A DNA stretch of 64,000 nt from Bacilli bacterium. Lineage in GTDB: Bacteria > Bacillota_I > Bacilli_A > ML615J-28 > CAG-313. Shown here piece after piece: positions 1 to 64,000 of this stretch. Location of the stretch: assembly GCA_017501465.1 (NCBI GenBank), contig JAFVWY010000015.1, positions 1-64,000 of the forward strand, read 5' to 3'. The position numbers and the translations under genes are program-made. How positions within the stretch are numbered: position 1 is the first letter of the stretch; every line of letters starts with the position of its first letter. Under the pieces are notes generated by a model. The model saw only the letters and a program-made list of their open reading frames with translations. It was not told the origin of the DNA and searched no databases.

Positions 1-115
1 AACTGCAATCTTAACAAATAGTCAGATTTGCTGGATTGCTTCATCTATTTTAAGTGTCATTTTGTTTAATTTCATGTTTACTTTTCCACATTTTTCTTTA
101 GTTGCTTATGGATAA
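1..115 (+). pseudogene. kdpD: KdpD-like sensor kinase, membrane part, ending at an in-frame TAA
   Basis: Reading from base 2, in the same frame as the kinase gene that follows, the DNA encodes hydrophobic segments containing SVILFNF, FTFPHFS and LVAYG, then TAA at 113-115, then GYPITFAVML. This matches the membrane region of Firmicute KdpD sensors as I recall it, where a continuous AYDxGYPxTF stretch would be expected. Seen: one stop codon in otherwise intact coding sequence with homology on both sides. The stop could be explained by one substitution or by two compensating G indels (TATGGATAAGGG where TATGATAAGGGG would read Y-D-K-G). The N-terminal KdpD/Usp domains lie outside the window. 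A sequencing or assembly error is a real alternative. Confidence 0.7.
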
Positions 116-139
116 GGGTACCCAATTACTTTTGCAGTT

Positions 140-1375
140 ATGCTAATAGTATCATTAATTACAGGTAGTATTTCTAATAAGATGAAAAGTCAAGTTAAGA
201 AATCAACTGAAACAGCTTATAGAACTAAAATATTATTTGATGCAAATCAATTAATTCAAAATGCTAAAAATGATGAAGAAATAATTGGTGTGACAATCAG
301 TCAAATTAAAAAATTATTAGATAAGGAAACCTTTGTATATTTATCCAAAAATAAAAAATATTATACTAAAGTATTAGAATCTTTAGAGGAAATAAAAGAT
401 TTGGAAGAAGTTAGTAACGAAACCATTCAGTTAGTTCTTAATAAGAATATGAAAGCTGGATATGGTACTGAATATTACAAAAATGATAAATTTGCATACA
501 TTCCACTTAGTGGTAATAAAAATATCTTTGGTGTTGTTGTGATAAAATTGAAACAAAATCCAATAGAACCATTTGAGAATAGTATTTTGTTATCAATAAT
601 TGGAGAATGTTCTTTAGCTATTGAGAATTACTATAATTTAAAAGAAAAAGAGTTAAATGAAATATTAGCAAAAAATGAGCAAGTAAGAGCTAATTTATTA
701 AGAGCAATTTCACACGATTTAAGAACTCCTTTAACCTCAATTATAGGAAACTCAGATAATTTATTAGTTAATAGTAAAAGTCTAGATGAAGAACTTAAAA
801 TGCAGATGTATTCAGAAATTTATGAAGATTCATTGTGGTTATTAAATTTGGTAGAAAATATTTTATCAATTACAAAATTAGAAGATGGAAAAATTAAATT
901 AAATTATACTACTGAACTTATTGATGATATTATTGATGAAGCATTAAAACACATTAATAAAAATGAAATAAAACATAGTATTATTGTAAAAAGATTTAAA
1001 GACTTACTTTTAGTTAATGTTGATGTTAGATTAGTTATTCAGGTGTTTATCAATTTAATAGATAATGCGATTAAATATACGCCAGAAGGATCAACAATTA
1101 TTATCAGTGTCACTAAAAATGAATCTAAAGTGATTATTAATGTTATTGATAATGGTCCAGGAATAAAAGACATGGATAAAAACAGAATATTTGAGATGTT
1201 TTATATTGGAGATAACATTATAGTTGATGGTAGGAAGAGTTTAGGACTAGGTTTATCATTATGTAAATCGATTATCAATGCACATGGATGTGAAATTAAA
1301 GTATCAGACAATAAGCCAACAGGCACGATTTTCACTTTTGATTTGCCAATTAAGGAGGTAACAATACATGAATAA
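140..1375 (+). CDS. kdpD: KdpD-like sensor histidine kinase, C-terminal part
   Basis: This 411-residue frame holds the end of the KdpD membrane region, a GAF-like sensor domain (about 30-165), a DHp helix with the phospho-acceptor in AISHDLRTPLTS (His192), and a HATPase domain with N box NLIDNAIKYTPEGS, G1 DNGPGI and G2 GLGLSLC. All catalytic motifs are intact. KdpD kinases sense potassium limitation or turgor and phosphorylate KdpE. The first ATG after the upstream stop has no clear ribosome binding site, so if the stop is real, translation would need reinitiation and the product would have lost most membrane helices and the N-terminal domains. The 3' end overlaps kdpE by 8 bases, so the two are translationally coupled. 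Family assignment is strong; functionality is uncertain. Confidence 0.75.
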   Translation: MLIVSLITGSISNKMKSQVKKSTETAYRTKILFDANQLIQNAKNDEEIIGVTISQIKKLLDKETFVYLSKNKKYYTKVLESLEEIKDLEEVSNETIQLVLNKNMKAGYGTEYYKNDKFAYIPLSGNKNIFGVVVIKLKQNPIEPFENSILLSIIGECSLAIENYYNLKEKELNEILAKNEQVRANLLRAISHDLRTPLTSIIGNSDNLLVNSKSLDEELKMQMYSEIYEDSLWLLNLVENILSITKLEDGKIKLNYTTELIDDIIDEALKHINKNEIKHSIIVKRFKDLLLVNVDVRLVIQVFINLIDNAIKYTPEGSTIIISVTKNESKVIINVIDNGPGIKDMDKNRIFEMFYIGDNIIVDGRKSLGLGLSLCKSIINAHGCEIKVSDNKPTGTIFTFDLPIKEVTIHE

Positions 1376-2066
1376 TAATCCCTTAATATTAATTGTTGAA
1401 GATGATAATCATATTAAAAATCTTATTTCAACAACTTTAAAAGTTAATAAATATAGTTATTTACTTGCTACTTCAGGTAATGAAGCAATTATGCTTGCTG
1501 TTTCGCATAAACCAGATATCATTCTTTTGGATTTAGGACTTCCTGATATGGATGGTGTAGAAATAATAAAAAATATAAGAGAGTGGTCAAATATACCAAT
1601 TATTGTTATTAGTGCAAGAAGTGATGATAAAGATAAAATTGATGCGTTAGATTTAGGAGCAGATGATTATATAACTAAACCATTCTCCGTAGAGGAATTA
1701 CTTGCTAGAATTCGTGTAGCCACAAGAAGGCTTAATTGTATGAGTGACAAACAAGTTGAATCAGTGTTTAAAAATGGGGATTTAACTATAGATTACAGTG
1801 CAGGTTGTGTATATCTATATGAAAAAGAACTTCATCTTACTCCAATTGAATATAAATTATTATGCTTGCTTTCCAAAAATATAGGAAAAGTGTTAACACA
1901 TACATATATTACAATGGAAATTTGGGGGACAACATGGGAAAGCGATGTTGCTTCATTGCGTGTTTTTATGACAACATTAAGAAAAAAAATCGAACCAAAT
2001 TCTACAGAATCAAAATATATTCAAACACATATTGGTATAGGATATAGGATGTTAAGAATAGAATAA
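1368..2066 (+). CDS. kdpE: KdpE-like response regulator (OmpR family)
   Basis: A 232-residue two-component regulator with a receiver domain (acidic cluster E11-D12-D13, phospho-acceptor Asp55 in ILLDLGLPD, conserved Lys105 in ITKPF) and a C-terminal winged-helix DNA-binding domain ending HIGIGYRM. KdpE normally activates kdpFABC potassium pump genes. None is present here; the next genes are ktrB-ktrA, so control of Ktr uptake is a reasonable inference from context. The ATG follows an AAGGAGG Shine-Dalgarno sequence inside the end of kdpD. The gene ends just before an intrinsic terminator. Confidence 0.88.
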   Translation: MNNNPLILIVEDDNHIKNLISTTLKVNKYSYLLATSGNEAIMLAVSHKPDIILLDLGLPDMDGVEIIKNIREWSNIPIIVISARSDDKDKIDALDLGADDYITKPFSVEELLARIRVATRRLNCMSDKQVESVFKNGDLTIDYSAGCVYLYEKELHLTPIEYKLLCLLSKNIGKVLTHTYITMEIWGTTWESDVASLRVFMTTLRKKIEPNSTESKYIQTHIGIGYRMLRIE

Positions 2067-2124
2067 TCATTAGAAATATACATAATTATAAATGGTGTTT
2101 TAACAGGTTTTTTTAAAATCTGTA

Positions 2125-2152
2125 GGTCTTCTGAAAAGAGGATCTTTTTTTT
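2125..2152 (+). terminator. Intrinsic terminator after kdpE
   Basis: GGTCTTC (2125-2131) pairs with GAGGATC (2138-2144), seven pairs including two G-U, around a six-base loop. A run of eight T follows. This separates kdpDE from the ktr transcript. Confidence 0.75.
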
Positions 2153-2334
2153 ATTTATATAGGGTATTTTAGCTGAATATAGATAGATTTCTATATTTTA
2201 AATATTAGATATTTAGATTTGATAACCATAGAAGACTAGTAATGGATAATACTATTATTTAACCAAAATCCAATATATAAAATATTTAAATTAAATGAAT
2301 TTAAAAGACTCTTCATTTGCAACTATCATTATGA

Positions 2335-2363
2335 TTGATTTTTTATAAAAAACATGTTAAAAT
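2335..2363 (+). promoter_or_regulatory. Sigma-A-type promoter for ktrBA
   Basis: TTGATT, a 17-base spacer and TAAAAT. The expected start near 2370 leaves a leader of about 95 bases before ktrB. The stretch 2153-2334 is AT-rich and I see no gene in it. Confidence 0.6.
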
Positions 2364-2393
2364 ATATTTGTTTTAATATATGAAAATTGGTGG

Positions 2394-2434
2394 AGTCTGT
2401 CAGTATTTTAAAAGAATGTATTGACGACTTTTTT
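2394..2434 (+). promoter_or_regulatory. Terminator-like hairpin in the ktrB leader (candidate attenuator)
   Basis: AGTC-T-GTCA-G-TA (2394-2405) pairs with TA-T-TGAC-GACT (2419-2429), giving eight strong pairs with one bulged base. T2429-2434 follows at once. It lies downstream of the predicted promoter and upstream of ktrB, so it would stop transcription unless bypassed. I do not see the conserved core of the c-di-AMP (ydaO) riboswitch. The embedded TTGACG could instead be a -35 element. Confidence 0.5.
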
Positions 2435-2465
2435 ATTTGTTTTAATTTAAGATTGGAGACTAAAG

Positions 2466-3821
2466 ATGAATAAAAAAATATCTCTTTCCACAACACATAT
2501 TATATTATTAAGTTTTTTAATTGTTATATTAATTGGTAGCATTTTATTAAGCTTTCCAATTAGTAGTAAAAATGGTTCTAGCGCAAAATATATTGATGCT
2601 TTGTTTACAGCTACTACATCAACTTGTGTAACTGGTCTTGTAACTGTTCCTACATATTCTACATGGAGTTTTTTTGGCCAAATTGTTATTTTAATTTTAA
2701 TCCAAATCGGTGGATTAGGAGTAGTTGCATTTATGTCAGCATTTATGATAATTTTACATAAGAAATTAAAACTTAAAGATTATCAATTGATTCAAGACGC
2801 ATTTAACCTTAATACTATGTCAGGATTAAAACAATTTATCAAACATGTTTTTTTGGGTACTCTATTAATTGAGTTAGTAGGTGCAATTCTATATATGTTT
2901 GTTTTTATACCTGATTATGGGATAAAAGGAGTATGGATTTCTGTTTTTAATTCAGTTTCTGCATTTTGTAATGCTGGTATAGATGTGATTGGAGAAGTAA
3001 GTCTATGTGATTATGCTACTAATCCATTAATTAATATTACTACTTCGTTATTGATAGTCCTTGGAGGCTTAGGGTTTATTGTTTGGTGGGATGTGTTAAG
3101 AGTTCTAAAACAATTTAAAAATAAAAAGTTTAAGTGTTTTAAATCACTAACATTACATAGTAAAATTGTAATTACCTCAACTTTAGCTTTAATCTTTGGC
3201 GGTGCATTACTAGTGTTTTTATTTGAATATAACAATGTAAATACCATTGCTAATTTTAATATATTCGATAAAATACAAATTTCAATGTTTCAATCAATCA
3301 CAACGCGAACTGCAGGATTTGCAACTATCCCTCAAGAGTATCTTACTGATCAATCAGTAATTGTATGTTTGATTTTAATGTTTATAGGTGGTTCACCGGT
3401 TGGAACTGCCGGAGGGATAAAAACTATAACTGCAGTATCATTAATAGCTATTGCAATTGCATCTATTCTAAATAAAAAAGAAGTTGTATTATTTAATAGA
3501 AATTTGTCTAGCGAAATTACAAGAAAAGCAGTTGCTGTTACAGCAATGTCTTTTATGATAGTGATAATTTCTACGATACTTTTAAGTTTAACAATTGATA
3601 GATCTATTGTTGACATTTTATATGAAACCGTAAGCGCAACTGCCACTGTTGGTTTATCAAGAAACTTAACTCCTTATTTAAAAGATATTGGAAAGTTTAT
3701 TATCATTATTACAATGTATTTAGGAAGAGTTGGGCCAATTTCTTTAGCAATTGCATTTAAATCAAAAAAAGCATCAACTAATATAATCTTAAATCCCACT
3801 GAAGAAGTAAGTATTGGATAG
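2466..3821 (+). CDS. ktrB: KtrB potassium channel subunit (TrkH/Ktr family)
   Basis: A 451-residue polytopic membrane protein, the usual KtrB length. It contains four pore-loop segments typical of the superfamily of K+ transporters: TSTCVTGL (51-58), FCNAGID (167-173), RTAGFAT (281-287) and ATVGLS (393-398), each with the filter glycine. KtrB dimers conduct K+ (often Na+-dependent) and need the cytosolic KtrA ring for gating. A GGAG motif precedes the ATG. ktrA begins 12 bases after the stop, so the two form an operon. Adjacency to kdpDE is unusual and suggests local potassium-responsive control. Confidence 0.93.
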   Translation: MNKKISLSTTHIILLSFLIVILIGSILLSFPISSKNGSSAKYIDALFTATTSTCVTGLVTVPTYSTWSFFGQIVILILIQIGGLGVVAFMSAFMIILHKKLKLKDYQLIQDAFNLNTMSGLKQFIKHVFLGTLLIELVGAILYMFVFIPDYGIKGVWISVFNSVSAFCNAGIDVIGEVSLCDYATNPLINITTSLLIVLGGLGFIVWWDVLRVLKQFKNKKFKCFKSLTLHSKIVITSTLALIFGGALLVFLFEYNNVNTIANFNIFDKIQISMFQSITTRTAGFATIPQEYLTDQSVIVCLILMFIGGSPVGTAGGIKTITAVSLIAIAIASILNKKEVVLFNRNLSSEITRKAVAVTAMSFMIVIISTILLSLTIDRSIVDILYETVSATATVGLSRNLTPYLKDIGKFIIIITMYLGRVGPISLAIAFKSKKASTNIILNPTEEVSIG

Positions 3822-3833
3822 GAGGAAAAAATA

Positions 3834-4484
3834 ATGAGTATAAATAAAACATATGCCGTTTTTGGGCTTGGTAGATATGGATTATCTGTTGCCAAAGAGT
3901 TAGTGAATAATGGAGCTGAAGTAATTGCTGTAGATTCAAATGAGAATATAGTAAATACTGTTGTAACTGAACTCCCTTTTTGTAAATGCGCTGATACAAC
4001 AGATTCAGAAGTCTTAAAAAGAATAGGTATTTCAAATGTAGATGTAGTAATTGTAGCTATGGCGGGTAATATTGAATCAAGTGTTATGACAGTAATGCAA
4101 TGTAAAGAACTTGGTGTTCCCACAGTAATTGCTAAATGTTCAAATGAAATGCATTATAAAATTTTAACAAAAGTTGGAGCAGATAAAGTTGTATTTCCAG
4201 AAAAAGACTCAGGAATTAGAATGGCAAAAAACTTACTAAGCTCTGGATTATTAGATGTTATCGAATTATCTAATGAAGTATCAATGGTTGAATTAGAAAT
4301 GAAAAAAGAATGGGTTGGCAAAAATTTATTAGAGTTGAACTTTAGAAAAAAATATTCTTTAAATGTTATAGCAATTAAGGAAGATGAAATTATCAATATT
4401 AATATAGACCCTAATATTCCCCTTAACGATAAAATGAAATTAATTGTAGTGGGAAATAAAAATAAAATCTTTAAAATGAAATAA
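3834..4484 (+). CDS. ktrA: KtrA regulatory subunit (RCK domain)
   Basis: A 216-residue soluble protein with an N-terminal RCK_N Rossmann fold (GLGRYG at 11-16, acidic end of beta-2 in AVDSNE) that binds ATP/ADP or NAD(H) in the family, and a C-terminal RCK_C domain (about 130-216) that in several Firmicutes binds c-di-AMP. It forms an octameric ring on KtrB. An AGGAGG site lies 8 bases before the ATG. The gene is followed by an intrinsic terminator. Confidence 0.93.
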   Translation: MSINKTYAVFGLGRYGLSVAKELVNNGAEVIAVDSNENIVNTVVTELPFCKCADTTDSEVLKRIGISNVDVVIVAMAGNIESSVMTVMQCKELGVPTVIAKCSNEMHYKILTKVGADKVVFPEKDSGIRMAKNLLSSGLLDVIELSNEVSMVELEMKKEWVGKNLLELNFRKKYSLNVIAIKEDEIININIDPNIPLNDKMKLIVVGNKNKIFKMK

Positions 4485-4494
4485 TTAAAATATA

Positions 4495-4533
4495 AAAACC
4501 ACCAAAGCTAATATTAGTCTTGATGGTTTTTTA
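4495..4533 (+). terminator. Intrinsic terminator after ktrA
   Basis: AAAACCACCAA pairs with TTGATGGTTTT with one mismatch, followed by a T run. Confidence 0.8.
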
Positions 4534-4643
4534 TTTTAATGTTATATTTACTATTTTTACAATGTGCCTTATTATACTTCTTATTTGATTGATCGATGGA
4601 AACTAATTTTTAAAAAAGATATTTGTAAAATAGTACTATATTC

Positions 4644-4672
4644 TTGGAAAAATAAATATATAGTGATATAAT
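4644..4672 (+). promoter_or_regulatory. Promoter of the small lipoprotein gene
   Basis: TTGGAA, 17 bases, TATAAT. The -10 hexamer is perfect and lies 17 bases before the start codon, so the leader is about ten bases. Confidence 0.55.
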
Positions 4673-4689
4673 TTAAAAGAGGTATAAAT

Positions 4690-5124
4690 ATGAAAAAATT
4701 TATTTCAATTTTTTTGGTTTTTAGTATGAACTTTCTTTCGGGATGTGGAATCATAAAAGAGTTATCTGAAAGTAAAAATGAATCTATTAAAATAATAGAA
4801 AATTTCTGTATTGCATTATCAAACTCTGATATTGAAACTGCCAAAACTTATTTACATCCTGATTCTATGCCGAAAAAAGCAGATTTGGCAGCCTACGTTA
4901 CTATTTTAGAAAATCGATATAATATTGACTTTTCAGATGGCGTATCATTTTATGATCGCAAAAGTATTGAAAGTACTTATTACGATAGTTCATATGATGG
5001 AACGATACATAAAATTGAATATGAAATTGTAGTAGGAAATGTTCATACTGATTTTTATTTTAATGTATTAAAAAATGATGCAGGATTTGGAATTTATAAT
5101 TTTGGTTTAACCTATAAAAAATAA
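4690..5124 (+). CDS. Small lipoprotein of unknown function
   Basis: A 144-residue protein with a lipoprotein signal peptide: MKK, a hydrophobic stretch, and lipobox LSGC with Cys19 as the lipidated residue. The mature part begins with a helix (IIENFCIALSNSDIETAKTYLHP) followed by alternating strands, resembling the cone-shaped NTF2-like folds of DUF5104-type lipoproteins. That resemblance is from memory and is weak. It has its own promoter and stands between ktrA and the phosphate genes with no clear operon partner. It would be anchored to the outer face of the cell membrane. Confidence 0.6.
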   Translation: MKKFISIFLVFSMNFLSGCGIIKELSESKNESIKIIENFCIALSNSDIETAKTYLHPDSMPKKADLAAYVTILENRYNIDFSDGVSFYDRKSIESTYYDSSYDGTIHKIEYEIVVGNVHTDFYFNVLKNDAGFGIYNFGLTYKK

Positions 5125-5194
5125 AAAGATATTTTAATTAGGTAATATACGTAAATTTAAAGAAAATATTTTTGTCATTTTTTTAATAAGTTTA

Positions 5195-5203
5195 TGATAT
5201 AAT
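5195..5203 (+). promoter_or_regulatory. Extended -10 promoter of the pit operon
   Basis: TGATATAAT is a perfect -10 with an upstream TG. TTGTCA lies 20 bases upstream, too far for an ideal -35, so the extended -10 may be the main determinant. Confidence 0.45.
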
Positions 5204-5249
5204 AGTAATAATATAATTATTATATTTAAAACATATCTAGGGAGGAATT

Positions 5250-6305
5250 ATGGAACTTCTAAATTTCTTAAAACTTCTTTTTGATAAACCCATTTTACTA
5301 GTTGTTGTATTATTGGTTTCTGCTGTTATCATGATTAATGGTTGGACAGATGCTCCAAATGCGATTGCCACATGTGTTTCAACTAGAGCAATGTCACCTA
5401 AAAAAGCAATTATAATGGCAGTTGTCTTTAACTTTTTGGGTGTTTTAATAATGACAATGATTAGTAGTAGTGTAACTTCTACAATTTCTAATATGGGTAA
5501 TTTTAATGGTGATCCAGAGCAACAATTAATTGCAATTTGTGCTGGGATGGTCGGCATTGTTGTTTGGGCAACAGCTGCCTGGTTTTTTGGGATACCAACT
5601 AGTGAATCTCATGCCTTGATTGCTGGTATTGCTGGTGCTGCGGTTGCATTAAATGGTTTGGATGGCTTTACTGGAACTGGACCTGCGTGGTTAAGTGTAT
5701 TATATGGTTTAGGTATTTCTACAATTGTTGGTTTTGGACTTTCTTTTGGTGTTACTAAATTAGTACAATTACTTTTTAAAAAAATAAATCGAAGAAAGGC
5801 TAATAGAACTTTTGCAAGAGCGCAAATTTTCGGAGGTGCTTCAATGGCATTTATGCATGGAGCCCAAGATGGATTAAAATTTATGGGTGTATTTTTACTT
5901 GCAACTAGTTTTGTTGAACCAAGTGTAATAGGAGCTGATGGATCGTTTGTTATTCCTGTTTGGTTAATGATTTATTGTTCATTAATTATGGGACTTGGCA
6001 CATCTATTGGTGGATATAAAATTATTAAAACTGTTGGTATGGATATGGTTAAATTGGAACAATACCAAGGATTTGTATCAGACATCACTGCTGCATCTTG
6101 TTTGTTTTTCTCATCAATTATGGGGATTCCAGTATCTACAACACACATGAAATCAGCATCTATTATGGGTGTAGGATCTGCTAAAAGATTTAAATCTGTT
6201 AAGTGGAGTGTTGTTAAAGAAATGGTTATGACTTGGATTATGACCTTCCCTGGGTGTGGTTTGTGTGGATTCTTAGTAGCCAAATTATTTTTATTTATAT
6301 TTTAG
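5250..6305 (+). CDS. pit: Pit-family inorganic phosphate transporter
   Basis: A 351-residue membrane protein with the inverted-repeat plan of the PiT family: signature GWTDAPNAIA (31-40) in the first half and GAQDGLKFMG (204-213) in the second, plus paired GIPTSESH and GIPVSTTH motifs. PiT proteins bring in metal-phosphate complexes or phosphate by cation symport. GGAGG lies directly upstream of the ATG. The next gene, a DUF47 protein, starts 10 bases after the stop; this pair is a standard low-affinity phosphate uptake module. Confidence 0.92.
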   Translation: MELLNFLKLLFDKPILLVVVLLVSAVIMINGWTDAPNAIATCVSTRAMSPKKAIIMAVVFNFLGVLIMTMISSSVTSTISNMGNFNGDPEQQLIAICAGMVGIVVWATAAWFFGIPTSESHALIAGIAGAAVALNGLDGFTGTGPAWLSVLYGLGISTIVGFGLSFGVTKLVQLLFKKINRRKANRTFARAQIFGGASMAFMHGAQDGLKFMGVFLLATSFVEPSVIGADGSFVIPVWLMIYCSLIMGLGTSIGGYKIIKTVGMDMVKLEQYQGFVSDITAASCLFFSSIMGIPVSTTHMKSASIMGVGSAKRFKSVKWSVVKEMVMTWIMTFPGCGLCGFLVAKLFLFIF

Positions 6306-6314
6306 GAGGATAAT

Positions 6315-6938
6315 ATGAAAAAAAGAGAAGTAAATTTCTATTTTAAAACATTTGCTGAATTATTCCAATATACTAAAAATGCGTCCATTTATTTAAATGA
6401 AGTCATATCCAAATTTACAAACGGGATTTCAGAAGAACAAAAAGACATAATGCATAACATTGAACATAGTGCTGATTTATGCTTACATGATGCTTTAGAA
6501 AAATTAGCAAAAGAATTTATCACTCCAATTGAAAATGAAGATATTTTATCTATTATTAAAACAATTGATGATGCTACTGATGTGATTGAAGAAACTTTAA
6601 TTAGAATGTACATTCACAATATCACAAAAATTCCAACTGCAGCAGTTACTTTTGCAAATATTATTCAAAAAGAATGTATCGCTTTAGAAGCAGTATTAAA
6701 TGAATTCCCAAATTTTAAGAAATCAAATACTTTAAAAGATTTAATAATGGAAGTATTAGATATTGAATCCGAAGGCGATAAATTATATATTTCTTCAATA
6801 AGAGAACTATATGAAAAACCATATAGTTTTGAAGAAAGATATTTAACAGAAAACTTAATTAATAGCTTAGAAGAATGCTGTGATGCGATTGAAGAAATTG
6901 CACAAGTAATTGACGAAGCTGTAATGAAGAATATGTAA
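6315..6938 (+). CDS. DUF47 (PhoU-like) partner of the Pit transporter
   Basis: A 207-residue all-helical protein of the DUF47/PhoU-like family, with acidic metal-binding clusters such as EHSAD, DDATDVIEE and EECCDAIEE. DUF47 proteins are encoded with Pit transporters and are thought to regulate them. AGGAGG precedes the ATG and a perfect terminator follows, so pit-DUF47 is a two-gene operon. Confidence 0.9.
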   Translation: MKKREVNFYFKTFAELFQYTKNASIYLNEVISKFTNGISEEQKDIMHNIEHSADLCLHDALEKLAKEFITPIENEDILSIIKTIDDATDVIEETLIRMYIHNITKIPTAAVTFANIIQKECIALEAVLNEFPNFKKSNTLKDLIMEVLDIESEGDKLYISSIRELYEKPYSFEERYLTENLINSLEECCDAIEEIAQVIDEAVMKNM

Positions 6939-6945
6939 GTAATTT

Positions 6946-6975
6946 AAAACCTTCTTAAATATTAAGAAGGTTTTT
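6946..6975 (+). terminator. Intrinsic terminator after the pit operon
   Basis: AAACCTTCTTAA and TTAAGAAGGTTT form a perfect 12-bp stem around a three-base loop, followed by T. Confidence 0.9.
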
Positions 6976-7024
6976 GTATTTATTCCATATTTTATATGCA
7001 ATATATAATAAAGGACGTGACATT

Positions 7025-8428
7025 ATGGAAAATAAAGATTTAACAGTTAGAAACTATTTTGATGAAATTTTAGATATTATTAATTCTAATAAATCTAATA
7101 GTATGAAAAAACAACTATTATCACAATATCATGAAAGTGATATTGCAGATGTATTAGATTTATTAGATGATGATAAAAGAAAAGAACTATACAAGATATT
7201 AGATACTGAAGCACTAGGTGAGGTTATCTTACATTCTGATGATTTAGAAGAAATAGTAGAAGACATTGAACCAGAAGTGTTAGCAGATATCATTGAAACA
7301 ATGGATGCCGATGATGCTTTAGATGTCTTGGAAGAATTAGATGAAGAAGTTCGTTTAGAAGTTGTTGAATTAATCGAAGATTCGGAAATCAAAGAAGATA
7401 TTGAGACGCTATCTAATTATTCTAATGAAGTAGTTGGTAGTGAAATGAGTACAAATTATATTTGTATTAGTACGATAGATTCGGTTAAATCTGCTATGAA
7501 AAAAGTTATTAAAGAAGCTAGTGATAATGATAATGTTTCTACTATTTTTGTATTAGATGAAAATAATCTATTTTATGGTGTATTGGATCTAAGAGATCTA
7601 ATTATTTCTAGAGAAAATGATGATTTAAAAAAGGTGATTAAGACAAACTATCCTTTCTTTTTAGATACTGATTTAATAGATGAAATTATTCCTCAAATTA
7701 GAGATTATGGTCTAGACTCATATCCGGTGTTAAACGCTTCTAAAGAATTAGTTGGGGTATTAACACACGATGATGCCTTAGATGTAACATTAGAAGAATT
7801 TGAGGATGATTATGCAAAACTTGCTGGTATTAGTGAGGAAAATAACTTAAATGAAGGTATTTTTAAATCTATTAAAAAAAGAATTCCTTGGCTTATTATA
7901 TTATTGGTATTAGGTCTTGTCCAAAGTTTCTTAATGACTGGCTTTGAAGTTGTAGTAGCAGGCTTACCAATTATCGTTTTCTTTCAAACTTTGGTTTTAG
8001 GGATGTCTGGTAATTCTGGAACTCAGTCTTTAGCGGTAACTATTAGAAGCTTATCTAGTCAAGATATGAAAAAACATGTTTTAAAAACTTTGTTTAAAGA
8101 ATTACGAATTGGCTTTTTTAATGGTTTCTTATTAGCATTACTTGCTTTTAGTTTTGTTTTTTCATTTTTATTTATCAAAAAACAAGGTGTTACTAGCGAA
8201 GTTTTTACAATAAATGAAGCTATTAAAGCATCATCTATTGTTGGTTTAGCATTATTAATATCAATGACCATTAGTTCATTCGTTGGTGCAATCGTACCTA
8301 TCTTCTTTAAGAAAATAAAAATCGATCCAGCCGTTGCTAGTGGACCATTTATTACAACTATTAATGATTTAACTGCTTTATTAATTTATTATGGTTTAGC
8401 AGCAATTTTATTTAATATCATATTATAA
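7025..8428 (+). CDS. mgtE: MgtE magnesium channel/transporter
   Basis: A 467-residue protein with an N-terminal acidic helical MgtE_N domain, two CBS domains (about 140-260) and a five-helix membrane domain from about residue 290. It conducts Mg2+ and is gated by Mg2+ binding between the N and CBS domains. The long run of Asp/Glu-rich helices (DVLDLLDDD, DADDALDVLEELDEE) fits that gating role. I chose the ATG at 7025, which follows AAAGGACGTGA; the upstream in-frame ATG at 6974 lies in the preceding terminator. No M-box riboswitch is visible in the short leader. Confidence 0.93.
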   Translation: MENKDLTVRNYFDEILDIINSNKSNSMKKQLLSQYHESDIADVLDLLDDDKRKELYKILDTEALGEVILHSDDLEEIVEDIEPEVLADIIETMDADDALDVLEELDEEVRLEVVELIEDSEIKEDIETLSNYSNEVVGSEMSTNYICISTIDSVKSAMKKVIKEASDNDNVSTIFVLDENNLFYGVLDLRDLIISRENDDLKKVIKTNYPFFLDTDLIDEIIPQIRDYGLDSYPVLNASKELVGVLTHDDALDVTLEEFEDDYAKLAGISEENNLNEGIFKSIKKRIPWLIILLVLGLVQSFLMTGFEVVVAGLPIIVFFQTLVLGMSGNSGTQSLAVTIRSLSSQDMKKHVLKTLFKELRIGFFNGFLLALLAFSFVFSFLFIKKQGVTSEVFTINEAIKASSIVGLALLISMTISSFVGAIVPIFFKKIKIDPAVASGPFITTINDLTALLIYYGLAAILFNIIL

Positions 8429-8430
8429 AA

Positions 8431-8459
8431 AAAGATTGTACAATTGTACAATCTTTTTT
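8431..8459 (+). terminator. Palindromic terminator after mgtE
   Basis: A 26-base perfect palindrome (AAAGATTGTACAA and its complement) followed by more T. Confidence 0.88.
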
Positions 8460-8519
8460 AATGTCAAATTCTAACAAATTATCCTATTTAACTATGTTAT
8501 ATTAATAATAGGTGATATT

Positions 8520-10427
8520 ATGAAAAAAATTTGTTTTTTATTTATCTTTTTTATTTTTTGTTTTAGTAATGTTTTAGTGGTAAACGCAAAAGAAGATACC
8601 ATTAATGTGATCTTTAGTAAATATAATGTCGTAAAAGAAGAAGAGTTTTTAATTACCATTAATTATAATAATATAACAGAAGTTAATAGTTTACAGTTAG
8701 TATTAGAGCTGAATGAGTATTTTGATGTAGTAAATGATAAAGCTTGTTTTGTTAGTGGGAATAGTTATTTTAATGAAGATGAAATTTATGTTAATGAATA
8801 CTTAGATGATATTATTCGTTTTGTTTGTTTTAAAAAATCAAACATTAATAGTTTCACTAATTTATGTTGTATTAAATTAAAAGCTAAGACTAATATTGTT
8901 AATTTATATACCTACTTTGAAAATATAAAAATTAACCTATTTAATAAAGATTATGAACTTATTGAAACAAAGATAAATATAAGTGAAGGGATGGATATAA
9001 ATTGGCAACATGAAACGTATATAATAGAACTTAATAATAAAATACCTAATTTTATAGATGATATTAAAGTTTTAAATAGACAAGATAGCGAGTATTTATT
9101 AAATATTGAACACGATATTGATACTTCAAAAGTTGGAAATTATATTGTTACTCTATACTTTTATGATTATACTAATAATCAAACGATTATTAAAAGTAAA
9201 AGTGTAACTGTAGTAGATTTGGTTAAACCTATCATTAAAGGAAGTAATACAATTAATCTTTTAGATGTTGAACTGGATTTAAAAAATTTGTATCAGTTTG
9301 AAGTTAGTGATAATTATGATGAAACATTAAAGGTTAACATTAAGTATTTTGATCAAGATCAAAAAGAAATAAAAGATTTAGAAGAATTTTATAACTATTT
9401 AAAAAATAATACAATAGGTGTGATTAAAGTAACTGCAGAAGATAGTAGTAAAAATGTAAGTGATGAGTTTGTTCAAACAATTAAAATTAGTGATACTTTA
9501 GCTCCTGTTATTGAATGTGGTGATATTTTAGTATTAGATACAAAAATAGATGATTTTAAATTATTAGATTATATAACTTTAGTTGACCAATATGATCCCA
9601 ATCCTAAACTTACTTATCTTATAAATGGGAAAAGTGATGAAGATATTATTGAGCTTTTAAAAGAAGAATACGTTTTAAACATTAGTTTAGTAAGTATTGA
9701 TATGTATAATAATTGTAGTATAGAACACATGATTAAAGTATCACTTGTTGATACAAGCCCTCCTGAAATTATTAAAATAACGGATATTGAAATTAAAGAT
9801 GTTGATTTTACAACCCTAGATGATGTAATAAGTAAATCTTATAACTTTGTTGATAATTTTAAAATACCTTTAAGTTTTAATTATACTTATTATTTAGAAG
9901 ATACTATTTCAAAGGATGAATTAATTAATGCTTTGTTTAGTAATAAAACAGGTAGTGTAAAAATTAAATCAATTGATTCTTTTGGTAATGAATCTAATAT
10001 AATTGAGGTAAAGATAAAAGTTGTTGATACTTTAGCTCCTATTATAACAGTTCAAAATATCGAAGAAAATAAGAAATATCTATCAATTTCTAATGTTACC
10101 TATGATGTTCAAGATAATTTTAATAATCCAGTTGAGATTAATATATATTTAGATGGAGAAATATATAAAAACAATACAATAAGTCAAATAGGACAACATC
10201 AATTAAAAATAGAAGCAATTGACCAAAGCGGGAATAAAAGTATAAAAACGATTAATTTTGAAATCATTAAAAATAATTTAATCGGATGTGGTACGGATAC
10301 TAGTTGTTATAAAGATAATTATATTGATATAATATATTTTGCAATATTATTATTTGGCTTATCATTATTTATTGTGGTTATTAGTATTGCAGTTAAAAGA
10401 AATAGAAGAAGAAATAAAGAAATTTAG
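8520..10427 (+). CDS. Surface protein with Ig-like (DUF5011-type) repeats and a C-terminal membrane anchor
   Basis: A 635-residue exported protein. It starts with a signal peptide (MKK, long hydrophobic stretch, VNA before KEDT). A beta-rich N-terminal domain (about 25-150) resembles cohesin-like or Ig folds. Then come at least four repeats whose boundaries are marked by VDLVKPII, SDTLAPVI, VDTSPPEI and VDTLAPII, the usual start of DUF5011/HYR-like modules. A CGTDTSC pair, one transmembrane helix and a basic tail (RNRRRNKEI) close it, so the protein should stand on the membrane facing outward. Its binding partner is unknown. The 3' end overlaps the convergent sigK-like gene by four bases. Confidence 0.75.
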   Translation: MKKICFLFIFFIFCFSNVLVVNAKEDTINVIFSKYNVVKEEEFLITINYNNITEVNSLQLVLELNEYFDVVNDKACFVSGNSYFNEDEIYVNEYLDDIIRFVCFKKSNINSFTNLCCIKLKAKTNIVNLYTYFENIKINLFNKDYELIETKINISEGMDINWQHETYIIELNNKIPNFIDDIKVLNRQDSEYLLNIEHDIDTSKVGNYIVTLYFYDYTNNQTIIKSKSVTVVDLVKPIIKGSNTINLLDVELDLKNLYQFEVSDNYDETLKVNIKYFDQDQKEIKDLEEFYNYLKNNTIGVIKVTAEDSSKNVSDEFVQTIKISDTLAPVIECGDILVLDTKIDDFKLLDYITLVDQYDPNPKLTYLINGKSDEDIIELLKEEYVLNISLVSIDMYNNCSIEHMIKVSLVDTSPPEIIKITDIEIKDVDFTTLDDVISKSYNFVDNFKIPLSFNYTYYLEDTISKDELINALFSNKTGSVKIKSIDSFGNESNIIEVKIKVVDTLAPIITVQNIEENKKYLSISNVTYDVQDNFNNPVEINIYLDGEIYKNNTISQIGQHQLKIEAIDQSGNKSIKTINFEIIKNNLIGCGTDTSCYKDNYIDIIYFAILLFGLSLFIVVISIAVKRNRRRNKEI

Positions 10428-11101
10428 TTATTGTTTTTTAAATATAAATAAATTTTAGTAAGAGCTCTTTTTTCTATTCTTGATACATAACTTCTACTGA
10501 TATTTAGTTTATCTGCAATCTCTTTTTGGGTTTCAATAAAATAATCATTTAAACCATATCGTCTAGATATGATATCTAGCTCTCTTTCATCTAATGTATC
10601 GAGGGCTTTTTTAAGCTTATTGTTGTATTCTTCTTGTATAAGTTTTGAACTAATAGAAGGTGTAGGATCTTCTATGATATCACAAAGTCTAATTTCATTT
10701 CCTTCTTTATCTTCTCCTATTTTTTGATAAATAGATGTAGTATCTTTATTTTTCTTATTTTTCCTTAAATGCATCAAGATTTCGTTTTCAATACAACGAG
10801 ACGCATAAGTTGCAAGTTTTGTTCCACTTGATAGTTTATAAGTATCGATGGCTTTAATAAGACCAAACGCTCCAATTGATAACAAATCGTCTTTATCGAT
10901 TTTAGTGTTTTCATATTTTTTTACAATGTGAGCAACTAATCTTAAATTATGTTCTACGAGTTTATTTCTAGCATCTAAGTCTTTATTTTCTGCTTTTATT
11001 AATAATTCGTGTTCTTCTTCAGGTGATAAAGTTTCTGGGAAACTTTGAGAATTGATGGCACCAATTAATGGCATTAATAATAATGATAAAAATCCAAACA
11101 T
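10424..11101 (-). CDS. sigK: SigK-like RNA polymerase sigma factor
   Basis: A 225-residue sigma-70 family protein with regions 2 (ARNKLVEHNLRLVAHIVKKY, then DLLSIGAFGLIKAI and GTKLATYASRCIENEI) and 4 (EKRALTKIY preceded by the helix-turn-helix NISRSYVSRI). The sequence follows Bacillus SigK almost motif for motif, including the N-terminal hydrophobic stretch (MFGFLSLLLMPLIGAI) that corresponds to the pro-SigK membrane peptide. SigK drives late mother-cell sporulation genes. AAAGGAG precedes the ATG on the minus strand. It is divergent from yqeG. Whether this organism sporulates cannot be told from the window. Confidence 0.85.
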   Translation of the reverse strand: MFGFLSLLLMPLIGAINSQSFPETLSPEEEHELLIKAENKDLDARNKLVEHNLRLVAHIVKKYENTKIDKDDLLSIGAFGLIKAIDTYKLSSGTKLATYASRCIENEILMHLRKNKKNKDTTSIYQKIGEDKEGNEIRLCDIIEDPTPSISSKLIQEEYNNKLKKALDTLDERELDIISRRYGLNDYFIETQKEIADKLNISRSYVSRIEKRALTKIYLYLKNNN

Positions 11102-11123
11102 ATTTACTCCTTTTTTATATTGT

Positions 11124-11152
11124 TAGACAAATTTACTAAAATTTAGTATAAT
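11124..11152 (+). promoter_or_regulatory. Promoter of the yqeG operon
   Basis: TAGACA, 17 bases, TATAAT, in the 66-base divergent region between sigK and yqeG. The spacer contains the 13-base dyad ACTAAAATTTAGT. Confidence 0.6.
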
Positions 11153-11167
11153 AAGATAGGTGATAGT

Positions 11168-11695
11168 ATGAAATATATACCAAAAGTAGTAGTAAATTCG
11201 TTATATGATATTGACTTTACTACATTATATGAAGAAGGTTTTCGTTTTATTATTAGTGATTTGGATAATACTTTAGCATCATATAAAGAAGAAGTTCCAT
11301 CTTTTGAATTAATTAATAAAATAAAAGAAATTAAAGAATTAGGATTTAAGTTTTATTTGGTTTCTAATAATAAAAGTCAAAGAATAGAGACTTTTACTAA
11401 CATGTTAAATGCTGATGGCTTTTTAGCAAAAGCAGAAAAACCAAGAACATTTAAAATGGAAAAGTTTTTAGAACATGAAAATATTGATGTTTGTAAACTA
11501 ATTGGAATTGGAGATCAATTAGTTACTGATATTTTAGGTTTTAATAGACTTAATGCCTATTCTATTTTAGTTAAAACCATCGATAAGAAAACTCAAAAAT
11601 GGTATACTAAGATAAACAGATTAAGAGAAATTATAATTATTAAAAGAATTAAAAAAGAAAATTTAGAGATAGGAAGCAAAATAGAAAAACTATGA
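11168..11695 (+). CDS. yqeG: YqeG-family HAD IIIA phosphatase
   Basis: A 175-residue HAD-superfamily protein with motif I DLDNTL (Asp31, Asp33), motif II Ser in LVSNN, and the acidic motif in GIGDQLVTDILG. Homologues (YqeG; GEP4-like phosphatidylglycerophosphatases) dephosphorylate small phosphorylated substrates, possibly phosphatidylglycerophosphate. It is the first gene of the yqeG-yqeH-yqeK-rsfS operon, and its TGA stop overlaps the ATG of yqeH (ATGA). Confidence 0.88.
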   Translation: MKYIPKVVVNSLYDIDFTTLYEEGFRFIISDLDNTLASYKEEVPSFELINKIKEIKELGFKFYLVSNNKSQRIETFTNMLNADGFLAKAEKPRTFKMEKFLEHENIDVCKLIGIGDQLVTDILGFNRLNAYSILVKTIDKKTQKWYTKINRLREIIIIKRIKKENLEIGSKIEKL

Positions 11696-12846
11696 GTAGA
11701 TGTATAGGCTGTGGAGCTGTTTTACAAACAACTGATGAATTATTACCTGGTTATATTCCGGCATCAGCTGATGCGGAAAGTAAAGCATATTGTAAAAGAT
11801 GCTTTATGATTAGACATCATAATTTAGATTATAGCGAAGATAACCTAAGTTTAATGAGTTCTAAAGAAGATGTTGAAAAGAAACATAAAGAGTATTTAAA
11901 CTTACTACAAAATGTTAAAAATGAACATTGTTTAGTTCTTTTAATGATTGATGCTTTAGATATTTATACCGGTTTTATTCCTCAAATTAAAGAAATTGTC
12001 GGTAATAATCCAGTATGGATTTTAGCAAATAAAGCTGATTTATATCCAAAAGATATGAAAACAAATAGAATTAAAGAACAAATTGAAAAGATTTCTAAAT
12101 CTTGTGGATTAGATACTAAAAATGTTTTCTTTATTTCTTGTTTAAAAGAAAAGAATGTTGATATGATTATGGATCGTATGTTTGTTAATTTAAATAAGAA
12201 ACATTATCCTTCTAATAATATTTATGTTATTGGATCAACTTCTGTTGGCAAGTCAACATTTATCAATTTAGTATTAAAGAAGTATGCACAAACAGTAGAT
12301 TTGATCACTACTTCAATGGAAGCAAATACTACGATGAATTTAATAAAAATTGGCGTAGGCAAAAACAATAAAGGGAATGATTGTTATTTAATTGATACTC
12401 CAGGGTATTTAAATACCCAAAGTATTTTATCATGTGCCCCTTTAAAAACATTAAAAGTTTTAGTTCCAAAAAACTTTATTCGTGTTAAAACTTATCAATT
12501 AAAAGATGAACAAACTATCTATTTAGGTGGTATTGTAAGACTAGATATTAAGTCAGTAAAATGTAGTTTATCATTTTATGTAAGTGATAAACTATATATT
12601 CATAGAACTAAAACTATGAATGCAGAAAAAGCATATGAATCACTAAAATTTAAAGAATTAGTACCTCCGTATACTATTGAAGAACAAGAAATGTATGGAA
12701 ATATTTATCAAGCAAATTATACAATAAATCAACCAACTAACCTTTGGATTTCAGGTATTGGCTTTATTCACATTAAAGGAGATTGTGAAATTTTAGTTCA
12801 TGCTCCTAGTATGGTTAAGGTTACGGAGGATAAAATTGAACTATAA
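11692..12846 (+). CDS. yqeH: YqeH ribosome-biogenesis GTPase
   Basis: A 384-residue circularly permuted GTPase. An N-terminal zinc finger (Cys4, Cys7, Cys34, Cys37) is followed by G4 NKAD (113-116), then G1 GSTSVGKST (181-189) and G3 DTPG (235-238), the permuted order that defines the family. YqeH is needed for 30S subunit assembly in Bacillus. The start overlaps yqeG, and the end overlaps yqeK. Confidence 0.93.
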   Translation: MSRCIGCGAVLQTTDELLPGYIPASADAESKAYCKRCFMIRHHNLDYSEDNLSLMSSKEDVEKKHKEYLNLLQNVKNEHCLVLLMIDALDIYTGFIPQIKEIVGNNPVWILANKADLYPKDMKTNRIKEQIEKISKSCGLDTKNVFFISCLKEKNVDMIMDRMFVNLNKKHYPSNNIYVIGSTSVGKSTFINLVLKKYAQTVDLITTSMEANTTMNLIKIGVGKNNKGNDCYLIDTPGYLNTQSILSCAPLKTLKVLVPKNFIRVKTYQLKDEQTIYLGGIVRLDIKSVKCSLSFYVSDKLYIHRTKTMNAEKAYESLKFKELVPPYTIEEQEMYGNIYQANYTINQPTNLWISGIGFIHIKGDCEILVHAPSMVKVTEDKIEL

Positions 12847-13432
12847 TCAAATCTATGAAACAGTTGAAAAACGTTTTAGTCATACAGACAAACAAATCAA
12901 AAGATTTAATCATTCGAAAGAAGTAGTTAAGATGGCTTTATATTTAAATGAACACTTAAATTTAAATTTAGATATAGAACTTGTAAAAATTACTGCAATC
13001 TTACATGATTATGGTAAAAATATACCTGAAGACGAACAATTAAAACTTTTAGAAAAATATCTTACAGTTGATGAAATAAATCATTATAAAAGCTATTTAC
13101 CAGTAGTTCATTCTATTCTGGGCGCATATTTAGTAAAAGATGAACTACAAATAGATGATGATAGCATCTTTGATGCTATCTATTATCACACTACAGGAAA
13201 AAAGAAGATGTCAACTTTAACTAAATTAATTTATGTTAGTGATGCGGTTGAACTATCTAGAACATATCCTAATGTGGAACATTATCGCAGATCTTGTTAT
13301 GAAGATTTAGATAAAGGGGTTTATGAAATCTTAAAGGGTTCTGTTGAAAGTTTAAAAGCTAGAAATCTACCGATTGAAAATAATACAATAGAAGCTTTAA
13401 GATATTATGAGGAGTATTTAAATGAAGTTTAA
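12836..13432 (+). CDS. yqeK: YqeK HD-domain diadenosine tetraphosphatase
   Basis: A 198-residue HD-superfamily hydrolase with metal ligands in FNHSKEV (His26) and ILHDYGK (His57-Asp58), then VHSILGAYLV and YYHTTGKK. YqeK symmetrically cleaves Ap4A to ADP. The start is most likely the TTG at 12836: GGAGG lies six bases before it, while the upstream in-frame ATG (12800) is deep inside yqeH and has no ribosome site. The gene therefore overlaps the end of yqeH by 11 bases. Confidence 0.88.
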   Translation: MNYNQIYETVEKRFSHTDKQIKRFNHSKEVVKMALYLNEHLNLNLDIELVKITAILHDYGKNIPEDEQLKLLEKYLTVDEINHYKSYLPVVHSILGAYLVKDELQIDDDSIFDAIYYHTTGKKKMSTLTKLIYVSDAVELSRTYPNVEHYRRSCYEDLDKGVYEILKGSVESLKARNLPIENNTIEALRYYEEYLNEV

Positions 13433-13769
13433 AAATAAAGAATTAGACATTGTTTTAAAATGTTTAGATAAAGCAGTAGCCCATAATGTTATCGTTTATG
13501 ATTTAACACCAATCACTCCCTTTTTTGATTATTCTGTTGTGGTTAGTGTTGATTCATCAAGACAAGGCCATGCTGCCGTTGAATATTTAAGAGATGACGC
13601 ACAAAAGAATCAAATGATTGTAAAGGGGTATGCAGATAATCCGGATTCTAGATGGTATTTAGTAGATCTTAATAATATTATCGTTCATATTTTTGTTAAA
13701 GAAGAACGTGAAAGATTTAACTTAGATGGATTGTATTATAATTTAGACAAAAAAATAATTGAGGATTAG
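13422..13769 (+). CDS. rsfS: Ribosomal silencing factor RsfS
   Basis: A 115-residue protein of the Iojap/RsfS family (DUF143). Characteristic stretches are DYSVVVSVDSSRQ, GYADNPDSRWYLVDLNNIIVHIF and ERERFNLDGLY. RsfS binds uL14 and blocks subunit joining during starvation. The ATG sits inside the end of yqeK after GAGGAG. yqeK-rsfS adjacency is the standard Firmicute arrangement. Confidence 0.93.
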   Translation: MKFKNKELDIVLKCLDKAVAHNVIVYDLTPITPFFDYSVVVSVDSSRQGHAAVEYLRDDAQKNQMIVKGYADNPDSRWYLVDLNNIIVHIFVKEERERFNLDGLYYNLDKKIIED

Positions 13770-13770
13770 T

Positions 13771-14661
13771 ATGAAAAAAGAATTTAATGATCGCACATTA
13801 GGTTATTTATTAATAACTGTAATGTATATAGTAGCATTTTTCACAGGTTTAATACTATATGACTTAATAGATGGTATTCACATTTTATTAAGAGTTTTAA
13901 TAATGACAGTATCATCAACCTTTGTTTTATTTTTATTTTCTTCTTTAATTAGTAACTCTTCAGTATATGATCCATATTGGAGTGTATTCCCGGTTGTTAC
14001 TGCATTCTTATTATATGATTATGGAGGAGAGGCTCATCCATTATCTAAATTAATGTTAGTATTTATCTTTATTTGGGGATTAAGATTAACAGCTAACTGG
14101 GCATATACTTTTAAAGGATTAGAATATGAAGATTGGCGATATACTAAGTTTAGAACAGCTCATCCTAAACTTTGGCCTATCATTAATTTATTTGGTATTC
14201 ATATGTTTCCAACTGTGGTAACGTATTTATTAATGTTAGCACCAATTGAATTTTTTGAAACTGTTAATAAAGGTACAGTTACTAATCAATTTAATGTATC
14301 TAGTATCTTAGCTATTTTAGTAATGGCAGTAGCAATTATTATCGAATTTTTAGCGGATATTCAATCACACATCCATAGAAGAAGACATCCTAAGACAATA
14401 ATTAATACTGGTCTTTGGAAGGTTAGTAGACATCCAAATTACTTTGGCGAAATTGCTTTTTGGTTTGGAACTTACCTTTTATTAATATCTTTAAATACTT
14501 CAATGTGGGTACTATTCTTAGGACCACTTGTTAACTTATTAATGTTTGTATTCGTTAGTATTCCGATGATGGAAAAACGAATGATGAAGAAATATCCTGA
14601 GTATTTAGAATATCAAAAGAATACAAATGTCTTAATTCCATTAAAGAAAAAGCAACAATAG
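13771..14661 (+). CDS. DUF1295 membrane protein (steroid 5-alpha-reductase-like family)
   Basis: A 296-residue polytopic membrane protein of the DUF1295 family, with the C-terminal signature GLWKVSRHPNYFGEIAFWFG and RMMKKYPEYLEYQ shared with isoprenylcysteine methyltransferases and 3-oxo-5-alpha-steroid reductases. The family reduces or methylates lipid-like substrates; the substrate here is unknown. The start is taken as the ATG at 13771, preceded by GAGGA; a TTG at 13759 is in frame but has no ribosome site. It is the last gene of the yqeG operon, and its stop codon lies in the terminator stem. Confidence 0.85.
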   Translation: MKKEFNDRTLGYLLITVMYIVAFFTGLILYDLIDGIHILLRVLIMTVSSTFVLFLFSSLISNSSVYDPYWSVFPVVTAFLLYDYGGEAHPLSKLMLVFIFIWGLRLTANWAYTFKGLEYEDWRYTKFRTAHPKLWPIINLFGIHMFPTVVTYLLMLAPIEFFETVNKGTVTNQFNVSSILAILVMAVAIIIEFLADIQSHIHRRRHPKTIINTGLWKVSRHPNYFGEIAFWFGTYLLLISLNTSMWVLFLGPLVNLLMFVFVSIPMMEKRMMKKYPEYLEYQKNTNVLIPLKKKQQ

Positions 14662-14678
14662 TAGTATTGTTGCTTTTT
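14647..14678 (+). terminator. Intrinsic terminator after the DUF1295 gene
   Basis: AAAAAGCAACAATA pairs perfectly with TATTGTTGCTTTTT around GTAG. The stop codon is part of the structure. A 16-base T homopolymer (14691-14706) lies just downstream. Confidence 0.88.
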
Positions 14679-14706
14679 GATTTTTTCCTCTTTTTTTTTT
14701 TTTTTT

Positions 14707-14865
14707 CGATAAATGAAAACACTTTCATCTTATTTTCAAGGTATTATTCTTTACAGTGTTTACAAAATGATGTAAAATGTAAACTGTGCTTTGTGAATTT
14801 TAGGTGAAGTTTTTCATTAAAAAGTCACAATTTAAAGTTAAATTTTACCTTTTTTAGTTCAAAGA
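14707..14865 (+). promoter_or_regulatory. Upstream region of the sipW/TasA locus with two dyads
   Basis: No gene is visible between 14662 and 15053. ATGAAA-acac-TTTCAT (14713-14728) and an imperfect dyad ACAGTGTTTACA...TGTAAACTGTG (14754-14788) lie upstream of the main promoter and could be operators. The half-site CACTTTC recurs at 16590-16596, upstream of a second gene of this locus. Confidence 0.35.
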
Positions 14866-14895
14866 TTGACAGAATTTAACTAAATATAGTATAAT
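14866..14895 (+). promoter_or_regulatory. Strong sigma-A promoter P1 of the sipW/TasA locus
   Basis: Perfect TTGACA and perfect TATAAT with an 18-base spacer. The predicted leader of about 150 bases is unusually long and contains CTATAA/TTATAG pairing around 14994-15026. Confidence 0.75.
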
Positions 14896-14971
14896 ATTTA
14901 TACAATTACTTACATTTTTATTCGTTATTGCCTGCCAAATTAGTACTTTGTTTGCAAAAATCGAAAAAAAG

Positions 14972-15001
14972 TTGTAAAATAAGCCATGTATAAGCTATAA
15001 T
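14972..15001 (+). promoter_or_regulatory. Possible second promoter P2 before sipW
   Basis: TTGTAA, 18 bases, TATAAT. Weaker than P1; it would give a leader of about 45 bases. Confidence 0.4.
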
Positions 15002-15053
15002 GGGGAACTTTAATTTCTCGTTATAGTTTCATATTCTTTAGGAGGAATATAAA

Positions 15054-15725
15054 ATGGAAAATCAAAAGAAACTTAGTACTCTTAATATTGTAGGTATTAT
15101 ACTAATTGCGGTATTCCTACCAATTATAATGGTTAACTTAACAATTGTTGTAAAAGGTTGGACAAACCCCGATGAAATTCCTATGATCTTTGATACTGCG
15201 CCATTAATTGTTATTTCAGACTCAATGACAATTGATAAGAAAAATGATACTGGTGCGTTTAATAAAGGTGATTTAATTTTTATAAAAAAAGTTGATCCTG
15301 CCACTTTACAAGTTGGAGATATCATTACTTACATTTCTAATGATAAAGAAGGAAGTATTATTACCCATAGAATTGTAAGTATTTACGAAGATGGAACATT
15401 TGAAACTAAAGGGGACTATTCTCCTGGCTATGATAGAGACCCTGTCACTTATGAACAAGTAGTAGGTAAATACTCTGGTAGAATTGCAAGAGCTGGTGAT
15501 TTAGCATTATTTTTCCAAAAACCAGTTGGTGTAATTGTATTACTTGGTGTTCCTCTAGTTGCAATTCTTGCAATTGATTTCTTCCAAAAACGTAAAGAAA
15601 CAGATAAAGTAAGTTCAGAAAAAGCAGAACTTGAAGCTGAACTTGCAAAACTTCGTGCTGAAAAAGAACAATTACAACAAGCTGAATCTACTGAAAAAGT
15701 AGAAGAAGAGAATGCTGATAATTAA
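15054..15725 (+). CDS. sipW: SipW-like ER-type signal peptidase I
   Basis: A 223-residue S26B signal peptidase. One N-terminal membrane helix (about 10-34), box B ISDSM with the catalytic Ser57, and THRI with His105 in place of the lysine of ordinary bacterial signal peptidases. This Ser-His type is the one that processes TasA, YqxM and camelysin-type proteins. TKGDYSPGYDRDP supplies the acidic box. A second membrane helix (about 158-175) precedes an acidic coiled-coil tail (about 183-220, AELEAELAKLRAEKEQL), which is an addition to the core enzyme. AGGAGG precedes the ATG. It is followed by the substrate-like genes. Confidence 0.9.
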   Translation: MENQKKLSTLNIVGIILIAVFLPIIMVNLTIVVKGWTNPDEIPMIFDTAPLIVISDSMTIDKKNDTGAFNKGDLIFIKKVDPATLQVGDIITYISNDKEGSIITHRIVSIYEDGTFETKGDYSPGYDRDPVTYEQVVGKYSGRIARAGDLALFFQKPVGVIVLLGVPLVAILAIDFFQKRKETDKVSSEKAELEAELAKLRAEKEQLQQAESTEKVEEENADN

Positions 15726-15854
15726 TTTTTTTCAGTATTAATTAAATTTTGGTATAAACGTGGTCACAACGTTCATACATATATTACAAGTTTTATATAA
15801 ACTTTTTATAAATTTTATATAGGCGAAAAATTTTTAGAAAGGAAATAGACAAAC

Positions 15855-16466
15855 ATGAAAAGAAATAAATTATTTATTTTAGGTATCTGTACTGTTATGG
15901 TTGCTTTAGTTTCTTTATCATTAGTATCTGGCACTTGGGCTAAATATACTTCAAGCATTTCAGGTGAAGATCAAGCTAGAGTTGCTAAATGGTCAGTTTT
16001 ATTTGAAGATAAAGATGCTGCTACTGAAAGTTCATTTACTGTTGATTTATTTGGTACTATAAAAGATACTGATGGTTCTGCTGAATCAGATGTTTCAAGT
16101 GCTAATTTAGATAAAGTAATTGCTCCAGGTACACAAGGTTCTTTTGAATTTAACTTAGAAAATAAATCTGAAGTTACTGCTGCTTATGCAGTTGATTTTA
16201 CAGTAACTAATGCTAATAATATTCCAGTTCAATTCAGAATTGCTGACGGTGAATGGAAAAATAGTATTGATGACTTAGACATTCCATTTGATAATAGCGA
16301 TGCTCCTACTAGTAATCCATTAGCTGCAAAGACAGGTACCGCTTCATTTACTATTGAATGGAGATGGATCTATAATGGAGTTGATTCTACAGATACTGCT
16401 TTAGGTACTGCTGGAACAGCTACTATTAAAGTTGAAGTTGACGTAACATTCACTCAAGTTGACTAA
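15855..16466 (+). CDS. TasA/camelysin-like secreted fibre protein
   Basis: A 203-residue exported protein. The N-terminus has a basic start, a hydrophobic helix and the sequence GTWAKYTSS followed by ARVAKW, the layout of SipW-processed precursors; cleavage near Ala29 is inferred. The mature part has APGTQGSFEFNL, NIPVQFRI and FTIEWRWIYNG, matching TasA/camelysin-like (peptidase M73) beta-sandwich proteins. TasA forms amyloid-like matrix fibres in Bacillus biofilms. GAAAGGAAAT lies upstream. High content of small residues and codon choice suggest high expression. The 129-base gap before it shows only AT-rich sequence with an AACGT/ACGTT dyad. Confidence 0.8.
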   Translation: MKRNKLFILGICTVMVALVSLSLVSGTWAKYTSSISGEDQARVAKWSVLFEDKDAATESSFTVDLFGTIKDTDGSAESDVSSANLDKVIAPGTQGSFEFNLENKSEVTAAYAVDFTVTNANNIPVQFRIADGEWKNSIDDLDIPFDNSDAPTSNPLAAKTGTASFTIEWRWIYNGVDSTDTALGTAGTATIKVEVDVTFTQVD

Positions 16467-16488
16467 TTCTTTTTAAAAAGAAAATATA

Positions 16489-16562
16489 TCAACAACAATT
16501 TTTATGGCTACAAATAAAAATATGTCACTAGGTATTTTGTGGCTGCCTAGTGACTGTTGTTG
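16489..16562 (+). ncRNA. Structured RNA candidate with competing stems, between two TasA-like genes
   Basis: CAACAACA (16490-16497) pairs with TGTTGTTG (16555-16562), and GTCACTAGG (16524-16532) pairs perfectly with CCTAGTGAC (16546-16554), so the 3' arm is one continuous 17-base strand. A third pairing, GGCTACAAA (16506-16514) with TTTGTGGCT (16536-16544), nine pairs including two G-U, crosses the second. Only one base separates the crossing 3' arms, so the two 9-bp stems are more likely alternatives than a full pseudoknot. The high-GC arms stand out from the AT-rich surroundings. I do not recognise a known riboswitch class. Confidence 0.5.
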
Positions 16563-16577
16563 TAGCAAATTTAATAT

Positions 16578-16613
16578 GAAAGTGTTAATCACTTTCTTAT
16601 CAAAGTATATAAT
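16578..16613 (+). promoter_or_regulatory. GAAAGTG/CACTTTC dyad overlapping a promoter
   Basis: GAAAGTG-ttaat-CACTTTC is a perfect 7-bp inverted repeat (16578-16596). A perfect TATAAT sits at 16608-16613, so the dyad covers the -35 position as an operator would. A further hairpin, TATCAAA/TTTGATA, spans about 16598-16640 before the AGGGAGGGAGG site of the next gene. Confidence 0.45.
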
Positions 16614-16681
16614 ATTTAAATGTATTGTATCTTTTGATAGGAAAATGATTAATTTTTGATTTTTAGGGAGGGAGGAAAATT

Positions 16682-17515
16682 ATGGCTAGAAAACGTAATA
16701 AGCGAATGCTTAGCTATTATGCTTGGTATCGTAAGGTTAGAACACCTAAATTTAAGCAAGTTGCTGTGATGCATGGTTCTAAATTAGAAACTACTGATCC
16801 TGTATTTATTAAAGCTATTCAAGTTAAAAATACTCTAAAGTTAGAAAATCCTCCACTACTTTCTGAAAACAGATTAAGATTTAATGTGGTAGATAAAAAT
16901 AATGATAGAGTTATTGCTAAAGTTGATAAAGCTTTAAATATCTATACACTAAATGATGAATATGTAGGTACTTTATATAATCAGTTTAAGATTATATTAA
17001 GAATAATTGCTTGGTTAGTAATTTCCCTTGCTGTGATATTATTAGGTTTTGCATCTGTACAACAGACTGGATTCTTTACTCATGCTAAAGATGTTATAAT
17101 AAGTGAGGTTAAAGAAGGACAAGCGAATATTGTAACTGAAGAGTTTAATATCTTAGTAGATCCTTATGGAAATAAATTAATTGCTCCAGGAAGAGCTACT
17201 TCGTATTATTTTAACTTAATCAGTGAAAACTATACTGATACATATGTTAATTTAACATTTGATGAAGTTAATGAAGCTAATATCCCTATGAGATTTAGAT
17301 TAATTTCAAATGGTGAATACTTAGTTGGTAGTGCAAATGAATGGGTAAGTATTGATGAATTATATGCATATGATTTATGTATTAAAGCTTATGAAGAAGA
17401 ATCATTTAGACTTGACTGGATTTGGGTTGATAATGATGGATTTGATACTGCGTTAGGTATTAAAGGTACTGATACTTATACTATTAAGTTTACTGTAGAA
17501 TCATTCTTTAAATAA
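16682..17515 (+). CDS. TasA-like protein with an N-terminal cytosolic domain and internal membrane helix
   Basis: A 277-residue protein with an unusual layout: a basic N-terminal region of about 100 residues with no signal peptide, one membrane helix (about 104-126), then a C-terminal domain clearly related to the preceding TasA-like protein (APGRATSYYFNL, NIPMRFRLI, FRLDWIWVDN and TALGIKGT against APGTQGSFEFNL, NIPVQFRI, FTIEWRWIYN and TALGTAGT). A type II topology with the fibre domain outside is expected. It could anchor or nucleate fibres, or link them to a cytosolic partner; that role is inference. AGGGAGGGAGG precedes the ATG. Confidence 0.7.
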   Translation: MARKRNKRMLSYYAWYRKVRTPKFKQVAVMHGSKLETTDPVFIKAIQVKNTLKLENPPLLSENRLRFNVVDKNNDRVIAKVDKALNIYTLNDEYVGTLYNQFKIILRIIAWLVISLAVILLGFASVQQTGFFTHAKDVIISEVKEGQANIVTEEFNILVDPYGNKLIAPGRATSYYFNLISENYTDTYVNLTFDEVNEANIPMRFRLISNGEYLVGSANEWVSIDELYAYDLCIKAYEEESFRLDWIWVDNDGFDTALGIKGTDTYTIKFTVESFFK

Positions 17516-17539
17516 ATGATATAGAAAGGAGTCACTAAA

Positions 17540-18796
17540 ATGATAAAATTCTTAAAAGATAAGTGGATATTTTTAGTATTTGTTTTAGTTGTTACTATCA
17601 TTTTATCAGTTAGTGGCAACATAAATCAATCTACAAGTAATGCTAAATATCGTTCAGAAATATCTAGTAGTGATGAAACAGCTAGAGTTGCGAAATGGGA
17701 CATAAGTACTATTTCAAAACAAAATGGTGCAACATTAGATTTAGATGCTGGTTTTGCTAAAACACTTGGTGAAGAAACAGAAGGGAACTGGTTTATTGAA
17801 ATCGGTAATAGTTCTGAAGTTAATGCAATACTAGGTACTGATACAACAATTAGATTAAGACTAGATCAAGATAATTTTTCAGCTAGTAGTGTTGATAGTA
17901 TGGGTTGGAACTTTATTAGTGGTGCAACAAACCCTGTAACTATTGAAATAATAGTTTATAAAGGTTCTGTTGATTCTATCGTTACTGGTTATAAAAAAGG
18001 TAATGCAGCTGCAATTACAAAAGATGCTTTTAATGCATTAAGTGCTGCTGATAAAAAAGATTATGTTGAAGTAATTAGCGCTAGTGCAGAAAAATATACA
18101 TTATTAACAACAACAGCTCAAACATTCACTAAGGATGTTGAATCAGTTGAAGGTAAGCTTGTATATTTCTACTACAAAGATTTTAAACTTAGTGATTTAA
18201 ATACTATTATTACAGATGAGGAAGATAGAGAAGAATTTACTACTATCGATATGAATGATGCAAGCACTAACTTAACAATTTGTGTAAATTGGAAAGTTGC
18301 AAGCAGTGGTTCATCTGGTGGTGATGCAAGTTTAGAAAATAAAAAATATCGTACATATGAAGTATTTGCGGAAAGTCTTCCTACAGGATATACAAGTGTT
18401 TATACTACGTCTGTTCCAAAAGTTGGAGAAAGTGGCACTATAACTTATTATATAGGTTATAAAGAAGTTGGTTTCTTTGATTACCAAATCTTCACATCTG
18501 GTTTTGGTGGAGATGGCGAACCTAGTTTTAAATTTAAAGATGATGTCAAAGGCACTGTTAATATTATGTATTATAGTGAATTATTAAGAGATTCTGATAA
18601 ACTAAATGCAGTAAAAAATTATAGTACAACTCCTACTACAATAGAAGGATTTGAACAATATTGTGAAAGATTAAGATTAGGTGTTCATGAAGAATTCGTT
18701 GATGACAATGAAGCGTATCAAGAATCTTTAACTTATTTAGACTACGGCCTAAAATGTGCCGTTGAATTCAAAATTAAGGTAGAACAAAAAGATTAA
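17540..18796 (+). CDS. TasA-like exported protein, long form
   Basis: A 418-residue exported protein. After a hydrophobic N-terminal helix (about 9-27) comes SNAKYRSEISSSDETARVAKW (about 33-53), the same AKYxS...ARVAKW junction as in the first TasA-like protein, so it is a probable client of the SipW-type peptidases. The mature part is beta-rich, with Gly/Ser-rich linkers (SSGSSGGDAS) and no membrane anchor. GAAAGGAG lies before the ATG. It begins 24 bases after the previous stop and ends two bases before the second peptidase gene. Confidence 0.7.
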   Translation: MIKFLKDKWIFLVFVLVVTIILSVSGNINQSTSNAKYRSEISSSDETARVAKWDISTISKQNGATLDLDAGFAKTLGEETEGNWFIEIGNSSEVNAILGTDTTIRLRLDQDNFSASSVDSMGWNFISGATNPVTIEIIVYKGSVDSIVTGYKKGNAAAITKDAFNALSAADKKDYVEVISASAEKYTLLTTTAQTFTKDVESVEGKLVYFYYKDFKLSDLNTIITDEEDREEFTTIDMNDASTNLTICVNWKVASSGSSGGDASLENKKYRTYEVFAESLPTGYTSVYTTSVPKVGESGTITYYIGYKEVGFFDYQIFTSGFGGDGEPSFKFKDDVKGTVNIMYYSELLRDSDKLNAVKNYSTTPTTIEGFEQYCERLRLGVHEEFVDDNEAYQESLTYLDYGLKCAVEFKIKVEQKD

Positions 18797-18798
18797 TT

Positions 18799-19359
18799 AT
18801 GTTAAAAACAATTATAAAGATATTTGAAAAAATATTATTTGGTCTATTTATTATTTTAATTATTATTTTTGGTTATTACATTATTCAAAGAGTTACTAAT
18901 AAAGATAAACCTGCAAAGATGTTTGGTTATTATTTATATGAGGTTAGTAGCTGGAGTATGTATAATGAAGAAAGTGAACATTCACTTTCTAAAGGTGATT
19001 TAATTTTCGTTAAAAAATTAAAAGATGATGAATATCAAGTTGGAATGGTAGTAACATATGATACTGGTAATAACATTCCAACAACTCACATGATAATTGA
19101 TCGAAGTGGTAATACTATTACAACACAAGGGATAAATAAAGAGGGAAATACTTCAAGTGATGCTCCATTTGATGTATCAAAAATTATTGGTGAGGTTCAG
19201 GGAGTTTATAGAAACTACCGAAGCCATATGAATTTGATTACTTCGCCACTTGGTATTATTTTAGTTTTAGGTATTGGATTTATTATTATTGAAGGTACTA
19301 CAATTATTAATAAGAAATTAAATAAAAATAATGATAATAAAGAATTAAAAGAAGAATAA
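18799..19359 (+). CDS. Second ER-type signal peptidase I
   Basis: A 186-residue S26B-type peptidase with an N-terminal membrane helix (about 10-30), catalytic Ser53 in SSWSM, KGDLIFVKK, His97 in TTHMI, an acidic residue in TSSDAPFD, and a C-terminal membrane helix (about 148-167). It differs from the first peptidase of the locus in the residues around the active site (WSMYNEES against DSMTIDKK) and lacks the long coiled-coil tail, so it may serve other substrates. It starts two bases after the upstream stop, with only a distant AAGG as ribosome site, so it is probably translationally coupled. Confidence 0.85.
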   Translation: MLKTIIKIFEKILFGLFIILIIIFGYYIIQRVTNKDKPAKMFGYYLYEVSSWSMYNEESEHSLSKGDLIFVKKLKDDEYQVGMVVTYDTGNNIPTTHMIIDRSGNTITTQGINKEGNTSSDAPFDVSKIIGEVQGVYRNYRSHMNLITSPLGIILVLGIGFIIIEGTTIINKKLNKNNDNKELKEE

Positions 19360-19384
19360 ATTTTTTAGAAAGGAGAGATGATGT

Positions 19385-20038
19385 ATGAAAACTAGAAAAA
19401 AATTGATCCTAGCTTTACTTTATATCTCACTTGTAGGTGTTGTATATTTAACATCATCTACTCTATCAAAATATATTAGTTCAAGCAACACAACAGGAGA
19501 TTTCACTATTGGTGAAAAATTATACTTTGATTACACTCGTGGTGATTTATTCCGTGGTGACCAATTAATTGTTGGTGTTCCAATTGAGGAAAACATTTAT
19601 GATGAGAATACTCATGAATTAATTAAAACTAAAAAAAGAATTGAAACAATGAACGTTGCTCCTGGTGATATATTGAAATTCCACTTTTATGTAAGTAACG
19701 TTAATGAAGAATTAACTGAATATAATGGTATTGAAGGTGAATTCCACGTATCAGCATCTGCTTTATTAAGTATGCCAGTTAATCAAGCTGACTATCAACT
19801 TGATTGTACTATTACTTATAGAGATGTAACAGATTCTAGTAATATTGGAGCATTCACTGACCTTGCTAAAGATAAAAATATTGATTTATTAAAATATGAT
19901 GGTACTTCTGCGTCTGTGAGAAAGTATGAATTCCAAGTATATGTTGTATTAGATGACCAAGTTCAAGCTACATCTAATGATGACTATGTTGGTGCTACTT
20001 TATCAATCTACTTATTCGTAGATGCTGCTAACAAGTAG
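19385..20038 (+). CDS. TasA-like exported protein
   Basis: A 217-residue exported protein with a basic start, a hydrophobic helix (about 8-25) and the junction STLSKYISSSNTTGDFTIGEKL, again the SKYxS pattern of SipW-type clients. The mature part has PGDILKFHFYVSNVNEE, reminiscent of the APGxxxxFxF strand in the neighbouring TasA-like proteins, and ends ATLSIYLFVDAANK. No anchor is seen. AAGGAGAGATGATGT precedes the ATG. Family membership is inferred from junction, size and context more than from overall similarity. Confidence 0.6.
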   Translation: MKTRKKLILALLYISLVGVVYLTSSTLSKYISSSNTTGDFTIGEKLYFDYTRGDLFRGDQLIVGVPIEENIYDENTHELIKTKKRIETMNVAPGDILKFHFYVSNVNEELTEYNGIEGEFHVSASALLSMPVNQADYQLDCTITYRDVTDSSNIGAFTDLAKDKNIDLLKYDGTSASVRKYEFQVYVVLDDQVQATSNDDYVGATLSIYLFVDAANK

Positions 20039-20048
20039 GAGGTGCCCA

Positions 20049-21221
20049 ATGAGTGAAAGAAAAAGATTTTTTAGATTATTATCTGTTTTAGTCGTTTTAA
20101 GTTCTGTTTTACTTGTTATGGTATGTTCAATGTTGGTAACAGGAACAAAAACAAGATATATTAAAAGAGAACAAGATGAGGTTAGAGCATATTATACAGG
20201 TTTATATTTTGCTGAAAATGGAGATGGCTCTCCAGTCGCATTAGAAAATAACGTAGGTTATGTTGATTTCCAAATTATGAACTATATTGATGATGACGTA
20301 ACTAAACGTGATATTACTTATGATATTACAACAGTTTCAACATTTTATGATGGTAGTGGTAATGTAATAGCAGATCCTAGTTCATCAAGTGTAACTGATC
20401 TACACGTTAAAGACGTTTGGAATGCTCCAGTTAAAGTTGGTAGAGATTCATATAAATACAATGTATCTATTACTAAAAATGATGGAGAAACAAGAACTGA
20501 ATCTGTTAATGGTGTAAATAAAGAACTATATTTATTCTCTTATGAAGAAAGAGATGAAAGTGCTGTAGGTAAAATCCACAATGTTACAGTTAAACTTGAA
20601 AGAAAACCTGATGCTGGTGCTATGAGTGGCAGTACAGAATCTGTCTCTTTAGTAATTCAACTTAATAAACCTTATAAACAAGTTTATATTGTTGATATTA
20701 TAGTTTCTAATAGATTAATCGTATTTGGTTCAAAACAAGTTAAAGAATTTGATATGGATTTTACAAAAGTAAATGCTCAAACATTTGATATTTTTTCTCA
20801 TTATCTAAATGGAACTAGTTATGCAGAAAGAGTAAATGCTGCACTTACTAAGTTTAGTTCACGTGCATTCAAAGTTGTTTTCGAATGGGACAATATGATT
20901 ATTAATGAAAATGATTTTAAATATTTCCACAATAATCCAAATAGTATCTTAGCAGGTACTCCTGATGCTGAAGGATTAGACTTAAGTAGACCATACTTAG
21001 TTAGTATTACACAAACTGCTGATAGTGGAACTTTAACAATTTATGTTCCGCAATCTAGTGATTTTGAGTTTGGTTGTTTGATAACAGATACTAATGCTTA
21101 TTTAAAAGCAATGGTTTACATTTGGGATAATGCTACTGGTCAATATGTAGTTTATGATCAAGTAGGTTGGGGTGGATATACTGATAATAGTACCCTTGGT
21201 TTGGCGGAAATAATCAAGTAG
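20049..21221 (+). CDS. Exported beta-rich protein of the TasA-like locus
   Basis: A 390-residue exported protein: basic start, hydrophobic helix (about 9-30), then TGTKTRYIKREQDEVRAYYTGLYF, which echoes the KYxS junction of the other clients. The mature part contains long beta strands and no membrane anchor. I do not recognise a family. The start is the ATG at 20049, preceded by AGGAGG; an in-frame ATG at 20022 lies in the end of the previous gene. Likely another component or cap of the surface structure, by context only. Confidence 0.6.
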   Translation: MSERKRFFRLLSVLVVLSSVLLVMVCSMLVTGTKTRYIKREQDEVRAYYTGLYFAENGDGSPVALENNVGYVDFQIMNYIDDDVTKRDITYDITTVSTFYDGSGNVIADPSSSSVTDLHVKDVWNAPVKVGRDSYKYNVSITKNDGETRTESVNGVNKELYLFSYEERDESAVGKIHNVTVKLERKPDAGAMSGSTESVSLVIQLNKPYKQVYIVDIIVSNRLIVFGSKQVKEFDMDFTKVNAQTFDIFSHYLNGTSYAERVNAALTKFSSRAFKVVFEWDNMIINENDFKYFHNNPNSILAGTPDAEGLDLSRPYLVSITQTADSGTLTIYVPQSSDFEFGCLITDTNAYLKAMVYIWDNATGQYVVYDQVGWGGYTDNSTLGLAEIIK

Positions 21222-21251
21222 TAAAATTGACAAAATGAAAGGAGATAGACC

Positions 21252-24200
21252 ATGAAGAATGGCACAAAGAAATTTTATCTTTTAGGTTCAATAGTAACTT
21301 CAATGCTAATCATCTGCGTAGCAGTTCTGATTGGTGTATTGGCCATTAAAGATAGAAGCGTTAAAGCTGAAACAACTGATTCTTATGAAGTTGTTATCGA
21401 AAGAGTTTCTACAGTTACAGTTTATGTTGCAGGTTCTGGTGTAAAACTTGTTGAGTCTGCTCATCCATCTGATGATCACTCAGGTGTTATTCATGATTTA
21501 TATCATGTAGAAAAAAATACGCAAATTAGTTTAATTGCTGTAAACGAAGCCAAAGTATTTACAAGTTGGAACGTTTTAGAAAAAGATGGTGAAACTTCAT
21601 ATGGTACTGACATTAATGGAAGTACTAGTCAAAAATTAACATTTAATGTTACAAAAGATGCAGTTGTTAGTGTAAATAGAAGAGATACTACTACATCTGA
21701 TATGGGTAGATACATGACTAACCGCTTCATTATTAGTGAGGCTAAAGATTTATACTTACTTCAAGAAGCATTTGAACTTGGTAGAAATGTAACTACAAAT
21801 ACTAAGATTTATGATTCATTAGTAGATTCTGAAGATATTACGATTATTGATTACTATGATTCATTATTTAAAGAAGATGAAACATGGCAAACTTATACTA
21901 CAAACAATCAGAAAATAGCTGCTATTAATAGAGCAAATACTGGTTATTTTGCAAGATTACAAAATGGATACTATTTAGTATCACAAAACTTTGCTTACTT
22001 AGATAAAGATAATACAATGCCATTTGTTGGTATTGGTAATGAAACTTACCCTTTCCAAGGTGTAATGTGTGGTTTAAATAATAATGCAATTTCAACAATT
22101 TCATTAATTATTCAAGACACTCAAAAAAATGGTACTAGATACTATGGTTTATTTGGTTATCTTGGTGAAAATGCAGTTGTAAGAAATTTAAGCGTTCAAA
22201 CATCAATTGGTATTAGTGCTGCAGCTACTGCAACAACTTCTACTATTTATGCTGGTGGTTTAGCTGGCAGAATGAATAAAGCATTCTTATACAATGTAGA
22301 TGCATTATCAAGAAACTCAATTGATATTAATGTTAATGGAACTAGTACAGTTTATTCTGGTAGTATTGCTGGTTATATGAATGGTGGTATTGAAGAATAT
22401 GCTGAAGTAATAGCTAATGGTACTGATGCAGGTTGGGTTATCCAATCTAATCATACAAGTACTAGTATTTATACTGGCTTACTTGCTGGTTATGCAAGTG
22501 ATACATATGTTAATGATATTGAATTAAAAGTTGCAGGCTACGCTGCAACAGTTAAAAATTCAACAGACAATAATAATGATTTTAAAGTATTCATGGGTAA
22601 CTTATTTGGTAGATATGAAACAACTACTTCTAACCCTGATACTAATAAATTATACTTAAGAAATATTAGAATAACTGGTAATGCTGCTCAAAATTTAACT
22701 GCCTTAATTGATAGAGGTAATGCGTATGTAGCTGGTTTAATCGGTTATGTTAATTCAACTAATGAAAATATTTTAATTGGTAAAGTTAATTTCCAAATTA
22801 CAAATAAAGATGTAACTTCAAGAATTACTGCAACTGCAATTGACTCTGAGAGCCAAGCTAATATGTATACAGCTGGTTTATTTGCAGAAGTTGTTTCTAA
22901 TAAATTATCTGCTACAGATGATTTTAAACAAGGAATTACTCAATTAGAAGTAGATGGAAAAAAATATTATAGATATGATTTTATTTTTAATGGTAATTAT
23001 TATATTGAATCTATCAATAATGGTGTTTGTAGTACAACTACAGGTAAAACAATTAGTGCTGGTTTAGTTGCACATGGTTTATTTAATATTAATGGTACAG
23101 ATGATAAAAAATCTAATATTTTAGTTTCATCTGAAGATTATGATTTAACAATTAAAGCTACTCAAACATCAATTTCAAATGGTGGTTCTCATACTGTTGA
23201 TCATTGTATGGCTGCTTTATTTACTGCTTATATTAGCACTAGTGCTTATGATTATACATTTAGTAATATTAATATATTTACAAATAATTCTAATGTAACC
23301 ACTACAAGAGAATTAAGTTCTAAAGCAATTGGTGATTTACACTCTGGTTACTTTATGGGCTATTCGAAGGATACTAATTACAATAATATTAATCTATATG
23401 TAAATGATTCAATACTACGTGTAGATAGTTTATCTTATGATGCTAAATTATCAAATGTTGGTAATAGTGCTTTTGCTGGTGGTTTTATTGGTGAACTTGA
23501 TGGCGATTCTAATGCCAACAAAGCAACAATGACAAATATAATTCTTACTGGTTTTGATTATAAAACTGGATTTAATGATGATGGTTCAATTAAAAATCCT
23601 GTTGGTACAACACTTCAATTAACTGCTATTCAAAATACACAAGCAGGTGGTGGTGACTATCGTGGAGAAAACTATTGTGGTGGTTTAATTGGCTTAACTA
23701 GACTTTCAAATATTAGTAATTCACAATACATTGGTTCCGAAAGTGATGTAGATTTTATTCAAATGCAAGGTCACCAATCTCCAGATTCTGCTTTTTGTGG
23801 TGGTTTAATTGGTTTTTCTAAGAATGAATTAACTAGTGGAATTACAATAGAAATTACAAATTGTAAAGTTAAAAATGCTAATGTTTATGGGGCTGCTACG
23901 GTAACTACACAATATGACAACCCTGATATTTATGTTGGTGGTTTATTAGGTGCTATTTATTATAATAATACCGGTACAATTTCTATTAATAATTGTAGTG
24001 TTCAAAACTCTAAAATTCAAGGGATTGCTAACGAAAGAATCGAATTATTCGTTGGTGGATTGTTAGGATGTTTCACTTGGAATGGTACATGTAATATTAG
24101 TAATTCATATGTATATGGATGTGAAATTTCCGCTAATCAAAAAACTACTTCTAATGTAGATGATCATAATGCTTATGCTGCTGGTATTTCGGCTAGAAGT

Positions 24201-27200
24201 CACTATTCTTGGGGCTCTAATTGTAGAACTAATATCGAAAATTGTGCAACAATAGATACAAGTATAATTGCTAATGCCAGTGTTGATAATGCCATAGCAT
24301 CTGGTATTAATGGTTATATGTATAGAGGTTCTATTGTAAATTGTTATAGTAATGCTAAACTATATGCATCAAGTGGTGGAACTGCGAGAAAGTACGGTAT
24401 TGGAGGAAATCCTAATGTTACACCTTCTAACTCTTTCTATGTAACTCAAAACGCTAATAATCCTGTCAGTAACGGAACTGGACTTGATTTTGGACCTAAG
24501 GAAATAAATGGAGCTAATAATAATACTGCTGTTGACTTATTTACTGCGATGGGTAATGATTATAAAGGTTCTAATAAATATTATATTGTTTTAGAAGATT
24601 CTGACATTTTTAAAGTAAATATTCCTAATAATGGTAATGTTACTATGTCTCATGATGGAGATAATAACATTTCAAATAATGCTGATATTTGGATTAATAT
24701 GCTAAGTGGTGGTAGTGCAACTGCTCCTACATCTGCAACTTATCCAAATGATGAGGCTCGTCATGATGCTGGTTGGTTTAAACTAGGTACTGTTTTAACT
24801 TATAGAGGAGAAGCTAAAATTGGTGGAACTATTACTAGTCCTACTGTTACATATCCTCAAGGAAGTAAAGAATTTGTTTATAATGCTTCTCTTAATAGAT
24901 TTGATAACTTAAATTATCCATATGATTATGTTGCAAACACTCAATATGAAAATATTGGTTATACAGAAGCTTCATCTACTACTACTTTAAATGGTGTATT
25001 ATTTGGAAATAAATATACAATTAAAGTAAGAGATAATATTCCTCAAATTAAATTTGTATTTAGTTTGCCTACTACCACATCTACTTTAACTCCAGTATTC
25101 TTTAATAGTACTGGTGGAACTTTAGATTTAACAAGTAGTATTGGTACTTATACATTTGAAAATACTGTTGAAACTGATAAAATTGTATATGAATTAATTT
25201 TTACTCCAAATACTGAAATTGAAAAAGATACAATTGTTAATATTGCATTTAAAGTTGGTACAACTGATGATTACTTAACTAATGGTTTCCAATTAGATAT
25301 TAAAGCAAATACAAGAAGCATTAAATATGTTACATATGCTGAATATACTCCACCAATTAATTATCAAAATAAAGTCGATGCTGATGGTGATGTTCTTGGT
25401 AGTGCTGGTAACTATTATATGTTAAAGAGAGGTTCTACTACAAAATTAATTCCTGTATTTACAAGAGCAAACGATTTACCAATTGGTTTTGATACTAATG
25501 GTGATCCAATTTATCCTGAATATAATAGTGAATTAAACGTTGACTATGTTACATATACTTTAAGTAATAATGTTGGTACAATGAAAACCAATGGTGAGTT
25601 TGTTGCTTCAACAAGTACTGGTAATAATAATACATATAATATCAAAGTTGCCTTAAAAACCGGAAGTGATAGTGAAACTGTTTACTTTAAGTTTGTTGAC
25701 AATGTAAACGTAACATATACTTCTATTGGTAGTGATATTAGTGCATTAACTTATGCTACTAAAGATGCTGATTATGTATTAGAAAGTAAGAATTTAGATC
25801 ACTATGGTGGTTTACCTAAGTTATTCAATGTAACAATTAATGATACAGTTTATAGTGCTAGTCAAATATTGACTTTAGGTTGGATTCAAGATGAATCTGG
25901 TAATAAGCTAAGTAGTTGGGATCTTGAAAGAACTTATTATAAGTTAGTAATTCCAAGTTCAAGTATCAATGGTAATATTAGTGTTGATATTGAAATGAAT
26001 GTTGTTTATACAATTAAGTTTGATTTACAATGTGCTACATTTAATTCTAATTATACAGGTAATCAAGTATTAGAATTTAAAGTAGTTGCAAATACTACAT
26101 TTGCTAACTTCTTTACAGCTGAAAAATTAGCAGAAGTTGAAGCTTTCCAAAATGGCGCAACATCTGTAATACAAGGATATTTATGTACTGGATTCTTCTT
26201 AGTAAGTGAGGCAAATTCTAGTTCTTCATATGGTGTTAAGTTTGATGAATTAAAAGCATCTTCAATTGCAATTAATACATCTTATACATTCTATGCAAGA
26301 TGGAATTTCTTAATTGAATTAGTAGAAGCTCCAGGTACACATATTCAAACAAGTTTCTCATCATCATTCATGTTAGAAATTACAGAAACTGAATATGATG
26401 AATATGTTAATAGAACTGTTGCAGTTCCAATTAACGCTAAAAAAGGTTATGTATTTACTGTAGTTAAAGATGAAGGTTTCGTAGGTGAGGCTGATGTTAA
26501 AGCTTACATCATCTCTAATAAAGGAACTGGAACAGAAACAATTACGGAAATCACGGTTGAAAAATATCACGAAGATATGTATTTATACTTCATACCACCA
26601 GAAAAGATTACAGGTTACTTAGTAATTGTTACATCAGTAAGTAATTCTGAAGTTATCGTTGGTGAAAATACTTCACAAGTTGTTGATGAAGTATTACCAC
26701 AAGATGGTATTTATACATTTAAATATGCTGTTAACCACAAGAATACTGTTGATGAAAATGGTTTTATTGATCAATCATTTATCTACGATAGTGGAATTAG
26801 TGGTCAAAAGAATAGAAACTTAGGTTTAACTAAAGATATCTTTATTCAATTTATTACACCAGTATTTGATAATACTAGTAATAAATTAGAAATTACTGAT
26901 AAGTATTTGCCTAAGGGTACGATAATTGAAGTTTATTACAATTTATATGTTGATAATAATCTTACTCCTACTAAGTCAGTTATTGGTTCATATGTTGTTG
27001 ATAATACTACAACTAAAAATGTTTTATTAAGTCAATTTAAACAACTTAATAATGATACAGCTGCTTTTGGTGTAGAAACATTTGAGCAATTCCTAAGTGG
27101 TAAAAAGTATGCATCTGAAGTTTATTACTTTGTTGTTACATTACCTAATGGATATGATGTAGCTGCTAATGAAGATGGTTTTGGTAATATTAATAATGAA

Positions 27201-28262
27201 TTAATCCTTGTTGGTTATTATGATCCAACAAAACCTGCTGAATTAAAGACAGAAGGTTTTGAACAATATGACTATTATGTAGAAGGTAAGAGAACAAGTA
27301 AAGAATTTGCTAATATTCCAATCGAAGGAAATAAAGACAAATTTGATGTTTTCACAAGTGAAACTTCTCTTCAACAAAAACTTTATTCTGCAACTCCTTC
27401 TAGAGATACTTACCTAGAAAAAGATGGTGATACATATACATTCACAGATAATAAGAATTTTAATTACATGAATGTAACAGTATCTAGTGGTAGCGTAACT
27501 AATGGTAAGATTAATATGTATGATGGTGTTGTTGATGGCTCTGTTAAGAATACTGTTGTTACATCTGGTTTAATTGAATACGGAATTTCTAAATTAACTT
27601 TAGAATTAGGTTATTCAATAGGTCAAGTAGAAATCTTAGGTAGCATCGATGGTGTTACATATGAACCTATCGAAACTATTAATGTTGATGAGATCAGTTA
27701 TAAAGAATACACAGTAGACTTTACTAATAAAGCTGAACTATATTATTACTTTAAGATTGATAATAAAGCTTTAAGTGAAATAAGAATTGGTAAGATGATT
27801 TTAACTGATTGCTATTTCGTTCGTGACTATGATATTTCACCTACTACATTTAAATATGTAAAAACTACTGGTAATGATGCATTATATAATGTAGTTCAAA
27901 CAATTGTTGGTGACGTAAGACACGATGGTAAATTATTCATGCTTGCAGTTCAATTTAAGAACTCTTCTAATATTGTACAAAATATTGATGATATTACACC
28001 TATTGTTTTAAATGTTACTTATGTTGATGAAACAGGTACTACTAAGAATACAACAATTAGTTGTAACTTGGAAAAAGTTCCTGGTAAGAATGTTTTATAC
28101 TTTAATTTAAGTAACTTAATTAATAGTTTAAATATCACTTCATTTGATTTTACGATTAGTGCTTTACCTAGTGGTTATTCAATTAGTACTGTTCAATTAA
28201 TTGAAACAAGTATTGCTGAAAAACCAGCTATGGGTGAAGTAAGAGTATCTTATATTTACTAA
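21252..28262 (+). CDS. Giant surface protein with GLUG-like repeats (2336 aa)
   Basis: The largest gene of the window. A signal peptide or anchor helix (about 8-32, then SVKAE) is followed by a beta-rich N-terminal region, then about fifteen GLUG-like repeats between residues 330 and 1025 (YAGGLAG, YSGSIAG, YTGLLAG, YVAGLIG, FAGGFIG, YCGGLIG, YVGGLLG, FVGGLLG, IASGING), which fold as a beta-helix in known adhesins. The second half has Ig-like and InlB-type stretches (YTFYARWNF near 1675). There is no LPXTG motif, membrane anchor or dockerin at the end (VRVSYIY), so it is probably held by the N-terminal helix, by other proteins of the locus, or released. AAAGGAG precedes the ATG. It closes the locus. 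Confidence 0.72.
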   Translation: MKNGTKKFYLLGSIVTSMLIICVAVLIGVLAIKDRSVKAETTDSYEVVIERVSTVTVYVAGSGVKLVESAHPSDDHSGVIHDLYHVEKNTQISLIAVNEAKVFTSWNVLEKDGETSYGTDINGSTSQKLTFNVTKDAVVSVNRRDTTTSDMGRYMTNRFIISEAKDLYLLQEAFELGRNVTTNTKIYDSLVDSEDITIIDYYDSLFKEDETWQTYTTNNQKIAAINRANTGYFARLQNGYYLVSQNFAYLDKDNTMPFVGIGNETYPFQGVMCGLNNNAISTISLIIQDTQKNGTRYYGLFGYLGENAVVRNLSVQTSIGISAAATATTSTIYAGGLAGRMNKAFLYNVDALSRNSIDINVNGTSTVYSGSIAGYMNGGIEEYAEVIANGTDAGWVIQSNHTSTSIYTGLLAGYASDTYVNDIELKVAGYAATVKNSTDNNNDFKVFMGNLFGRYETTTSNPDTNKLYLRNIRITGNAAQNLTALIDRGNAYVAGLIGYVNSTNENILIGKVNFQITNKDVTSRITATAIDSESQANMYTAGLFAEVVSNKLSATDDFKQGITQLEVDGKKYYRYDFIFNGNYYIESINNGVCSTTTGKTISAGLVAHGLFNINGTDDKKSNILVSSEDYDLTIKATQTSISNGGSHTVDHCMAALFTAYISTSAYDYTFSNINIFTNNSNVTTTRELSSKAIGDLHSGYFMGYSKDTNYNNINLYVNDSILRVDSLSYDAKLSNVGNSAFAGGFIGELDGDSNANKATMTNIILTGFDYKTGFNDDGSIKNPVGTTLQLTAIQNTQAGGGDYRGENYCGGLIGLTRLSNISNSQYIGSESDVDFIQMQGHQSPDSAFCGGLIGFSKNELTSGITIEITNCKVKNANVYGAATVTTQYDNPDIYVGGLLGAIYYNNTGTISINNCSVQNSKIQGIANERIELFVGGLLGCFTWNGTCNISNSYVYGCEISANQKTTSNVDDHNAYAAGISARSHYSWGSNCRTNIENCATIDTSIIANASVDNAIASGINGYMYRGSIVNCYSNAKLYASSGGTARKYGIGGNPNVTPSNSFYVTQNANNPVSNGTGLDFGPKEINGANNNTAVDLFTAMGNDYKGSNKYYIVLEDSDIFKVNIPNNGNVTMSHDGDNNISNNADIWINMLSGGSATAPTSATYPNDEARHDAGWFKLGTVLTYRGEAKIGGTITSPTVTYPQGSKEFVYNASLNRFDNLNYPYDYVANTQYENIGYTEASSTTTLNGVLFGNKYTIKVRDNIPQIKFVFSLPTTTSTLTPVFFNSTGGTLDLTSSIGTYTFENTVETDKIVYELIFTPNTEIEKDTIVNIAFKVGTTDDYLTNGFQLDIKANTRSIKYVTYAEYTPPINYQNKVDADGDVLGSAGNYYMLKRGSTTKLIPVFTRANDLPIGFDTNGDPIYPEYNSELNVDYVTYTLSNNVGTMKTNGEFVASTSTGNNNTYNIKVALKTGSDSETVYFKFVDNVNVTYTSIGSDISALTYATKDADYVLESKNLDHYGGLPKLFNVTINDTVYSASQILTLGWIQDESGNKLSSWDLERTYYKLVIPSSSINGNISVDIEMNVVYTIKFDLQCATFNSNYTGNQVLEFKVVANTTFANFFTAEKLAEVEAFQNGATSVIQGYLCTGFFLVSEANSSSSYGVKFDELKASSIAINTSYTFYARWNFLIELVEAPGTHIQTSFSSSFMLEITETEYDEYVNRTVAVPINAKKGYVFTVVKDEGFVGEADVKAYIISNKGTGTETITEITVEKYHEDMYLYFIPPEKITGYLVIVTSVSNSEVIVGENTSQVVDEVLPQDGIYTFKYAVNHKNTVDENGFIDQSFIYDSGISGQKNRNLGLTKDIFIQFITPVFDNTSNKLEITDKYLPKGTIIEVYYNLYVDNNLTPTKSVIGSYVVDNTTTKNVLLSQFKQLNNDTAAFGVETFEQFLSGKKYASEVYYFVVTLPNGYDVAANEDGFGNINNELILVGYYDPTKPAELKTEGFEQYDYYVEGKRTSKEFANIPIEGNKDKFDVFTSETSLQQKLYSATPSRDTYLEKDGDTYTFTDNKNFNYMNVTVSSGSVTNGKINMYDGVVDGSVKNTVVTSGLIEYGISKLTLELGYSIGQVEILGSIDGVTYEPIETINVDEISYKEYTVDFTNKAELYYYFKIDNKALSEIRIGKMILTDCYFVRDYDISPTTFKYVKTTGNDALYNVVQTIVGDVRHDGKLFMLAVQFKNSSNIVQNIDDITPIVLNVTYVDETGTTKNTTISCNLEKVPGKNVLYFNLSNLINSLNITSFDFTISALPSGYSISTVQLIETSIAEKPAMGEVRVSYIY

Positions 28263-28274
28263 GTCCCCCACATC

Positions 28275-28306
28275 AACAGGAAGAAGAAATTCTTCCTGTT
28301 TTTTCT
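28275..28306 (+). terminator. Terminator of the sipW/TasA locus
   Basis: AACAGGAAGAA and TTCTTCCTGTT form a perfect 11-bp stem with a GAAA tetraloop, followed by six T. Confidence 0.93.
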
Positions 28307-28386
28307 TTTTTATATTATTTAGTATCTTTTTTTTACAAAATATGATATAATAAGACTGCATTAAATACGAAAGGGGGATATTTAAA

Positions 28387-29862
28387 ATGCCAGAATTGCC
28401 AGAAGTGGAAACTGTAAAAAGAATCTTAGAAACACAAATATTAGGAAAGACGATCAAACAAGTCAAAGTTTACTATGACAAAATTTTAGAAAATGTCGAT
28501 AAAGAAACTTTTTGTCATGAACTGGTAGATGAAGTTGTTTGTAGTTTATCTAGAAAGGGGAAATATTTAATCATTGTTCTTAAAAAACATACCTTAGTAG
28601 TTCATTTAAGAATGGAAGGTAAGTTTTTTATTAAAAATGTTGATGATGTCGTTGATAAACATGAACATATTGAATTTATATTAGATTCTAATTGTTCTTT
28701 ACGTTATCATGATACTCGTAAATTTGGTAAAATTGCTTTATTAAATACAACAGAATATGACGAAATTATTAAATATGCTCCTTTAGAAAAACTAGGAGTC
28801 GATGCTAATTTAGAAACTGATTATATTAAGTTATTTAATAAATTAGTTTTCAAAAAATGTAGTGTCAAAGAAGCATTACTAGATCAAAGTGTAATTGCGG
28901 GACTTGGCAACATTTATGTTGATGAAGTTTTATTTATGAGTAAAATTCATCCTAAAACTAAGGGTTATGAACTAATCATGCGTGATGTTCAAAACATTTT
29001 ATTAAATAGTAAAATAGTCTTAGAAAAAGCTATTTTACTTGGTGGTACTACTATTAGAAGTTATACTAGTAGCTTAGGAGTTACAGGAAGATTTCAAAAT
29101 AGTTTACTAGTTCACTGCCGTGAAGGTGAAAAATGTTTTACATGTGGTGATACTATTAAAAAAATTAAGGTAGGTGGAAGAGGTACTTACTACTGTCCTA
29201 CTTGTCAAAAGATTAAACCATATGTTCGTGTCATTGGTGTAACTGGAGTCATTGGTAGTGGGAAAACAACTTTAACAAACATTTGTAAAAAGTTAGGATA
29301 TTTTGTTATTGACTGTGATGATATTAATCGTGAACTACTTAGAAACGATCATCCAATGTATCCTAAACTAGCCCAAGTTGTTAAAGAACATTTTCCTAGT
29401 TCAGTAGAGAATGATACTATTAACAGAAGAAGAATAAGAGATATAATTTTCCATAATGAGGCTTTAAGAAAATTATTTCAAGAAATTGTTTTTGGTTTTG
29501 TTGAAAGAGAAGTTGATGATTTATTATTAAACTATAAAGAAAGTATTATGTTTGATGGTGAAAATAAAACAGTCTTTTTATCAGCACCAATGTTATTTGA
29601 AAGCGGTCTTCATAAAAAGTGTGATGAGATCATTATTGTTGATAGCAATATTGAAACTATGATTAATAGAATTATGAAACGAGATAATTTAAATCGTGAG
29701 GAAGCTATTCACGCTATTAAAATTAGACCAACTGTTGAATCTCTTGTTCTAAAAGCTCAAGCAATTAAAAAAGATCCAATTCTTATTATCAATGATAAAG
29801 ATGAGGCATATTTAGAAAAAACTTTATTGAGTGTGATTAATAAAATATCTAAGGAGGATTAA
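28387..29862 (+). CDS. Fused Fpg (MutM) DNA glycosylase and CoaE dephospho-CoA kinase
   Basis: A 491-residue fusion. Residues 1-275 are a complete formamidopyrimidine-DNA glycosylase: MPELPEVE start (Pro2 nucleophile, Glu3), AGLGNIYVDE, and a zinc finger (Cys250, Cys253, Cys270, Cys273) with GGRGTYYCP. Residues 281-491 are dephospho-CoA kinase: P-loop GVIGSGKT (287-294), VIDCDDI, and a lid helix. Fpg excises oxidised purines; CoaE makes CoA from dephospho-CoA. The genes are neighbours in many Firmicutes, so loss of a stop and start is a plausible origin. Both domains keep their key residues. The frame is open throughout. GGGGG lies before the ATG, and a TGATATAAT extended -10 lies near 28344. 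Confidence 0.9.
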   Translation: MPELPEVETVKRILETQILGKTIKQVKVYYDKILENVDKETFCHELVDEVVCSLSRKGKYLIIVLKKHTLVVHLRMEGKFFIKNVDDVVDKHEHIEFILDSNCSLRYHDTRKFGKIALLNTTEYDEIIKYAPLEKLGVDANLETDYIKLFNKLVFKKCSVKEALLDQSVIAGLGNIYVDEVLFMSKIHPKTKGYELIMRDVQNILLNSKIVLEKAILLGGTTIRSYTSSLGVTGRFQNSLLVHCREGEKCFTCGDTIKKIKVGGRGTYYCPTCQKIKPYVRVIGVTGVIGSGKTTLTNICKKLGYFVIDCDDINRELLRNDHPMYPKLAQVVKEHFPSSVENDTINRRRIRDIIFHNEALRKLFQEIVFGFVEREVDDLLLNYKESIMFDGENKTVFLSAPMLFESGLHKKCDEIIIVDSNIETMINRIMKRDNLNREEAIHAIKIRPTVESLVLKAQAIKKDPILIINDKDEAYLEKTLLSVINKISKED

Positions 29863-29863
29863 A

Positions 29864-30214
29864 ATGGGTTTTAGTGATTTTTTTAGTAATGATTTTGAAA
29901 CATCAAATAATCATTCAAATAATAGATTAAAAACAAGACATTACCGTGGTGAATATAATAAAGTAAAAGCTGCAGTAATTGTGGCGTGTGGTGTTTTAAA
30001 TCTTGAAGTCCAAGAAGTTAATGAAGAATATCATGAAATTAGATGTGATAATAGAAAACAAGAAATGATTATTGATATCTTTAGTAATTCTTATTTTGAT
30101 CAAGCTGTTGATGTTAAAGTAAATACGAGATATTTACTTCCATGTGGTAGAGGTATAAAACTAATTGAAGAATTTTATTCACTATTAGATAAGGCATTAG
30201 TGAAATTAGACTAA
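29864..30214 (+). CDS. Small protein of unknown function between coaE and dnaB
   Basis: A 116-residue soluble protein with a low-complexity Asn/Ser N-terminus (FSNDFETSNNHSNNRL) and a compact alpha/beta remainder ending in IKLIEEFYSLLDKAL. I do not recognise the family. AAGGAGG precedes the ATG, one base separates it from the fusion gene, and its TAA overlaps the ATG of dnaB, so it belongs to the fpg-coaE-dnaB-dnaI operon. A role linked to replication is possible from position alone. Confidence 0.6.
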   Translation: MGFSDFFSNDFETSNNHSNNRLKTRHYRGEYNKVKAAVIVACGVLNLEVQEVNEEYHEIRCDNRKQEMIIDIFSNSYFDQAVDVKVNTRYLLPCGRGIKLIEEFYSLLDKALVKLD

Positions 30215-31470
30215 TGAATCTTAATGTTTCTTTAAAAGACGAGTTGATTTGTTGTACAGATCAACCCTTATCTACTTTTACACAAAAATTCTTTACAAAG
30301 TTTTATCAACCCCTATTAACTTTAGGAGCTGCCAACCTTTATTTATATTTCCATAGTTTAATTAACTATGGCGATTTAGAATCTAAAAAAATCACCCACA
30401 ACACTCTTTTTAAAGCCTTAAATAATTTAAATATAACTGACTTTTTAAGTTTTCGTTATGAACTTGAAGCTTTGGGATTAATTGAAACTTATGTTTTAGA
30501 ACAAAAAGAAGAAGTTAATCAATACATGATTATCTTAAAGAGATTACCACTTGCTTTTGAATTTTTTAATAATGAAGTATTATCAACAATGTTAAAAAAT
30601 AAAATTGGCAGTGAGGCTTATAATGAATTAATATCATCTTTTTTAATACATTCTAGAGATATTTCAAATTTTAAAAATATTACTAAATCCATTGATGAAG
30701 TGTATTATGTCGATGATGTTAACTGTACTGATGTTAGTAATTTTTGGATTAATACTGATTACTCTTCTGTTGAATTTAAAAATACTCATTTTGATTATGA
30801 ATATTTTATTATTCTTGCGAGTGCAAAAAATTTACTAAGTCAAACAGAATTAAAAAGCGTAACTTTATATGAAAATATTAATCGTTTATCTTGGATGTTT
30901 TCTTTAGATACAGAAAAAATGGTTAAAGCCTTACAATTAAGTATTCAAGATGGCGCAATTGATTATGAATCATTAAGACTAAATTGTAAGAATTTAGCAG
31001 ATTCCAAAAAAATGGAATTAAAGAAAGTTACAGTTAAAGAAGAAAGTAATAGTAAGCTAGTTAATACTTTAAATTCAATTACGCCTTTGGTTTTAGTTCA
31101 ACATAAGTATAATACAACTCTAACACCTGCTGAAATTGCAATGTTTGATAAATTATTAGTATCAACTGGTATTAGTGTTGGTGTTTTAAATGTGTTAATA
31201 ATTTATGTTTTAGAAAGTAAAAACGGCGAAATTCCAAGTTATAATTATTTCTTAAAGATTATTAACACTTGGATTAGAAAGGGCGTAAAAACCACAAATG
31301 ATGCCTTAGGTTTGATTTCTAATAGTACTGATAAAGTTAAAAAGAAACCAACAACATCTTGGTATCAAGAATACGTTGAAGAACTTGATAAGAAGAAAGA
31401 ATCGATTGAAGAAAAGAAAGAAAAGACAGAATCACTTAGTGATCTAGAAGAATTCTTTAATTCTAAATAA
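30214..31470 (+). CDS. dnaB: DnaB replication initiation and membrane attachment protein
   Basis: A 418-residue protein with the layout of the Bacillus-type DnaB helicase co-loader (not the helicase): an N-terminal winged-helix DDBH1 region (FYQPLLTLGAANLYLYFHSL) and a C-terminal DDBH2/DnaD-like domain (about 310-365, ISVGVLNVLIIYVL, NYFLKIINTWIRKGV) followed by an acidic/basic tail. With DnaD and DnaI it loads the replicative helicase. dnaI follows by 11 bases, the conserved order. Confidence 0.88.
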   Translation: MNLNVSLKDELICCTDQPLSTFTQKFFTKFYQPLLTLGAANLYLYFHSLINYGDLESKKITHNTLFKALNNLNITDFLSFRYELEALGLIETYVLEQKEEVNQYMIILKRLPLAFEFFNNEVLSTMLKNKIGSEAYNELISSFLIHSRDISNFKNITKSIDEVYYVDDVNCTDVSNFWINTDYSSVEFKNTHFDYEYFIILASAKNLLSQTELKSVTLYENINRLSWMFSLDTEKMVKALQLSIQDGAIDYESLRLNCKNLADSKKMELKKVTVKEESNSKLVNTLNSITPLVLVQHKYNTTLTPAEIAMFDKLLVSTGISVGVLNVLIIYVLESKNGEIPSYNYFLKIINTWIRKGVKTTNDALGLISNSTDKVKKKPTTSWYQEYVEELDKKKESIEEKKEKTESLSDLEEFFNSK

Positions 31471-31481
31471 AGGTAAATATT

Positions 31482-32345
31482 ATGAAAAAACAAAATTTAA
31501 GTGAAAGAAAGTTTATTCAAGAACTATTAAAAGATCAAGATATTGTGTCTTTTATTGATGAATATAAAATAAGCGATGATTTATTTGATACATATTTAGA
31601 GACTTTCATGGCCTATTATGTTAAAAAAAGTGCATGTAAAAATTGTCAAGGATTAAAAAATTGTAAACAAACAAGATTTGGTTTAGCACCTATTTTAGTT
31701 AAAGATGGTGCTTATATTGATATTGATTATTTTGAATGTAGTTATAAAGAAGAAAATAATAAATTCAATAGTCCTCATCTACATTTGTATAATAGTAGTT
31801 TTATTAATGTCAATGAAAAAATATTTGTTAATGAAAATAGAGATGAAGTATTAAGATTTTATAAAAAGTTCTTAGAAAGTTATGAATCTAATCCTCATCA
31901 ATTAGGTATGTATTTACATGGAAGCTACGGAACTGGTAAAAGCTATATTATGGCAAGCCTTGCTAAAAGCTTAGCTGATAAACACGTTGATTGTGCCTTC
32001 GTATATTATCCTGATTTTGTCAGAATGGTTAAATCAATGATTTTAACAGGAGGGGTTAATAAGCTTGTTGATGAACTAAAAAGAGTTCCTGTTTTATTCT
32101 TAGACGACTTTGGTGGTGAAAGTAATACTAACTTTATAAGAGATGAAGTATTATTACCGATTTTACAATACAGAATGGTTAATAAATTACCTTTATTTAT
32201 TACATCTAATCTAAGTGATAAACAAATTGTTGATCATTTAGCTGAATCTTCAAAAGATATTGATGTCATTAAAGCATCAAGGGTATTTGAAAGAATCAGA
32301 TCTTTAGTAGTATTTAAAGAATTAAAAGATAAGAATTATCGATAA
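31482..32345 (+). CDS. dnaI: DnaI helicase loader (AAA+ ATPase)
   Basis: A 287-residue primosomal protein. The N-terminal zinc domain has Cys52, Cys55, Cys61 and Cys86; the C-terminal AAA+ domain has Walker A GSYGTGKS (147-154), Walker B LFLDD (205-209), a sensor in PLFITSN and an arginine finger near RVFERIRSL. It opens and loads the hexameric helicase during replication initiation. It is the last gene of the operon before a perfect terminator. Confidence 0.93.
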   Translation: MKKQNLSERKFIQELLKDQDIVSFIDEYKISDDLFDTYLETFMAYYVKKSACKNCQGLKNCKQTRFGLAPILVKDGAYIDIDYFECSYKEENNKFNSPHLHLYNSSFINVNEKIFVNENRDEVLRFYKKFLESYESNPHQLGMYLHGSYGTGKSYIMASLAKSLADKHVDCAFVYYPDFVRMVKSMILTGGVNKLVDELKRVPVLFLDDFGGESNTNFIRDEVLLPILQYRMVNKLPLFITSNLSDKQIVDHLAESSKDIDVIKASRVFERIRSLVVFKELKDKNYR

Positions 32346-32372
32346 AAAGGAAGTGTATACTTCCTTTTTTTT
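32344..32372 (+). terminator. Terminator after dnaI
   Basis: AAAAAGGAAGT pairs with ACTTCCTTTTT around GTAT, followed by T. Confidence 0.9.
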
Positions 32373-32391
32373 CTATATATAGATGAATCAT

Positions 32392-32420
32392 TTGAAAAAT
32401 ATGTCGAATAATGGTATAAT
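32392..32420 (+). promoter_or_regulatory. Promoter of the acyl-ligase operon
   Basis: TTGAAA, 17 bases, TATAAT, with TG one base before the -10. No other promoter or terminator is evident until 40268, so eight genes should be co-transcribed. Confidence 0.65.
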
Positions 32421-32453
32421 AGGAAGTAATATTTATATATTTTGAGGGAACTT

Positions 32454-34388
32454 ATGGAAAATATAAATAAGATAATTAGAAACCATATGAAGATATTAGA
32501 TAACTCAAATAAAAGCTTTCAAGATATCTTTGAAATTGTTTTTAGTTTAGAAAATAATATCTTTTTTGAATTAACTGATGGTTATCGAATTAAGAAAGTA
32601 ACTTATAAAGAAGCAAAACAAAATGCTATTTTAATGGGATGCTATCTAAAAGAGTTATTAAAAGATAAAGAACAAAATAGTTTTATTGGTTTAATGATGG
32701 ATAATTCACCACTTTGGGTATATACATTTTGGGGCTTATTAATGGCTGGTTTTAGACCAATGTTAATAAATATTCGCCTTGGCGATATGTTAAATAATGA
32801 TATTATCAAAATGTTAGATATCCAAACCATCATAAGTGATAATAATTATGAATTAAATTGCGAAGTTATTAATATATCTTTAGTTGATGTTGAAAAAATA
32901 GAATCAAAAGATATTTTATTTAAGTGGGCTAATGAAATAGCGGTATCAACTAGTGCTACGACTTTAAATGTGAAGGTATGTATTTATAAAGGTCAAGACA
33001 TTGCTTGGCAAATTAAAAATACCAAAAAGATTGTTAAAACTAATAATCATATTAAAAAACCTTATAAAGGTTCCATTAAGATTATGGCCTTCTTACCTTT
33101 TTATCATGTTTTTGGTTTGATTGCAACTTATTTTTGGTTTTCATTTTTCGGTAGAACTTTAGTATTCTTAAAAGATTATTCGAACGATACCATCTTAAAA
33201 ACGGCTAAAAAACATAAGGTTACGCATATTTTTGCAGTACCAATGGTTTGGAATGCTGTTTGTAAGGGTATCTTAAAAGAAGTTAATACTAAAGATGAAA
33301 AAACCAAGAAAAAGTTTGAAAAAGGTCTTAATATTTGTTTAAAACTACAAAATATTTTTCCTAATTTTGGTCTTGTCTTAACGAGAAAACTAATGAGTGA
33401 GGTTCAAAACCAAGTTTTTGGTAAATCTATTAAGTTTTTAATTACTGGTGGAGGCTATATTTCACCTAATACTTTAAGAGTATTAAATGGGGTTGGGTAC
33501 CCATTATATAATGGTTATGGTATGAGTGAAATAGGTATTACATCGGTTGAACTTCGAAAGAAAGCTAAATATCGTTTATTAGAATCAATTGGTAAACCTT
33601 TTGAATTTATTGATTATAAAATTGAAAATCAAAAACTATATGTTAAGAGTTTATCTTTATGTAGTAAAATCATTTCTAAAAATGGCGTAATTGATGTTGA
33701 CCATGATGAATGGTTTTGTACAAATGATTTAGCAACTGTTGATAAATTAGGTAATTATTATATTTTAGGCAGAAGCGATGATGTTATCGTATCTTCTAAT
33801 GGAGAAAAATTTAATCCTGATTTAATTGAAAAGAAGATGGTTTTTAATCATGTTTTAAGATATTCAGTACTTGGTATGGAGGAAAATGGCGTTTTAAATT
33901 TAAGTTTAATTTTGGAAGTAAACAAAAATATGTCTTCTTTAAAAATAAATCACCTAATTGAAGAAGTATCAAAAAACGCTAAAAATAATAATATTGAAAA
34001 AATTTATTTTACTTATGATGAAATAGCAGCCAAAACGGCTATTAAAGTAAGTAGAAGTATTTTAAAGAAAAGAATTGAATCAGGTATTGTTAATTTAATT
34101 TCATTTAATGATTTTAAGAAGAGTTTGGAAAATCTTAATGAAAATCTTAATGAAGAATTAATTAATGAATTAAAGAAAATATTCGGATATGTTTTAAATA
34201 AAGATTATCAAAGTATTGGTGTTGATGAACACTTCATCTTTGATCTTGGTGGAACAAGTTTAGAATATTTAACACTTTTGGTTAAATTGAAAGAGATCTA
34301 TGAATTAGACTTTAATTCTACTAATTCTGCAAACTATACTGTATTAGAATTCAGTAAATATATTATGAGTAAAGAGGGAAAAGAATAA
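32454..34388 (+). CDS. AMP-forming acyl ligase with a C-terminal carrier domain
   Basis: A 644-residue protein of the ANL superfamily. The adenylation part has an aromatic/small stretch MAFLPFYHVFGLI, the core YNGYGMSEIG, and CTNDLATVD plus LGRSDDVIVSSNGEKFNPD. The phosphate-binding A3 motif is degenerate: STSATTLNVK (about 165-174) replaces the usual TSGTTGxPKG. Residues about 560-644 form an acyl/peptidyl carrier domain with the phosphopantetheine serine in DLGGTSLEY (Ser602). The enzyme probably activates a carboxylic acid and loads it on its own carrier. Start chosen at the ATG after GAGGGAA; a TTG at 32442 is also in frame. It is the first gene of the operon and abuts the transporter gene. 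Confidence 0.8.
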   Translation: MENINKIIRNHMKILDNSNKSFQDIFEIVFSLENNIFFELTDGYRIKKVTYKEAKQNAILMGCYLKELLKDKEQNSFIGLMMDNSPLWVYTFWGLLMAGFRPMLINIRLGDMLNNDIIKMLDIQTIISDNNYELNCEVINISLVDVEKIESKDILFKWANEIAVSTSATTLNVKVCIYKGQDIAWQIKNTKKIVKTNNHIKKPYKGSIKIMAFLPFYHVFGLIATYFWFSFFGRTLVFLKDYSNDTILKTAKKHKVTHIFAVPMVWNAVCKGILKEVNTKDEKTKKKFEKGLNICLKLQNIFPNFGLVLTRKLMSEVQNQVFGKSIKFLITGGGYISPNTLRVLNGVGYPLYNGYGMSEIGITSVELRKKAKYRLLESIGKPFEFIDYKIENQKLYVKSLSLCSKIISKNGVIDVDHDEWFCTNDLATVDKLGNYYILGRSDDVIVSSNGEKFNPDLIEKKMVFNHVLRYSVLGMEENGVLNLSLILEVNKNMSSLKINHLIEEVSKNAKNNNIEKIYFTYDEIAAKTAIKVSRSILKKRIESGIVNLISFNDFKKSLENLNENLNEELINELKKIFGYVLNKDYQSIGVDEHFIFDLGGTSLEYLTLLVKLKEIYELDFNSTNSANYTVLEFSKYIMSKEGKE

Positions 34389-36283
34389 TGAAACGAAAAG
34401 TTACTTTAGATAAGAAGTGGAAAGAGATATTATTTGGTGCATCTGGGTTTGGTCCTAACCTTATGATGATTTTAATGGGGGCATTCTATAGTGATGCGGT
34501 TAATCCGGGATCTTTAAATACTAACGTATTACAAAGTATTACTGGAACATGTTTAATTTTACCAGCTGCATTTTCTATTTTAATGATGCTTGCTAAAATT
34601 TTTGATGGTATTATCGATGTTCCACTAGCAGCTTTAACAGATGGAATTAAGAGTAAGTTTGGTAAGAGAAGATTACCAATTGCAATAAGTTTTATTCCAA
34701 TGGTATTATCATACATTGCTTTATGGATTCCACTTAGTCAAACTAACCAAACAGCTAATACTATTTGGTTTGTATGTATGACTATCATTTTCTATGGAAC
34801 ATATACAATGGGTTTAATTGCTTTTTATGGTAGTTTATCTACTGTTTGTCATGAAGAAAGTCAAAGATTAAGAGTAGCAAGTTTTAAATCTTTCTTTGAT
34901 ACTATTACTTATATTATTGTTTATGCTTTAGTACCATTACTACTTGGTGTATTTAATGTTCATATTGATAAACTTGCTTTAATGCTTACTCCTTTAATGG
35001 CTACTTTAATTATTCCTATCTTTATGATTAAAGAAGGAGAAAAATATGAAAAGAAAGCACTTGAAGAAGGTTATGATATTACTCCACTTGTTGAAGAAAA
35101 ACATGTTGGTATCATTGAAAGTATTAAATTAACATTTACTAATAAACCATTCTTAAAATGGCAATTGGTAAATTCATGTACATTCTTTGGTTTACAAATG
35201 TTCTTAGTTTCAATGAATGCATTAATTGTTGGTGGTATGGGCTTATCTAATGGTCAAATGGCAATTCTTAATACTTGTGCATTCGCTCCAGTTCCTATTA
35301 TGCTTTATTTATTTAATAAATTAAAAGCTAAAAAAGGTACTAGATTTACTTATCAATCTTGTTTAATTTGTTTTGCTATTTGTATTATGAGTTTTGTCTT
35401 AGGTAATGAATTTGTACTTGGCGAAGGACATACTACATTAAAGATTATTATTGGCTGCTTAGGTGGCGTTTGTGGTTCTTGGTCAATTGGTACATTCTTT
35501 ATGATGCCATATTTAATTCCAAACCAAGTATCTGCAGTTGAAGAAAAACTAACTGGTAAAAATCACTCTGCAATGTATTTTGCTGGTCAAGCATTATTTT
35601 CAAGCGTAGCTGGTGCTATTGCGGTTGCTGTATATGACATTATTAAGAATTATTTTATTACTAAAGATTTCTCACAAATCGTCTATGCTGAAGGCACACA
35701 AATTGCTGGGAAAGTGGTTTTAGCAAGAGATGTTGCTGCGATGAAACTTGGTGTACTTTCTAATCAAGTATTTAATCTAGGAACACTTGTAGTACCATTT
35801 GTTGTTTCGCTATTTTGTTTATTTGGTTTCTTATTAGCATTTAAGATGACTAAGAATGGTTCACCAAAAGAACTAGCTATAGAAATGAATTTAGAAAAAG
35901 AATATGAAGAAAATAAACACTTATTCCCAGAAGAAAAATCAACAATTTATCCTGATGAAAGTTTAATTGTTAATACTGCCTTATGGGTATTAAGTGGTTC
36001 AATCTTTGGTGTTGTTTGGAAACATGGTATTATTAAATCAGTTAATACATTCAACAATAAGAAGATTCATTGGCTACATTGGGTAATTTCAATTCTTCTT
36101 CCACCTTATAGTGCATATGTTCTATATCGCGTAGAAAAAGATGTTTTATCTCAAACATTTAGTCAAATAAAATTAAAAGATTATAGTATCCTTTGTTTAA
36201 TTTTTGGATTCATTGGCCTTGGTATTGTTCCAATGTTTATCATCCAAAGACAATTAAACAAACTAATCCAAGATCATGAGTAA
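34388..36283 (+). CDS. GPH/MFS-type transporter with a C-terminal extension
   Basis: A 631-residue polytopic membrane protein of the MFS_2/GPH (melibiose carrier-like) family, with the loop signature DVPLAALTDGIKSKFGKRRLP. The core of about 480 residues is followed by an extra region (from about 500) with two or three further helices (ALWVLSGSIFGVVW, HWVISILLPPYSAYVLY, CLIFGFIGLGIVPMFII). MFS_2 members include sugar symporters and lysolipid carriers such as MFSD2A and LplT-like proteins, so transport of a lipid or lipid precursor would fit the operon. This is inference. It overlaps the next gene by 8 bases. Confidence 0.75.
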   Translation: MKRKVTLDKKWKEILFGASGFGPNLMMILMGAFYSDAVNPGSLNTNVLQSITGTCLILPAAFSILMMLAKIFDGIIDVPLAALTDGIKSKFGKRRLPIAISFIPMVLSYIALWIPLSQTNQTANTIWFVCMTIIFYGTYTMGLIAFYGSLSTVCHEESQRLRVASFKSFFDTITYIIVYALVPLLLGVFNVHIDKLALMLTPLMATLIIPIFMIKEGEKYEKKALEEGYDITPLVEEKHVGIIESIKLTFTNKPFLKWQLVNSCTFFGLQMFLVSMNALIVGGMGLSNGQMAILNTCAFAPVPIMLYLFNKLKAKKGTRFTYQSCLICFAICIMSFVLGNEFVLGEGHTTLKIIIGCLGGVCGSWSIGTFFMMPYLIPNQVSAVEEKLTGKNHSAMYFAGQALFSSVAGAIAVAVYDIIKNYFITKDFSQIVYAEGTQIAGKVVLARDVAAMKLGVLSNQVFNLGTLVVPFVVSLFCLFGFLLAFKMTKNGSPKELAIEMNLEKEYEENKHLFPEEKSTIYPDESLIVNTALWVLSGSIFGVVWKHGIIKSVNTFNNKKIHWLHWVISILLPPYSAYVLYRVEKDVLSQTFSQIKLKDYSILCLIFGFIGLGIVPMFIIQRQLNKLIQDHE

Positions 36284-36905
36284 ACCATTTTCTTGGTTCA
36301 CTAAAATAACTGGTTTTATCCCTCAATTATTTTACTTAAGAAGAAAAACAATCTATGTAAATAAAGAAATTCAAAATAGAAAAATCAAAGAACCAGCTGT
36401 TATCATTTCTAATCATACGGATTTATTTGATTTTGGCGTTTATATGTTTACTTTTTTTAATGCGACGATTTGTCCATTAGTAGCTGAAATAACATATGAC
36501 AAAAACAAAATTATGAAGTTTTTAATGAAACACTGGGGAGCTGTTAGAGTTGATCGTGAGTCATATGATTTTAGTTTCATGAGTGAATTAATTGAAAAAT
36601 TAGATACTGGCAATTCTATTATAATTTTCCCAGAAGGAAGAATTCCTAAAAAAGATGAGGGATTATTGCCTTTTAAACCTAGTTTTATTTATGTTGCGAA
36701 AGAGGCTAATGTGCCAATCATTCCAACTTATACAACAGGTAAATATGGTAGTGGTAAAACAAGAGTTGTTATCGGTGAAAAAATATACGTAAATGATTTA
36801 TATGATAAGAATTTATCAGAAAAAGAAAATATAAATAATATTTGTTTATATTTTGAAAATTATGTTAAAAAATTAGGTGAAATTGCTAATGAAGAAAAAA
36901 AGTAA
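36276..36905 (+). CDS. PlsC-family acyltransferase 1
   Basis: A 209-residue glycerolipid acyltransferase with the catalytic NHTDLFD motif (His47, Asp52) and FPEGR (118-122). Family members acylate lysophosphatidate or other hydroxyl acceptors using acyl-ACP or acyl-CoA. Both overlaps with neighbours (8 and 17 bases) indicate tight coupling. It differs clearly from the following second copy, so the two probably act on different acceptors or positions. Confidence 0.85.
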   Translation: MSKPFSWFTKITGFIPQLFYLRRKTIYVNKEIQNRKIKEPAVIISNHTDLFDFGVYMFTFFNATICPLVAEITYDKNKIMKFLMKHWGAVRVDRESYDFSFMSELIEKLDTGNSIIIFPEGRIPKKDEGLLPFKPSFIYVAKEANVPIIPTYTTGKYGSGKTRVVIGEKIYVNDLYDKNLSEKENINNICLYFENYVKKLGEIANEEKK

Positions 36906-37539
36906 ATTTTTACAAATATTTGATGTAAGTATGTTTTTATATGATTTTTTAAAGCTATTAGCTGTTCCATCCGTTATTATATTTAATCGATTAAAAAGAT
37001 ATTATATTGATAAAAACGTAAAAAAAGATTTAAGAAGAAAACCCTATCTAATTACTTGTAATCATACAGGTTATTTAGATGTTATAATTGTTTCAAATAC
37101 TTTTTGGAATCGAAGAATAAGATATGTTGCGACAAAAGCCTTATTTAGTAACTGGTTTCGTAACTTAATGTTTAAAATATTTAGATGTATTCCCATTGAT
37201 AAAGATAATGTATCAATGGCATCATTTAAAGAAGTGAAGAAAACTATTGATTCTGGTCATTGTGTGGGTGTATTTCCTGAAGGTACCATTGAAAGAACGG
37301 GTGAACTTATGCAGTTCAAATCAGGAGTTGTGTTGATGGCTATTATGTCTAAAGCTCCAATTGTTCCAATGTATATTGAAAAAAGAACAAAGTGGTATAA
37401 AAGACAAAGAGTTGTTATTGGTACCTTGATTAATGTCAAAGATTATATAAGTGGTCCAGTAGCAACGATGGATGAAATCAATAATATTGCAAAAATGTTA
37501 TTTGAAAAAGAACAAGAACTTAAAAATAAGTTAAATTAG
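36889..37539 (+). CDS. PlsC-family acyltransferase 2
   Basis: A 216-residue acyltransferase with NHTGYLD (His59, Asp64) and FPEGTIERTGE (129-139), closer to the canonical PlsC pattern than the preceding gene. An N-terminal hydrophobic helix (about 14-33) should attach it to the membrane. Start chosen at the ATG, with AGGTGA upstream; a GTG at 36877 is in frame. It lies between acyltransferase 1 and a second acyl ligase, so an acyl-carrier substrate made in the same operon is likely. Confidence 0.85.
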   Translation: MKKKSKFLQIFDVSMFLYDFLKLLAVPSVIIFNRLKRYYIDKNVKKDLRRKPYLITCNHTGYLDVIIVSNTFWNRRIRYVATKALFSNWFRNLMFKIFRCIPIDKDNVSMASFKEVKKTIDSGHCVGVFPEGTIERTGELMQFKSGVVLMAIMSKAPIVPMYIEKRTKWYKRQRVVIGTLINVKDYISGPVATMDEINNIAKMLFEKEQELKNKLN

Positions 37540-37549
37540 GAGAATATTA

Positions 37550-39061
37550 ATGGAAAACATTTTAAAATATAGTCAAGTAGAAATATTTGAAAAGTTACCA
37601 AAGTTATCACATATGGCTAACTTTTTAGAAGATATTCATTCGTGCTATGGTGATAAGGTTGCAACTATTGATGCCTTTGGTGCTAAAACGTATAATGATT
37701 TATACACTGATACTTCTAAAATTGTTACAATTTTAAATCATATTGAGGCTAAAAAACATGTTGTTGTGTATTGTCAAAATAACTACAATTTTGTAAGAGT
37801 TGCTTTAGCTATTATGGCAAGTGGTAAAGTTGCGGTATTATTGCCTGCTCAATTAGATGATAAAACTTTATATGGATGTCTTATGAAATATCAAGCATCT
37901 GCTATTGTTTTTGAAAATGCTACTAAAGCAAACACTATATTTGCTAGTCAAATGTTACAAAATGTAGAATTTTATAATATTGATGAAGTTGACTTTGATA
38001 GTATCGAACAATCAAGTTATAATTTTGATATTAATGAATTAGATCCTGCTTGTATTGTGTTAACTGGCGGAACAACTGGTAGATCAAAAGGTGCGATTCT
38101 TTCTCATAAAGCATTACTTACTGGTACTAAAAATGGTATTTATGCGGTTCCATATGTATTTGATGAAACATACTTTTCTATCATTCCTTTGACTCATGTT
38201 TTTGGATTAATCCGAAATTTACTAACATGTTTATATACTGGATGTAAAGTTGAATTCTGTATTGATATGAAAGGAATGTTTAAACAACTTCCTGTTGCTA
38301 AACCTTCTATTTTAATCTTAGTTCCAGCTCTTGCTGAATTATTTTTAAATTTAATCAAACAATTCGGTATGGGTATTGTTGGTGGTAATTTAAAAATGAT
38401 TATCTGTGGTGGTGCTAGTGTTCCTCCATATTTAACACTTGAGTATGATAAACTTGGTGTTAAAATGTTCCCAGGTTATGGCTTAACAGAATCTGCGAAC
38501 TTAGTATCAGGTAATCCTAATCAAATTGAAAAACCATTTTCAGTTGGACTTTTATATCCAGGAATTGAGGTTAAAGTTGTTGACCAAGAGTTATGGTTAA
38601 AAGGCGATAATATGATGAGTGGATATTTCAACGAACCAACAGAAAATGAACTTGCATATTCTGATGGATGGTTTAAGACAGGGGATTTAGTTGAGTTTGA
38701 TGAAGAAGGTTTCTTATACATTATTGGCCGTATAAAAGATATTATTATTCTATCAAATGGAGAAAATGTATCTCCTGCCTATGTAGAAGCTAAAATTAAT
38801 GATATTGAAGTGGTTCAAGATTCACTTGTTAGATCTTTTAAAACAGAAATTGGAACAGAAGTTTTAGCAGTAGAAATCTTACCTAGAAAATCAGAAGTAG
38901 TTAAACTTGGTATTACTGATTTAGAAAGTTATCTTCAAAGTGAAATAGATAAAGTTAACGAAACTTTACTACCACACGAAAGAATTCAAAAAATTATTAT
39001 TAGAACAGAAGACTTCAAGAGAAGTCCAAGTATGAAAATTATTAGACCACGTGGTGAATAA
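37550..39061 (+). CDS. AMP-forming acyl ligase (acyl-ACP/CoA synthetase)
   Basis: A 503-residue ANL enzyme with intact core motifs: LTGGTTGRSKG (171-181), GYGLTESAN, and WFKTGDLVEFDEEGFLYIIGRIKD followed by the hinge and SPAYVE. It activates a carboxylic acid as its adenylate and transfers it to a thiol. Because a free carrier protein gene follows at once, acyl-ACP ligation is the best guess. The terminal catalytic Lys is probably the one in PSMKIIRP. AGGAG precedes the ATG. Confidence 0.85.
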   Translation: MENILKYSQVEIFEKLPKLSHMANFLEDIHSCYGDKVATIDAFGAKTYNDLYTDTSKIVTILNHIEAKKHVVVYCQNNYNFVRVALAIMASGKVAVLLPAQLDDKTLYGCLMKYQASAIVFENATKANTIFASQMLQNVEFYNIDEVDFDSIEQSSYNFDINELDPACIVLTGGTTGRSKGAILSHKALLTGTKNGIYAVPYVFDETYFSIIPLTHVFGLIRNLLTCLYTGCKVEFCIDMKGMFKQLPVAKPSILILVPALAELFLNLIKQFGMGIVGGNLKMIICGGASVPPYLTLEYDKLGVKMFPGYGLTESANLVSGNPNQIEKPFSVGLLYPGIEVKVVDQELWLKGDNMMSGYFNEPTENELAYSDGWFKTGDLVEFDEEGFLYIIGRIKDIIILSNGENVSPAYVEAKINDIEVVQDSLVRSFKTEIGTEVLAVEILPRKSEVVKLGITDLESYLQSEIDKVNETLLPHERIQKIIIRTEDFKRSPSMKIIRPRGE

Positions 39062-39062
39062 G

Positions 39063-39311
39063 ATGACACAAGATATAATTATTGAAAAATTAAAAAATAT
39101 TTTTAAGCTAGTAGTTAATCCTAATGCTAATTTAGATGATGTATCAATAGATGCCAATATCACAAAAGATTTAGGAATTAATTCTGTTGGTTTAATTTAT
39201 TTAGTTGTTGGTATTGAAGAAACATTTAAAATCGATATGAGTGATGTTACCTTTAATACTTTTAATACTATTTCTGAAGTAGTAGAATATATTCAAAAAA
39301 AGGTGAAATAA
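39063..39311 (+). CDS. Acyl carrier protein
   Basis: An 82-residue carrier protein with the phosphopantetheine attachment site in DLGINSVGLIYL (Ser41), an acidic helix II, and the usual four-helix length. It starts one base after the stop of the acyl ligase; an in-frame GTG at 39051 is an alternative. It differs from housekeeping ACP (DSL replaced by NSV), as dedicated pathway carriers often do. It presumably receives the acid activated by the adjacent ligase. Confidence 0.87.
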   Translation: MTQDIIIEKLKNIFKLVVNPNANLDDVSIDANITKDLGINSVGLIYLVVGIEETFKIDMSDVTFNTFNTISEVVEYIQKKVK

Positions 39312-39312
39312 A

Positions 39313-39720
39313 ATGAAAAAGTGGGATATGATAGAACCATACTATGGAGCGCACATTAGAGTAGAAATTGGGAAACTATATCATCATGGTATTTATGTAG
39401 GAAACGATGAAGTAGTTCAATTTGGTCTACCAATGGATGTTTATCGCGATCCAAAAACCGTAAAGGTAATTAAATCACCTATTAGCGAATTTCTTGGCGG
39501 GGGCTTCTTAGAAGTTAGAAGATATGATAGAAAAGAGTTAAAACAAAAAAACTCTGATGAAGAAATTGTTAGAATTGCTTTATCAAAGTTAGGTGAAGGT
39601 GATTATAATATTTTAACAAATAATTGTGAACACTTTTGTAACTTTTGTATCTTTGGTAAAAAGATATCTACCCAAGTTGATTCTGTTCATGATGAGGTTA
39701 GAAAGAAACTAGGATTATAA
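39313..39720 (+). CDS. LRAT-fold (NlpC/P60-clan) protein
   Basis: A 135-residue protein of the lecithin:retinol acyltransferase family: HHGIYVG with the catalytic His25, and NNCEHFCNFC with the nucleophile Cys105. LRAT-type enzymes move acyl groups between lipids through an acyl-cysteine intermediate or act as phospholipases or amidases. No signal peptide, so it acts in the cytosol. Within an acyl-activation operon it is a plausible third acyl-transfer or acyl-release enzyme. It starts one base after the ACP gene stop. Confidence 0.8.
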   Translation: MKKWDMIEPYYGAHIRVEIGKLYHHGIYVGNDEVVQFGLPMDVYRDPKTVKVIKSPISEFLGGGFLEVRRYDRKELKQKNSDEEIVRIALSKLGEGDYNILTNNCEHFCNFCIFGKKISTQVDSVHDEVRKKLGL

Positions 39721-39721
39721 G

Positions 39722-40285
39722 ATGTATAAAATCTATATTAAGAATGTTTCAGAAATTGATACATCTTTACTATCTATTAATGTGTTAGAATATTTAAGTA
39801 AATTTCATGATCAAAAAAGATATCTTCACAGTTTAAATGCCTGGTATTTATTAAGTTCTGTTTTACTTGAAGACTTTAATATTGATATTAGTAATAAACA
39901 AATTTTCATAACGCCAAATGGTAAGCCCTATATTAAAGGAATTAACTTTAGTATAAGTCATTCTAATAATTTAGTTGGTGTTATTATTTCAGATTGTATT
40001 TGTGGAATTGATATTGAAATGATTAGTGAACACATTAATCACTCTAAATTATCTTCATTTATTTTAACGAATAAAGAACTTACTTTATATAAACTAAATA
40101 AGAATAAACTAGCTTATTTTATAAAAAAATGGACCCAAAAAGAAGCGTATTTAAAGTGTTTTAATGATGGTATTAATAAACTTTCTGATTTATTGATTGA
40201 ATGTAATACAAAAACTCTTAAACTAAAAGATTCTAAGGGTAATTTATATTATTTATCATATATAGTTAAAGACCATATTTCATAA
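39722..40285 (+). CDS. Sfp-type 4'-phosphopantetheinyl transferase
   Basis: A 187-residue transferase with the motifs GKPYIKGINFSISHS, GIDIE (Asp97, Glu99) and KKWTQKEAYLKC. It moves phosphopantetheine from CoA to the serine of carrier proteins. The obvious clients are the free ACP and the carrier domain of the first ligase. It starts one base after the previous stop and ends the operon; its stop codon touches the loop of the terminator. Confidence 0.9.
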   Translation: MYKIYIKNVSEIDTSLLSINVLEYLSKFHDQKRYLHSLNAWYLLSSVLLEDFNIDISNKQIFITPNGKPYIKGINFSISHSNNLVGVIISDCICGIDIEMISEHINHSKLSSFILTNKELTLYKLNKNKLAYFIKKWTQKEAYLKCFNDGINKLSDLLIECNTKTLKLKDSKGNLYYLSYIVKDHIS

Positions 40286-40299
40286 ATATGGTCTTTTTT
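40268..40299 (+). terminator. Terminator of the acyl-ligase operon
   Basis: AAAGACCATATTT pairs perfectly with AAATATGGTCTTT around a three-base loop, followed by T. It overlaps the end of the PPTase gene. Confidence 0.9.
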
Positions 40300-40350
40300 C
40301 TTTTAATAAAATACTTTTTTTGATATAATATTGTTATATTAGGAGACGCT

Positions 40351-41007
40351 ATGAAAAAAAGACTTAAAACATTATTAAAAGGTATTATGGGTGGTGTGTG
40401 TAATAGCATTGGGGGATGGTTATTCCTAAGAGCAAAGACTGATTTAAATAGTATTGCCTTTGCATCTTTTCTTTTTACAACAGGATCTTTATTTATATCT
40501 CATTGGTATTTTTATCTTTTTACTGGTAAAATTGGTTTCTTATTAGAAAAAGATGATGATTTAAGAACAAGTAAAGCTATTGATTTAGTGTTTGGTTTGT
40601 TAGGAAATATTCTTGGTTGTATTGTGATGGGCTTTTTAATTAGATTTGCTGCATATGATACTAATCATATGTTATTCCAAGATTTACAAAAAATCGTTGA
40701 TTTAAAAATGAATCATGACTGGTATGAAGCTTTAATTTTAGCGTTCTTTTGTGGTTTATTAATTCATATTGGTGTTGATGGTTTAAGAAGAATTGATAAT
40801 CCATTAGGAAGATACATTGTCTTATTCTTATGTATCGGTGGATTTACACTTGCTGGATTTGAACATGCGATAGCGAATATGTTTTTTTTCGCATTAAATA
40901 ATACTTATACATGGCAAAGTTTTTTATCAATATTTATTTTCATTATTGGTAATTCTCTTGGTGGTTTAGCTGTCTCTGGCGTTAGATTGTTAGTAAGTAA
41001 AGAATAA
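40351..41007 (+). CDS. Formate/nitrite transporter (FNT) family channel
   Basis: A 218-residue membrane protein with the FNT hallmark GFEHAIANMFFF (Glu171, His172; the His lines the pore in FocA) and FFCGLLIHIGV in place of the usual CNxLVCLA stretch. FNT channels carry formate, nitrite, hydrosulfide or lactate. It is about 50 residues shorter than typical FocA/NirC, and several conserved positions differ, so the substrate cannot be named. An extended -10 (TGATATAAT, near 40321-40329) and AGGAG lie upstream; a terminator follows. Confidence 0.75.
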   Translation: MKKRLKTLLKGIMGGVCNSIGGWLFLRAKTDLNSIAFASFLFTTGSLFISHWYFYLFTGKIGFLLEKDDDLRTSKAIDLVFGLLGNILGCIVMGFLIRFAAYDTNHMLFQDLQKIVDLKMNHDWYEALILAFFCGLLIHIGVDGLRRIDNPLGRYIVLFLCIGGFTLAGFEHAIANMFFFALNNTYTWQSFLSIFIFIIGNSLGGLAVSGVRLLVSKE

Positions 41008-41038
41008 AAGAAACTAATTAAAATAGTTTCTTTTTTTT
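41007..41038 (+). terminator. Terminator after the FNT gene
   Basis: AAAGAAACTA pairs with TAGTTTCTTT around a seven-base AT loop, followed by T. Confidence 0.85.
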
Positions 41039-41083
41039 ATTAATTAAAAAAATATGTTATAATTGAAGATATCAGGTGATATT

Positions 41084-42346
41084 ATGAAGCTTAAGTTATA
41101 TAATGGAAGTTATGCAAAATTCAAACATAATAATGTATTTATTAATATTCCTCAATATAAATTTAATAAAAATGATTTGAGAGGTTGTTGGATATCAAAT
41201 GTTAATAATATTGATACACCAATTTGTGTAAACGTAAATGAATATCAAGCATATTTAATTGGTATTTTAGATAATATGGCCGCTTTTAATTTAAATCATG
41301 CTTTTTTTCAAGTAAGATCTTGTAATGATAGTTATTATCCATCCAAACTAAACCCTTGGAGTAGGTTTATAACAGGAAAAGAAGGAAAAGATCCTGGCTT
41401 TGATGTTTTCAAATTTTTTATTGATGAAGCAAAAAAAAGAAATATATTAGTTCATGCGTGGATCAATCCATACCGAGTTACTAAGGATGATATATCCCAA
41501 TTTAATATGACTAAAGATGAATATTTAGAAAGCTTAAGTTCGGATAATTTTGCTAGAAAATTTAAACATCATACCATTATGGATAATGCTAATCAGATTA
41601 TTCTAAGACCATCTCATCCTGAAGTTATATCTTTTATTAATGAGACCATTAAAGAAATTATCGAAAATTATGATATAGTAAGTATTCATATGGACGACTT
41701 TTTCTATCCATATTCTAAACTTAATGATTTAGATGAAATGGATGATTATTTAAAGTATCGAGAAAATGAAAAAACTACTTTAAAAGAGTTTAGGATTAAT
41801 AATGTTAATAAACTAATAAACAGTGTAAATAAATTAATTAAAAATTATAATGAATTAAATAATAAAAATATTATGTTTGGTATTAGTCCTTTTCCAATTT
41901 ATAGAACGCATTCAAGTATTATTGAGACAGGTTGGGAAAAAGGTTCTTATAATTCTAAAAATTGTTTTCAATGTTATGAAGGACAGTACTCAGATGTTTA
42001 TCGATGGATGAAGGAAGGTTGGATTGATTATGTTGTTCCTCAAGATTATTTTTCATTTGGTCGAAGTGATGTTACATATCATGATATTTGTGATTGGTGG
42101 AGCAAGATATGTTTAGAAACTAATACTATCCTTTATATTGGTCATTCATTACATAGGGTGGGAAGTGTTGGAAAACATAGTGAATCTTGGCAAGACCCTA
42201 AGGAAATTTATCATCAATTATCATTTAATCAAAATTATCCTAATATTTCAGGATCTATTATGTTTACCTATAATAGTTTTATTCAGGGTAAAAACAAGAT
42301 TTTAGATCAAACACTAACTATTTTAAAAAAGATTTGGAAGGAGTAA
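41084..42346 (+). CDS. GHL10-family glycoside hydrolase-like protein
   Basis: A 420-residue TIM-barrel protein of the glycosyl hydrolase-like 10 (DUF187) family: RGCWISN, FFQVRSCNDSYYPS, VHAWINPYRV, SIHMDDFFYP and FGISPFPIYR. The acidic pair in MDDFFYP lies at the usual active-site position. Relatives are mostly secreted, but this protein has no signal peptide and should be cytosolic. Start chosen at the ATG after AGGTGAT; a TTG at 41063 is in frame. It begins a short operon with the DUF554 gene, three bases downstream. Substrate unknown. Confidence 0.8.
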   Translation: MKLKLYNGSYAKFKHNNVFINIPQYKFNKNDLRGCWISNVNNIDTPICVNVNEYQAYLIGILDNMAAFNLNHAFFQVRSCNDSYYPSKLNPWSRFITGKEGKDPGFDVFKFFIDEAKKRNILVHAWINPYRVTKDDISQFNMTKDEYLESLSSDNFARKFKHHTIMDNANQIILRPSHPEVISFINETIKEIIENYDIVSIHMDDFFYPYSKLNDLDEMDDYLKYRENEKTTLKEFRINNVNKLINSVNKLIKNYNELNNKNIMFGISPFPIYRTHSSIIETGWEKGSYNSKNCFQCYEGQYSDVYRWMKEGWIDYVVPQDYFSFGRSDVTYHDICDWWSKICLETNTILYIGHSLHRVGSVGKHSESWQDPKEIYHQLSFNQNYPNISGSIMFTYNSFIQGKNKILDQTLTILKKIWKE

Positions 42347-42349
42347 GGT

Positions 42350-43057
42350 ATGTTTGCTTTTTTAGTTAATGCGTTAACGGTGGTTATTGGTTCTATTATT
42401 GGACTATTATTCAAAAAAAGAATTAAAAAAGAAACTTGTGATCAAGTATTAAAAGCTTTAGGTATCATTGTATTACTAATTGGTATTTTTGGTGTTATTG
42501 AAAATATGGTATCCATTATTGATGGTAAGATTAGTTTTGATGGAACCTTACTTTTGATCATATCTATTACTATTGGTACTTTTATTGGTGAGGCCTTAAA
42601 AATTGATGATGGGCTAAATAAGATGGGATCAAAACTTGAAAATAGATTTAAAAAAGGTAAAATGGCTGAAGCATTTGTCGTTTCTACCCTTCTTTATTGT
42701 GTGGGATCAATGACGATTGTTGGTTCGCTAGAATCTGCTTTAGGCAATCCAGAAACTATTTATCTAAAAGCTGCCCTTGATGGTATAACTTCCATTGTTT
42801 TAGCATCAACACTTGGCCCGGGTGTAATATTATCTAGTATTTCTGTAATTCTATACCAAGGTTTATTAACTCTTTTATTTGTCATACTTGGTGATTTTTT
42901 ACCGATGGAGTTCATAAAAGGTCTTGGTATGGTAGGTTATGTTTTGGTTGCTGGAAATGGCTTAAACTTCTTAATTAAAGATAAAATTAAGGTTGCTAAC
43001 ATGCTGCCATCTTTTATCATCATAATTATAATTCAATTAATTTTGTATTTTATTTAA
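42350..43057 (+). CDS. DUF554 membrane protein
   Basis: A 235-residue protein with six or seven membrane helices. Family-typical stretches are ITIGTFIGEALKIDDGLNKMG, FVVSTLLYCVGSMTIVGSLESAL and a C-terminal GYVLVAGNGLNFL. DUF554 (YdfK/YqgA) proteins are possible transporters without an established substrate. AAGGAG precedes the ATG. No terminator is obvious before the thrS T-box promoter. Confidence 0.85.
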   Translation: MFAFLVNALTVVIGSIIGLLFKKRIKKETCDQVLKALGIIVLLIGIFGVIENMVSIIDGKISFDGTLLLIISITIGTFIGEALKIDDGLNKMGSKLENRFKKGKMAEAFVVSTLLYCVGSMTIVGSLESALGNPETIYLKAALDGITSIVLASTLGPGVILSSISVILYQGLLTLLFVILGDFLPMEFIKGLGMVGYVLVAGNGLNFLIKDKIKVANMLPSFIIIIIIQLILYFI

Positions 43058-43074
43058 TAAAGTATTCAAAATTG

Positions 43075-43103
43075 TTGATAAAATTTATAAATTAGTGTAT
43101 AAT
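43075..43103 (+). promoter_or_regulatory. Promoter of the thrS T-box transcript
   Basis: TTGATA, 17 bases, TATAAT, just upstream of the T-box leader. Confidence 0.7.
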
Positions 43104-43109
43104 AAGTAC

Positions 43110-43338
43110 ATAAATGTAATGATTAGGACATGGTTATTAAACACCGTTTTATTAGTGAAGCTTGATAGTGAAAAAAGCTAAAAGAGGATTAATAATTACT
43201 ACCTATGAACAGCTCTAAGAAATTAGTGGCCGGTACAACCCGTTATCGTTGAATAGAGGAAAGAATATTTATTCTTTTAAATTAAGGTGGTACCACGAAA
43301 ATTTTCGTCCTTATAGATTTATCTATAAGGCGTTTTTT
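43110..43338 (+). promoter_or_regulatory. T-box riboswitch of thrS
   Basis: The leader has the T-box sequence AAGGTGGTACCACG (43284-43297), which pairs with the tRNA acceptor end through the antiterminator bulge. A terminator follows: CCTTATAGAT (43309-43318) pairs with ATCTATAAGG (43321-43330), then T. The likely specifier is ACC (Thr) at 43201-43203, followed by TATGAAC as in many specifier loops. Uncharged tRNA-Thr would prevent termination and raise thrS expression. Confidence 0.9.
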
Positions 43339-43354
43339 ATTTAAAGGAGGATGT

Positions 43355-45262
43355 ATGATTAAAATTAAATTTCCTGATGGAAAAATAGCTGAATTTGAAA
43401 AAGGTATTTCTTCTTTAGAAGTTGCTAAATCAATATCTGTTAGTTTAGTTAAAAAATGTATCGCAGCAAAAGTTAACGGTAATATTGTAGATTTATCAAA
43501 GCCAATTGAAGAAGATGCTACATTTGAATTATTAACACAAGATTCTAATGAACTACAAGATGTTTTAAATCACTCATGTGCACACTTACTTGCTCAAGCA
43601 ATTAGAGAATTGTATCCAAACTCATTATTTGGTGTAGGTCCTGCAATTGAAGAAGGTTTTTATTATGACATTGATTTAGGTGATGTTAAATTAGATTTAG
43701 AAGATTTAGCTAAAATCGAAAAGAAAATGAAAGCTCTAGCAGAAGGTAATTTTGAAATCGAAAGAAAAGAAGTATCGAAAGAAGAAGCGCTAGAATTATT
43801 TAAGAATGATAAATATAAATTAGAATTAATTAATGAATTACCTGATAATGAAACAATTACAGTTTATTCGCAAGGTAAGTTTATGGATCTTTGTCGTGGC
43901 CCTCATGTATCTAGTACTAAATGGCTTAAGAATTTTAAATTGTTAAGTGTTAGTGGTGCATATTGGCGAGGAGACGCAAAACGAGAACAACTTCAAAGAA
44001 TTTATGGTTGTTGTTTCATGAAAGAACAAGAATTAAAAGACTATTTATATATCTTAGAAGAAAGAAAGAAAAGAGACCATCGTAAACTTGGCAAAGACTT
44101 AGAATTATTCATGTTTAGTGAATATGGACCTGGTCTTCCATTTTGGTTACCTAACGGATATCAATTAAGACGTACTTTAGAAAATTTCTGGATTAAAATC
44201 CATAAAGATCGTGGCTATGTGGTAATTAACACACCAATTATGTTAAATAGAGAACTTTGGGAAACAAGTGGACACTGGGATCATTATAAAGATGATATGT
44301 TTACAATCGAAGTTGAAGAAGGAACATACGCGATTAAACCAATGAATTGTCCAGGTGCAATCCAAGTTTATAATAATAGCCTACACTCATATAAAGAATT
44401 ACCTCTAAGATATGCTGAACTTGGTAACGTACACCGCTATGAAGCAAGTGGAGCATTAAATGGTTTATTTAGAGTAAGAGGTTTCACTCAAGATGATGCA
44501 CATACAATGTTAATGGAATCACAAGTTGGTGAAGAAGTTAAACGTATTATTTCTTTATACGATTATGTATATAGTATTTTTGGCCTAAATTATTCAATTG
44601 AATTATCAACAAGACCAGATGATTTTATTGGTGATATTGAAACTTGGAATGAAGCCGAAGAGGCTTTAAAAGAAGCTTGTTTAGAAACAGGCCATGATTT
44701 TAAAATTAATCCTGGTGATGGTGCATTCTACGGCCCTAAACTTGACTTCAAATTAAGAGATTCAATGAATAGAATCTGGCAATGTGGTACAGTGCAATTG
44801 GATATGCAGCTACCTGGTAGATTTAATTGTAAGTACATTGCAGAAGATGGTACTAAAAAAACTCCAGTAATGATTCATAGAGCATGTTTTGGTTCTTTAG
44901 AAAGATTTATCGGTATTATTACAGAAAACTATGGTGGAGTATTCCCATTATGGTTAGCTCCTGTTCAAGCAAGAATCGTTCCTGTTAATAACGAATATCA
45001 TTTAGAATATGCAAAACATGTTCAAAATGTTTTAAAAGATATGGGTATGAGTGTTGAATTAGATGATCGAAATGAAAAAATGAACTACAAGATTAGAGAA
45101 TCACAAACTAAAAAGACTCCATATACTTTAATTATTGGTGACCGCGAAAGAGATGAAAACCTAGTAACTTATCGTGTTCATGGTTCTAATGAATCTGTAA
45201 CTATTTCATTAGAAGAGTTAGTTATTAAATTTAAACAAGAAATTGAAACTTTCGGTAAATAA
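43355..45262 (+). CDS. thrS: Threonyl-tRNA synthetase
   Basis: A 635-residue class II synthetase with the N-terminal TGS domain (1-60), the editing domain (HSCAHLLAQAI and DLCRGPHV metal/catalytic sites), the catalytic core (MNCPGAIQVY zinc cysteine, GLFRVRGFTQDDAH) and the C-terminal anticodon-binding domain (YKIRESQTKKTPYTLIIGDRE). All domains are complete. GGAGG lies before the ATG. Expression is governed by the preceding T-box. Confidence 0.97.
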   Translation: MIKIKFPDGKIAEFEKGISSLEVAKSISVSLVKKCIAAKVNGNIVDLSKPIEEDATFELLTQDSNELQDVLNHSCAHLLAQAIRELYPNSLFGVGPAIEEGFYYDIDLGDVKLDLEDLAKIEKKMKALAEGNFEIERKEVSKEEALELFKNDKYKLELINELPDNETITVYSQGKFMDLCRGPHVSSTKWLKNFKLLSVSGAYWRGDAKREQLQRIYGCCFMKEQELKDYLYILEERKKRDHRKLGKDLELFMFSEYGPGLPFWLPNGYQLRRTLENFWIKIHKDRGYVVINTPIMLNRELWETSGHWDHYKDDMFTIEVEEGTYAIKPMNCPGAIQVYNNSLHSYKELPLRYAELGNVHRYEASGALNGLFRVRGFTQDDAHTMLMESQVGEEVKRIISLYDYVYSIFGLNYSIELSTRPDDFIGDIETWNEAEEALKEACLETGHDFKINPGDGAFYGPKLDFKLRDSMNRIWQCGTVQLDMQLPGRFNCKYIAEDGTKKTPVMIHRACFGSLERFIGIITENYGGVFPLWLAPVQARIVPVNNEYHLEYAKHVQNVLKDMGMSVELDDRNEKMNYKIRESQTKKTPYTLIIGDRERDENLVTYRVHGSNESVTISLEELVIKFKQEIETFGK

Positions 45263-45283
45263 TTTAAAATATTAGTCAAAATT

Positions 45284-45352
45284 AAGCTAAATATAGATGA
45301 AACATATTCAAATATTATATTTGATTATAAATATATCTTATTTAGCTTTTTT
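45284..45352 (+). terminator. Large branched terminator after thrS
   Basis: AAGCTAAATA (45284-45293) pairs with TATTTAGCTT (45339-45348), followed by T. The 45-base interior holds a second hairpin, TCAAATATTATATTTGA (45308-45324). Confidence 0.65.
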
Positions 45353-45437
45353 CTTATGTCGAAAATATATCATTATTAGGCAAATGTTTAGTTTAGTTAA
45401 ATGAACTAACATATACTAAAATGAAAGGACTGATAAA

Positions 45438-45887
45438 ATGTATTCAAATTTAAATCCTACATATGTTGAATATGTGGTAAAAAAAGACGATAGTTTATAT
45501 TCTATCGCAAAAAAATTTAAAACAACAATTGCTGAGTTAACTGATGTTAATATGTTAACCAATACTACTATTTATCCTAACCAAATATTAATGGTACCAC
45601 ACAATAATAATAGTAATGATTATTTGGATAAGTACACTATTAAAGAAGGCGATACTTTCGAATCAATATCTAATAAGTTAAATGTGGATATTATTTCTTT
45701 AGGAGAAGTTAATGATTTTGGTAAAGTGGTATTAAAAGAAGGGTATGTGATAAATATACCATTAAAAGATAATACCTATATTATTAAAGAAAATGATACC
45801 ATTAGTAGTATATTGAAAAATACTAATAGAACATTAGAAGAATTATTTGATTTAAATATAACTCCTAATATGAGAATTAAAATATAA
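45438..45887 (+). CDS. LysM-repeat protein without a signal peptide
   Basis: A 149-residue protein made of three LysM-like units: YVVKKDDSLYSIAKKF...IYPNQILMVP, YTIKEGDTFESISNKL...LKEGYVINIP and YIIKENDTISSILKNT...NMRIKI. LysM units bind N-acetylglucosamine in peptidoglycan and related glycans. No signal peptide or membrane helix is present, as in SafA/YaaH-like spore-coat LysM proteins that localise without secretion. A spore or cortex role would fit the SigK-like gene; this is inference. AAAGGAC precedes the ATG. Confidence 0.75.
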   Translation: MYSNLNPTYVEYVVKKDDSLYSIAKKFKTTIAELTDVNMLTNTTIYPNQILMVPHNNNSNDYLDKYTIKEGDTFESISNKLNVDIISLGEVNDFGKVVLKEGYVINIPLKDNTYIIKENDTISSILKNTNRTLEELFDLNITPNMRIKI

Positions 45888-45910
45888 CAAGACAATTTTG
45901 TCTTGTTTTT
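45886..45910 (+). terminator. Terminator after the LysM gene
   Basis: AACAAGACA pairs with TGTCTTGTT around a short loop, followed by T. Confidence 0.85.
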
Positions 45911-45927
45911 ATTTTGTTATTTTTTGA

Positions 45928-46014
45928 AAATATGTTATAATATATTGGTTTAAATATTCAATTTAAATTCAGAATCAAGTATTTACTTAAATTAATTAAA
46001 TATGTTATAATATA
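45928..46014 (+). promoter_or_regulatory. Duplicated promoter element before the GH18 lipoprotein gene
   Basis: The 17-base sequence AAATATGTTATAATATA occurs at 45928-45944 and again at 45998-46014, exactly 70 bases apart. Each copy holds a TGT-TATAAT extended -10. The second has TTTACT 18 bases upstream. Either or both could drive the lipoprotein gene. Confidence 0.5.
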
Positions 46015-46034
46015 GTTGAAAAGAGGTACTAATA

Positions 46035-49000
46035 ATGAAAAAAATAGTAAAGATTTTTGGTTTATTAATAATTTTGTTCGGCTTAGCATCTTGTACAATT
46101 GGCGGTGGAACAGATGGTGGGCATAAACATTCTGAAAGCGCAGAATATGCATTTGATGATGTTAATCACTACAAAGAATGTTTGGATGAAAATTGTTTAG
46201 AACAATTAAAAAAGGCTAAACATACCTTTGATGAAGGGGTTATTATCAAAGAAGCTACTTTTGAAGAAACTGGACTAATTGAATATAATTGTACAGTTTG
46301 TGATTACAAAAAAACAGAAACAATTGATAAGTTAGTTCATACTCATGTATATGATATTGAAAAATATAATGAAGAATATCACTGGTTAGAATGTAGCTGT
46401 GGGGGTAAAAAATCTATTGATATTCATACTTTAGGTGAATGGATAACTGATGTTGTTGCGACTGAAGAAAATACTGGACATCGTTATAAAGAATGTAGTG
46501 GATGTGACTATTTTATTGAAGAAACTCTAGATAAATTAGAACATGTTCATGTTGCGATTGACGAATGGCATACTACTTTTGAAAAACACTATCATGAATG
46601 TAAGTGTGGTATCGTCATGGATGAAAATACACACACATTTGATGAAGGCGTTGTTACAATTAAACCGACACCAACAACAGAAGGTGAACTTACATATTCA
46701 TGTAGCGTATGTAATTATAAGAAAACTGAAACTTTAGATAAAGTTGAAGTTAATTACCTTTCAATTAATGCATATAATACTCAAGAAGAAACTAATGGCT
46801 TTGAAAAATTTTCTGGTATTGAATTATTTAAAAATGGTGTTTCCATTGGAAGCAGTAAGTACTGGCATAAAGTACTGTTAGTTAAAGTTGGTAGTGTTTA
46901 TCAAGTTAAGAGTGTAATTGAATCTGGTAAAGATTTGAATGAAACATATGATTATGTCTTATTATCATATAGTAGTGAAGAAACAGGTAGTTATGATAAA
47001 CTTGTATATTATTTAAAACCTGGTGATTATGTTAATTTTTCAACTGATATTGAATCTTTAACAAGTGGTAGTGTTAACATTACTTTATTTAAAACTGAAA
47101 AAGTAGATGAATTTGTTATCAATTATGATTTAGGATATCAACAATTTGATACTAAGATGGATTTATATAATGCTTTCTTTGGTGAATTTTATTATTTCTT
47201 ATTGAATCAAGTTAATTATAACTTTAGTGATCTTGGAATTTCTAGTGTTGATGATTTCTTAAATGTATGCTTTGATTGGAATGCCTTTGGCAGTAGTAGT
47301 TTTTATGGTATTGGTAATATGTTTGGACCATACTTTTTAACAATTGATGTTGGTGGTAAGCTAGAAGATCAACCAACAACTACTTTTATTGGTTATTGTT
47401 ATCAAAATAATAAGTTTATGGATTTAATCGAACACTTGGAAGTATTCTTTGCTTATTGGCGTTTTGATGAAGGATACACAACAGATACGAATAATGGCAG
47501 TGATTTCTTTGCGAGTGCATGGGCATCTATTGTTGATACTTGTAAATTCTTCTATTTTACATCAGAAAACATTACTGATACATATAGCTGGTTTACTAAA
47601 GAAAAATCACCAAGAGTACACTACATGTTAGATAATATTCCGGGTGTTGGTAAAGTAGATTTAGTAAAATCTAGTACAACTACTGTTATGTTACCTGAAT
47701 TATCAAGACTAACATATAATTTTATTGGTTGGTTTGATGAGGCTGGCAATGAAGTTGAAACAGTAGCTCGTAGTATGAATGTTTATGCTAAATGGGAAAG
47801 AAGAACTCACACAGTAACTTATAATACTGGAGGTCAATCTGAAACCTTTATTGTTAAAGAAGGTAGAAGAAGTCCATTTACATCATTTAAAGTAAGTGGA
47901 TATCAAATTAAAGATTATGTAACAAGTAATAATATAAGCGTTGATGTATGGAATGCAGTATATGAAGATTTAGATTTATATATTGTTTGGGAAGCAATCT
48001 CTAAAAACATGGGTACTGTAACAATTGTTGGGTATAACTCTCAAGCACAAGTTAATGATGCAACACAATATAATGGATTAAGACTTTATAAAGCAGGTAC
48101 TGCTCTTGATAGCTCACTTTATTGGTATAAAGTTACTTTGGATTTAGTTGGTGGCAAATACATTGTTACTAATGTTGTTGGTAGTGGTAGTGCTACTCCT
48201 AGTGATTATGATTATATCTTGCTTGTTTTTAGTGGTGACAATACTAATACGTATAATGAAATGATTGGAATGGGTATTGAGGTTGGAGCAGAATGTGTTT
48301 TTTCAACGGATATATCTAGTTTAAGCAAAGGAACATGTAATGTGACTGCAACATTTAAATTTGATAATCAAGGTTATAATTTATATTTAGAATCAAATGG
48401 TGCTAAACCATTTACATATTCTCCAGTAGTTGATAAAGGGGAAGAATATATTTTACCAACTCCTGAAAGAACTGGTTATAAATTCATGGGATGGTATGAT
48501 AATAGTAATTTAACAGGTGAGGTTTTAACTAAGTTTGTTGGTTATAAAGATATTACTCTTTATGCTAAATGGGAAGCAATAGTAATTGATGATCCACTAG
48601 ATTATGTAAGTGATATTGTAACATCATATACAATTGATGAATTACCGGGATATTTTAATGGTAACAAGATTACTTATGCATCAAGTGATAATGGTTTATA
48701 CACAATTAATAATGGATTAGGTTATACAAATCGTGCTAATCAAACTCACCAAACTCAAGAAGTAACAATTACTGCAACTTTATCAACTGGTGAAGTGTTT
48801 GAAAAAGTAATTACAATTAATCCGGTTTTATATGATGAAATGGAACATCCTAAAGCAGTTTACTTTGCGGTAGGATCAGCTAGTAGTTATAAAAAATATA
48901 ATGAAAGATACCTAAGTGAGGGTACATTATTCTCTGATAAGTTTAAAGAAAATATGGATATGGTATATTATGCTTTTGCTGTTCCTCAAGAAGATGGTAC

Positions 49001-49985
49001 TTTAACTATTAATACTACATACATTGAAGAAGTAATGGCTCTTAAGAATTATGGCATTCGTGTAACAATGGTCATTGATGGTGCCAACAGTGCTCCTTTA
49101 AAAGCGATGGTTAAACTATGTAATAATGCTTCTACTAGAGCAACGTTTGTTCGCAATATCTTGAATTTAGTAACTACTTATAATTTTGATGGTGTTGATA
49201 TTGACTGGGAATTCCCTGGTGTTTTATCTAGTCAATCAGGCTATGAACAATATACAACTAGTGTTGATATTAAGAATTTAAATAGCTTATTACAAGAGTT
49301 AAGAGCAGGCTTTAATGAATTACAAGAAGCAGGCGGTAGTAATTATATTTTATCAGTTGCTACTCCTCCAACATATTGGGGCGTAGATCGATATGATTAC
49401 AAAGCTATTAATACTTATTGTGATTATGTTAATATGATGAGTTATGACTTAAATAAATCATCAACTGCATCACACCTTACTCATGTTTATAAACCAAGTA
49501 ATAATTATAGTTATCAATTCTGTTGTGAATATGGTATTTCATATTATACTTCATTAGGACTTGATAAGAGTAAAATCATTTTAGGTAGTGCTGCATATGG
49601 TAAAGCTTACAAACTAACAGGAACAGTTACAAACTCTTCTTTACCAGGCCTTGGTGTTAGTGGAACTTTAGGTCAAGTAACAGGATATAATTTACCTGGT
49701 CAAAGCATAACTTGGAATTCCGGCACAATTTATTATACTGGTATTAAGATGTTAATGGAGAGCGGTAACTTTATTCAATACAATGAATATAACAATAATG
49801 GTAAACTTGTAGGATCTTACCTATATAGTGCTAAAGACAAATACTTTATTACTTTCGATAGTATTTTATCAGTTCAAGAAAAGTGCAAACTTGCCTTAGA
49901 AAATGAAGGTATGGGTATTATGGTTTGGGCATATGGTGAAGATGCTACTGACACTATCATTAATACTATTTGTGATAATTTATAA
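46035..49985 (+). CDS. GH18-family lipoprotein with Cys-rich and InlB-type repeats
   Basis: A 1316-residue surface lipoprotein: lipobox LASC with Cys20. Residues 30-240 are four or five Cys/His-rich repeats (HTFDEGV...YNCTVCDYKKTETIDK) of a kind common on gut Firmicute surface proteins. The middle has two beta domains related to each other (NAYNTQEETNGFEKFSGIEL and GYNSQAQVNDATQYNGLRL) and InlB/Flg_new repeats (MNVYAKWE, TGYKFMGWYD, ITLYAKWE). The C-terminal third is a GH18 chitinase-type barrel with the complete catalytic motif DGVDIDWE (Asp1052 to Glu1059). It should be active on a beta-linked GlcNAc polymer; the actual target could be host, diet or cell-wall glycan. Confidence 0.82.
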   Translation: MKKIVKIFGLLIILFGLASCTIGGGTDGGHKHSESAEYAFDDVNHYKECLDENCLEQLKKAKHTFDEGVIIKEATFEETGLIEYNCTVCDYKKTETIDKLVHTHVYDIEKYNEEYHWLECSCGGKKSIDIHTLGEWITDVVATEENTGHRYKECSGCDYFIEETLDKLEHVHVAIDEWHTTFEKHYHECKCGIVMDENTHTFDEGVVTIKPTPTTEGELTYSCSVCNYKKTETLDKVEVNYLSINAYNTQEETNGFEKFSGIELFKNGVSIGSSKYWHKVLLVKVGSVYQVKSVIESGKDLNETYDYVLLSYSSEETGSYDKLVYYLKPGDYVNFSTDIESLTSGSVNITLFKTEKVDEFVINYDLGYQQFDTKMDLYNAFFGEFYYFLLNQVNYNFSDLGISSVDDFLNVCFDWNAFGSSSFYGIGNMFGPYFLTIDVGGKLEDQPTTTFIGYCYQNNKFMDLIEHLEVFFAYWRFDEGYTTDTNNGSDFFASAWASIVDTCKFFYFTSENITDTYSWFTKEKSPRVHYMLDNIPGVGKVDLVKSSTTTVMLPELSRLTYNFIGWFDEAGNEVETVARSMNVYAKWERRTHTVTYNTGGQSETFIVKEGRRSPFTSFKVSGYQIKDYVTSNNISVDVWNAVYEDLDLYIVWEAISKNMGTVTIVGYNSQAQVNDATQYNGLRLYKAGTALDSSLYWYKVTLDLVGGKYIVTNVVGSGSATPSDYDYILLVFSGDNTNTYNEMIGMGIEVGAECVFSTDISSLSKGTCNVTATFKFDNQGYNLYLESNGAKPFTYSPVVDKGEEYILPTPERTGYKFMGWYDNSNLTGEVLTKFVGYKDITLYAKWEAIVIDDPLDYVSDIVTSYTIDELPGYFNGNKITYASSDNGLYTINNGLGYTNRANQTHQTQEVTITATLSTGEVFEKVITINPVLYDEMEHPKAVYFAVGSASSYKKYNERYLSEGTLFSDKFKENMDMVYYAFAVPQEDGTLTINTTYIEEVMALKNYGIRVTMVIDGANSAPLKAMVKLCNNASTRATFVRNILNLVTTYNFDGVDIDWEFPGVLSSQSGYEQYTTSVDIKNLNSLLQELRAGFNELQEAGGSNYILSVATPPTYWGVDRYDYKAINTYCDYVNMMSYDLNKSSTASHLTHVYKPSNNYSYQFCCEYGISYYTSLGLDKSKIILGSAAYGKAYKLTGTVTNSSLPGLGVSGTLGQVTGYNLPGQSITWNSGTIYYTGIKMLMESGNFIQYNEYNNNGKLVGSYLYSAKDKYFITFDSILSVQEKCKLALENEGMGIMVWAYGEDATDTIINTICDNL

Positions 49986-49990
49986 TAATA

Positions 49991-50018
49991 AAAAAGATGA
50001 AGAATTCTTCATCTTTTT
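49991..50018 (+). terminator. Palindromic terminator after the GH18 gene
   Basis: AAAAAGATGAAGAA is followed directly by its exact complement, a 28-base palindrome ending in T. Confidence 0.88.
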
Positions 50019-50032
50019 CTTTTTTTCTTATA

Positions 50033-50061
50033 TTGACTATTTTCGTAAAAAATGGTAAAAT
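50033..50061 (+). promoter_or_regulatory. Promoter of the amidohydrolase gene
   Basis: TTGACT, 17 bases, TAAAAT. Confidence 0.6.
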
Positions 50062-50091
50062 AATCTTACTTAAGGTATAAAGGTGATAAAT

Positions 50092-51384
50092 ATGAAATAC
50101 GCTTTGACAAATGTCAACATTATTACTGGTCTTAATACTGATAATGTATTAAAACATAAAGTAATAATTATTAATAATAATAAAATAATTAGCATTCAAG
50201 ATCATTTAGAAGAAAAAATTAAAACTATTGATTTACAAGGGAAATACTTAATGCCGGGACTAATTAACTTACATGTTCACTTACCGGGTAGTGGGATGCC
50301 AAATCATAGAAAGAAACAAACAAAAGAAAAAGTTAAAAAGTTGATGAAGTTTGGTATAACAAGAAGAATTATTTTTAACATGTGTAAGAATTTTGCAAAA
50401 ACCGAGCTTTTAAGTGGGGTAACGACTATTCGTACAGTTGGCGGGTTAAGCAATTTTGACAGTAGAATTGCTAATCTGGTTGAAGATAAAAAGACAATTG
50501 GTCCTAGAATGATTACTTCTGATATGGCCATTTCTGTTCCTAATGGACATATGGAAGGGATATTGGCGTATTCTTGTTGTAATCCTTTAGATGCAATAAG
50601 ATATGTAAAACAGATTAATAATGGTACTGTTAAATATATTAAATTAATGGTAACTGGTGGAGTGACTGATGCCTTAATTGAAGGGGAACCAGGTGTTTTA
50701 AGAATGGCTCCAGAAATTGTGAAAGCAGCATCAATTGAGGCTCACAGTTTAGGATTAAAGGTTTCTGCACACACTGAATCGACAGAAGGTGTGAGAGTTG
50801 CTTTAGAAAATGGTGTTGACACTATTGAACATGGGGCTAAATTAACACCAAAAGAAATAAGTTTATTTCAAAATAATAAAGCTAGTTTGGTTTGTACTTT
50901 GTCTCCTGCTTTTCCTATGGTATATTTAGGGTATGAACAGACTCATTTAACACCAATTGAAAAAACTAATAGTAGAATAGTCCTTGATGGTATTATTGAA
51001 TGTGCTAAAACATGTCTTGAAAATAATATTCCAGTCGGTCTTGGTACTGATACTGCATGTCTATATACAACTCATTATAATATGTGGATAGAACTAGCAT
51101 TATTTGTTAAATTAGTAGGAGTTAGTAATAGTTTTGCTATTCATACTGCAACTTTAAAAAATGCACAAATTTTAGGTATTGATCATATTACAGGAAGTAT
51201 TGAAGAGGGAAAATCAGCCGATTTCATCGTTTTAGATAATAATCCACTAGATAATTTAAAAGCTTTAGAAAAACCTTATATGGTGGGATTTAGAGGTAAA
51301 ATCTTTAAAAAACCAAGAGTTAAAAGATATAAACAAGTAGATAACATTTTAAATAATGCCTTAAATTCGATTTTGACAAAATAA
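50092..51384 (+). CDS. Metal-dependent amidohydrolase (imidazolonepropionase/prolidase-like)
   Basis: A 430-residue amidohydrolase. Metal-binding HVH (His61, His63) follows LMPGLINL; the likely bridging lysine is in YIKLMVTGG; further ligands are in SAHTES and IEHGAK; and the catalytic Asp is in GLGTDTA. The composite end ADFIVLDNNPL is the usual C-terminal beta-sandwich. Relatives cleave dipeptides with C-terminal proline or basic residues, or cyclic amides. Substrate unknown. Start chosen at the ATG after AAGGTGAT; a GTG at 50083 is in frame. Confidence 0.85.
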   Translation: MKYALTNVNIITGLNTDNVLKHKVIIINNNKIISIQDHLEEKIKTIDLQGKYLMPGLINLHVHLPGSGMPNHRKKQTKEKVKKLMKFGITRRIIFNMCKNFAKTELLSGVTTIRTVGGLSNFDSRIANLVEDKKTIGPRMITSDMAISVPNGHMEGILAYSCCNPLDAIRYVKQINNGTVKYIKLMVTGGVTDALIEGEPGVLRMAPEIVKAASIEAHSLGLKVSAHTESTEGVRVALENGVDTIEHGAKLTPKEISLFQNNKASLVCTLSPAFPMVYLGYEQTHLTPIEKTNSRIVLDGIIECAKTCLENNIPVGLGTDTACLYTTHYNMWIELALFVKLVGVSNSFAIHTATLKNAQILGIDHITGSIEEGKSADFIVLDNNPLDNLKALEKPYMVGFRGKIFKKPRVKRYKQVDNILNNALNSILTK

Positions 51385-51401
51385 TTAAAAAAGAGTATAA
51401 T
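51373..51401 (+). promoter_or_regulatory. Strong promoter of the trmFO operon
   Basis: Perfect TTGACA and TATAAT with a 17-base spacer. The -35 lies inside the end of the amidohydrolase gene. Confidence 0.75.
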
Positions 51402-51426
51402 ATATTAAAAAAGGAGATAAAAGTTT

Positions 51427-52728
51427 ATGCAAACAGTAACGGTTATTGGTGCAGGTCTTGCGGGTAGTGAAGCTGCCTATCAACTTGCAAAACGTGGCTT
51501 TAAAGTAAAACTGTACGAAATGCGTCCTAAAAAGTATACATCTGCCCATAAGACTAGTGGGTTTGCTGAGCTTATTTGTAGTAATTCTTTAAGAGCATCC
51601 TCTATTGAAAATGCGGTTGGTCTTTTGAAAGAAGAGATGAATCGAATTGGTTCTATTATCATGGAGGCAGCCCTTCAAACTAAAGTTGAAGCGGGAGGTG
51701 CTTTAGCAGTAGATCGTGATTTATTTAGTGAATATGTAACAAACAAATTAAAAAGTATGGATAATATTGAAATTATCACAGAAGAAGTAACGAAAATCCC
51801 AGATGGGCCTTGTATTATCGCAAGTGGGCCATTAACTAGTGATGATTTACACCAAGAAATTCAAAGCCTAGTTGGAGAACACTTATATTTTTACGATGCG
51901 GTTGCTCCTATTGTTACATATGATTCTATTGATATGGATAAAGTATTTTTGGCCTCTAGATATAATAAAGGGGAAGCTTCTTATTTAAACTGTCCAATGA
52001 CTAAAGAAGAGTTTGAGAAGTTTTACCATTATTTAATAAATGCCGAAACTGTTCTACCAAAAGAATTTGAAATGAAAGTATTTGAAGGCTGTATGCCAAT
52101 TGAAGACATGGCTAAAAGAGGAATGCAAACATTACTGTTTGGCCCTATGAAACCGGTTGGATTAGATGACCCTAAAACTGGTAGATGGCCATATGCTGTT
52201 GTCCAATTAAGACAAGATAATGCTGCCAAGACTCTATATAATCTAGTTGGTTTTCAAACTCATTTAAAATTTGGTGCTCAAAAAGAATTAATTAAATTAA
52301 TTCCTGGTTTAGAAAATGCAGAAATTGTTAGATATGGAGTAATGCATAGAAATACATATATTAATTCGCCTAAACTTTTAAATTGTGGATATCAATTTAA
52401 AAAAAGACCTGATTTATTCTTTGCTGGACAGATGACAGGGGTTGAAGGTTATGTTGAATCAGCATCTAGTGGTATGATTGCAGGAATTAATATGGCAAGA
52501 TTTTTAAATGGTAAAGAACTTTTAGACTTGAATTATAAAACTTCAATTGGTTCTTTAGCATGTTATGTTTCCAATCCATCAGTAACAAGTTTTGTTCCAA
52601 TGAATGCAAACTTTGGTATTTTTGAAGCATTTACAGGAAGAACACCAAAAAAATCAAGAAAAGCAATGTATGCTGAAAGGGCATTGTTAGAGCTTGATAA
52701 TTTATTAAAAGAAATTGGGGAAGAATAA
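51427..52728 (+). CDS. trmFO: TrmFO, folate-dependent tRNA (uracil-54-C5) methyltransferase
   Basis: A 433-residue FAD protein: dinucleotide-binding [10 protein letters not shown] (8-17), SNSLRA with the conserved catalytic cysteine in ELICSNS, and [12 protein letters not shown]. It makes ribothymidine at position 54 using methylenetetrahydrofolate. AAGGAG lies before the ATG. trmFO followed by xerC is the conserved Bacilli order, though topA and the clpQ/codY genes are not beside it here. Confidence 0.96.
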
Positions 52729-53696
52729 TGCGTAAAAAAATAAAAAATAAAATTTTAACCCCTAGTAAAATAAAGAGAAAAAGATCCTTTGAAGACGCTT
52801 TAGAAGTTTATGAAAATTATTTAATAGTTGAAAGATTATATTCTGATTATACAACCTTGAATTATATTAAAGATATTAGAGATTTTAATGACTTTGTAGA
52901 AAGTGAAGGCTTTGGGGATGCTTTAAATTTAGAAAGTAATAAAATTTCTAGATATTATATTTCTTATTTATCTGATAAATATTCAAAAAGAACTATTAAT
53001 CGAAAATTATCATCTTTAAGAGGTTTTTATAAACTAATTCATGAAAGAGGTTTAATTGAGTTTAATCCATTTGAAGAAGTACAATCAATTAAAACCGATA
53101 AACCATTACCTCATTATCTTCAAAAAAATGAAATTGAAGAAATGTTTAACAGCATTAATAATGATACTCCACTTGGTATGAGAGATGAGGTTATTCTAGA
53201 ATTGTTATATGGTTCAGGACTTCGTGTTAGTGAATTATGTAGCTTAACATATAAAAGTTTTGACTTTGGTAATAAAATGATTTTAGTGTATGGTAAAGGT
53301 GCGAAAGAAAGATATGTACCGATGAGTGATAAAGCAATTCAAGCTATTGATGTTTATAGAAGTATTGCAAGACCTATTCTACAAAAAAGAAATACTGAAA
53401 ATATTGACCCTAATGAATTTATTTTAAATAATCGTGGTGGTGCATTAACCCCAAGAGGTGTTAGGGTAGTTTTAAATAACATTATTACTAAAACATCTGA
53501 TACATTTAAAATTTCACCTCATATGTTAAGACATACATTCGCTACCCATTTATTAGATGGTGGAGCAGATTTACGAAGTGTTCAAGAAATGTTAGGACAC
53601 GTAAACTTATCCACTACCCAAATTTATACTCATGTATCAATTGAACAAACGATGAAAGCTTATATGGAACATCATCCAAGACAAAATAAGGAGTAA
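52728..53696 (+). CDS. xerC: Tyrosine recombinase XerC
   Basis: A 322-residue tyrosine recombinase with an N-terminal SAM-like core-binding domain and a complete catalytic set: Arg166 (GSGLRVSEL), Lys190 (YGKGAKER), His265 and Arg268 (HMLRHTFATHLL), His291 (LGHVNLSTTQIYTH) and Tyr300. It resolves chromosome dimers at dif with a partner recombinase. The position behind trmFO identifies it as XerC/CodV rather than a mobile-element integrase. It has about 20 extra basic N-terminal residues. Its first base is the last base of trmFO. Confidence 0.92.
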   Translation: MRKKIKNKILTPSKIKRKRSFEDALEVYENYLIVERLYSDYTTLNYIKDIRDFNDFVESEGFGDALNLESNKISRYYISYLSDKYSKRTINRKLSSLRGFYKLIHERGLIEFNPFEEVQSIKTDKPLPHYLQKNEIEEMFNSINNDTPLGMRDEVILELLYGSGLRVSELCSLTYKSFDFGNKMILVYGKGAKERYVPMSDKAIQAIDVYRSIARPILQKRNTENIDPNEFILNNRGGALTPRGVRVVLNNIITKTSDTFKISPHMLRHTFATHLLDGGADLRSVQEMLGHVNLSTTQIYTHVSIEQTMKAYMEHHPRQNKE

Positions 53697-53700
53697 ATTA

Positions 53701-54654
53701 ATGAAAAGAAAATTTGAAAAAATTAGTTATGAATCATTTAAAAAAGCATTCCCCAATATTAGCGATGAAATAGTTAGAAGAATTTATAATGAAATAAAAA
53801 TTCCCGTTCGTAAAACTAAATTCAGTGCCGGCTATGATTTTTCAACTCCCATTGATTTTGTCTTAGAACCAAATGACTCATATATTATTCCTACCGGGAT
53901 TAAAGCTTATATGAATGAAGATGAATATTTGGGAATGTATATTAGAAGTAGTTTTGGTATCAAAAAAGATATTATTTTAAAAAATGGCGTAGGTATTATC
54001 GATTCAGATTACGTAGATAATGAGTCAAATGAGGGACATATTATGGTTGCGATAAGAAATATTGGTGATACTACTTTAGTTGTTAAAGCTGGTGAATGTG
54101 TATCACAAGGTATTTTCCAAAAGTATTATACGACTGTTGATGATGAATCAAATGATGTAAGAACTGGCGGAATTGGTAGTACTACAAGTGTTTTAAAATT
54201 AGAAAAAGCCTTAATTGAAGATGCTAGCCAAATGTTAGAAATTCAAAAAGAATCTTTTAAAGGATACAATAAAAAGTATGGTAAGTTTTCATCTAACCCT
54301 GCCTCAATGTCACTTGATCGTATGAAATTTAATATTAATTATCGTTTAGGTGATTACCAAAAAATCATTTTAAAAGATAAAATTATTGGTGGAATTTTTA
54401 GTTTCATTCTAGAAAATGAATCGACTTGGCATATTGCTCAATTCTATATTCATCCTGATTATGAACATTTAGGATACGGAACGCAAGCTTTCCAAATGTA
54501 TCTAGACAACCATAAATTTGTTAAAGTTTGGTATGCAGACACTATTAAACAAGAAGTAAAAAATGTTGAATTTTATCAAAAGTTTGGTTTCAAAATTATT
54601 GATGAAGAAGAAGAAAATGAGGGTTTAAGTTTTGTAACTCTAATTAAAAAGTAG
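53701..54654 (+). CDS. Fused dUTPase and GNAT acetyltransferase
   Basis: A 317-residue fusion. Residues 15-165 are a trimeric-type dUTPase: motif 1 SAGYDF (42-47), motif 2 RSSFGIK (82-88), motif 3 NGVGIIDSDYVDN (95-107, catalytic Asp101) and motif 5 RTGGIGST (154-161). Residues 166-317 are a GNAT domain with the acyl-CoA-binding region IHPDYEHLGYGTQAF and FYQKFGF. dUTPase removes dUTP and makes dUMP; the acceptor of the GNAT part is unknown. The frame is open and both halves look complete. AAGGAG lies before the ATG, five bases after xerC. Confidence 0.87.
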   Translation: MKRKFEKISYESFKKAFPNISDEIVRRIYNEIKIPVRKTKFSAGYDFSTPIDFVLEPNDSYIIPTGIKAYMNEDEYLGMYIRSSFGIKKDIILKNGVGIIDSDYVDNESNEGHIMVAIRNIGDTTLVVKAGECVSQGIFQKYYTTVDDESNDVRTGGIGSTTSVLKLEKALIEDASQMLEIQKESFKGYNKKYGKFSSNPASMSLDRMKFNINYRLGDYQKIILKDKIIGGIFSFILENESTWHIAQFYIHPDYEHLGYGTQAFQMYLDNHKFVKVWYADTIKQEVKNVEFYQKFGFKIIDEEEENEGLSFVTLIKK

Positions 54655-54670
54655 GAAAATATCATTAAGC

Positions 54671-54707
54671 AAAAAAGAATTAATAAATTGTTATTAGTTC
54701 TTTTTTT
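54671..54707 (+). terminator. Terminator after the dUTPase-GNAT gene
   Basis: AAAGAATTAATAA pairs with TTATTAGTTCTTT with one mismatch around ATTG, followed by T. Confidence 0.8.
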
Positions 54708-54759
54708 GACTAAATAAAATAAATTCATTAAAAGTCTTAGTAAAAAATAATTAAATCAT

Positions 54760-54788
54760 TTGCTAAAAACCGGGTTTTGTAGTATAAT
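54760..54788 (+). promoter_or_regulatory. Promoter of the rpsB operon
   Basis: TTGCTA, 17 bases, TATAAT. The spacer contains the dyad AAAACC-G-GGTTTT. Confidence 0.65.
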
Positions 54789-54794
54789 AATTAC

Positions 54795-54914
54795 GGCAAA
54801 AAAATACACACAAAGTAGGAGTTATTTTACGTATTGCACTATAAAGTGTTGTAAAATAGCGTTGATTACGATGGAGGCCAAAAATTATTAGACAATAAAT
54901 TGGAGGAAAAAGAA
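54795..54914 (+). promoter_or_regulatory. Structured rpsB leader, likely S2 autoregulatory element
   Basis: About 120 bases of leader. TATTTTAC (54823-54830) pairs with GTAAAATA (54851-54858), enclosing CACT/AGTG (54837-54840 and 54845-54848). GATGGAGGCC at 54870-54879 lies below it, 36 bases before the real start. Many Firmicutes carry an S2-binding leader before rpsB; assignment here is by position and structure. Confidence 0.55.
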
Positions 54915-55778
54915 ATGTCAGTAATTACAATGAAAGACTTATTAGAAGCAGGAGTTCATTTCGGTCATCATACTCGCCGTTGGAACCCTAAAATGAAGGA
55001 GTATATTTTTAACTCAAGAAATGGTGTTTACATCATTGACTTACAAAAGACTGCAGATAAACTAGAAGAAGCTTACGCTGCTTTAGTTGATATCGTACGT
55101 CAAAACAACAAAGTACTATTCGTTGGTACTAGAAAACAAATTCAAGATATTATTCGTGAAGAAGCAACTCGTTGTGAACAATACTATATCGACAAACGTT
55201 GGTTAGGTGGAACAATGACTAACTTTAAAACTTTAAGAAAATCAATTGCAAAACTTCACCGTTATGAACAAATGGCTGAAGATGGTACATTTGAATTATT
55301 ACCTAAAAAAGAAGTTATCGCTATTAAGAAAGAACAAGCACGTTTAGAAGGATTCTTTGGTGGTATTAAAGATATGACTGGTCTTCCAGGTGCAGTATTT
55401 GTAGTAGATCCAAAAACTGAACACAATGCTGTTGCAGAAGCTCGTAAATTACATATTCCAGTATTCGGATTAGTTGATACTAACTGTGATCCAGATGACG
55501 TTGATTATGTTATCCCTGGAAATGATGACGGTGTTAGAGCTGTTAGATTAATCGTTGGTGTTATGGCAAATGCTGTTATCGAAGGTAACGGTGGTGCTGT
55601 TGAACCTTATCAATTACCAAAAGAAGAAACTCCAGAAAAACAAGAAGAAGCTCAAGCAAAACCTGCTAGACCAAAAAGAGCTCCAAAACCTAGAGCACCA
55701 AAAGAAGAAAAAGCTGTAGAAGTACCTGCTGAAACAGCTCAACCAGCTGAAAAAGCTGAAGAACCACAAGCTGAATAA
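54915..55778 (+). CDS. rpsB: Ribosomal protein uS2 with a C-terminal extension
   Basis: A 287-residue uS2. The core (1-235) has [24 protein letters not shown] and [20 protein letters not shown]. The last 50 or so residues are an Ala/Pro/Glu/Lys-rich tail ([16 protein letters not shown]) absent from B. subtilis S2 and probably disordered. Start chosen at the ATG after GGAGGAAAAAGAA; a TTG at 54900 is in frame. First gene of rpsB-tsf-pyrH-frr. Confidence 0.95.
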
Positions 55779-55799
55779 TTTATTAGGAGATAATTAAAT

Positions 55800-56681
55800 A
55801 TGATTACTGCTGCATTAGTAAAAGAATTAAGAGAAAAAACTGGCGCTGGTATGATGGACTGCAAAAAAGCTCTTACTGAATGTAATGGCGATATCAACGC
55901 AGCTGTTGACTGGTTAAGAGAAAAAGGTATTGCAAAAGCTGCTAAAAAACAAAGCAGAATTGCTGCTGAAGGTTTATGTGAAGTTGCATTCGATGGTAAC
56001 TATGCTTACTTATTCGAATTAAACTCTGAAACTGACTTCGTTGCTAAAAATGAAAAATTCATTACTTTATTACAAGAAGTTGGCGCTATTTGTATCGCTA
56101 AAGGTGCAAACGATGCTGAAACTGTTTTAAATAATGGTGGTGAAGAATTAATCGTTAATGCTACTGCTACAATCGGTGAAAAAATCAGTTTAAGAAGAGT
56201 TCAAAAAGTTGTTAAAACTGATTCACAAGTATTTGGCTTCTACAAACATATGGGTGGTAAAATTGCTACTTTATGTGTAGTTGAAGGAACTGATGCTGAA
56301 GTTGCTAAAGATATGAGTATGCAAGTAACAGCTACTAAACCTTTATATTTAGCAAAAGAAAATGTACCTGCTGATTACATTGAAAAAGAAACTCATATTC
56401 AAATGGAACTTTGCAAACAAGATGAAAAATTAGCTGGTAAACCTGAAGCTGCTTTAGCTAAAATTGTTGAAGGTAAAGTTAATAAAGGCTTAAAAGAAGT
56501 TTGCTTATTAGATCAAGCATTCGTTAAAGATCCAGGAGTAACTGTTGCTCAATATTTAGATAACAAACATTCTAAATTAGTTGAATTCGTTCGTTATGAA
56601 GTTGGCGAAGGTATGGAAAAACGTAATGATGATTTCGCAGCTGAAGTTGCTGCTGCTGCCGCTGCTGCACAAGCTAAATAA
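55800..56681 (+). CDS. tsf: Elongation factor Ts
   Basis: A 293-residue EF-Ts with the N-terminal UBA-like domain (LREKTGAGMMDCKKAL), TDFVAKN, and paired core domains including AKDMSMQVTATKPLYL and AKIVEGKVNKGLKEVCLLDQ. It recycles EF-Tu-GDP. A short Ala-rich tail (AAEVAAAAAAAQAK) ends the protein. AGGAG lies before the ATG. Confidence 0.97.
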   Translation: MITAALVKELREKTGAGMMDCKKALTECNGDINAAVDWLREKGIAKAAKKQSRIAAEGLCEVAFDGNYAYLFELNSETDFVAKNEKFITLLQEVGAICIAKGANDAETVLNNGGEELIVNATATIGEKISLRRVQKVVKTDSQVFGFYKHMGGKIATLCVVEGTDAEVAKDMSMQVTATKPLYLAKENVPADYIEKETHIQMELCKQDEKLAGKPEAALAKIVEGKVNKGLKEVCLLDQAFVKDPGVTVAQYLDNKHSKLVEFVRYEVGEGMEKRNDDFAAEVAAAAAAAQAK

Positions 56682-56718
56682 TTAACTTATAATTAACCAA
56701 TAAAACCAAGGAGGCAAT

Positions 56719-57426
56719 ATGGAAAGAGTTATTGTCAAATTAAGTGGTGAGGCATTTGCTGGTGGAAAAGGTGCTGGTATTAATGCTTCTTCCGTAAGAG
56801 AAATAGCTAAAGAAATTAAGGGGTTAGTTGATTTAAATTACCAAGTTGGTATAATCATTGGGGCTGGTAATATTTGGAGAGGTAGAGATGCTGCTGAAAA
56901 TGGTATGGAAAGAGCAAGCGCTGATTATATGGGCATGCTTGGTACTATTTTAAATTCTCTAGCTTTACAAAATGCCTTAGAATCTTTAGGTGTTCCGACA
57001 AGAACAATGACAGCAATTGAAATTCCGAGTGTTGCTGAACCTTATATTAGAAGAAGAGCTATACATCATTTAGAAAAAAATAATGTTGTAATCTTTGGTG
57101 GAGGAACTGGTAATCCATTCTTCTCAACTGATAGTGCTGCGGCATTAAGAGCTGCTGAAGTAGGTGCAAAAACTATTTTAATGGCTAAAAATGGATGCGA
57201 TGGCGTTTATGATTCAGATCCTAGACAAAATCCTAATGCTCAAAAATTCTCAAAAATTAGTTATCAAGAATTAATTGAAAGAGAATTACAAGTGATGGAT
57301 TTAACTGCTGCAACTTTATGTAAAGAAAATGATATTAAAACAATTGTTTTCGATATGAATGTAAAAGGAAATGTAGTTAAAGTTCTAGAACATCCTGAAA
57401 TCGGTACAATAATTGAAAACCAATAA
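56719..57426 (+). CDS. pyrH: UMP kinase
   Basis: A 235-residue amino-acid-kinase-fold protein with KLSGEAFAG, GAGNIWRG, DYMGMLGTILN, FGGGTGNPFFSTDSAAALRA and GCDGVYDSDPR. It phosphorylates UMP to UDP. AGGAGG precedes the ATG. Confidence 0.97.
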   Translation: MERVIVKLSGEAFAGGKGAGINASSVREIAKEIKGLVDLNYQVGIIIGAGNIWRGRDAAENGMERASADYMGMLGTILNSLALQNALESLGVPTRTMTAIEIPSVAEPYIRRRAIHHLEKNNVVIFGGGTGNPFFSTDSAAALRAAEVGAKTILMAKNGCDGVYDSDPRQNPNAQKFSKISYQELIERELQVMDLTAATLCKENDIKTIVFDMNVKGNVVKVLEHPEIGTIIENQ

Positions 57427-57441
57427 CAAGGAGAAAATATA

Positions 57442-57999
57442 ATGCCTAAACAAGTATTAAATGCTGGCGAAGACAGAATGAAAAAGAGTATTGAATCTCT
57501 TAAAAAAGAATTCGCAAATGTTCGTACAGGAAAAGCAAATCCTGCAATTTTAAATAATATTCAAGTTGAATATTGGGGTGTTGAAACTCCATTATATCAA
57601 GTAGCTAGTATTTCTGCACCTGATTCTCAAACAATCACAGTTAAACCTTATGATAAAACATTAGTAAAGACTATTGAAAAAGCTATTTTAGTAGCAAATT
57701 TAGGTTTAAATCCTAATAATGATGGTGAAATGGTTAGAATTCCAATTCCACCACTAAATGAAGCTACTAGAAAAGATTTAGTAAAGGAAGTTAAAAAACT
57801 TGCTGAAGAATCTAAAGTTGCTATTAGAAATATTCGCCGTGATGTATTAGAACAACTTAAAAAGATGGAAAAAGATGGTGTGATATCAGAAGATTCACTT
57901 CGTCAATACTCAGATGAAACTCAAAAATTAACTGATAAATATATCGGTGAAATTGAAAGTGCTGCAAAAGAAAAAGAATCTGCAATCATGAGTTTCTAA
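57442..57999 (+). CDS. frr: Ribosome recycling factor
   Basis: A 185-residue RRF with EDRMKKSIESLKKEFANVRTGKANP, APDSQTITVKPYDK and VRIPIPPLNEATRKDLVKEVKKLAE. With EF-G it splits post-termination ribosomes. AAGGAG lies before the ATG. It closes the rpsB operon before a strong terminator. Confidence 0.97.
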   Translation: MPKQVLNAGEDRMKKSIESLKKEFANVRTGKANPAILNNIQVEYWGVETPLYQVASISAPDSQTITVKPYDKTLVKTIEKAILVANLGLNPNNDGEMVRIPIPPLNEATRKDLVKEVKKLAEESKVAIRNIRRDVLEQLKKMEKDGVISEDSLRQYSDETQKLTDKYIGEIESAAKEKESAIMSF

Positions 58000-58009
58000 T
58001 TAGTATAAT

Positions 58010-58035
58010 AACGTTGTGGTAACACAACGTTTTTA
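58010..58035 (+). terminator. Terminator of the rpsB operon
   Basis: AACGTTGTG and CACAACGTT pair perfectly around a GTAA tetraloop, followed by T. Confidence 0.92.
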
Positions 58036-58059
58036 TTTCATAAGAAAGGAGGCACTAAA

Positions 58060-60135
58060 ATGGAAAATGAAAGAAAAGTAATGATTTGTCCTAAATGTGG
58101 AAGTGTAGTAGAAATTTCAGAAAACCAAACTTTAGGCTTATGTAGCTTTTGTGATAGCTTAACACCGTTACCATTTTTTATAACTAGTAAGGATAGCTTT
58201 GATTCAGAAACTTATAAAAATATGTTAAATAGAGTAAATAAAGCTAACTCATTTAGTTTAACTCATCAATTTCATCGTGCTTTTAATCTTTATGATAAAC
58301 TAATTAAAAATTATTATAATTTAGATATCGAGGATTATTATCCTTATTTTGGTAAAGCTCTTGCTCAATATGGGGTTACGTATTCTATAAACGAAAAGTT
58401 AGAAAATGAACTAATTTGTTTAAAAATCGTTAAAGAAAGTATTTATGAAAATGAAAACTATATAAGAGCGATTGAATTATCTGATATTAATACAGAAGCT
58501 GTATTAAAACAAACGGCTCTTTTGATTGATCAATTCCAAAAAGATGTTAAAAAAGAATTAATAAAAGCGACGCCAATTGATGTATGTATTTTAGTTGATG
58601 ATACATCTAAAAACAAGGATGCAAAAGTTGATAAAGCTTTAGCTTCTAGAATTTTAGAAAAACTAACTAAAGCAGGATTCACATGTAGTATTACAAATGA
58701 TTTATTAGATAAGGTAAATAAAGAATTTGTCATTGATATTCATAAACAATTATTAATGGCTGAACATTTAGTGGTTGTCTCAAGCGATTCTACTTATTTA
58801 AATGAACCTTTATTTAGACATGCTTGGATGAGCTATTTTACAGAAGATGAACTAAATGAAACTATTCTTAAAAGAATGAGTGTTGTTACTAATAATATTG
58901 ATATTAAAGAAGAATTACCAATATCAAATGTGGAATTTTTCTTAACTACTAATTTAGATGAACATGTAAATTTTGTAGTTAATAGTTTACAAGAAGTTTT
59001 AGTTGATAATGAAAAATACCAATTAGAAATTGCTCAATATAGTGAATTAAATAAAAAACTTGAAAATAAAGAATTTGATGAAGTTCGTAATGAATTAAAT
59101 AAAGTATTAGAACAAGGGAATTTAGATTATCACCAATGGTGGATAATGTTTTTAGCAAAACATAAGATTAGTAGTATTACTGATATTGAAGATAAAGCGA
59201 TTAATTTGCAAGACAGCTACTATTTCCAAAAAGCCTATATCACATCTCCTAGATGTATTAAAAAACATCTTCATGAATATTATTTAAAATGTATGGCTTC
59301 ATTAGAAAAATTATCAGCTATTGATGAAGAATATGATAATTTAGTTTTAGTTGCACAAAAGAACTTATATAAAAAATCAGTTGCATTATTATATTTATCA
59401 ACGATTCCAGTCATATTAGCAAGTCTTCTATGCTATCTTACTATATCGGTAGGAAACATTACACAAATATTATTGATGATTGGTATTAATGCAGTTGGAT
59501 ATTTCTTCTTTGTTAAAAAACTACTTAATGTTTTAAGCCTTGGTAAAGTATCAAGAGCGTTATCTAATGAAGATGAAAAAAACAGATATTTCCAACAAAT
59601 TAAAAAGGCTTTAAAACCAGAAGAAGCGGCTAAATTTTTACCAAGTAGATATGGTAGAAAAATGCATTTAGCTGGATATGTATTACTAGTGATTTGTGTC
59701 TTAATGACTTCTTTTATTGTTATAAAAGAATCAGTGATTAAGGTTAAAAATAAAAATTTAGATTACTATTATATTTTTAATTCTGTTGTTATAACAGGTG
59801 GTAGTGGTGAAAAAATTATCGTTCCTTCCATTATTGGGGGAAAAGATGTAATTAAGATTGATGATGAAGCTTTTAAAAGTGATAGTGATTTAAAAGAACT
59901 TATTATTAGTAATGGTATTAAAGAAATTGGTGATAATGCATTTAGTGATTGTAAGAAATTAGTAAATGTTACTGTTCCAGCTTCTATTAAAAAATTAGGT
60001 AAAACTCCTTTTGAAGATAGTATCTATATAAAAGAGTTTTTATATCAAGGCAAGTATTTTTCACCTGCTGATTTCTTAGGAAATGATTATCAAAAAGAAA
60101 TGATTGTTGAATTTATTACACCAAACAATAAGTAA
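58060..60135 (+). CDS. Zinc-ribbon, TIR-like, membrane and LRR protein
   Basis: A 691-residue protein. Order of parts: zinc ribbon (Cys10, Cys13, Cys28, Cys31), a helical region, a TIR-like domain (about 172-310: IDVCILVDDTSKNKD, ILEKLTKAGFTCS, LLMAEHLVVVSSDSTYL, LFRHAWMSYF), more helices, two membrane helices (about 448-490) and one near 555-572, and a BspA-type leucine-rich repeat (LKELIISNGIKEIGDNAFSDCKKLVNVTVPASIKKLG). Where Firmicute TIR proteins have WVKNEW, with the glutamate that NADase TIRs need, this one has LFRHAW, so NAD cleavage looks unlikely. The N-terminal half should be cytosolic and the LRR outside. Function unknown. GGAGG precedes the ATG. Confidence 0.72.
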   Translation: MENERKVMICPKCGSVVEISENQTLGLCSFCDSLTPLPFFITSKDSFDSETYKNMLNRVNKANSFSLTHQFHRAFNLYDKLIKNYYNLDIEDYYPYFGKALAQYGVTYSINEKLENELICLKIVKESIYENENYIRAIELSDINTEAVLKQTALLIDQFQKDVKKELIKATPIDVCILVDDTSKNKDAKVDKALASRILEKLTKAGFTCSITNDLLDKVNKEFVIDIHKQLLMAEHLVVVSSDSTYLNEPLFRHAWMSYFTEDELNETILKRMSVVTNNIDIKEELPISNVEFFLTTNLDEHVNFVVNSLQEVLVDNEKYQLEIAQYSELNKKLENKEFDEVRNELNKVLEQGNLDYHQWWIMFLAKHKISSITDIEDKAINLQDSYYFQKAYITSPRCIKKHLHEYYLKCMASLEKLSAIDEEYDNLVLVAQKNLYKKSVALLYLSTIPVILASLLCYLTISVGNITQILLMIGINAVGYFFFVKKLLNVLSLGKVSRALSNEDEKNRYFQQIKKALKPEEAAKFLPSRYGRKMHLAGYVLLVICVLMTSFIVIKESVIKVKNKNLDYYYIFNSVVITGGSGEKIIVPSIIGGKDVIKIDDEAFKSDSDLKELIISNGIKEIGDNAFSDCKKLVNVTVPASIKKLGKTPFEDSIYIKEFLYQGKYFSPADFLGNDYQKEMIVEFITPNNK

Positions 60136-60140
60136 AATAA

Positions 60141-60166
60141 AAAAACCGTTATTATTAACGGTTTTT
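60141..60166. terminator. Bidirectional terminator between convergent genes
   Basis: AAAAACCGTTA pairs with TAACGGTTTTT around TTAT. A and T runs flank both sides, so it can serve both the TIR-like gene and the minus-strand ytqB-type gene, whose stop lies inside it. Confidence 0.9.
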
Positions 60167-60700
60167 CTTTTTATTTATCGTAATTAAATATGGAGCATTT
60201 ACTTGATTAACTGGTTTAAAAGTAGTTGCGAGATATAATTTACTATCAAGTGTTTTAATATATTCATCAATCGCATTACTTTCAATAAAACCATTGTCAT
60301 GACCAGGATATGCAATAATAAAAATAACCATATCTGGATTTACATCAAATGAATTAACTAAGTTTGAAATAGCATTAATGGTTTGATCTTTAGTTGTGGT
60401 AATGTTTTTATCTCCATTTGGTAAATAACCTAAATTGAACATTACACAACTACAATTAGAAACATTAATATTTTCAAAAGAAGTTAAAAAGAATTCAATA
60501 TTATTGCAGTCCTTTGTTAGTGCTTTCGAATTCCTAATTGCTGTTTCTTGAATGTCATATGCTAAAACTTTGCCATTTGGTACTAGTTTTGATAAAAATA
60601 GTGTATCAAATCCATTCCCACAAGTGGCATCGACTACTAAATCGTTATCCTTAACGTGTTCTTTAATTAGGATGTGTGCTAATTCGTATGTTTTGTACAT
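60155..60700 (-). CDS. mnmM: YtqB/MnmM-type SAM-dependent methyltransferase
   Basis: A 181-residue class I methyltransferase: motif I VVDATCGNGFDTLFL, acidic VLAYDIQ, and FNLGYLPNGDK in place of the usual NPPY. This is the YtqB family. In Bacillus subtilis YtqB (MnmM) methylates nm5U34 of tRNA to mnm5U, as I recall the published work. AAGGTGACC lies before the ATG on the minus strand, and the gene overlaps its upstream partner by 22 bases, so the two are co-translated. Confidence 0.85.
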   Translation of the reverse strand: MYKTYELAHILIKEHVKDNDLVVDATCGNGFDTLFLSKLVPNGKVLAYDIQETAIRNSKALTKDCNNIEFFLTSFENINVSNCSCVMFNLGYLPNGDKNITTTKDQTINAISNLVNSFDVNPDMVIFIIAYPGHDNGFIESNAIDEYIKTLDSKLYLATTFKPVNQVNAPYLITINKKKNR

Positions 60701-61623
60701 TGGTCACCTTGATATATATTTAATATTCTCATATATTTATCGATTTCATTTAAAACAACAAACTTTTTTAAAGTCCACTTTGGGGCAAGTAATAAATCTT
60801 TTGGTGCATCACCTGTTAAACGATGGATGACAACACTTGTGCTAAATAGTCTTAGTTGTTCAGCTGTGATTGTAGCATATTCATCTAAAGTAAGTAGTTT
60901 GTATGGAAGTTTTTTATGCCTTACAGCCATTGGTGTTCCTTCCATTATGTGAAGCATATGAATCTTAATGCCAAATAGATCTAATTGACTTAAAAACTTA
61001 GCGGTATTGATCATATCATATAATGTTTCATCAGGTAAACCATTAATCATATGGGCAATTACTTTGATGCCGGCAGCATTTAACATGTTGACAGCATTAA
61101 CGAAGTCTTGATTAGAATATCTTCTATTGATTTTGATTGCTGATATTGGATTGCTGGTTTGAAAGCCTAGTTCAACCCAAACTTCACATTTTTCATTAAC
61201 TTCTTTTAATAGTTCTACAACCTCACTGTTGATACAATCGGGTCTTGTTGCAATAGATAGGACTTTAATGTTTTCATCAAGATTGATAACTTCATAGTAA
61301 ACTTGACGTAGCTTTTCAATTGGAGCGTAAGTGTTGCTGCCTGCTTGTAAATAAGCAATGTATGTAGTACTTTTCCATTTTTTTGATTGCATCTCAACGC
61401 CTTTTTGGAATTGGGTCTTCAAATCATCATTAACATTACCGGCAAAATCACCGCTTAATAATTTACTACAAAAACAACAACCAATGGTACTTTTAGTTCC
61501 ATCTCTGGTTGGACATGTAAAACCTGCATTAAGGCTTACTTTAGTTACTTTATCACCGAATCTATCTTTTAAATAATTATTTAAAGTAACGTAGTGTTTT
61601 TCATGGTTCATTAAATGTTTCAT
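60679..61623 (-). CDS. mnmL: YtqA/MnmL-type radical SAM protein
   Basis: A 314-residue radical SAM enzyme of the TIGR01212 family. The cluster-binding region is FTCPTRDGTKSTIGCCFC (Cys37, Cys49/50, Cys52), followed by LQAGSNTYAP, IATRPDCI and WVELGFQT. YtqA (MnmL) acts with YtqB in wobble-uridine modification in B. subtilis, converting cmnm5U toward nm5U. The pairing of the two genes supports both assignments. Start chosen at the ATG 15 bases inside the longest frame, because AAGGGGGAT lies just before it. Confidence 0.85.
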   Translation of the reverse strand: MKHLMNHEKHYVTLNNYLKDRFGDKVTKVSLNAGFTCPTRDGTKSTIGCCFCSKLLSGDFAGNVNDDLKTQFQKGVEMQSKKWKSTTYIAYLQAGSNTYAPIEKLRQVYYEVINLDENIKVLSIATRPDCINSEVVELLKEVNEKCEVWVELGFQTSNPISAIKINRRYSNQDFVNAVNMLNAAGIKVIAHMINGLPDETLYDMINTAKFLSQLDLFGIKIHMLHIMEGTPMAVRHKKLPYKLLTLDEYATITAEQLRLFSTSVVIHRLTGDAPKDLLLAPKWTLKKFVVLNEIDKYMRILNIYQGDQCTKHTN

Positions 61624-61719
61624 ATTATCCCCCTTCATTAATATAGTACTATTTTACTACAAAAAAAATTTTTTGTCACAATTTAAGATTATTAACATAT
61701 AATAAGGTGAGGTGTTTTA

Positions 61720-61977
61720 ATGAAATTAAAAGAATTATTAGTTAAAGATGTAATTAATGAATATGATGGATTAAAGTTAGGACGAGTAAACGATTTGGAA
61801 ATAGATATTGCAAGTGGGAAAATTTTAAATATCCGTATTAAAGATGGCAAGATATTGCAAAACTTGATTAGAAATACGCAAACGATTGAAATACCATGGC
61901 AAAAAATTATTAAAATTGGTAGTGATGTTATCATAGTGGATACAAATAATAATTTAATAAATTCTAAAGCTGATTAA
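61720..61977 (+). CDS. YlmC/YmxH-family PRC-barrel protein
   Basis: An 85-residue PRC-barrel protein: LLVKDVINEYDGLKLGRVNDLEID, ILNIRIK, EIPWQKIIKIGSDVIIVD. YlmC/YmxH members occur mainly in spore-formers and are linked to sporulation; their molecular role is unknown. AGGTGAGG precedes the ATG. It is divergent from the mnmL gene; TATAAT near 61697-61702 is a probable -10. Confidence 0.8.
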   Translation: MKLKELLVKDVINEYDGLKLGRVNDLEIDIASGKILNIRIKDGKILQNLIRNTQTIEIPWQKIIKIGSDVIIVDTNNNLINSKAD

Positions 61978-62014
61978 AATAATAGTATATTCACTTTTAT
62001 TTTTTTACATAATA

Positions 62015-62023
62015 TGGTATAAT
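62015..62023 (+). promoter_or_regulatory. Extended -10 promoter of the ROK-like gene
   Basis: TGGTATAAT, a perfect -10 with an upstream TG; no convincing -35. Confidence 0.45.
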
Positions 62024-62051
62024 AAGATGTAAAAAATAAGTGAGGTATTTT

Positions 62052-63404
62052 ATGATTAATTTAAGATTAGATCCAAATTTTCAACCAATGATTTTAAAAT
62101 TAAGAGAATTCAAAGCAAGAGTTGCTGAAAGTGAATCTAAAGTTCCTGTAGCTTTTTGTGTAGAAAGAAATAATGGTTACAAATATCGTTATGATATCGA
62201 TGTAATTCCAGGTGATTCTGAAGCTATCGGTGTTATTGAAAGATTAATTAAGAGTGTATTATGGGTTGTTGGTGGCTTTAAAGTTTACTTTGGTGGTGAT
62301 CGACAATTAGGTGAAGAATTAAAGAAACATTTCACAAAAGGTGGCGCTAGAGACTTTGATGTTAATTTCATGGCTCAAGTTTACGATAATCCTTTTGAAT
62401 TTGTAGTTGTTGATTATAAAGATGTTCCTGAAAATAAAGCATCATCAATTTCTGTTGGTGGTAATTTAGAAGGATGTAGAATCGGTTTTGATGCTGGAGG
62501 AAGTGACAGAAAAGTTTCTGCAGTTGTTGATGGTGAAGTAATTTATAGTGAAGAAGTAGTATGGCTTCCAAAAGTTACTGAAGATCCTCAATATCATTTA
62601 GACGGAATTATTGATTCATTTAAACGTGCTGCATCAAAAATGCCTAGAGTTGATGCTATTGGTGTATCAAGTGCTGGTATTTACATTAATAATGAAGTAC
62701 GTGTTGCATCTTTATTCTTAAAAGTTCCTCAAGAATTATTTGAAAGTAAAGTACGTAATATTTATAAAGAAGCAACTAAAGCAATTGGTGATGTACCGCT
62801 AGAAGTATGTAATGATGGTGATGTAACTGCATTAGCTGGTGCTTTACAATTAAAAGATGTTAATGTTTTAGGTATCGCTATGGGTACAAGTGAAGCCGTT
62901 GGTTATATTAATAAAGATGGTAACATTAATGGTTGGTTAAGTGAACTTGCATTCGTACCAGTTGACTACAATAAAGGCGCAATGGTAGATGAATGGAGTG
63001 GAGACTATGGTTGTGGTGTAAAATACTTTAGCCAAGATGGTGTTATCAAACTTGCTGAAGCTGGTGGCTTTGTATTTGAAGAAGGTTTAACTCCTGCTGA
63101 AAAATTAAAAGTAGTTCAAAAAATGATGGCAGAAGATAATCCACTTGCTCAAGAAATCTATGAAACTATTGGTACATATTTAGGTTATACACTACCTTAT
63201 TATGCTGAATTCTATGATATCAAATACTTATTATTATTAGGACGTGTTACTAGTGGTAAGGGTGGCGACATCATTATTGAAAAAGCTAATGAAGTATTAG
63301 AAAAAGTATTCCCTGAATTTAGTATTCAAATTACAGTTCCAGATGAATATACACGTCGTGTAGGACAATCTATTGCAGCTGCAAGTCTTCCAAAAAGTAG
63401 ATAA
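62052..63404 (+). CDS. ROK-like sugar kinase or ATPase-fold protein
   Basis: A 450-residue protein. An N-terminal domain of about 135 residues without recognised relatives precedes an actin-fold ATPase: phosphate-1 RIGFDAGGSDRKVSAV, VDAIGVSSAGI, VCNDGDVTALAGA, and adenosine-type GIAMGTSEAVGYI with later LLLGRVTSGKGG. The CNDGD motif fits the catalytic Asp of ROK kinases. The usual ROK zinc motif CxCGxxGC is absent; GCGVKYF appears instead. Substrate unknown. Start chosen at the ATG after GTGAGGT; a GTG at 62040 is in frame. Confidence 0.75.
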   Translation: MINLRLDPNFQPMILKLREFKARVAESESKVPVAFCVERNNGYKYRYDIDVIPGDSEAIGVIERLIKSVLWVVGGFKVYFGGDRQLGEELKKHFTKGGARDFDVNFMAQVYDNPFEFVVVDYKDVPENKASSISVGGNLEGCRIGFDAGGSDRKVSAVVDGEVIYSEEVVWLPKVTEDPQYHLDGIIDSFKRAASKMPRVDAIGVSSAGIYINNEVRVASLFLKVPQELFESKVRNIYKEATKAIGDVPLEVCNDGDVTALAGALQLKDVNVLGIAMGTSEAVGYINKDGNINGWLSELAFVPVDYNKGAMVDEWSGDYGCGVKYFSQDGVIKLAEAGGFVFEEGLTPAEKLKVVQKMMAEDNPLAQEIYETIGTYLGYTLPYYAEFYDIKYLLLLGRVTSGKGGDIIIEKANEVLEKVFPEFSIQITVPDEYTRRVGQSIAAASLPKSR

Positions 63405-64000
63405 TGTTCAAGATTGATACCTTATACGATAATATCTGGTCTAACACTTATATTGTAGGAAACGAATTTGAATGTATTATTATCGACCCGTCAAATGATA
63501 GCCGAAATATTAAAAAAATTGTGAATAATAGAAAAGTATTGGGTATCTTTTTGACACATGGCCATTTTGATCATTTTAGAACGTTAACAGACACATTAAA
63601 ACTCTATGATGTTAAAGTTTATTTGCATCGTGATGCTTTATTAAAATTAAAAGACCCTAATCTTTCATGTAGTAGTTACTTTGGTTATAATTCAATGATT
63701 GATTTAGGTAGCGAACGCTATGTTTTATTACATAATGGGGACAAGGTTATACTTGGTTCTTTAGAACTTAAAGTATTAACTACACCTGGTCATACTAGTT
63801 GTTCGGTTTGTTTAATTATGGGTGACTTGATGTTTTCTGGTGATACATTATTTGAAACTGGTGTTGGTCGATGGGATTTACCAACAGGAAGTGTAACTGA
63901 ACTTACAAAAAGTATTAAAATGTTATTAAGTTTAAAAACGGATTATTTAGTATATCCTGGTCATGGTGATACAACTACAATATATAAAGAAATTAAGACT
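63404..64000 (+). CDS. MBL-fold hydrolase (glyoxalase II-like), cut by the window end
   Basis: An open frame of 199 codons with no stop before the window ends, so the C-terminus is missing. It starts at an ATG overlapping the TAA of the ROK-like gene. Metallo-beta-lactamase motifs are all present: THGHFDH, TTPGHTSCS, FSGDTLF and YPGHGDTTT. The layout matches the short glyoxalase II-like group (YcbL/YqgX type) that hydrolyses thioesters such as lactoylglutathione or related bacillithiol/CoA thioesters. Substrate is not determinable here. It is translationally coupled to the ROK-like gene. Confidence 0.88.
   Translation, partial: MFKIDTLYDNIWSNTYIVGNEFECIIIDPSNDSRNIKKIVNNRKVLGIFLTHGHFDHFRTLTDTLKLYDVKVYLHRDALLKLKDPNLSCSSYFGYNSMIDLGSERYVLLHNGDKVILGSLELKVLTTPGHTSCSVCLIMGDLMFSGDTLFETGVGRWDLPTGSVTELTKSIKMLLSLKTDYLVYPGHGDTTTIYKEIKT

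Follow-up and report, generated by a model that had tools for sequence, protein, structure and literature searches.

A conserved acyl-activation and acyl-transfer operon of gut Bacilli and Clostridia, mostly without the FASII condensing enzyme, as a candidate module for carrier-based acyl incorporation

The LplT-Aas system is known only from Gram-negative bacteria, and a role as lysophospholipid transporters has been proposed for other MFS proteins (PMC11416262). It brings together, in one operon, an MFS transporter, a PlsC-type acyltransferase and an AMP-forming ligase that acts via an acyl carrier protein (ACP). Mitis streptococci scavenge lysoPC and GPC by means of transporters and acyltransferases that had yet to be identified (PMC6805115). 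In the Rhodobacteria, dedicated ACP/ligase pairs serve one lipid class, the sphingolipids (PMC9386255); there, a private acyl-ACP synthetase (AasR) and a private ACP (AcpR) steer free fatty acids to that class, with serine palmitoyltransferase as the acceptor enzyme. A further scavenging context is that of the FakA/FakB-PlsX pathway of the Firmicutes, which employs phosphorylation.

The operon described here lies within a 64,000-nucleotide stretch of DNA (the window) on contig 11 of a 1.56-Mb Bacilli genome that is 97% complete. It consists of eight open, co-directional reading frames (32442-40285, + strand), which adjoin or overlap one another with gaps of -29 to +10 nt, the overlapping pairs being ANL1/MFS2, MFS2/PlsCa, PlsCa/PlsCb and ANL2/ACP (Table 1). 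A dnaB/dnaI-like pair lies upstream, and a formate/nitrite-type channel gene on the other side. All eight products gave Pfam matches above the cut-off, in the order AMP-binding + PP-binding; MFS_2; Acyltransferase (twice); AMP-binding + AMP-binding_C_3; PP-binding; LRAT; ACPS. This bears out the sequence-only reading of the locus, made from the letters and their open reading frames, as a set of touching or overlapping genes for two ANL ligases, a fused and a free carrier, an Sfp-type transferase, two PlsC acyltransferases, an LRAT-fold enzyme and a GPH-type transporter. That reading had reported no ketosynthase, reductase or condensation domain, and Pfam found none in the operon, nor any thioesterase or tailoring gene, FakA, FakB or hydrolase; an amino-acid-specific or head-group gene is likewise missing from it.

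The joint presence of ligase, ACP, PlsC and transporter genes is what the operon has in common with LplT/Aas. However, its transporter matches MFS_2 only (Pfam) and not the LplT family, its ligase and PlsCs are separate genes rather than an Aas fusion, and it contains, in addition, a pair of PlsCs, a pair of carriers and the LRAT and Sfp enzymes. Since the transporter family differs and there is no fused Aas, the operon is LplT/Aas-like in logic but fails the defining features of that system. FakA and FakB adjoin the cassette in most related loci, whereas the window operon lacks them and carries AMP-ligases, predicted to act onto ACP, instead of a phosphorylation step. The pairing of a ligase with its own ACP recalls AasR/AcpR, with a PlsC pair and LRAT in the place of serine palmitoyltransferase. 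A type II FAS/PKS or NRPS cluster differs from the operon by its ketosynthase or condensation domains, and the host genome has no FabF. We found no described LRAT-ACP or LRAT-PLAAT bacterial cluster in the open-licence literature of PubMed Central, and no description of the acyl-incorporation route proposed below in open-licence papers.

Table 1. Features of the operon and of its immediate borders, in window coordinates
Feature	Position	Strand	Evidence
Stem-loop with T-run, end of upstream dnaI-like gene	32344..32369	+	Consensus match only
Sigma-70-type promoter match, TTGAAA-17-TATAAT, 11/12, extended TG	32392..32420	+	Consensus match only
ANL1: AMP-forming ligase fused at its C-terminus to a carrier domain (DLGGTSL)	32442..34388	+	Pfam PF00501, PF00550
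MFS_2 (GPH/MelB/MFSD2A superfamily) transporter (MFS2), ~130 aa C-terminal extension	34388..36283	+	Pfam; PDB profile search; residue comparison; model and fold search
PlsCa: PlsC-type acyltransferase with HX4D, (F/Y)PEG	36276..36905	+	Pfam, motifs
PlsCb: PlsC-type acyltransferase	36877..37539	+	Pfam, NCBIfam, motifs
ANL2: stand-alone AMP-forming ligase, motifs intact	37550..39061	+	Pfam, motifs
Free acyl carrier protein (DLGINS)	39051..39311	+	Pfam, motifs
LRAT/PLAAT-type cysteine enzyme	39313..39720	+	Pfam, motifs, PDB profile search
Sfp-type 4'-phosphopantetheinyl transferase	39722..40285	+	Pfam
Intrinsic-terminator-like stem-loop with T-run, at end of Sfp gene, closing the operon	40268..40296	+	Consensus match only

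One promoter and one terminator had been proposed for the operon, and consensus matches are found for both. The promoter is plausible but statistically unremarkable, since shuffled sequences hold more promoter-like sites than the region itself (78 versus 59), and the excess of terminator-like sites is weak (5 versus 2.6 in shuffles). For ANL1, ATG 32454 is more likely to be the true start than TTG 32442, because the latter falls inside the ribosome-binding site TTGAGGG; the free ACP probably starts at ATG 39063, and PlsCb possibly at ATG 36889. Elsewhere in the window, a 2336 aa ORF is located upstream of the operon (21252-28262), and a T-box leader (43110-43315, + strand; Rfam RF00230, 98.5 bits) lies just 5' of a 635 aa ORF (43355-45262).

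Scanning 84,980 species genomes revealed at least 271 places that encode ANL1 relatives, the best 80 of which were studied and screened with profiles built from the window operon and from a relative of the same order (G023). These best 80 stem mostly from Bacilli and Clostridia MAGs of gut and rumen origin, and most of the carriers are uncultured. Eight relatives of the order possess the ligase-carrier/PlsC/PlsC/ACP/LRAT core, as do most of the best 80 public loci, which include records of four of these relatives (G011, G015, G017 and G040). The full operon with its transporter was found in four members of the host's family or order (G002, G009, G011 and G040), while G015, G017 and G035 have the core without it, as does G023, where the core is spread over two contigs. 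In the latter genome, the second contig carries ANL2-ACP-LRAT, followed by a hydrolase, a DegV/FakB protein, an MFS_2 transporter, FakA and a second hydrolase. Protein identity between operons of independent genomes is mostly 35-65% and the gene order is the same, which places the operon beyond chance; scattering of the genes among relatives, named beforehand as evidence against the sequence-only interpretation, is not what the genomes display.

The composition of the best 80 loci is uneven: ACP occurs in 67, LRAT and FakA in 50 each, and ANL2 in only 18, so that two ligases, as suggested by the sequence-only reading, are not a general feature. Some PlsC gene is found in all 64 loci that have 5 kb of downstream sequence, and in 14 loci PlsCa and PlsCb form a single protein of ~425 aa. 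The fatty-acid kinase FakA, its partner FakB and alpha/beta hydrolases join the cassette in related loci. When the loci are restricted to those of 15 kb or more, none of the eight with MFS_2 directly after ANL1 has FakA nearby, whereas 41 of the 48 others do. Several carriers of the window's order possess a FakAB/MFS_2/hydrolase/PlsC set at another place in their genomes. A second full-length FakA occurs in 7 of 9 carriers versus 0 of 34 non-carriers of that order (p ~1e-6, kinship ignored). In an ANL1 tree (FastTree, with unsettled forks), Bacilli and Clostridia are intermixed and the arrangement with MFS_2 next to ANL1 is spread over several clades, which suggests transfer between classes.

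FabF (PF02801) and FabZ (PF07977) are absent from the host genome, as they are from all nine carriers of the window's order; FabZ is not an independent marker of FASII, since it adjoins FabF in relatives. The lack of FabF in these nine carriers compares with 24 of 34 non-carriers in the order (p=0.07, kinship ignored). Among genomes sampled from one clostridial order, FabF is missing in 10 of 11 carriers (defined by ANL1 matches over 450 bits) versus 100 of 234 non-carriers (p=0.002); this association likewise ignores kinship, and all of these comparisons draw on many incomplete MAGs. Among 49 other carrier genomes, 34 are devoid of FabF and 15 retain it. Hence, most of the carriers tested are without the FASII condensing enzyme. 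FASII loss looks common in the sampled clostridial order, that of G108, where FabF is missing from 110 of 245 genomes (requested completeness of at least 80%).

The reading that we place slightly on the favourable side of even is that of a dedicated module by which gut Bacilli and Clostridia, mostly without the FASII condensing enzyme, incorporate acyl chains by way of carriers, and which combines LplT/Aas-like scavenging with double acylation. In this mechanism we infer all substrates, the product, what the LRAT enzyme catalyses and which way the transporter works. The Sfp-type enzyme would convert both carriers to their holo forms, after which one or both AMP-ligases would adenylate acyl chains, either external or recycled from lipids, and load them onto the ACP and the fused carrier. 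PlsCa and PlsCb would transfer two acyl chains from the loaded carriers onto one acceptor, as Aas does, and so yield a membrane lipid. The Na+-type MFS_2 transporter would supply the acceptor or the acyl source, a lysolipid or glycerophosphodiester rather than a sugar, and the LRAT/PLAAT enzyme would withdraw an acyl chain from a lipid, or donate one to it, in concert with the ACP. The hydrolases and FakA/FakB found in relatives would feed into the same module. Carriers may need supplied lipids, which may partly explain why they are hard to culture.

The host genome encodes PlsX, PlsY and one FakA elsewhere, with a FakB/DegV-type ORF on the FakA contig, and six PlsC-domain proteins, of which four lie outside the operon. 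The host could therefore use exogenous fatty acids without the operon, which would then be an extra acyl-incorporation branch rather than the sole lipid route. These genes count against the module, as do the 15 of 49 carriers with FabF, the kinship and MAG limits of the FabF association, the lack of FakA, FakB and hydrolase in the operon itself, and, as discussed below, the P-loop changes of ANL1, the loss of the helix-XI Lys from the transporter and the empty single-sequence PDB search of the latter. The sequence-only reading had envisaged the activation of acids, their loading onto carriers and transfer to two positions, which might give an unusual acylated lipid or else serve as a scavenging route replacing fatty acid synthesis. 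The general idea is supported by the conservation of the cassette, its FakA/FakB and hydrolase neighbours, the PlsC-PlsC fusions and a host without FabF and FabZ, but "replacing" is too strong a word in view of the FabF-positive carriers and of the host's own PlsX, PlsY, FakA, FakB and additional PlsC-domain proteins.

A strict Gram-positive counterpart of LplT/Aas, in which the transporter would import a lysophospholipid or glycerophosphodiester for the ligase, ACP and PlsCs to acylate once or twice, is possible and, on balance, somewhat doubtful; since it is a narrower form of the module reading, the likelihoods of the two overlap. The division of labour is the same, with MFS transporter, ligase, ACP and PlsC in one operon, and both the scavenging of lysoPC and GPC by mitis streptococci (PMC6805115) and the suggestion of other MFS proteins for lysophospholipid transport (PMC11416262) leave room for such a system. 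A profile of 12 related MFS_2 proteins matched structures of the lysolipid symporter MFSD2A at 1e-16 to 1e-8 and MelB at 1e-4, whereas the sugar-type E. coli control UidB showed the reverse (MelB 1e-36, MFSD2A 1e-16); this ranking is indicative only, as UidB was a single sequence compared with a profile. As a single sequence, the transporter found no relative in the PDB. A fold search with its predicted model (pLDDT 72) scored MFSD2A and MelB alike (7e-9 and 9e-9), which does not favour the strict form, and the transporter is often absent from cassette loci with FakA nearby.

Residue comparison adds to this picture. Like MFSD2A and MelB, the transporter keeps the cation-site Asp pair and Thr (D, D and T at Asp55, Asp59 and Thr121 of the MelB Na+ site), in line with the strict reading. 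It differs in having N and L at the MelB sugar-site positions Asp19 and Asp124, S at the helix-XI Lys377, and a C-terminal extension. Asp19 and Asp124 are specific to MelB, while Lys377 is present in all five E. coli proteins compared (MelB and four controls) and is also found at the aligned position in MFSD2A; its loss speaks against the strict counterpart. A sugar transporter is disfavoured by the profile ranking and the residues, although the single-sequence search was empty and the fold scores are near-equal. The substrate is likely a non-sugar with cation coupling, and a lysolipid or glycerophosphodiester would fit. The cassette thereby offers named candidate genes both for the question of a Gram-positive LplT-Aas counterpart and for that of the streptococcal lysolipid/GPC transporter. 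The ~130 aa extension is common to the operon-type MFS_2 proteins, with predicted helices and no Pfam match, and is missing from the FakA-linked ones.

A specialised lipid pathway would read the same genes differently: ANL1, whose fused carrier is NRPS-like, would load an amino, hydroxy or aromatic acid, ANL2 would charge the ACP with a fatty acid, and both would be joined to a polar head by the PlsC pair and LRAT, yielding an aminolipid or N-acyl lipid rather than a scavenged phospholipid. We consider this unlikely. In its favour are the two distinct ligase/carrier pairs, the ANL1 carrier being of the DxGGxSL type, and the best solved relatives of ANL1 in a PDB profile search, which are MenE-type and not fatty-acyl ligases. 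PlsCb gave weak matches to lyso-ornithine lipid acyltransferases, and LRAT-fold enzymes include N-acyltransferases. A precedent for dedicated ACP/ligase pairs is provided by the sphingolipids of Rhodobacteria (PMC9386255). However, ANL2 is missing from most related loci, so that two loads are not a core feature; furthermore, the presence of hydrolases and FakAB alongside suggests fatty acids, and the operon holds no gene specific to an amino acid or head group.

The catalytic motifs of ANL1 were compared across 88 sequences (87 homologues and that of the window). The ANL1 P-loop is atypical: the window sequence reads STSATTLNVK and does not match the A3 motif (T/S)SGTTGxxK, the first Gly of the motif is Ala in 59 of 88, and the Lys is kept in 50 and lost in 38. 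The Glu of A5 (GYGxxE), the Asp of A7 and the Lys of A10 are nevertheless present in 88/88, and the Arg of A8 (GR) in 87/88. The proposal that ANL1 is a dead pseudo-enzyme was rejected as a firm claim, as the A10 Lys, required for adenylation, is invariant; the predicted ANL1 model is weak around the active site and was left out of the evidence. ANL2 retains all core motifs (TGGTTGRSKG, GYGLTE, GDL and K496), the carrier serine is present in all ACP and fused-carrier homologues compared, and NHX4D is retained in both PlsC families. The second-best NCBIfam model for PlsCb is LplT-Aas (PRK08633), under its cut-off. An intact fatty acid pathway together with inactive ligases had been named beforehand as counter-evidence; in fact, fatty acid synthesis in the host is incomplete, FabF and FabZ being absent, and the ligases retain most of their catalytic motifs.

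The LRAT/PLAAT-type enzyme shares with PLAAT/LRAT phospholipase-acyltransferases the catalytic His and the NCEHF cysteine (H24 and N-C105-E-H-F, in 57/57 of the family), and the best solved relatives of its profile are PLAAT3/PLA2G16. In contrast to these enzymes, it is coupled to carrier-modifying genes. Indeed, ACP immediately precedes LRAT in 51 of 54 cases, often with a 4-nt overlap, and in 12 loci LRAT has a C-terminal Sfp-like domain extension (confirmed above the cut-off for L168; for L163 the match fell short of it, and L141 was not reached). Both the adjacency and the fusion with a carrier-modifying domain tie LRAT to the carrier, and open-licence papers yielded no description of a carrier-linked LRAT, in some cases fused to a phosphopantetheinyl transferase. 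It is conceivable, if rather improbable, that the enzyme is a lipid:carrier transacylase, which would accept an acyl group onto its cysteine from a lipid, either imported or of the membrane, and pass it to the phosphopantetheine thiol of the ACP, or do the reverse, and so give acyl-ACP without ATP. If so, it would provide, with the transporter and the PlsC pair, a new way to build membranes from the lipids of other cells without fatty acid synthesis. Orphan LRAT genes occur in a genus without ANL1 (L084 9025 and L085 6584, in G018 and G034), the rest of the cassette not being nearby. In the whole host genome, PF01648 matched nothing but the Sfp-type enzyme, and no AcpS-type transferase was found besides it, so that this enzyme may also serve the housekeeping ACP-like protein on contig 2.

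It appears very unlikely that the host depends on the operon as its main and essential substitute for FASII. FabF and FabZ are indeed missing from the host and from the carriers of its order, but so is FabF from 24 of 34 non-carriers, and PlsX, PlsY, FakA and FakB are encoded elsewhere in the host; as sole replacement it was rejected on account of these genes, the other PlsCs and the FabF-retaining carriers. The most improbable reading is that the operon makes a small natural product or N-acyl signal for export by the transporter: the carrier-fused ligase and Sfp-type transferase resemble an NRPS-like fragment, but condensation, thioesterase and tailoring genes are lacking, PlsC is present in 64/64 loci with 5 kb of downstream sequence, and the neighbours are hydrolases and FakAB.

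Lone ANL1-like ligases of family f7 (G047, G059, G090 and G098) were rejected as cassettes, as no other core gene adjoins them, and form an outgroup. These ligase-carrier genes (L039-L042) encode 650-680 aa, have a normal or near-normal P-loop, and occur in a family without FabF. Finally, seven of the 15 FabF-positive carriers (G111, G114, G125, G126, G127, G139 and G146) possess a fused double ketosynthase, in frames of ~640-810 aa with two ketosynthase matches each.
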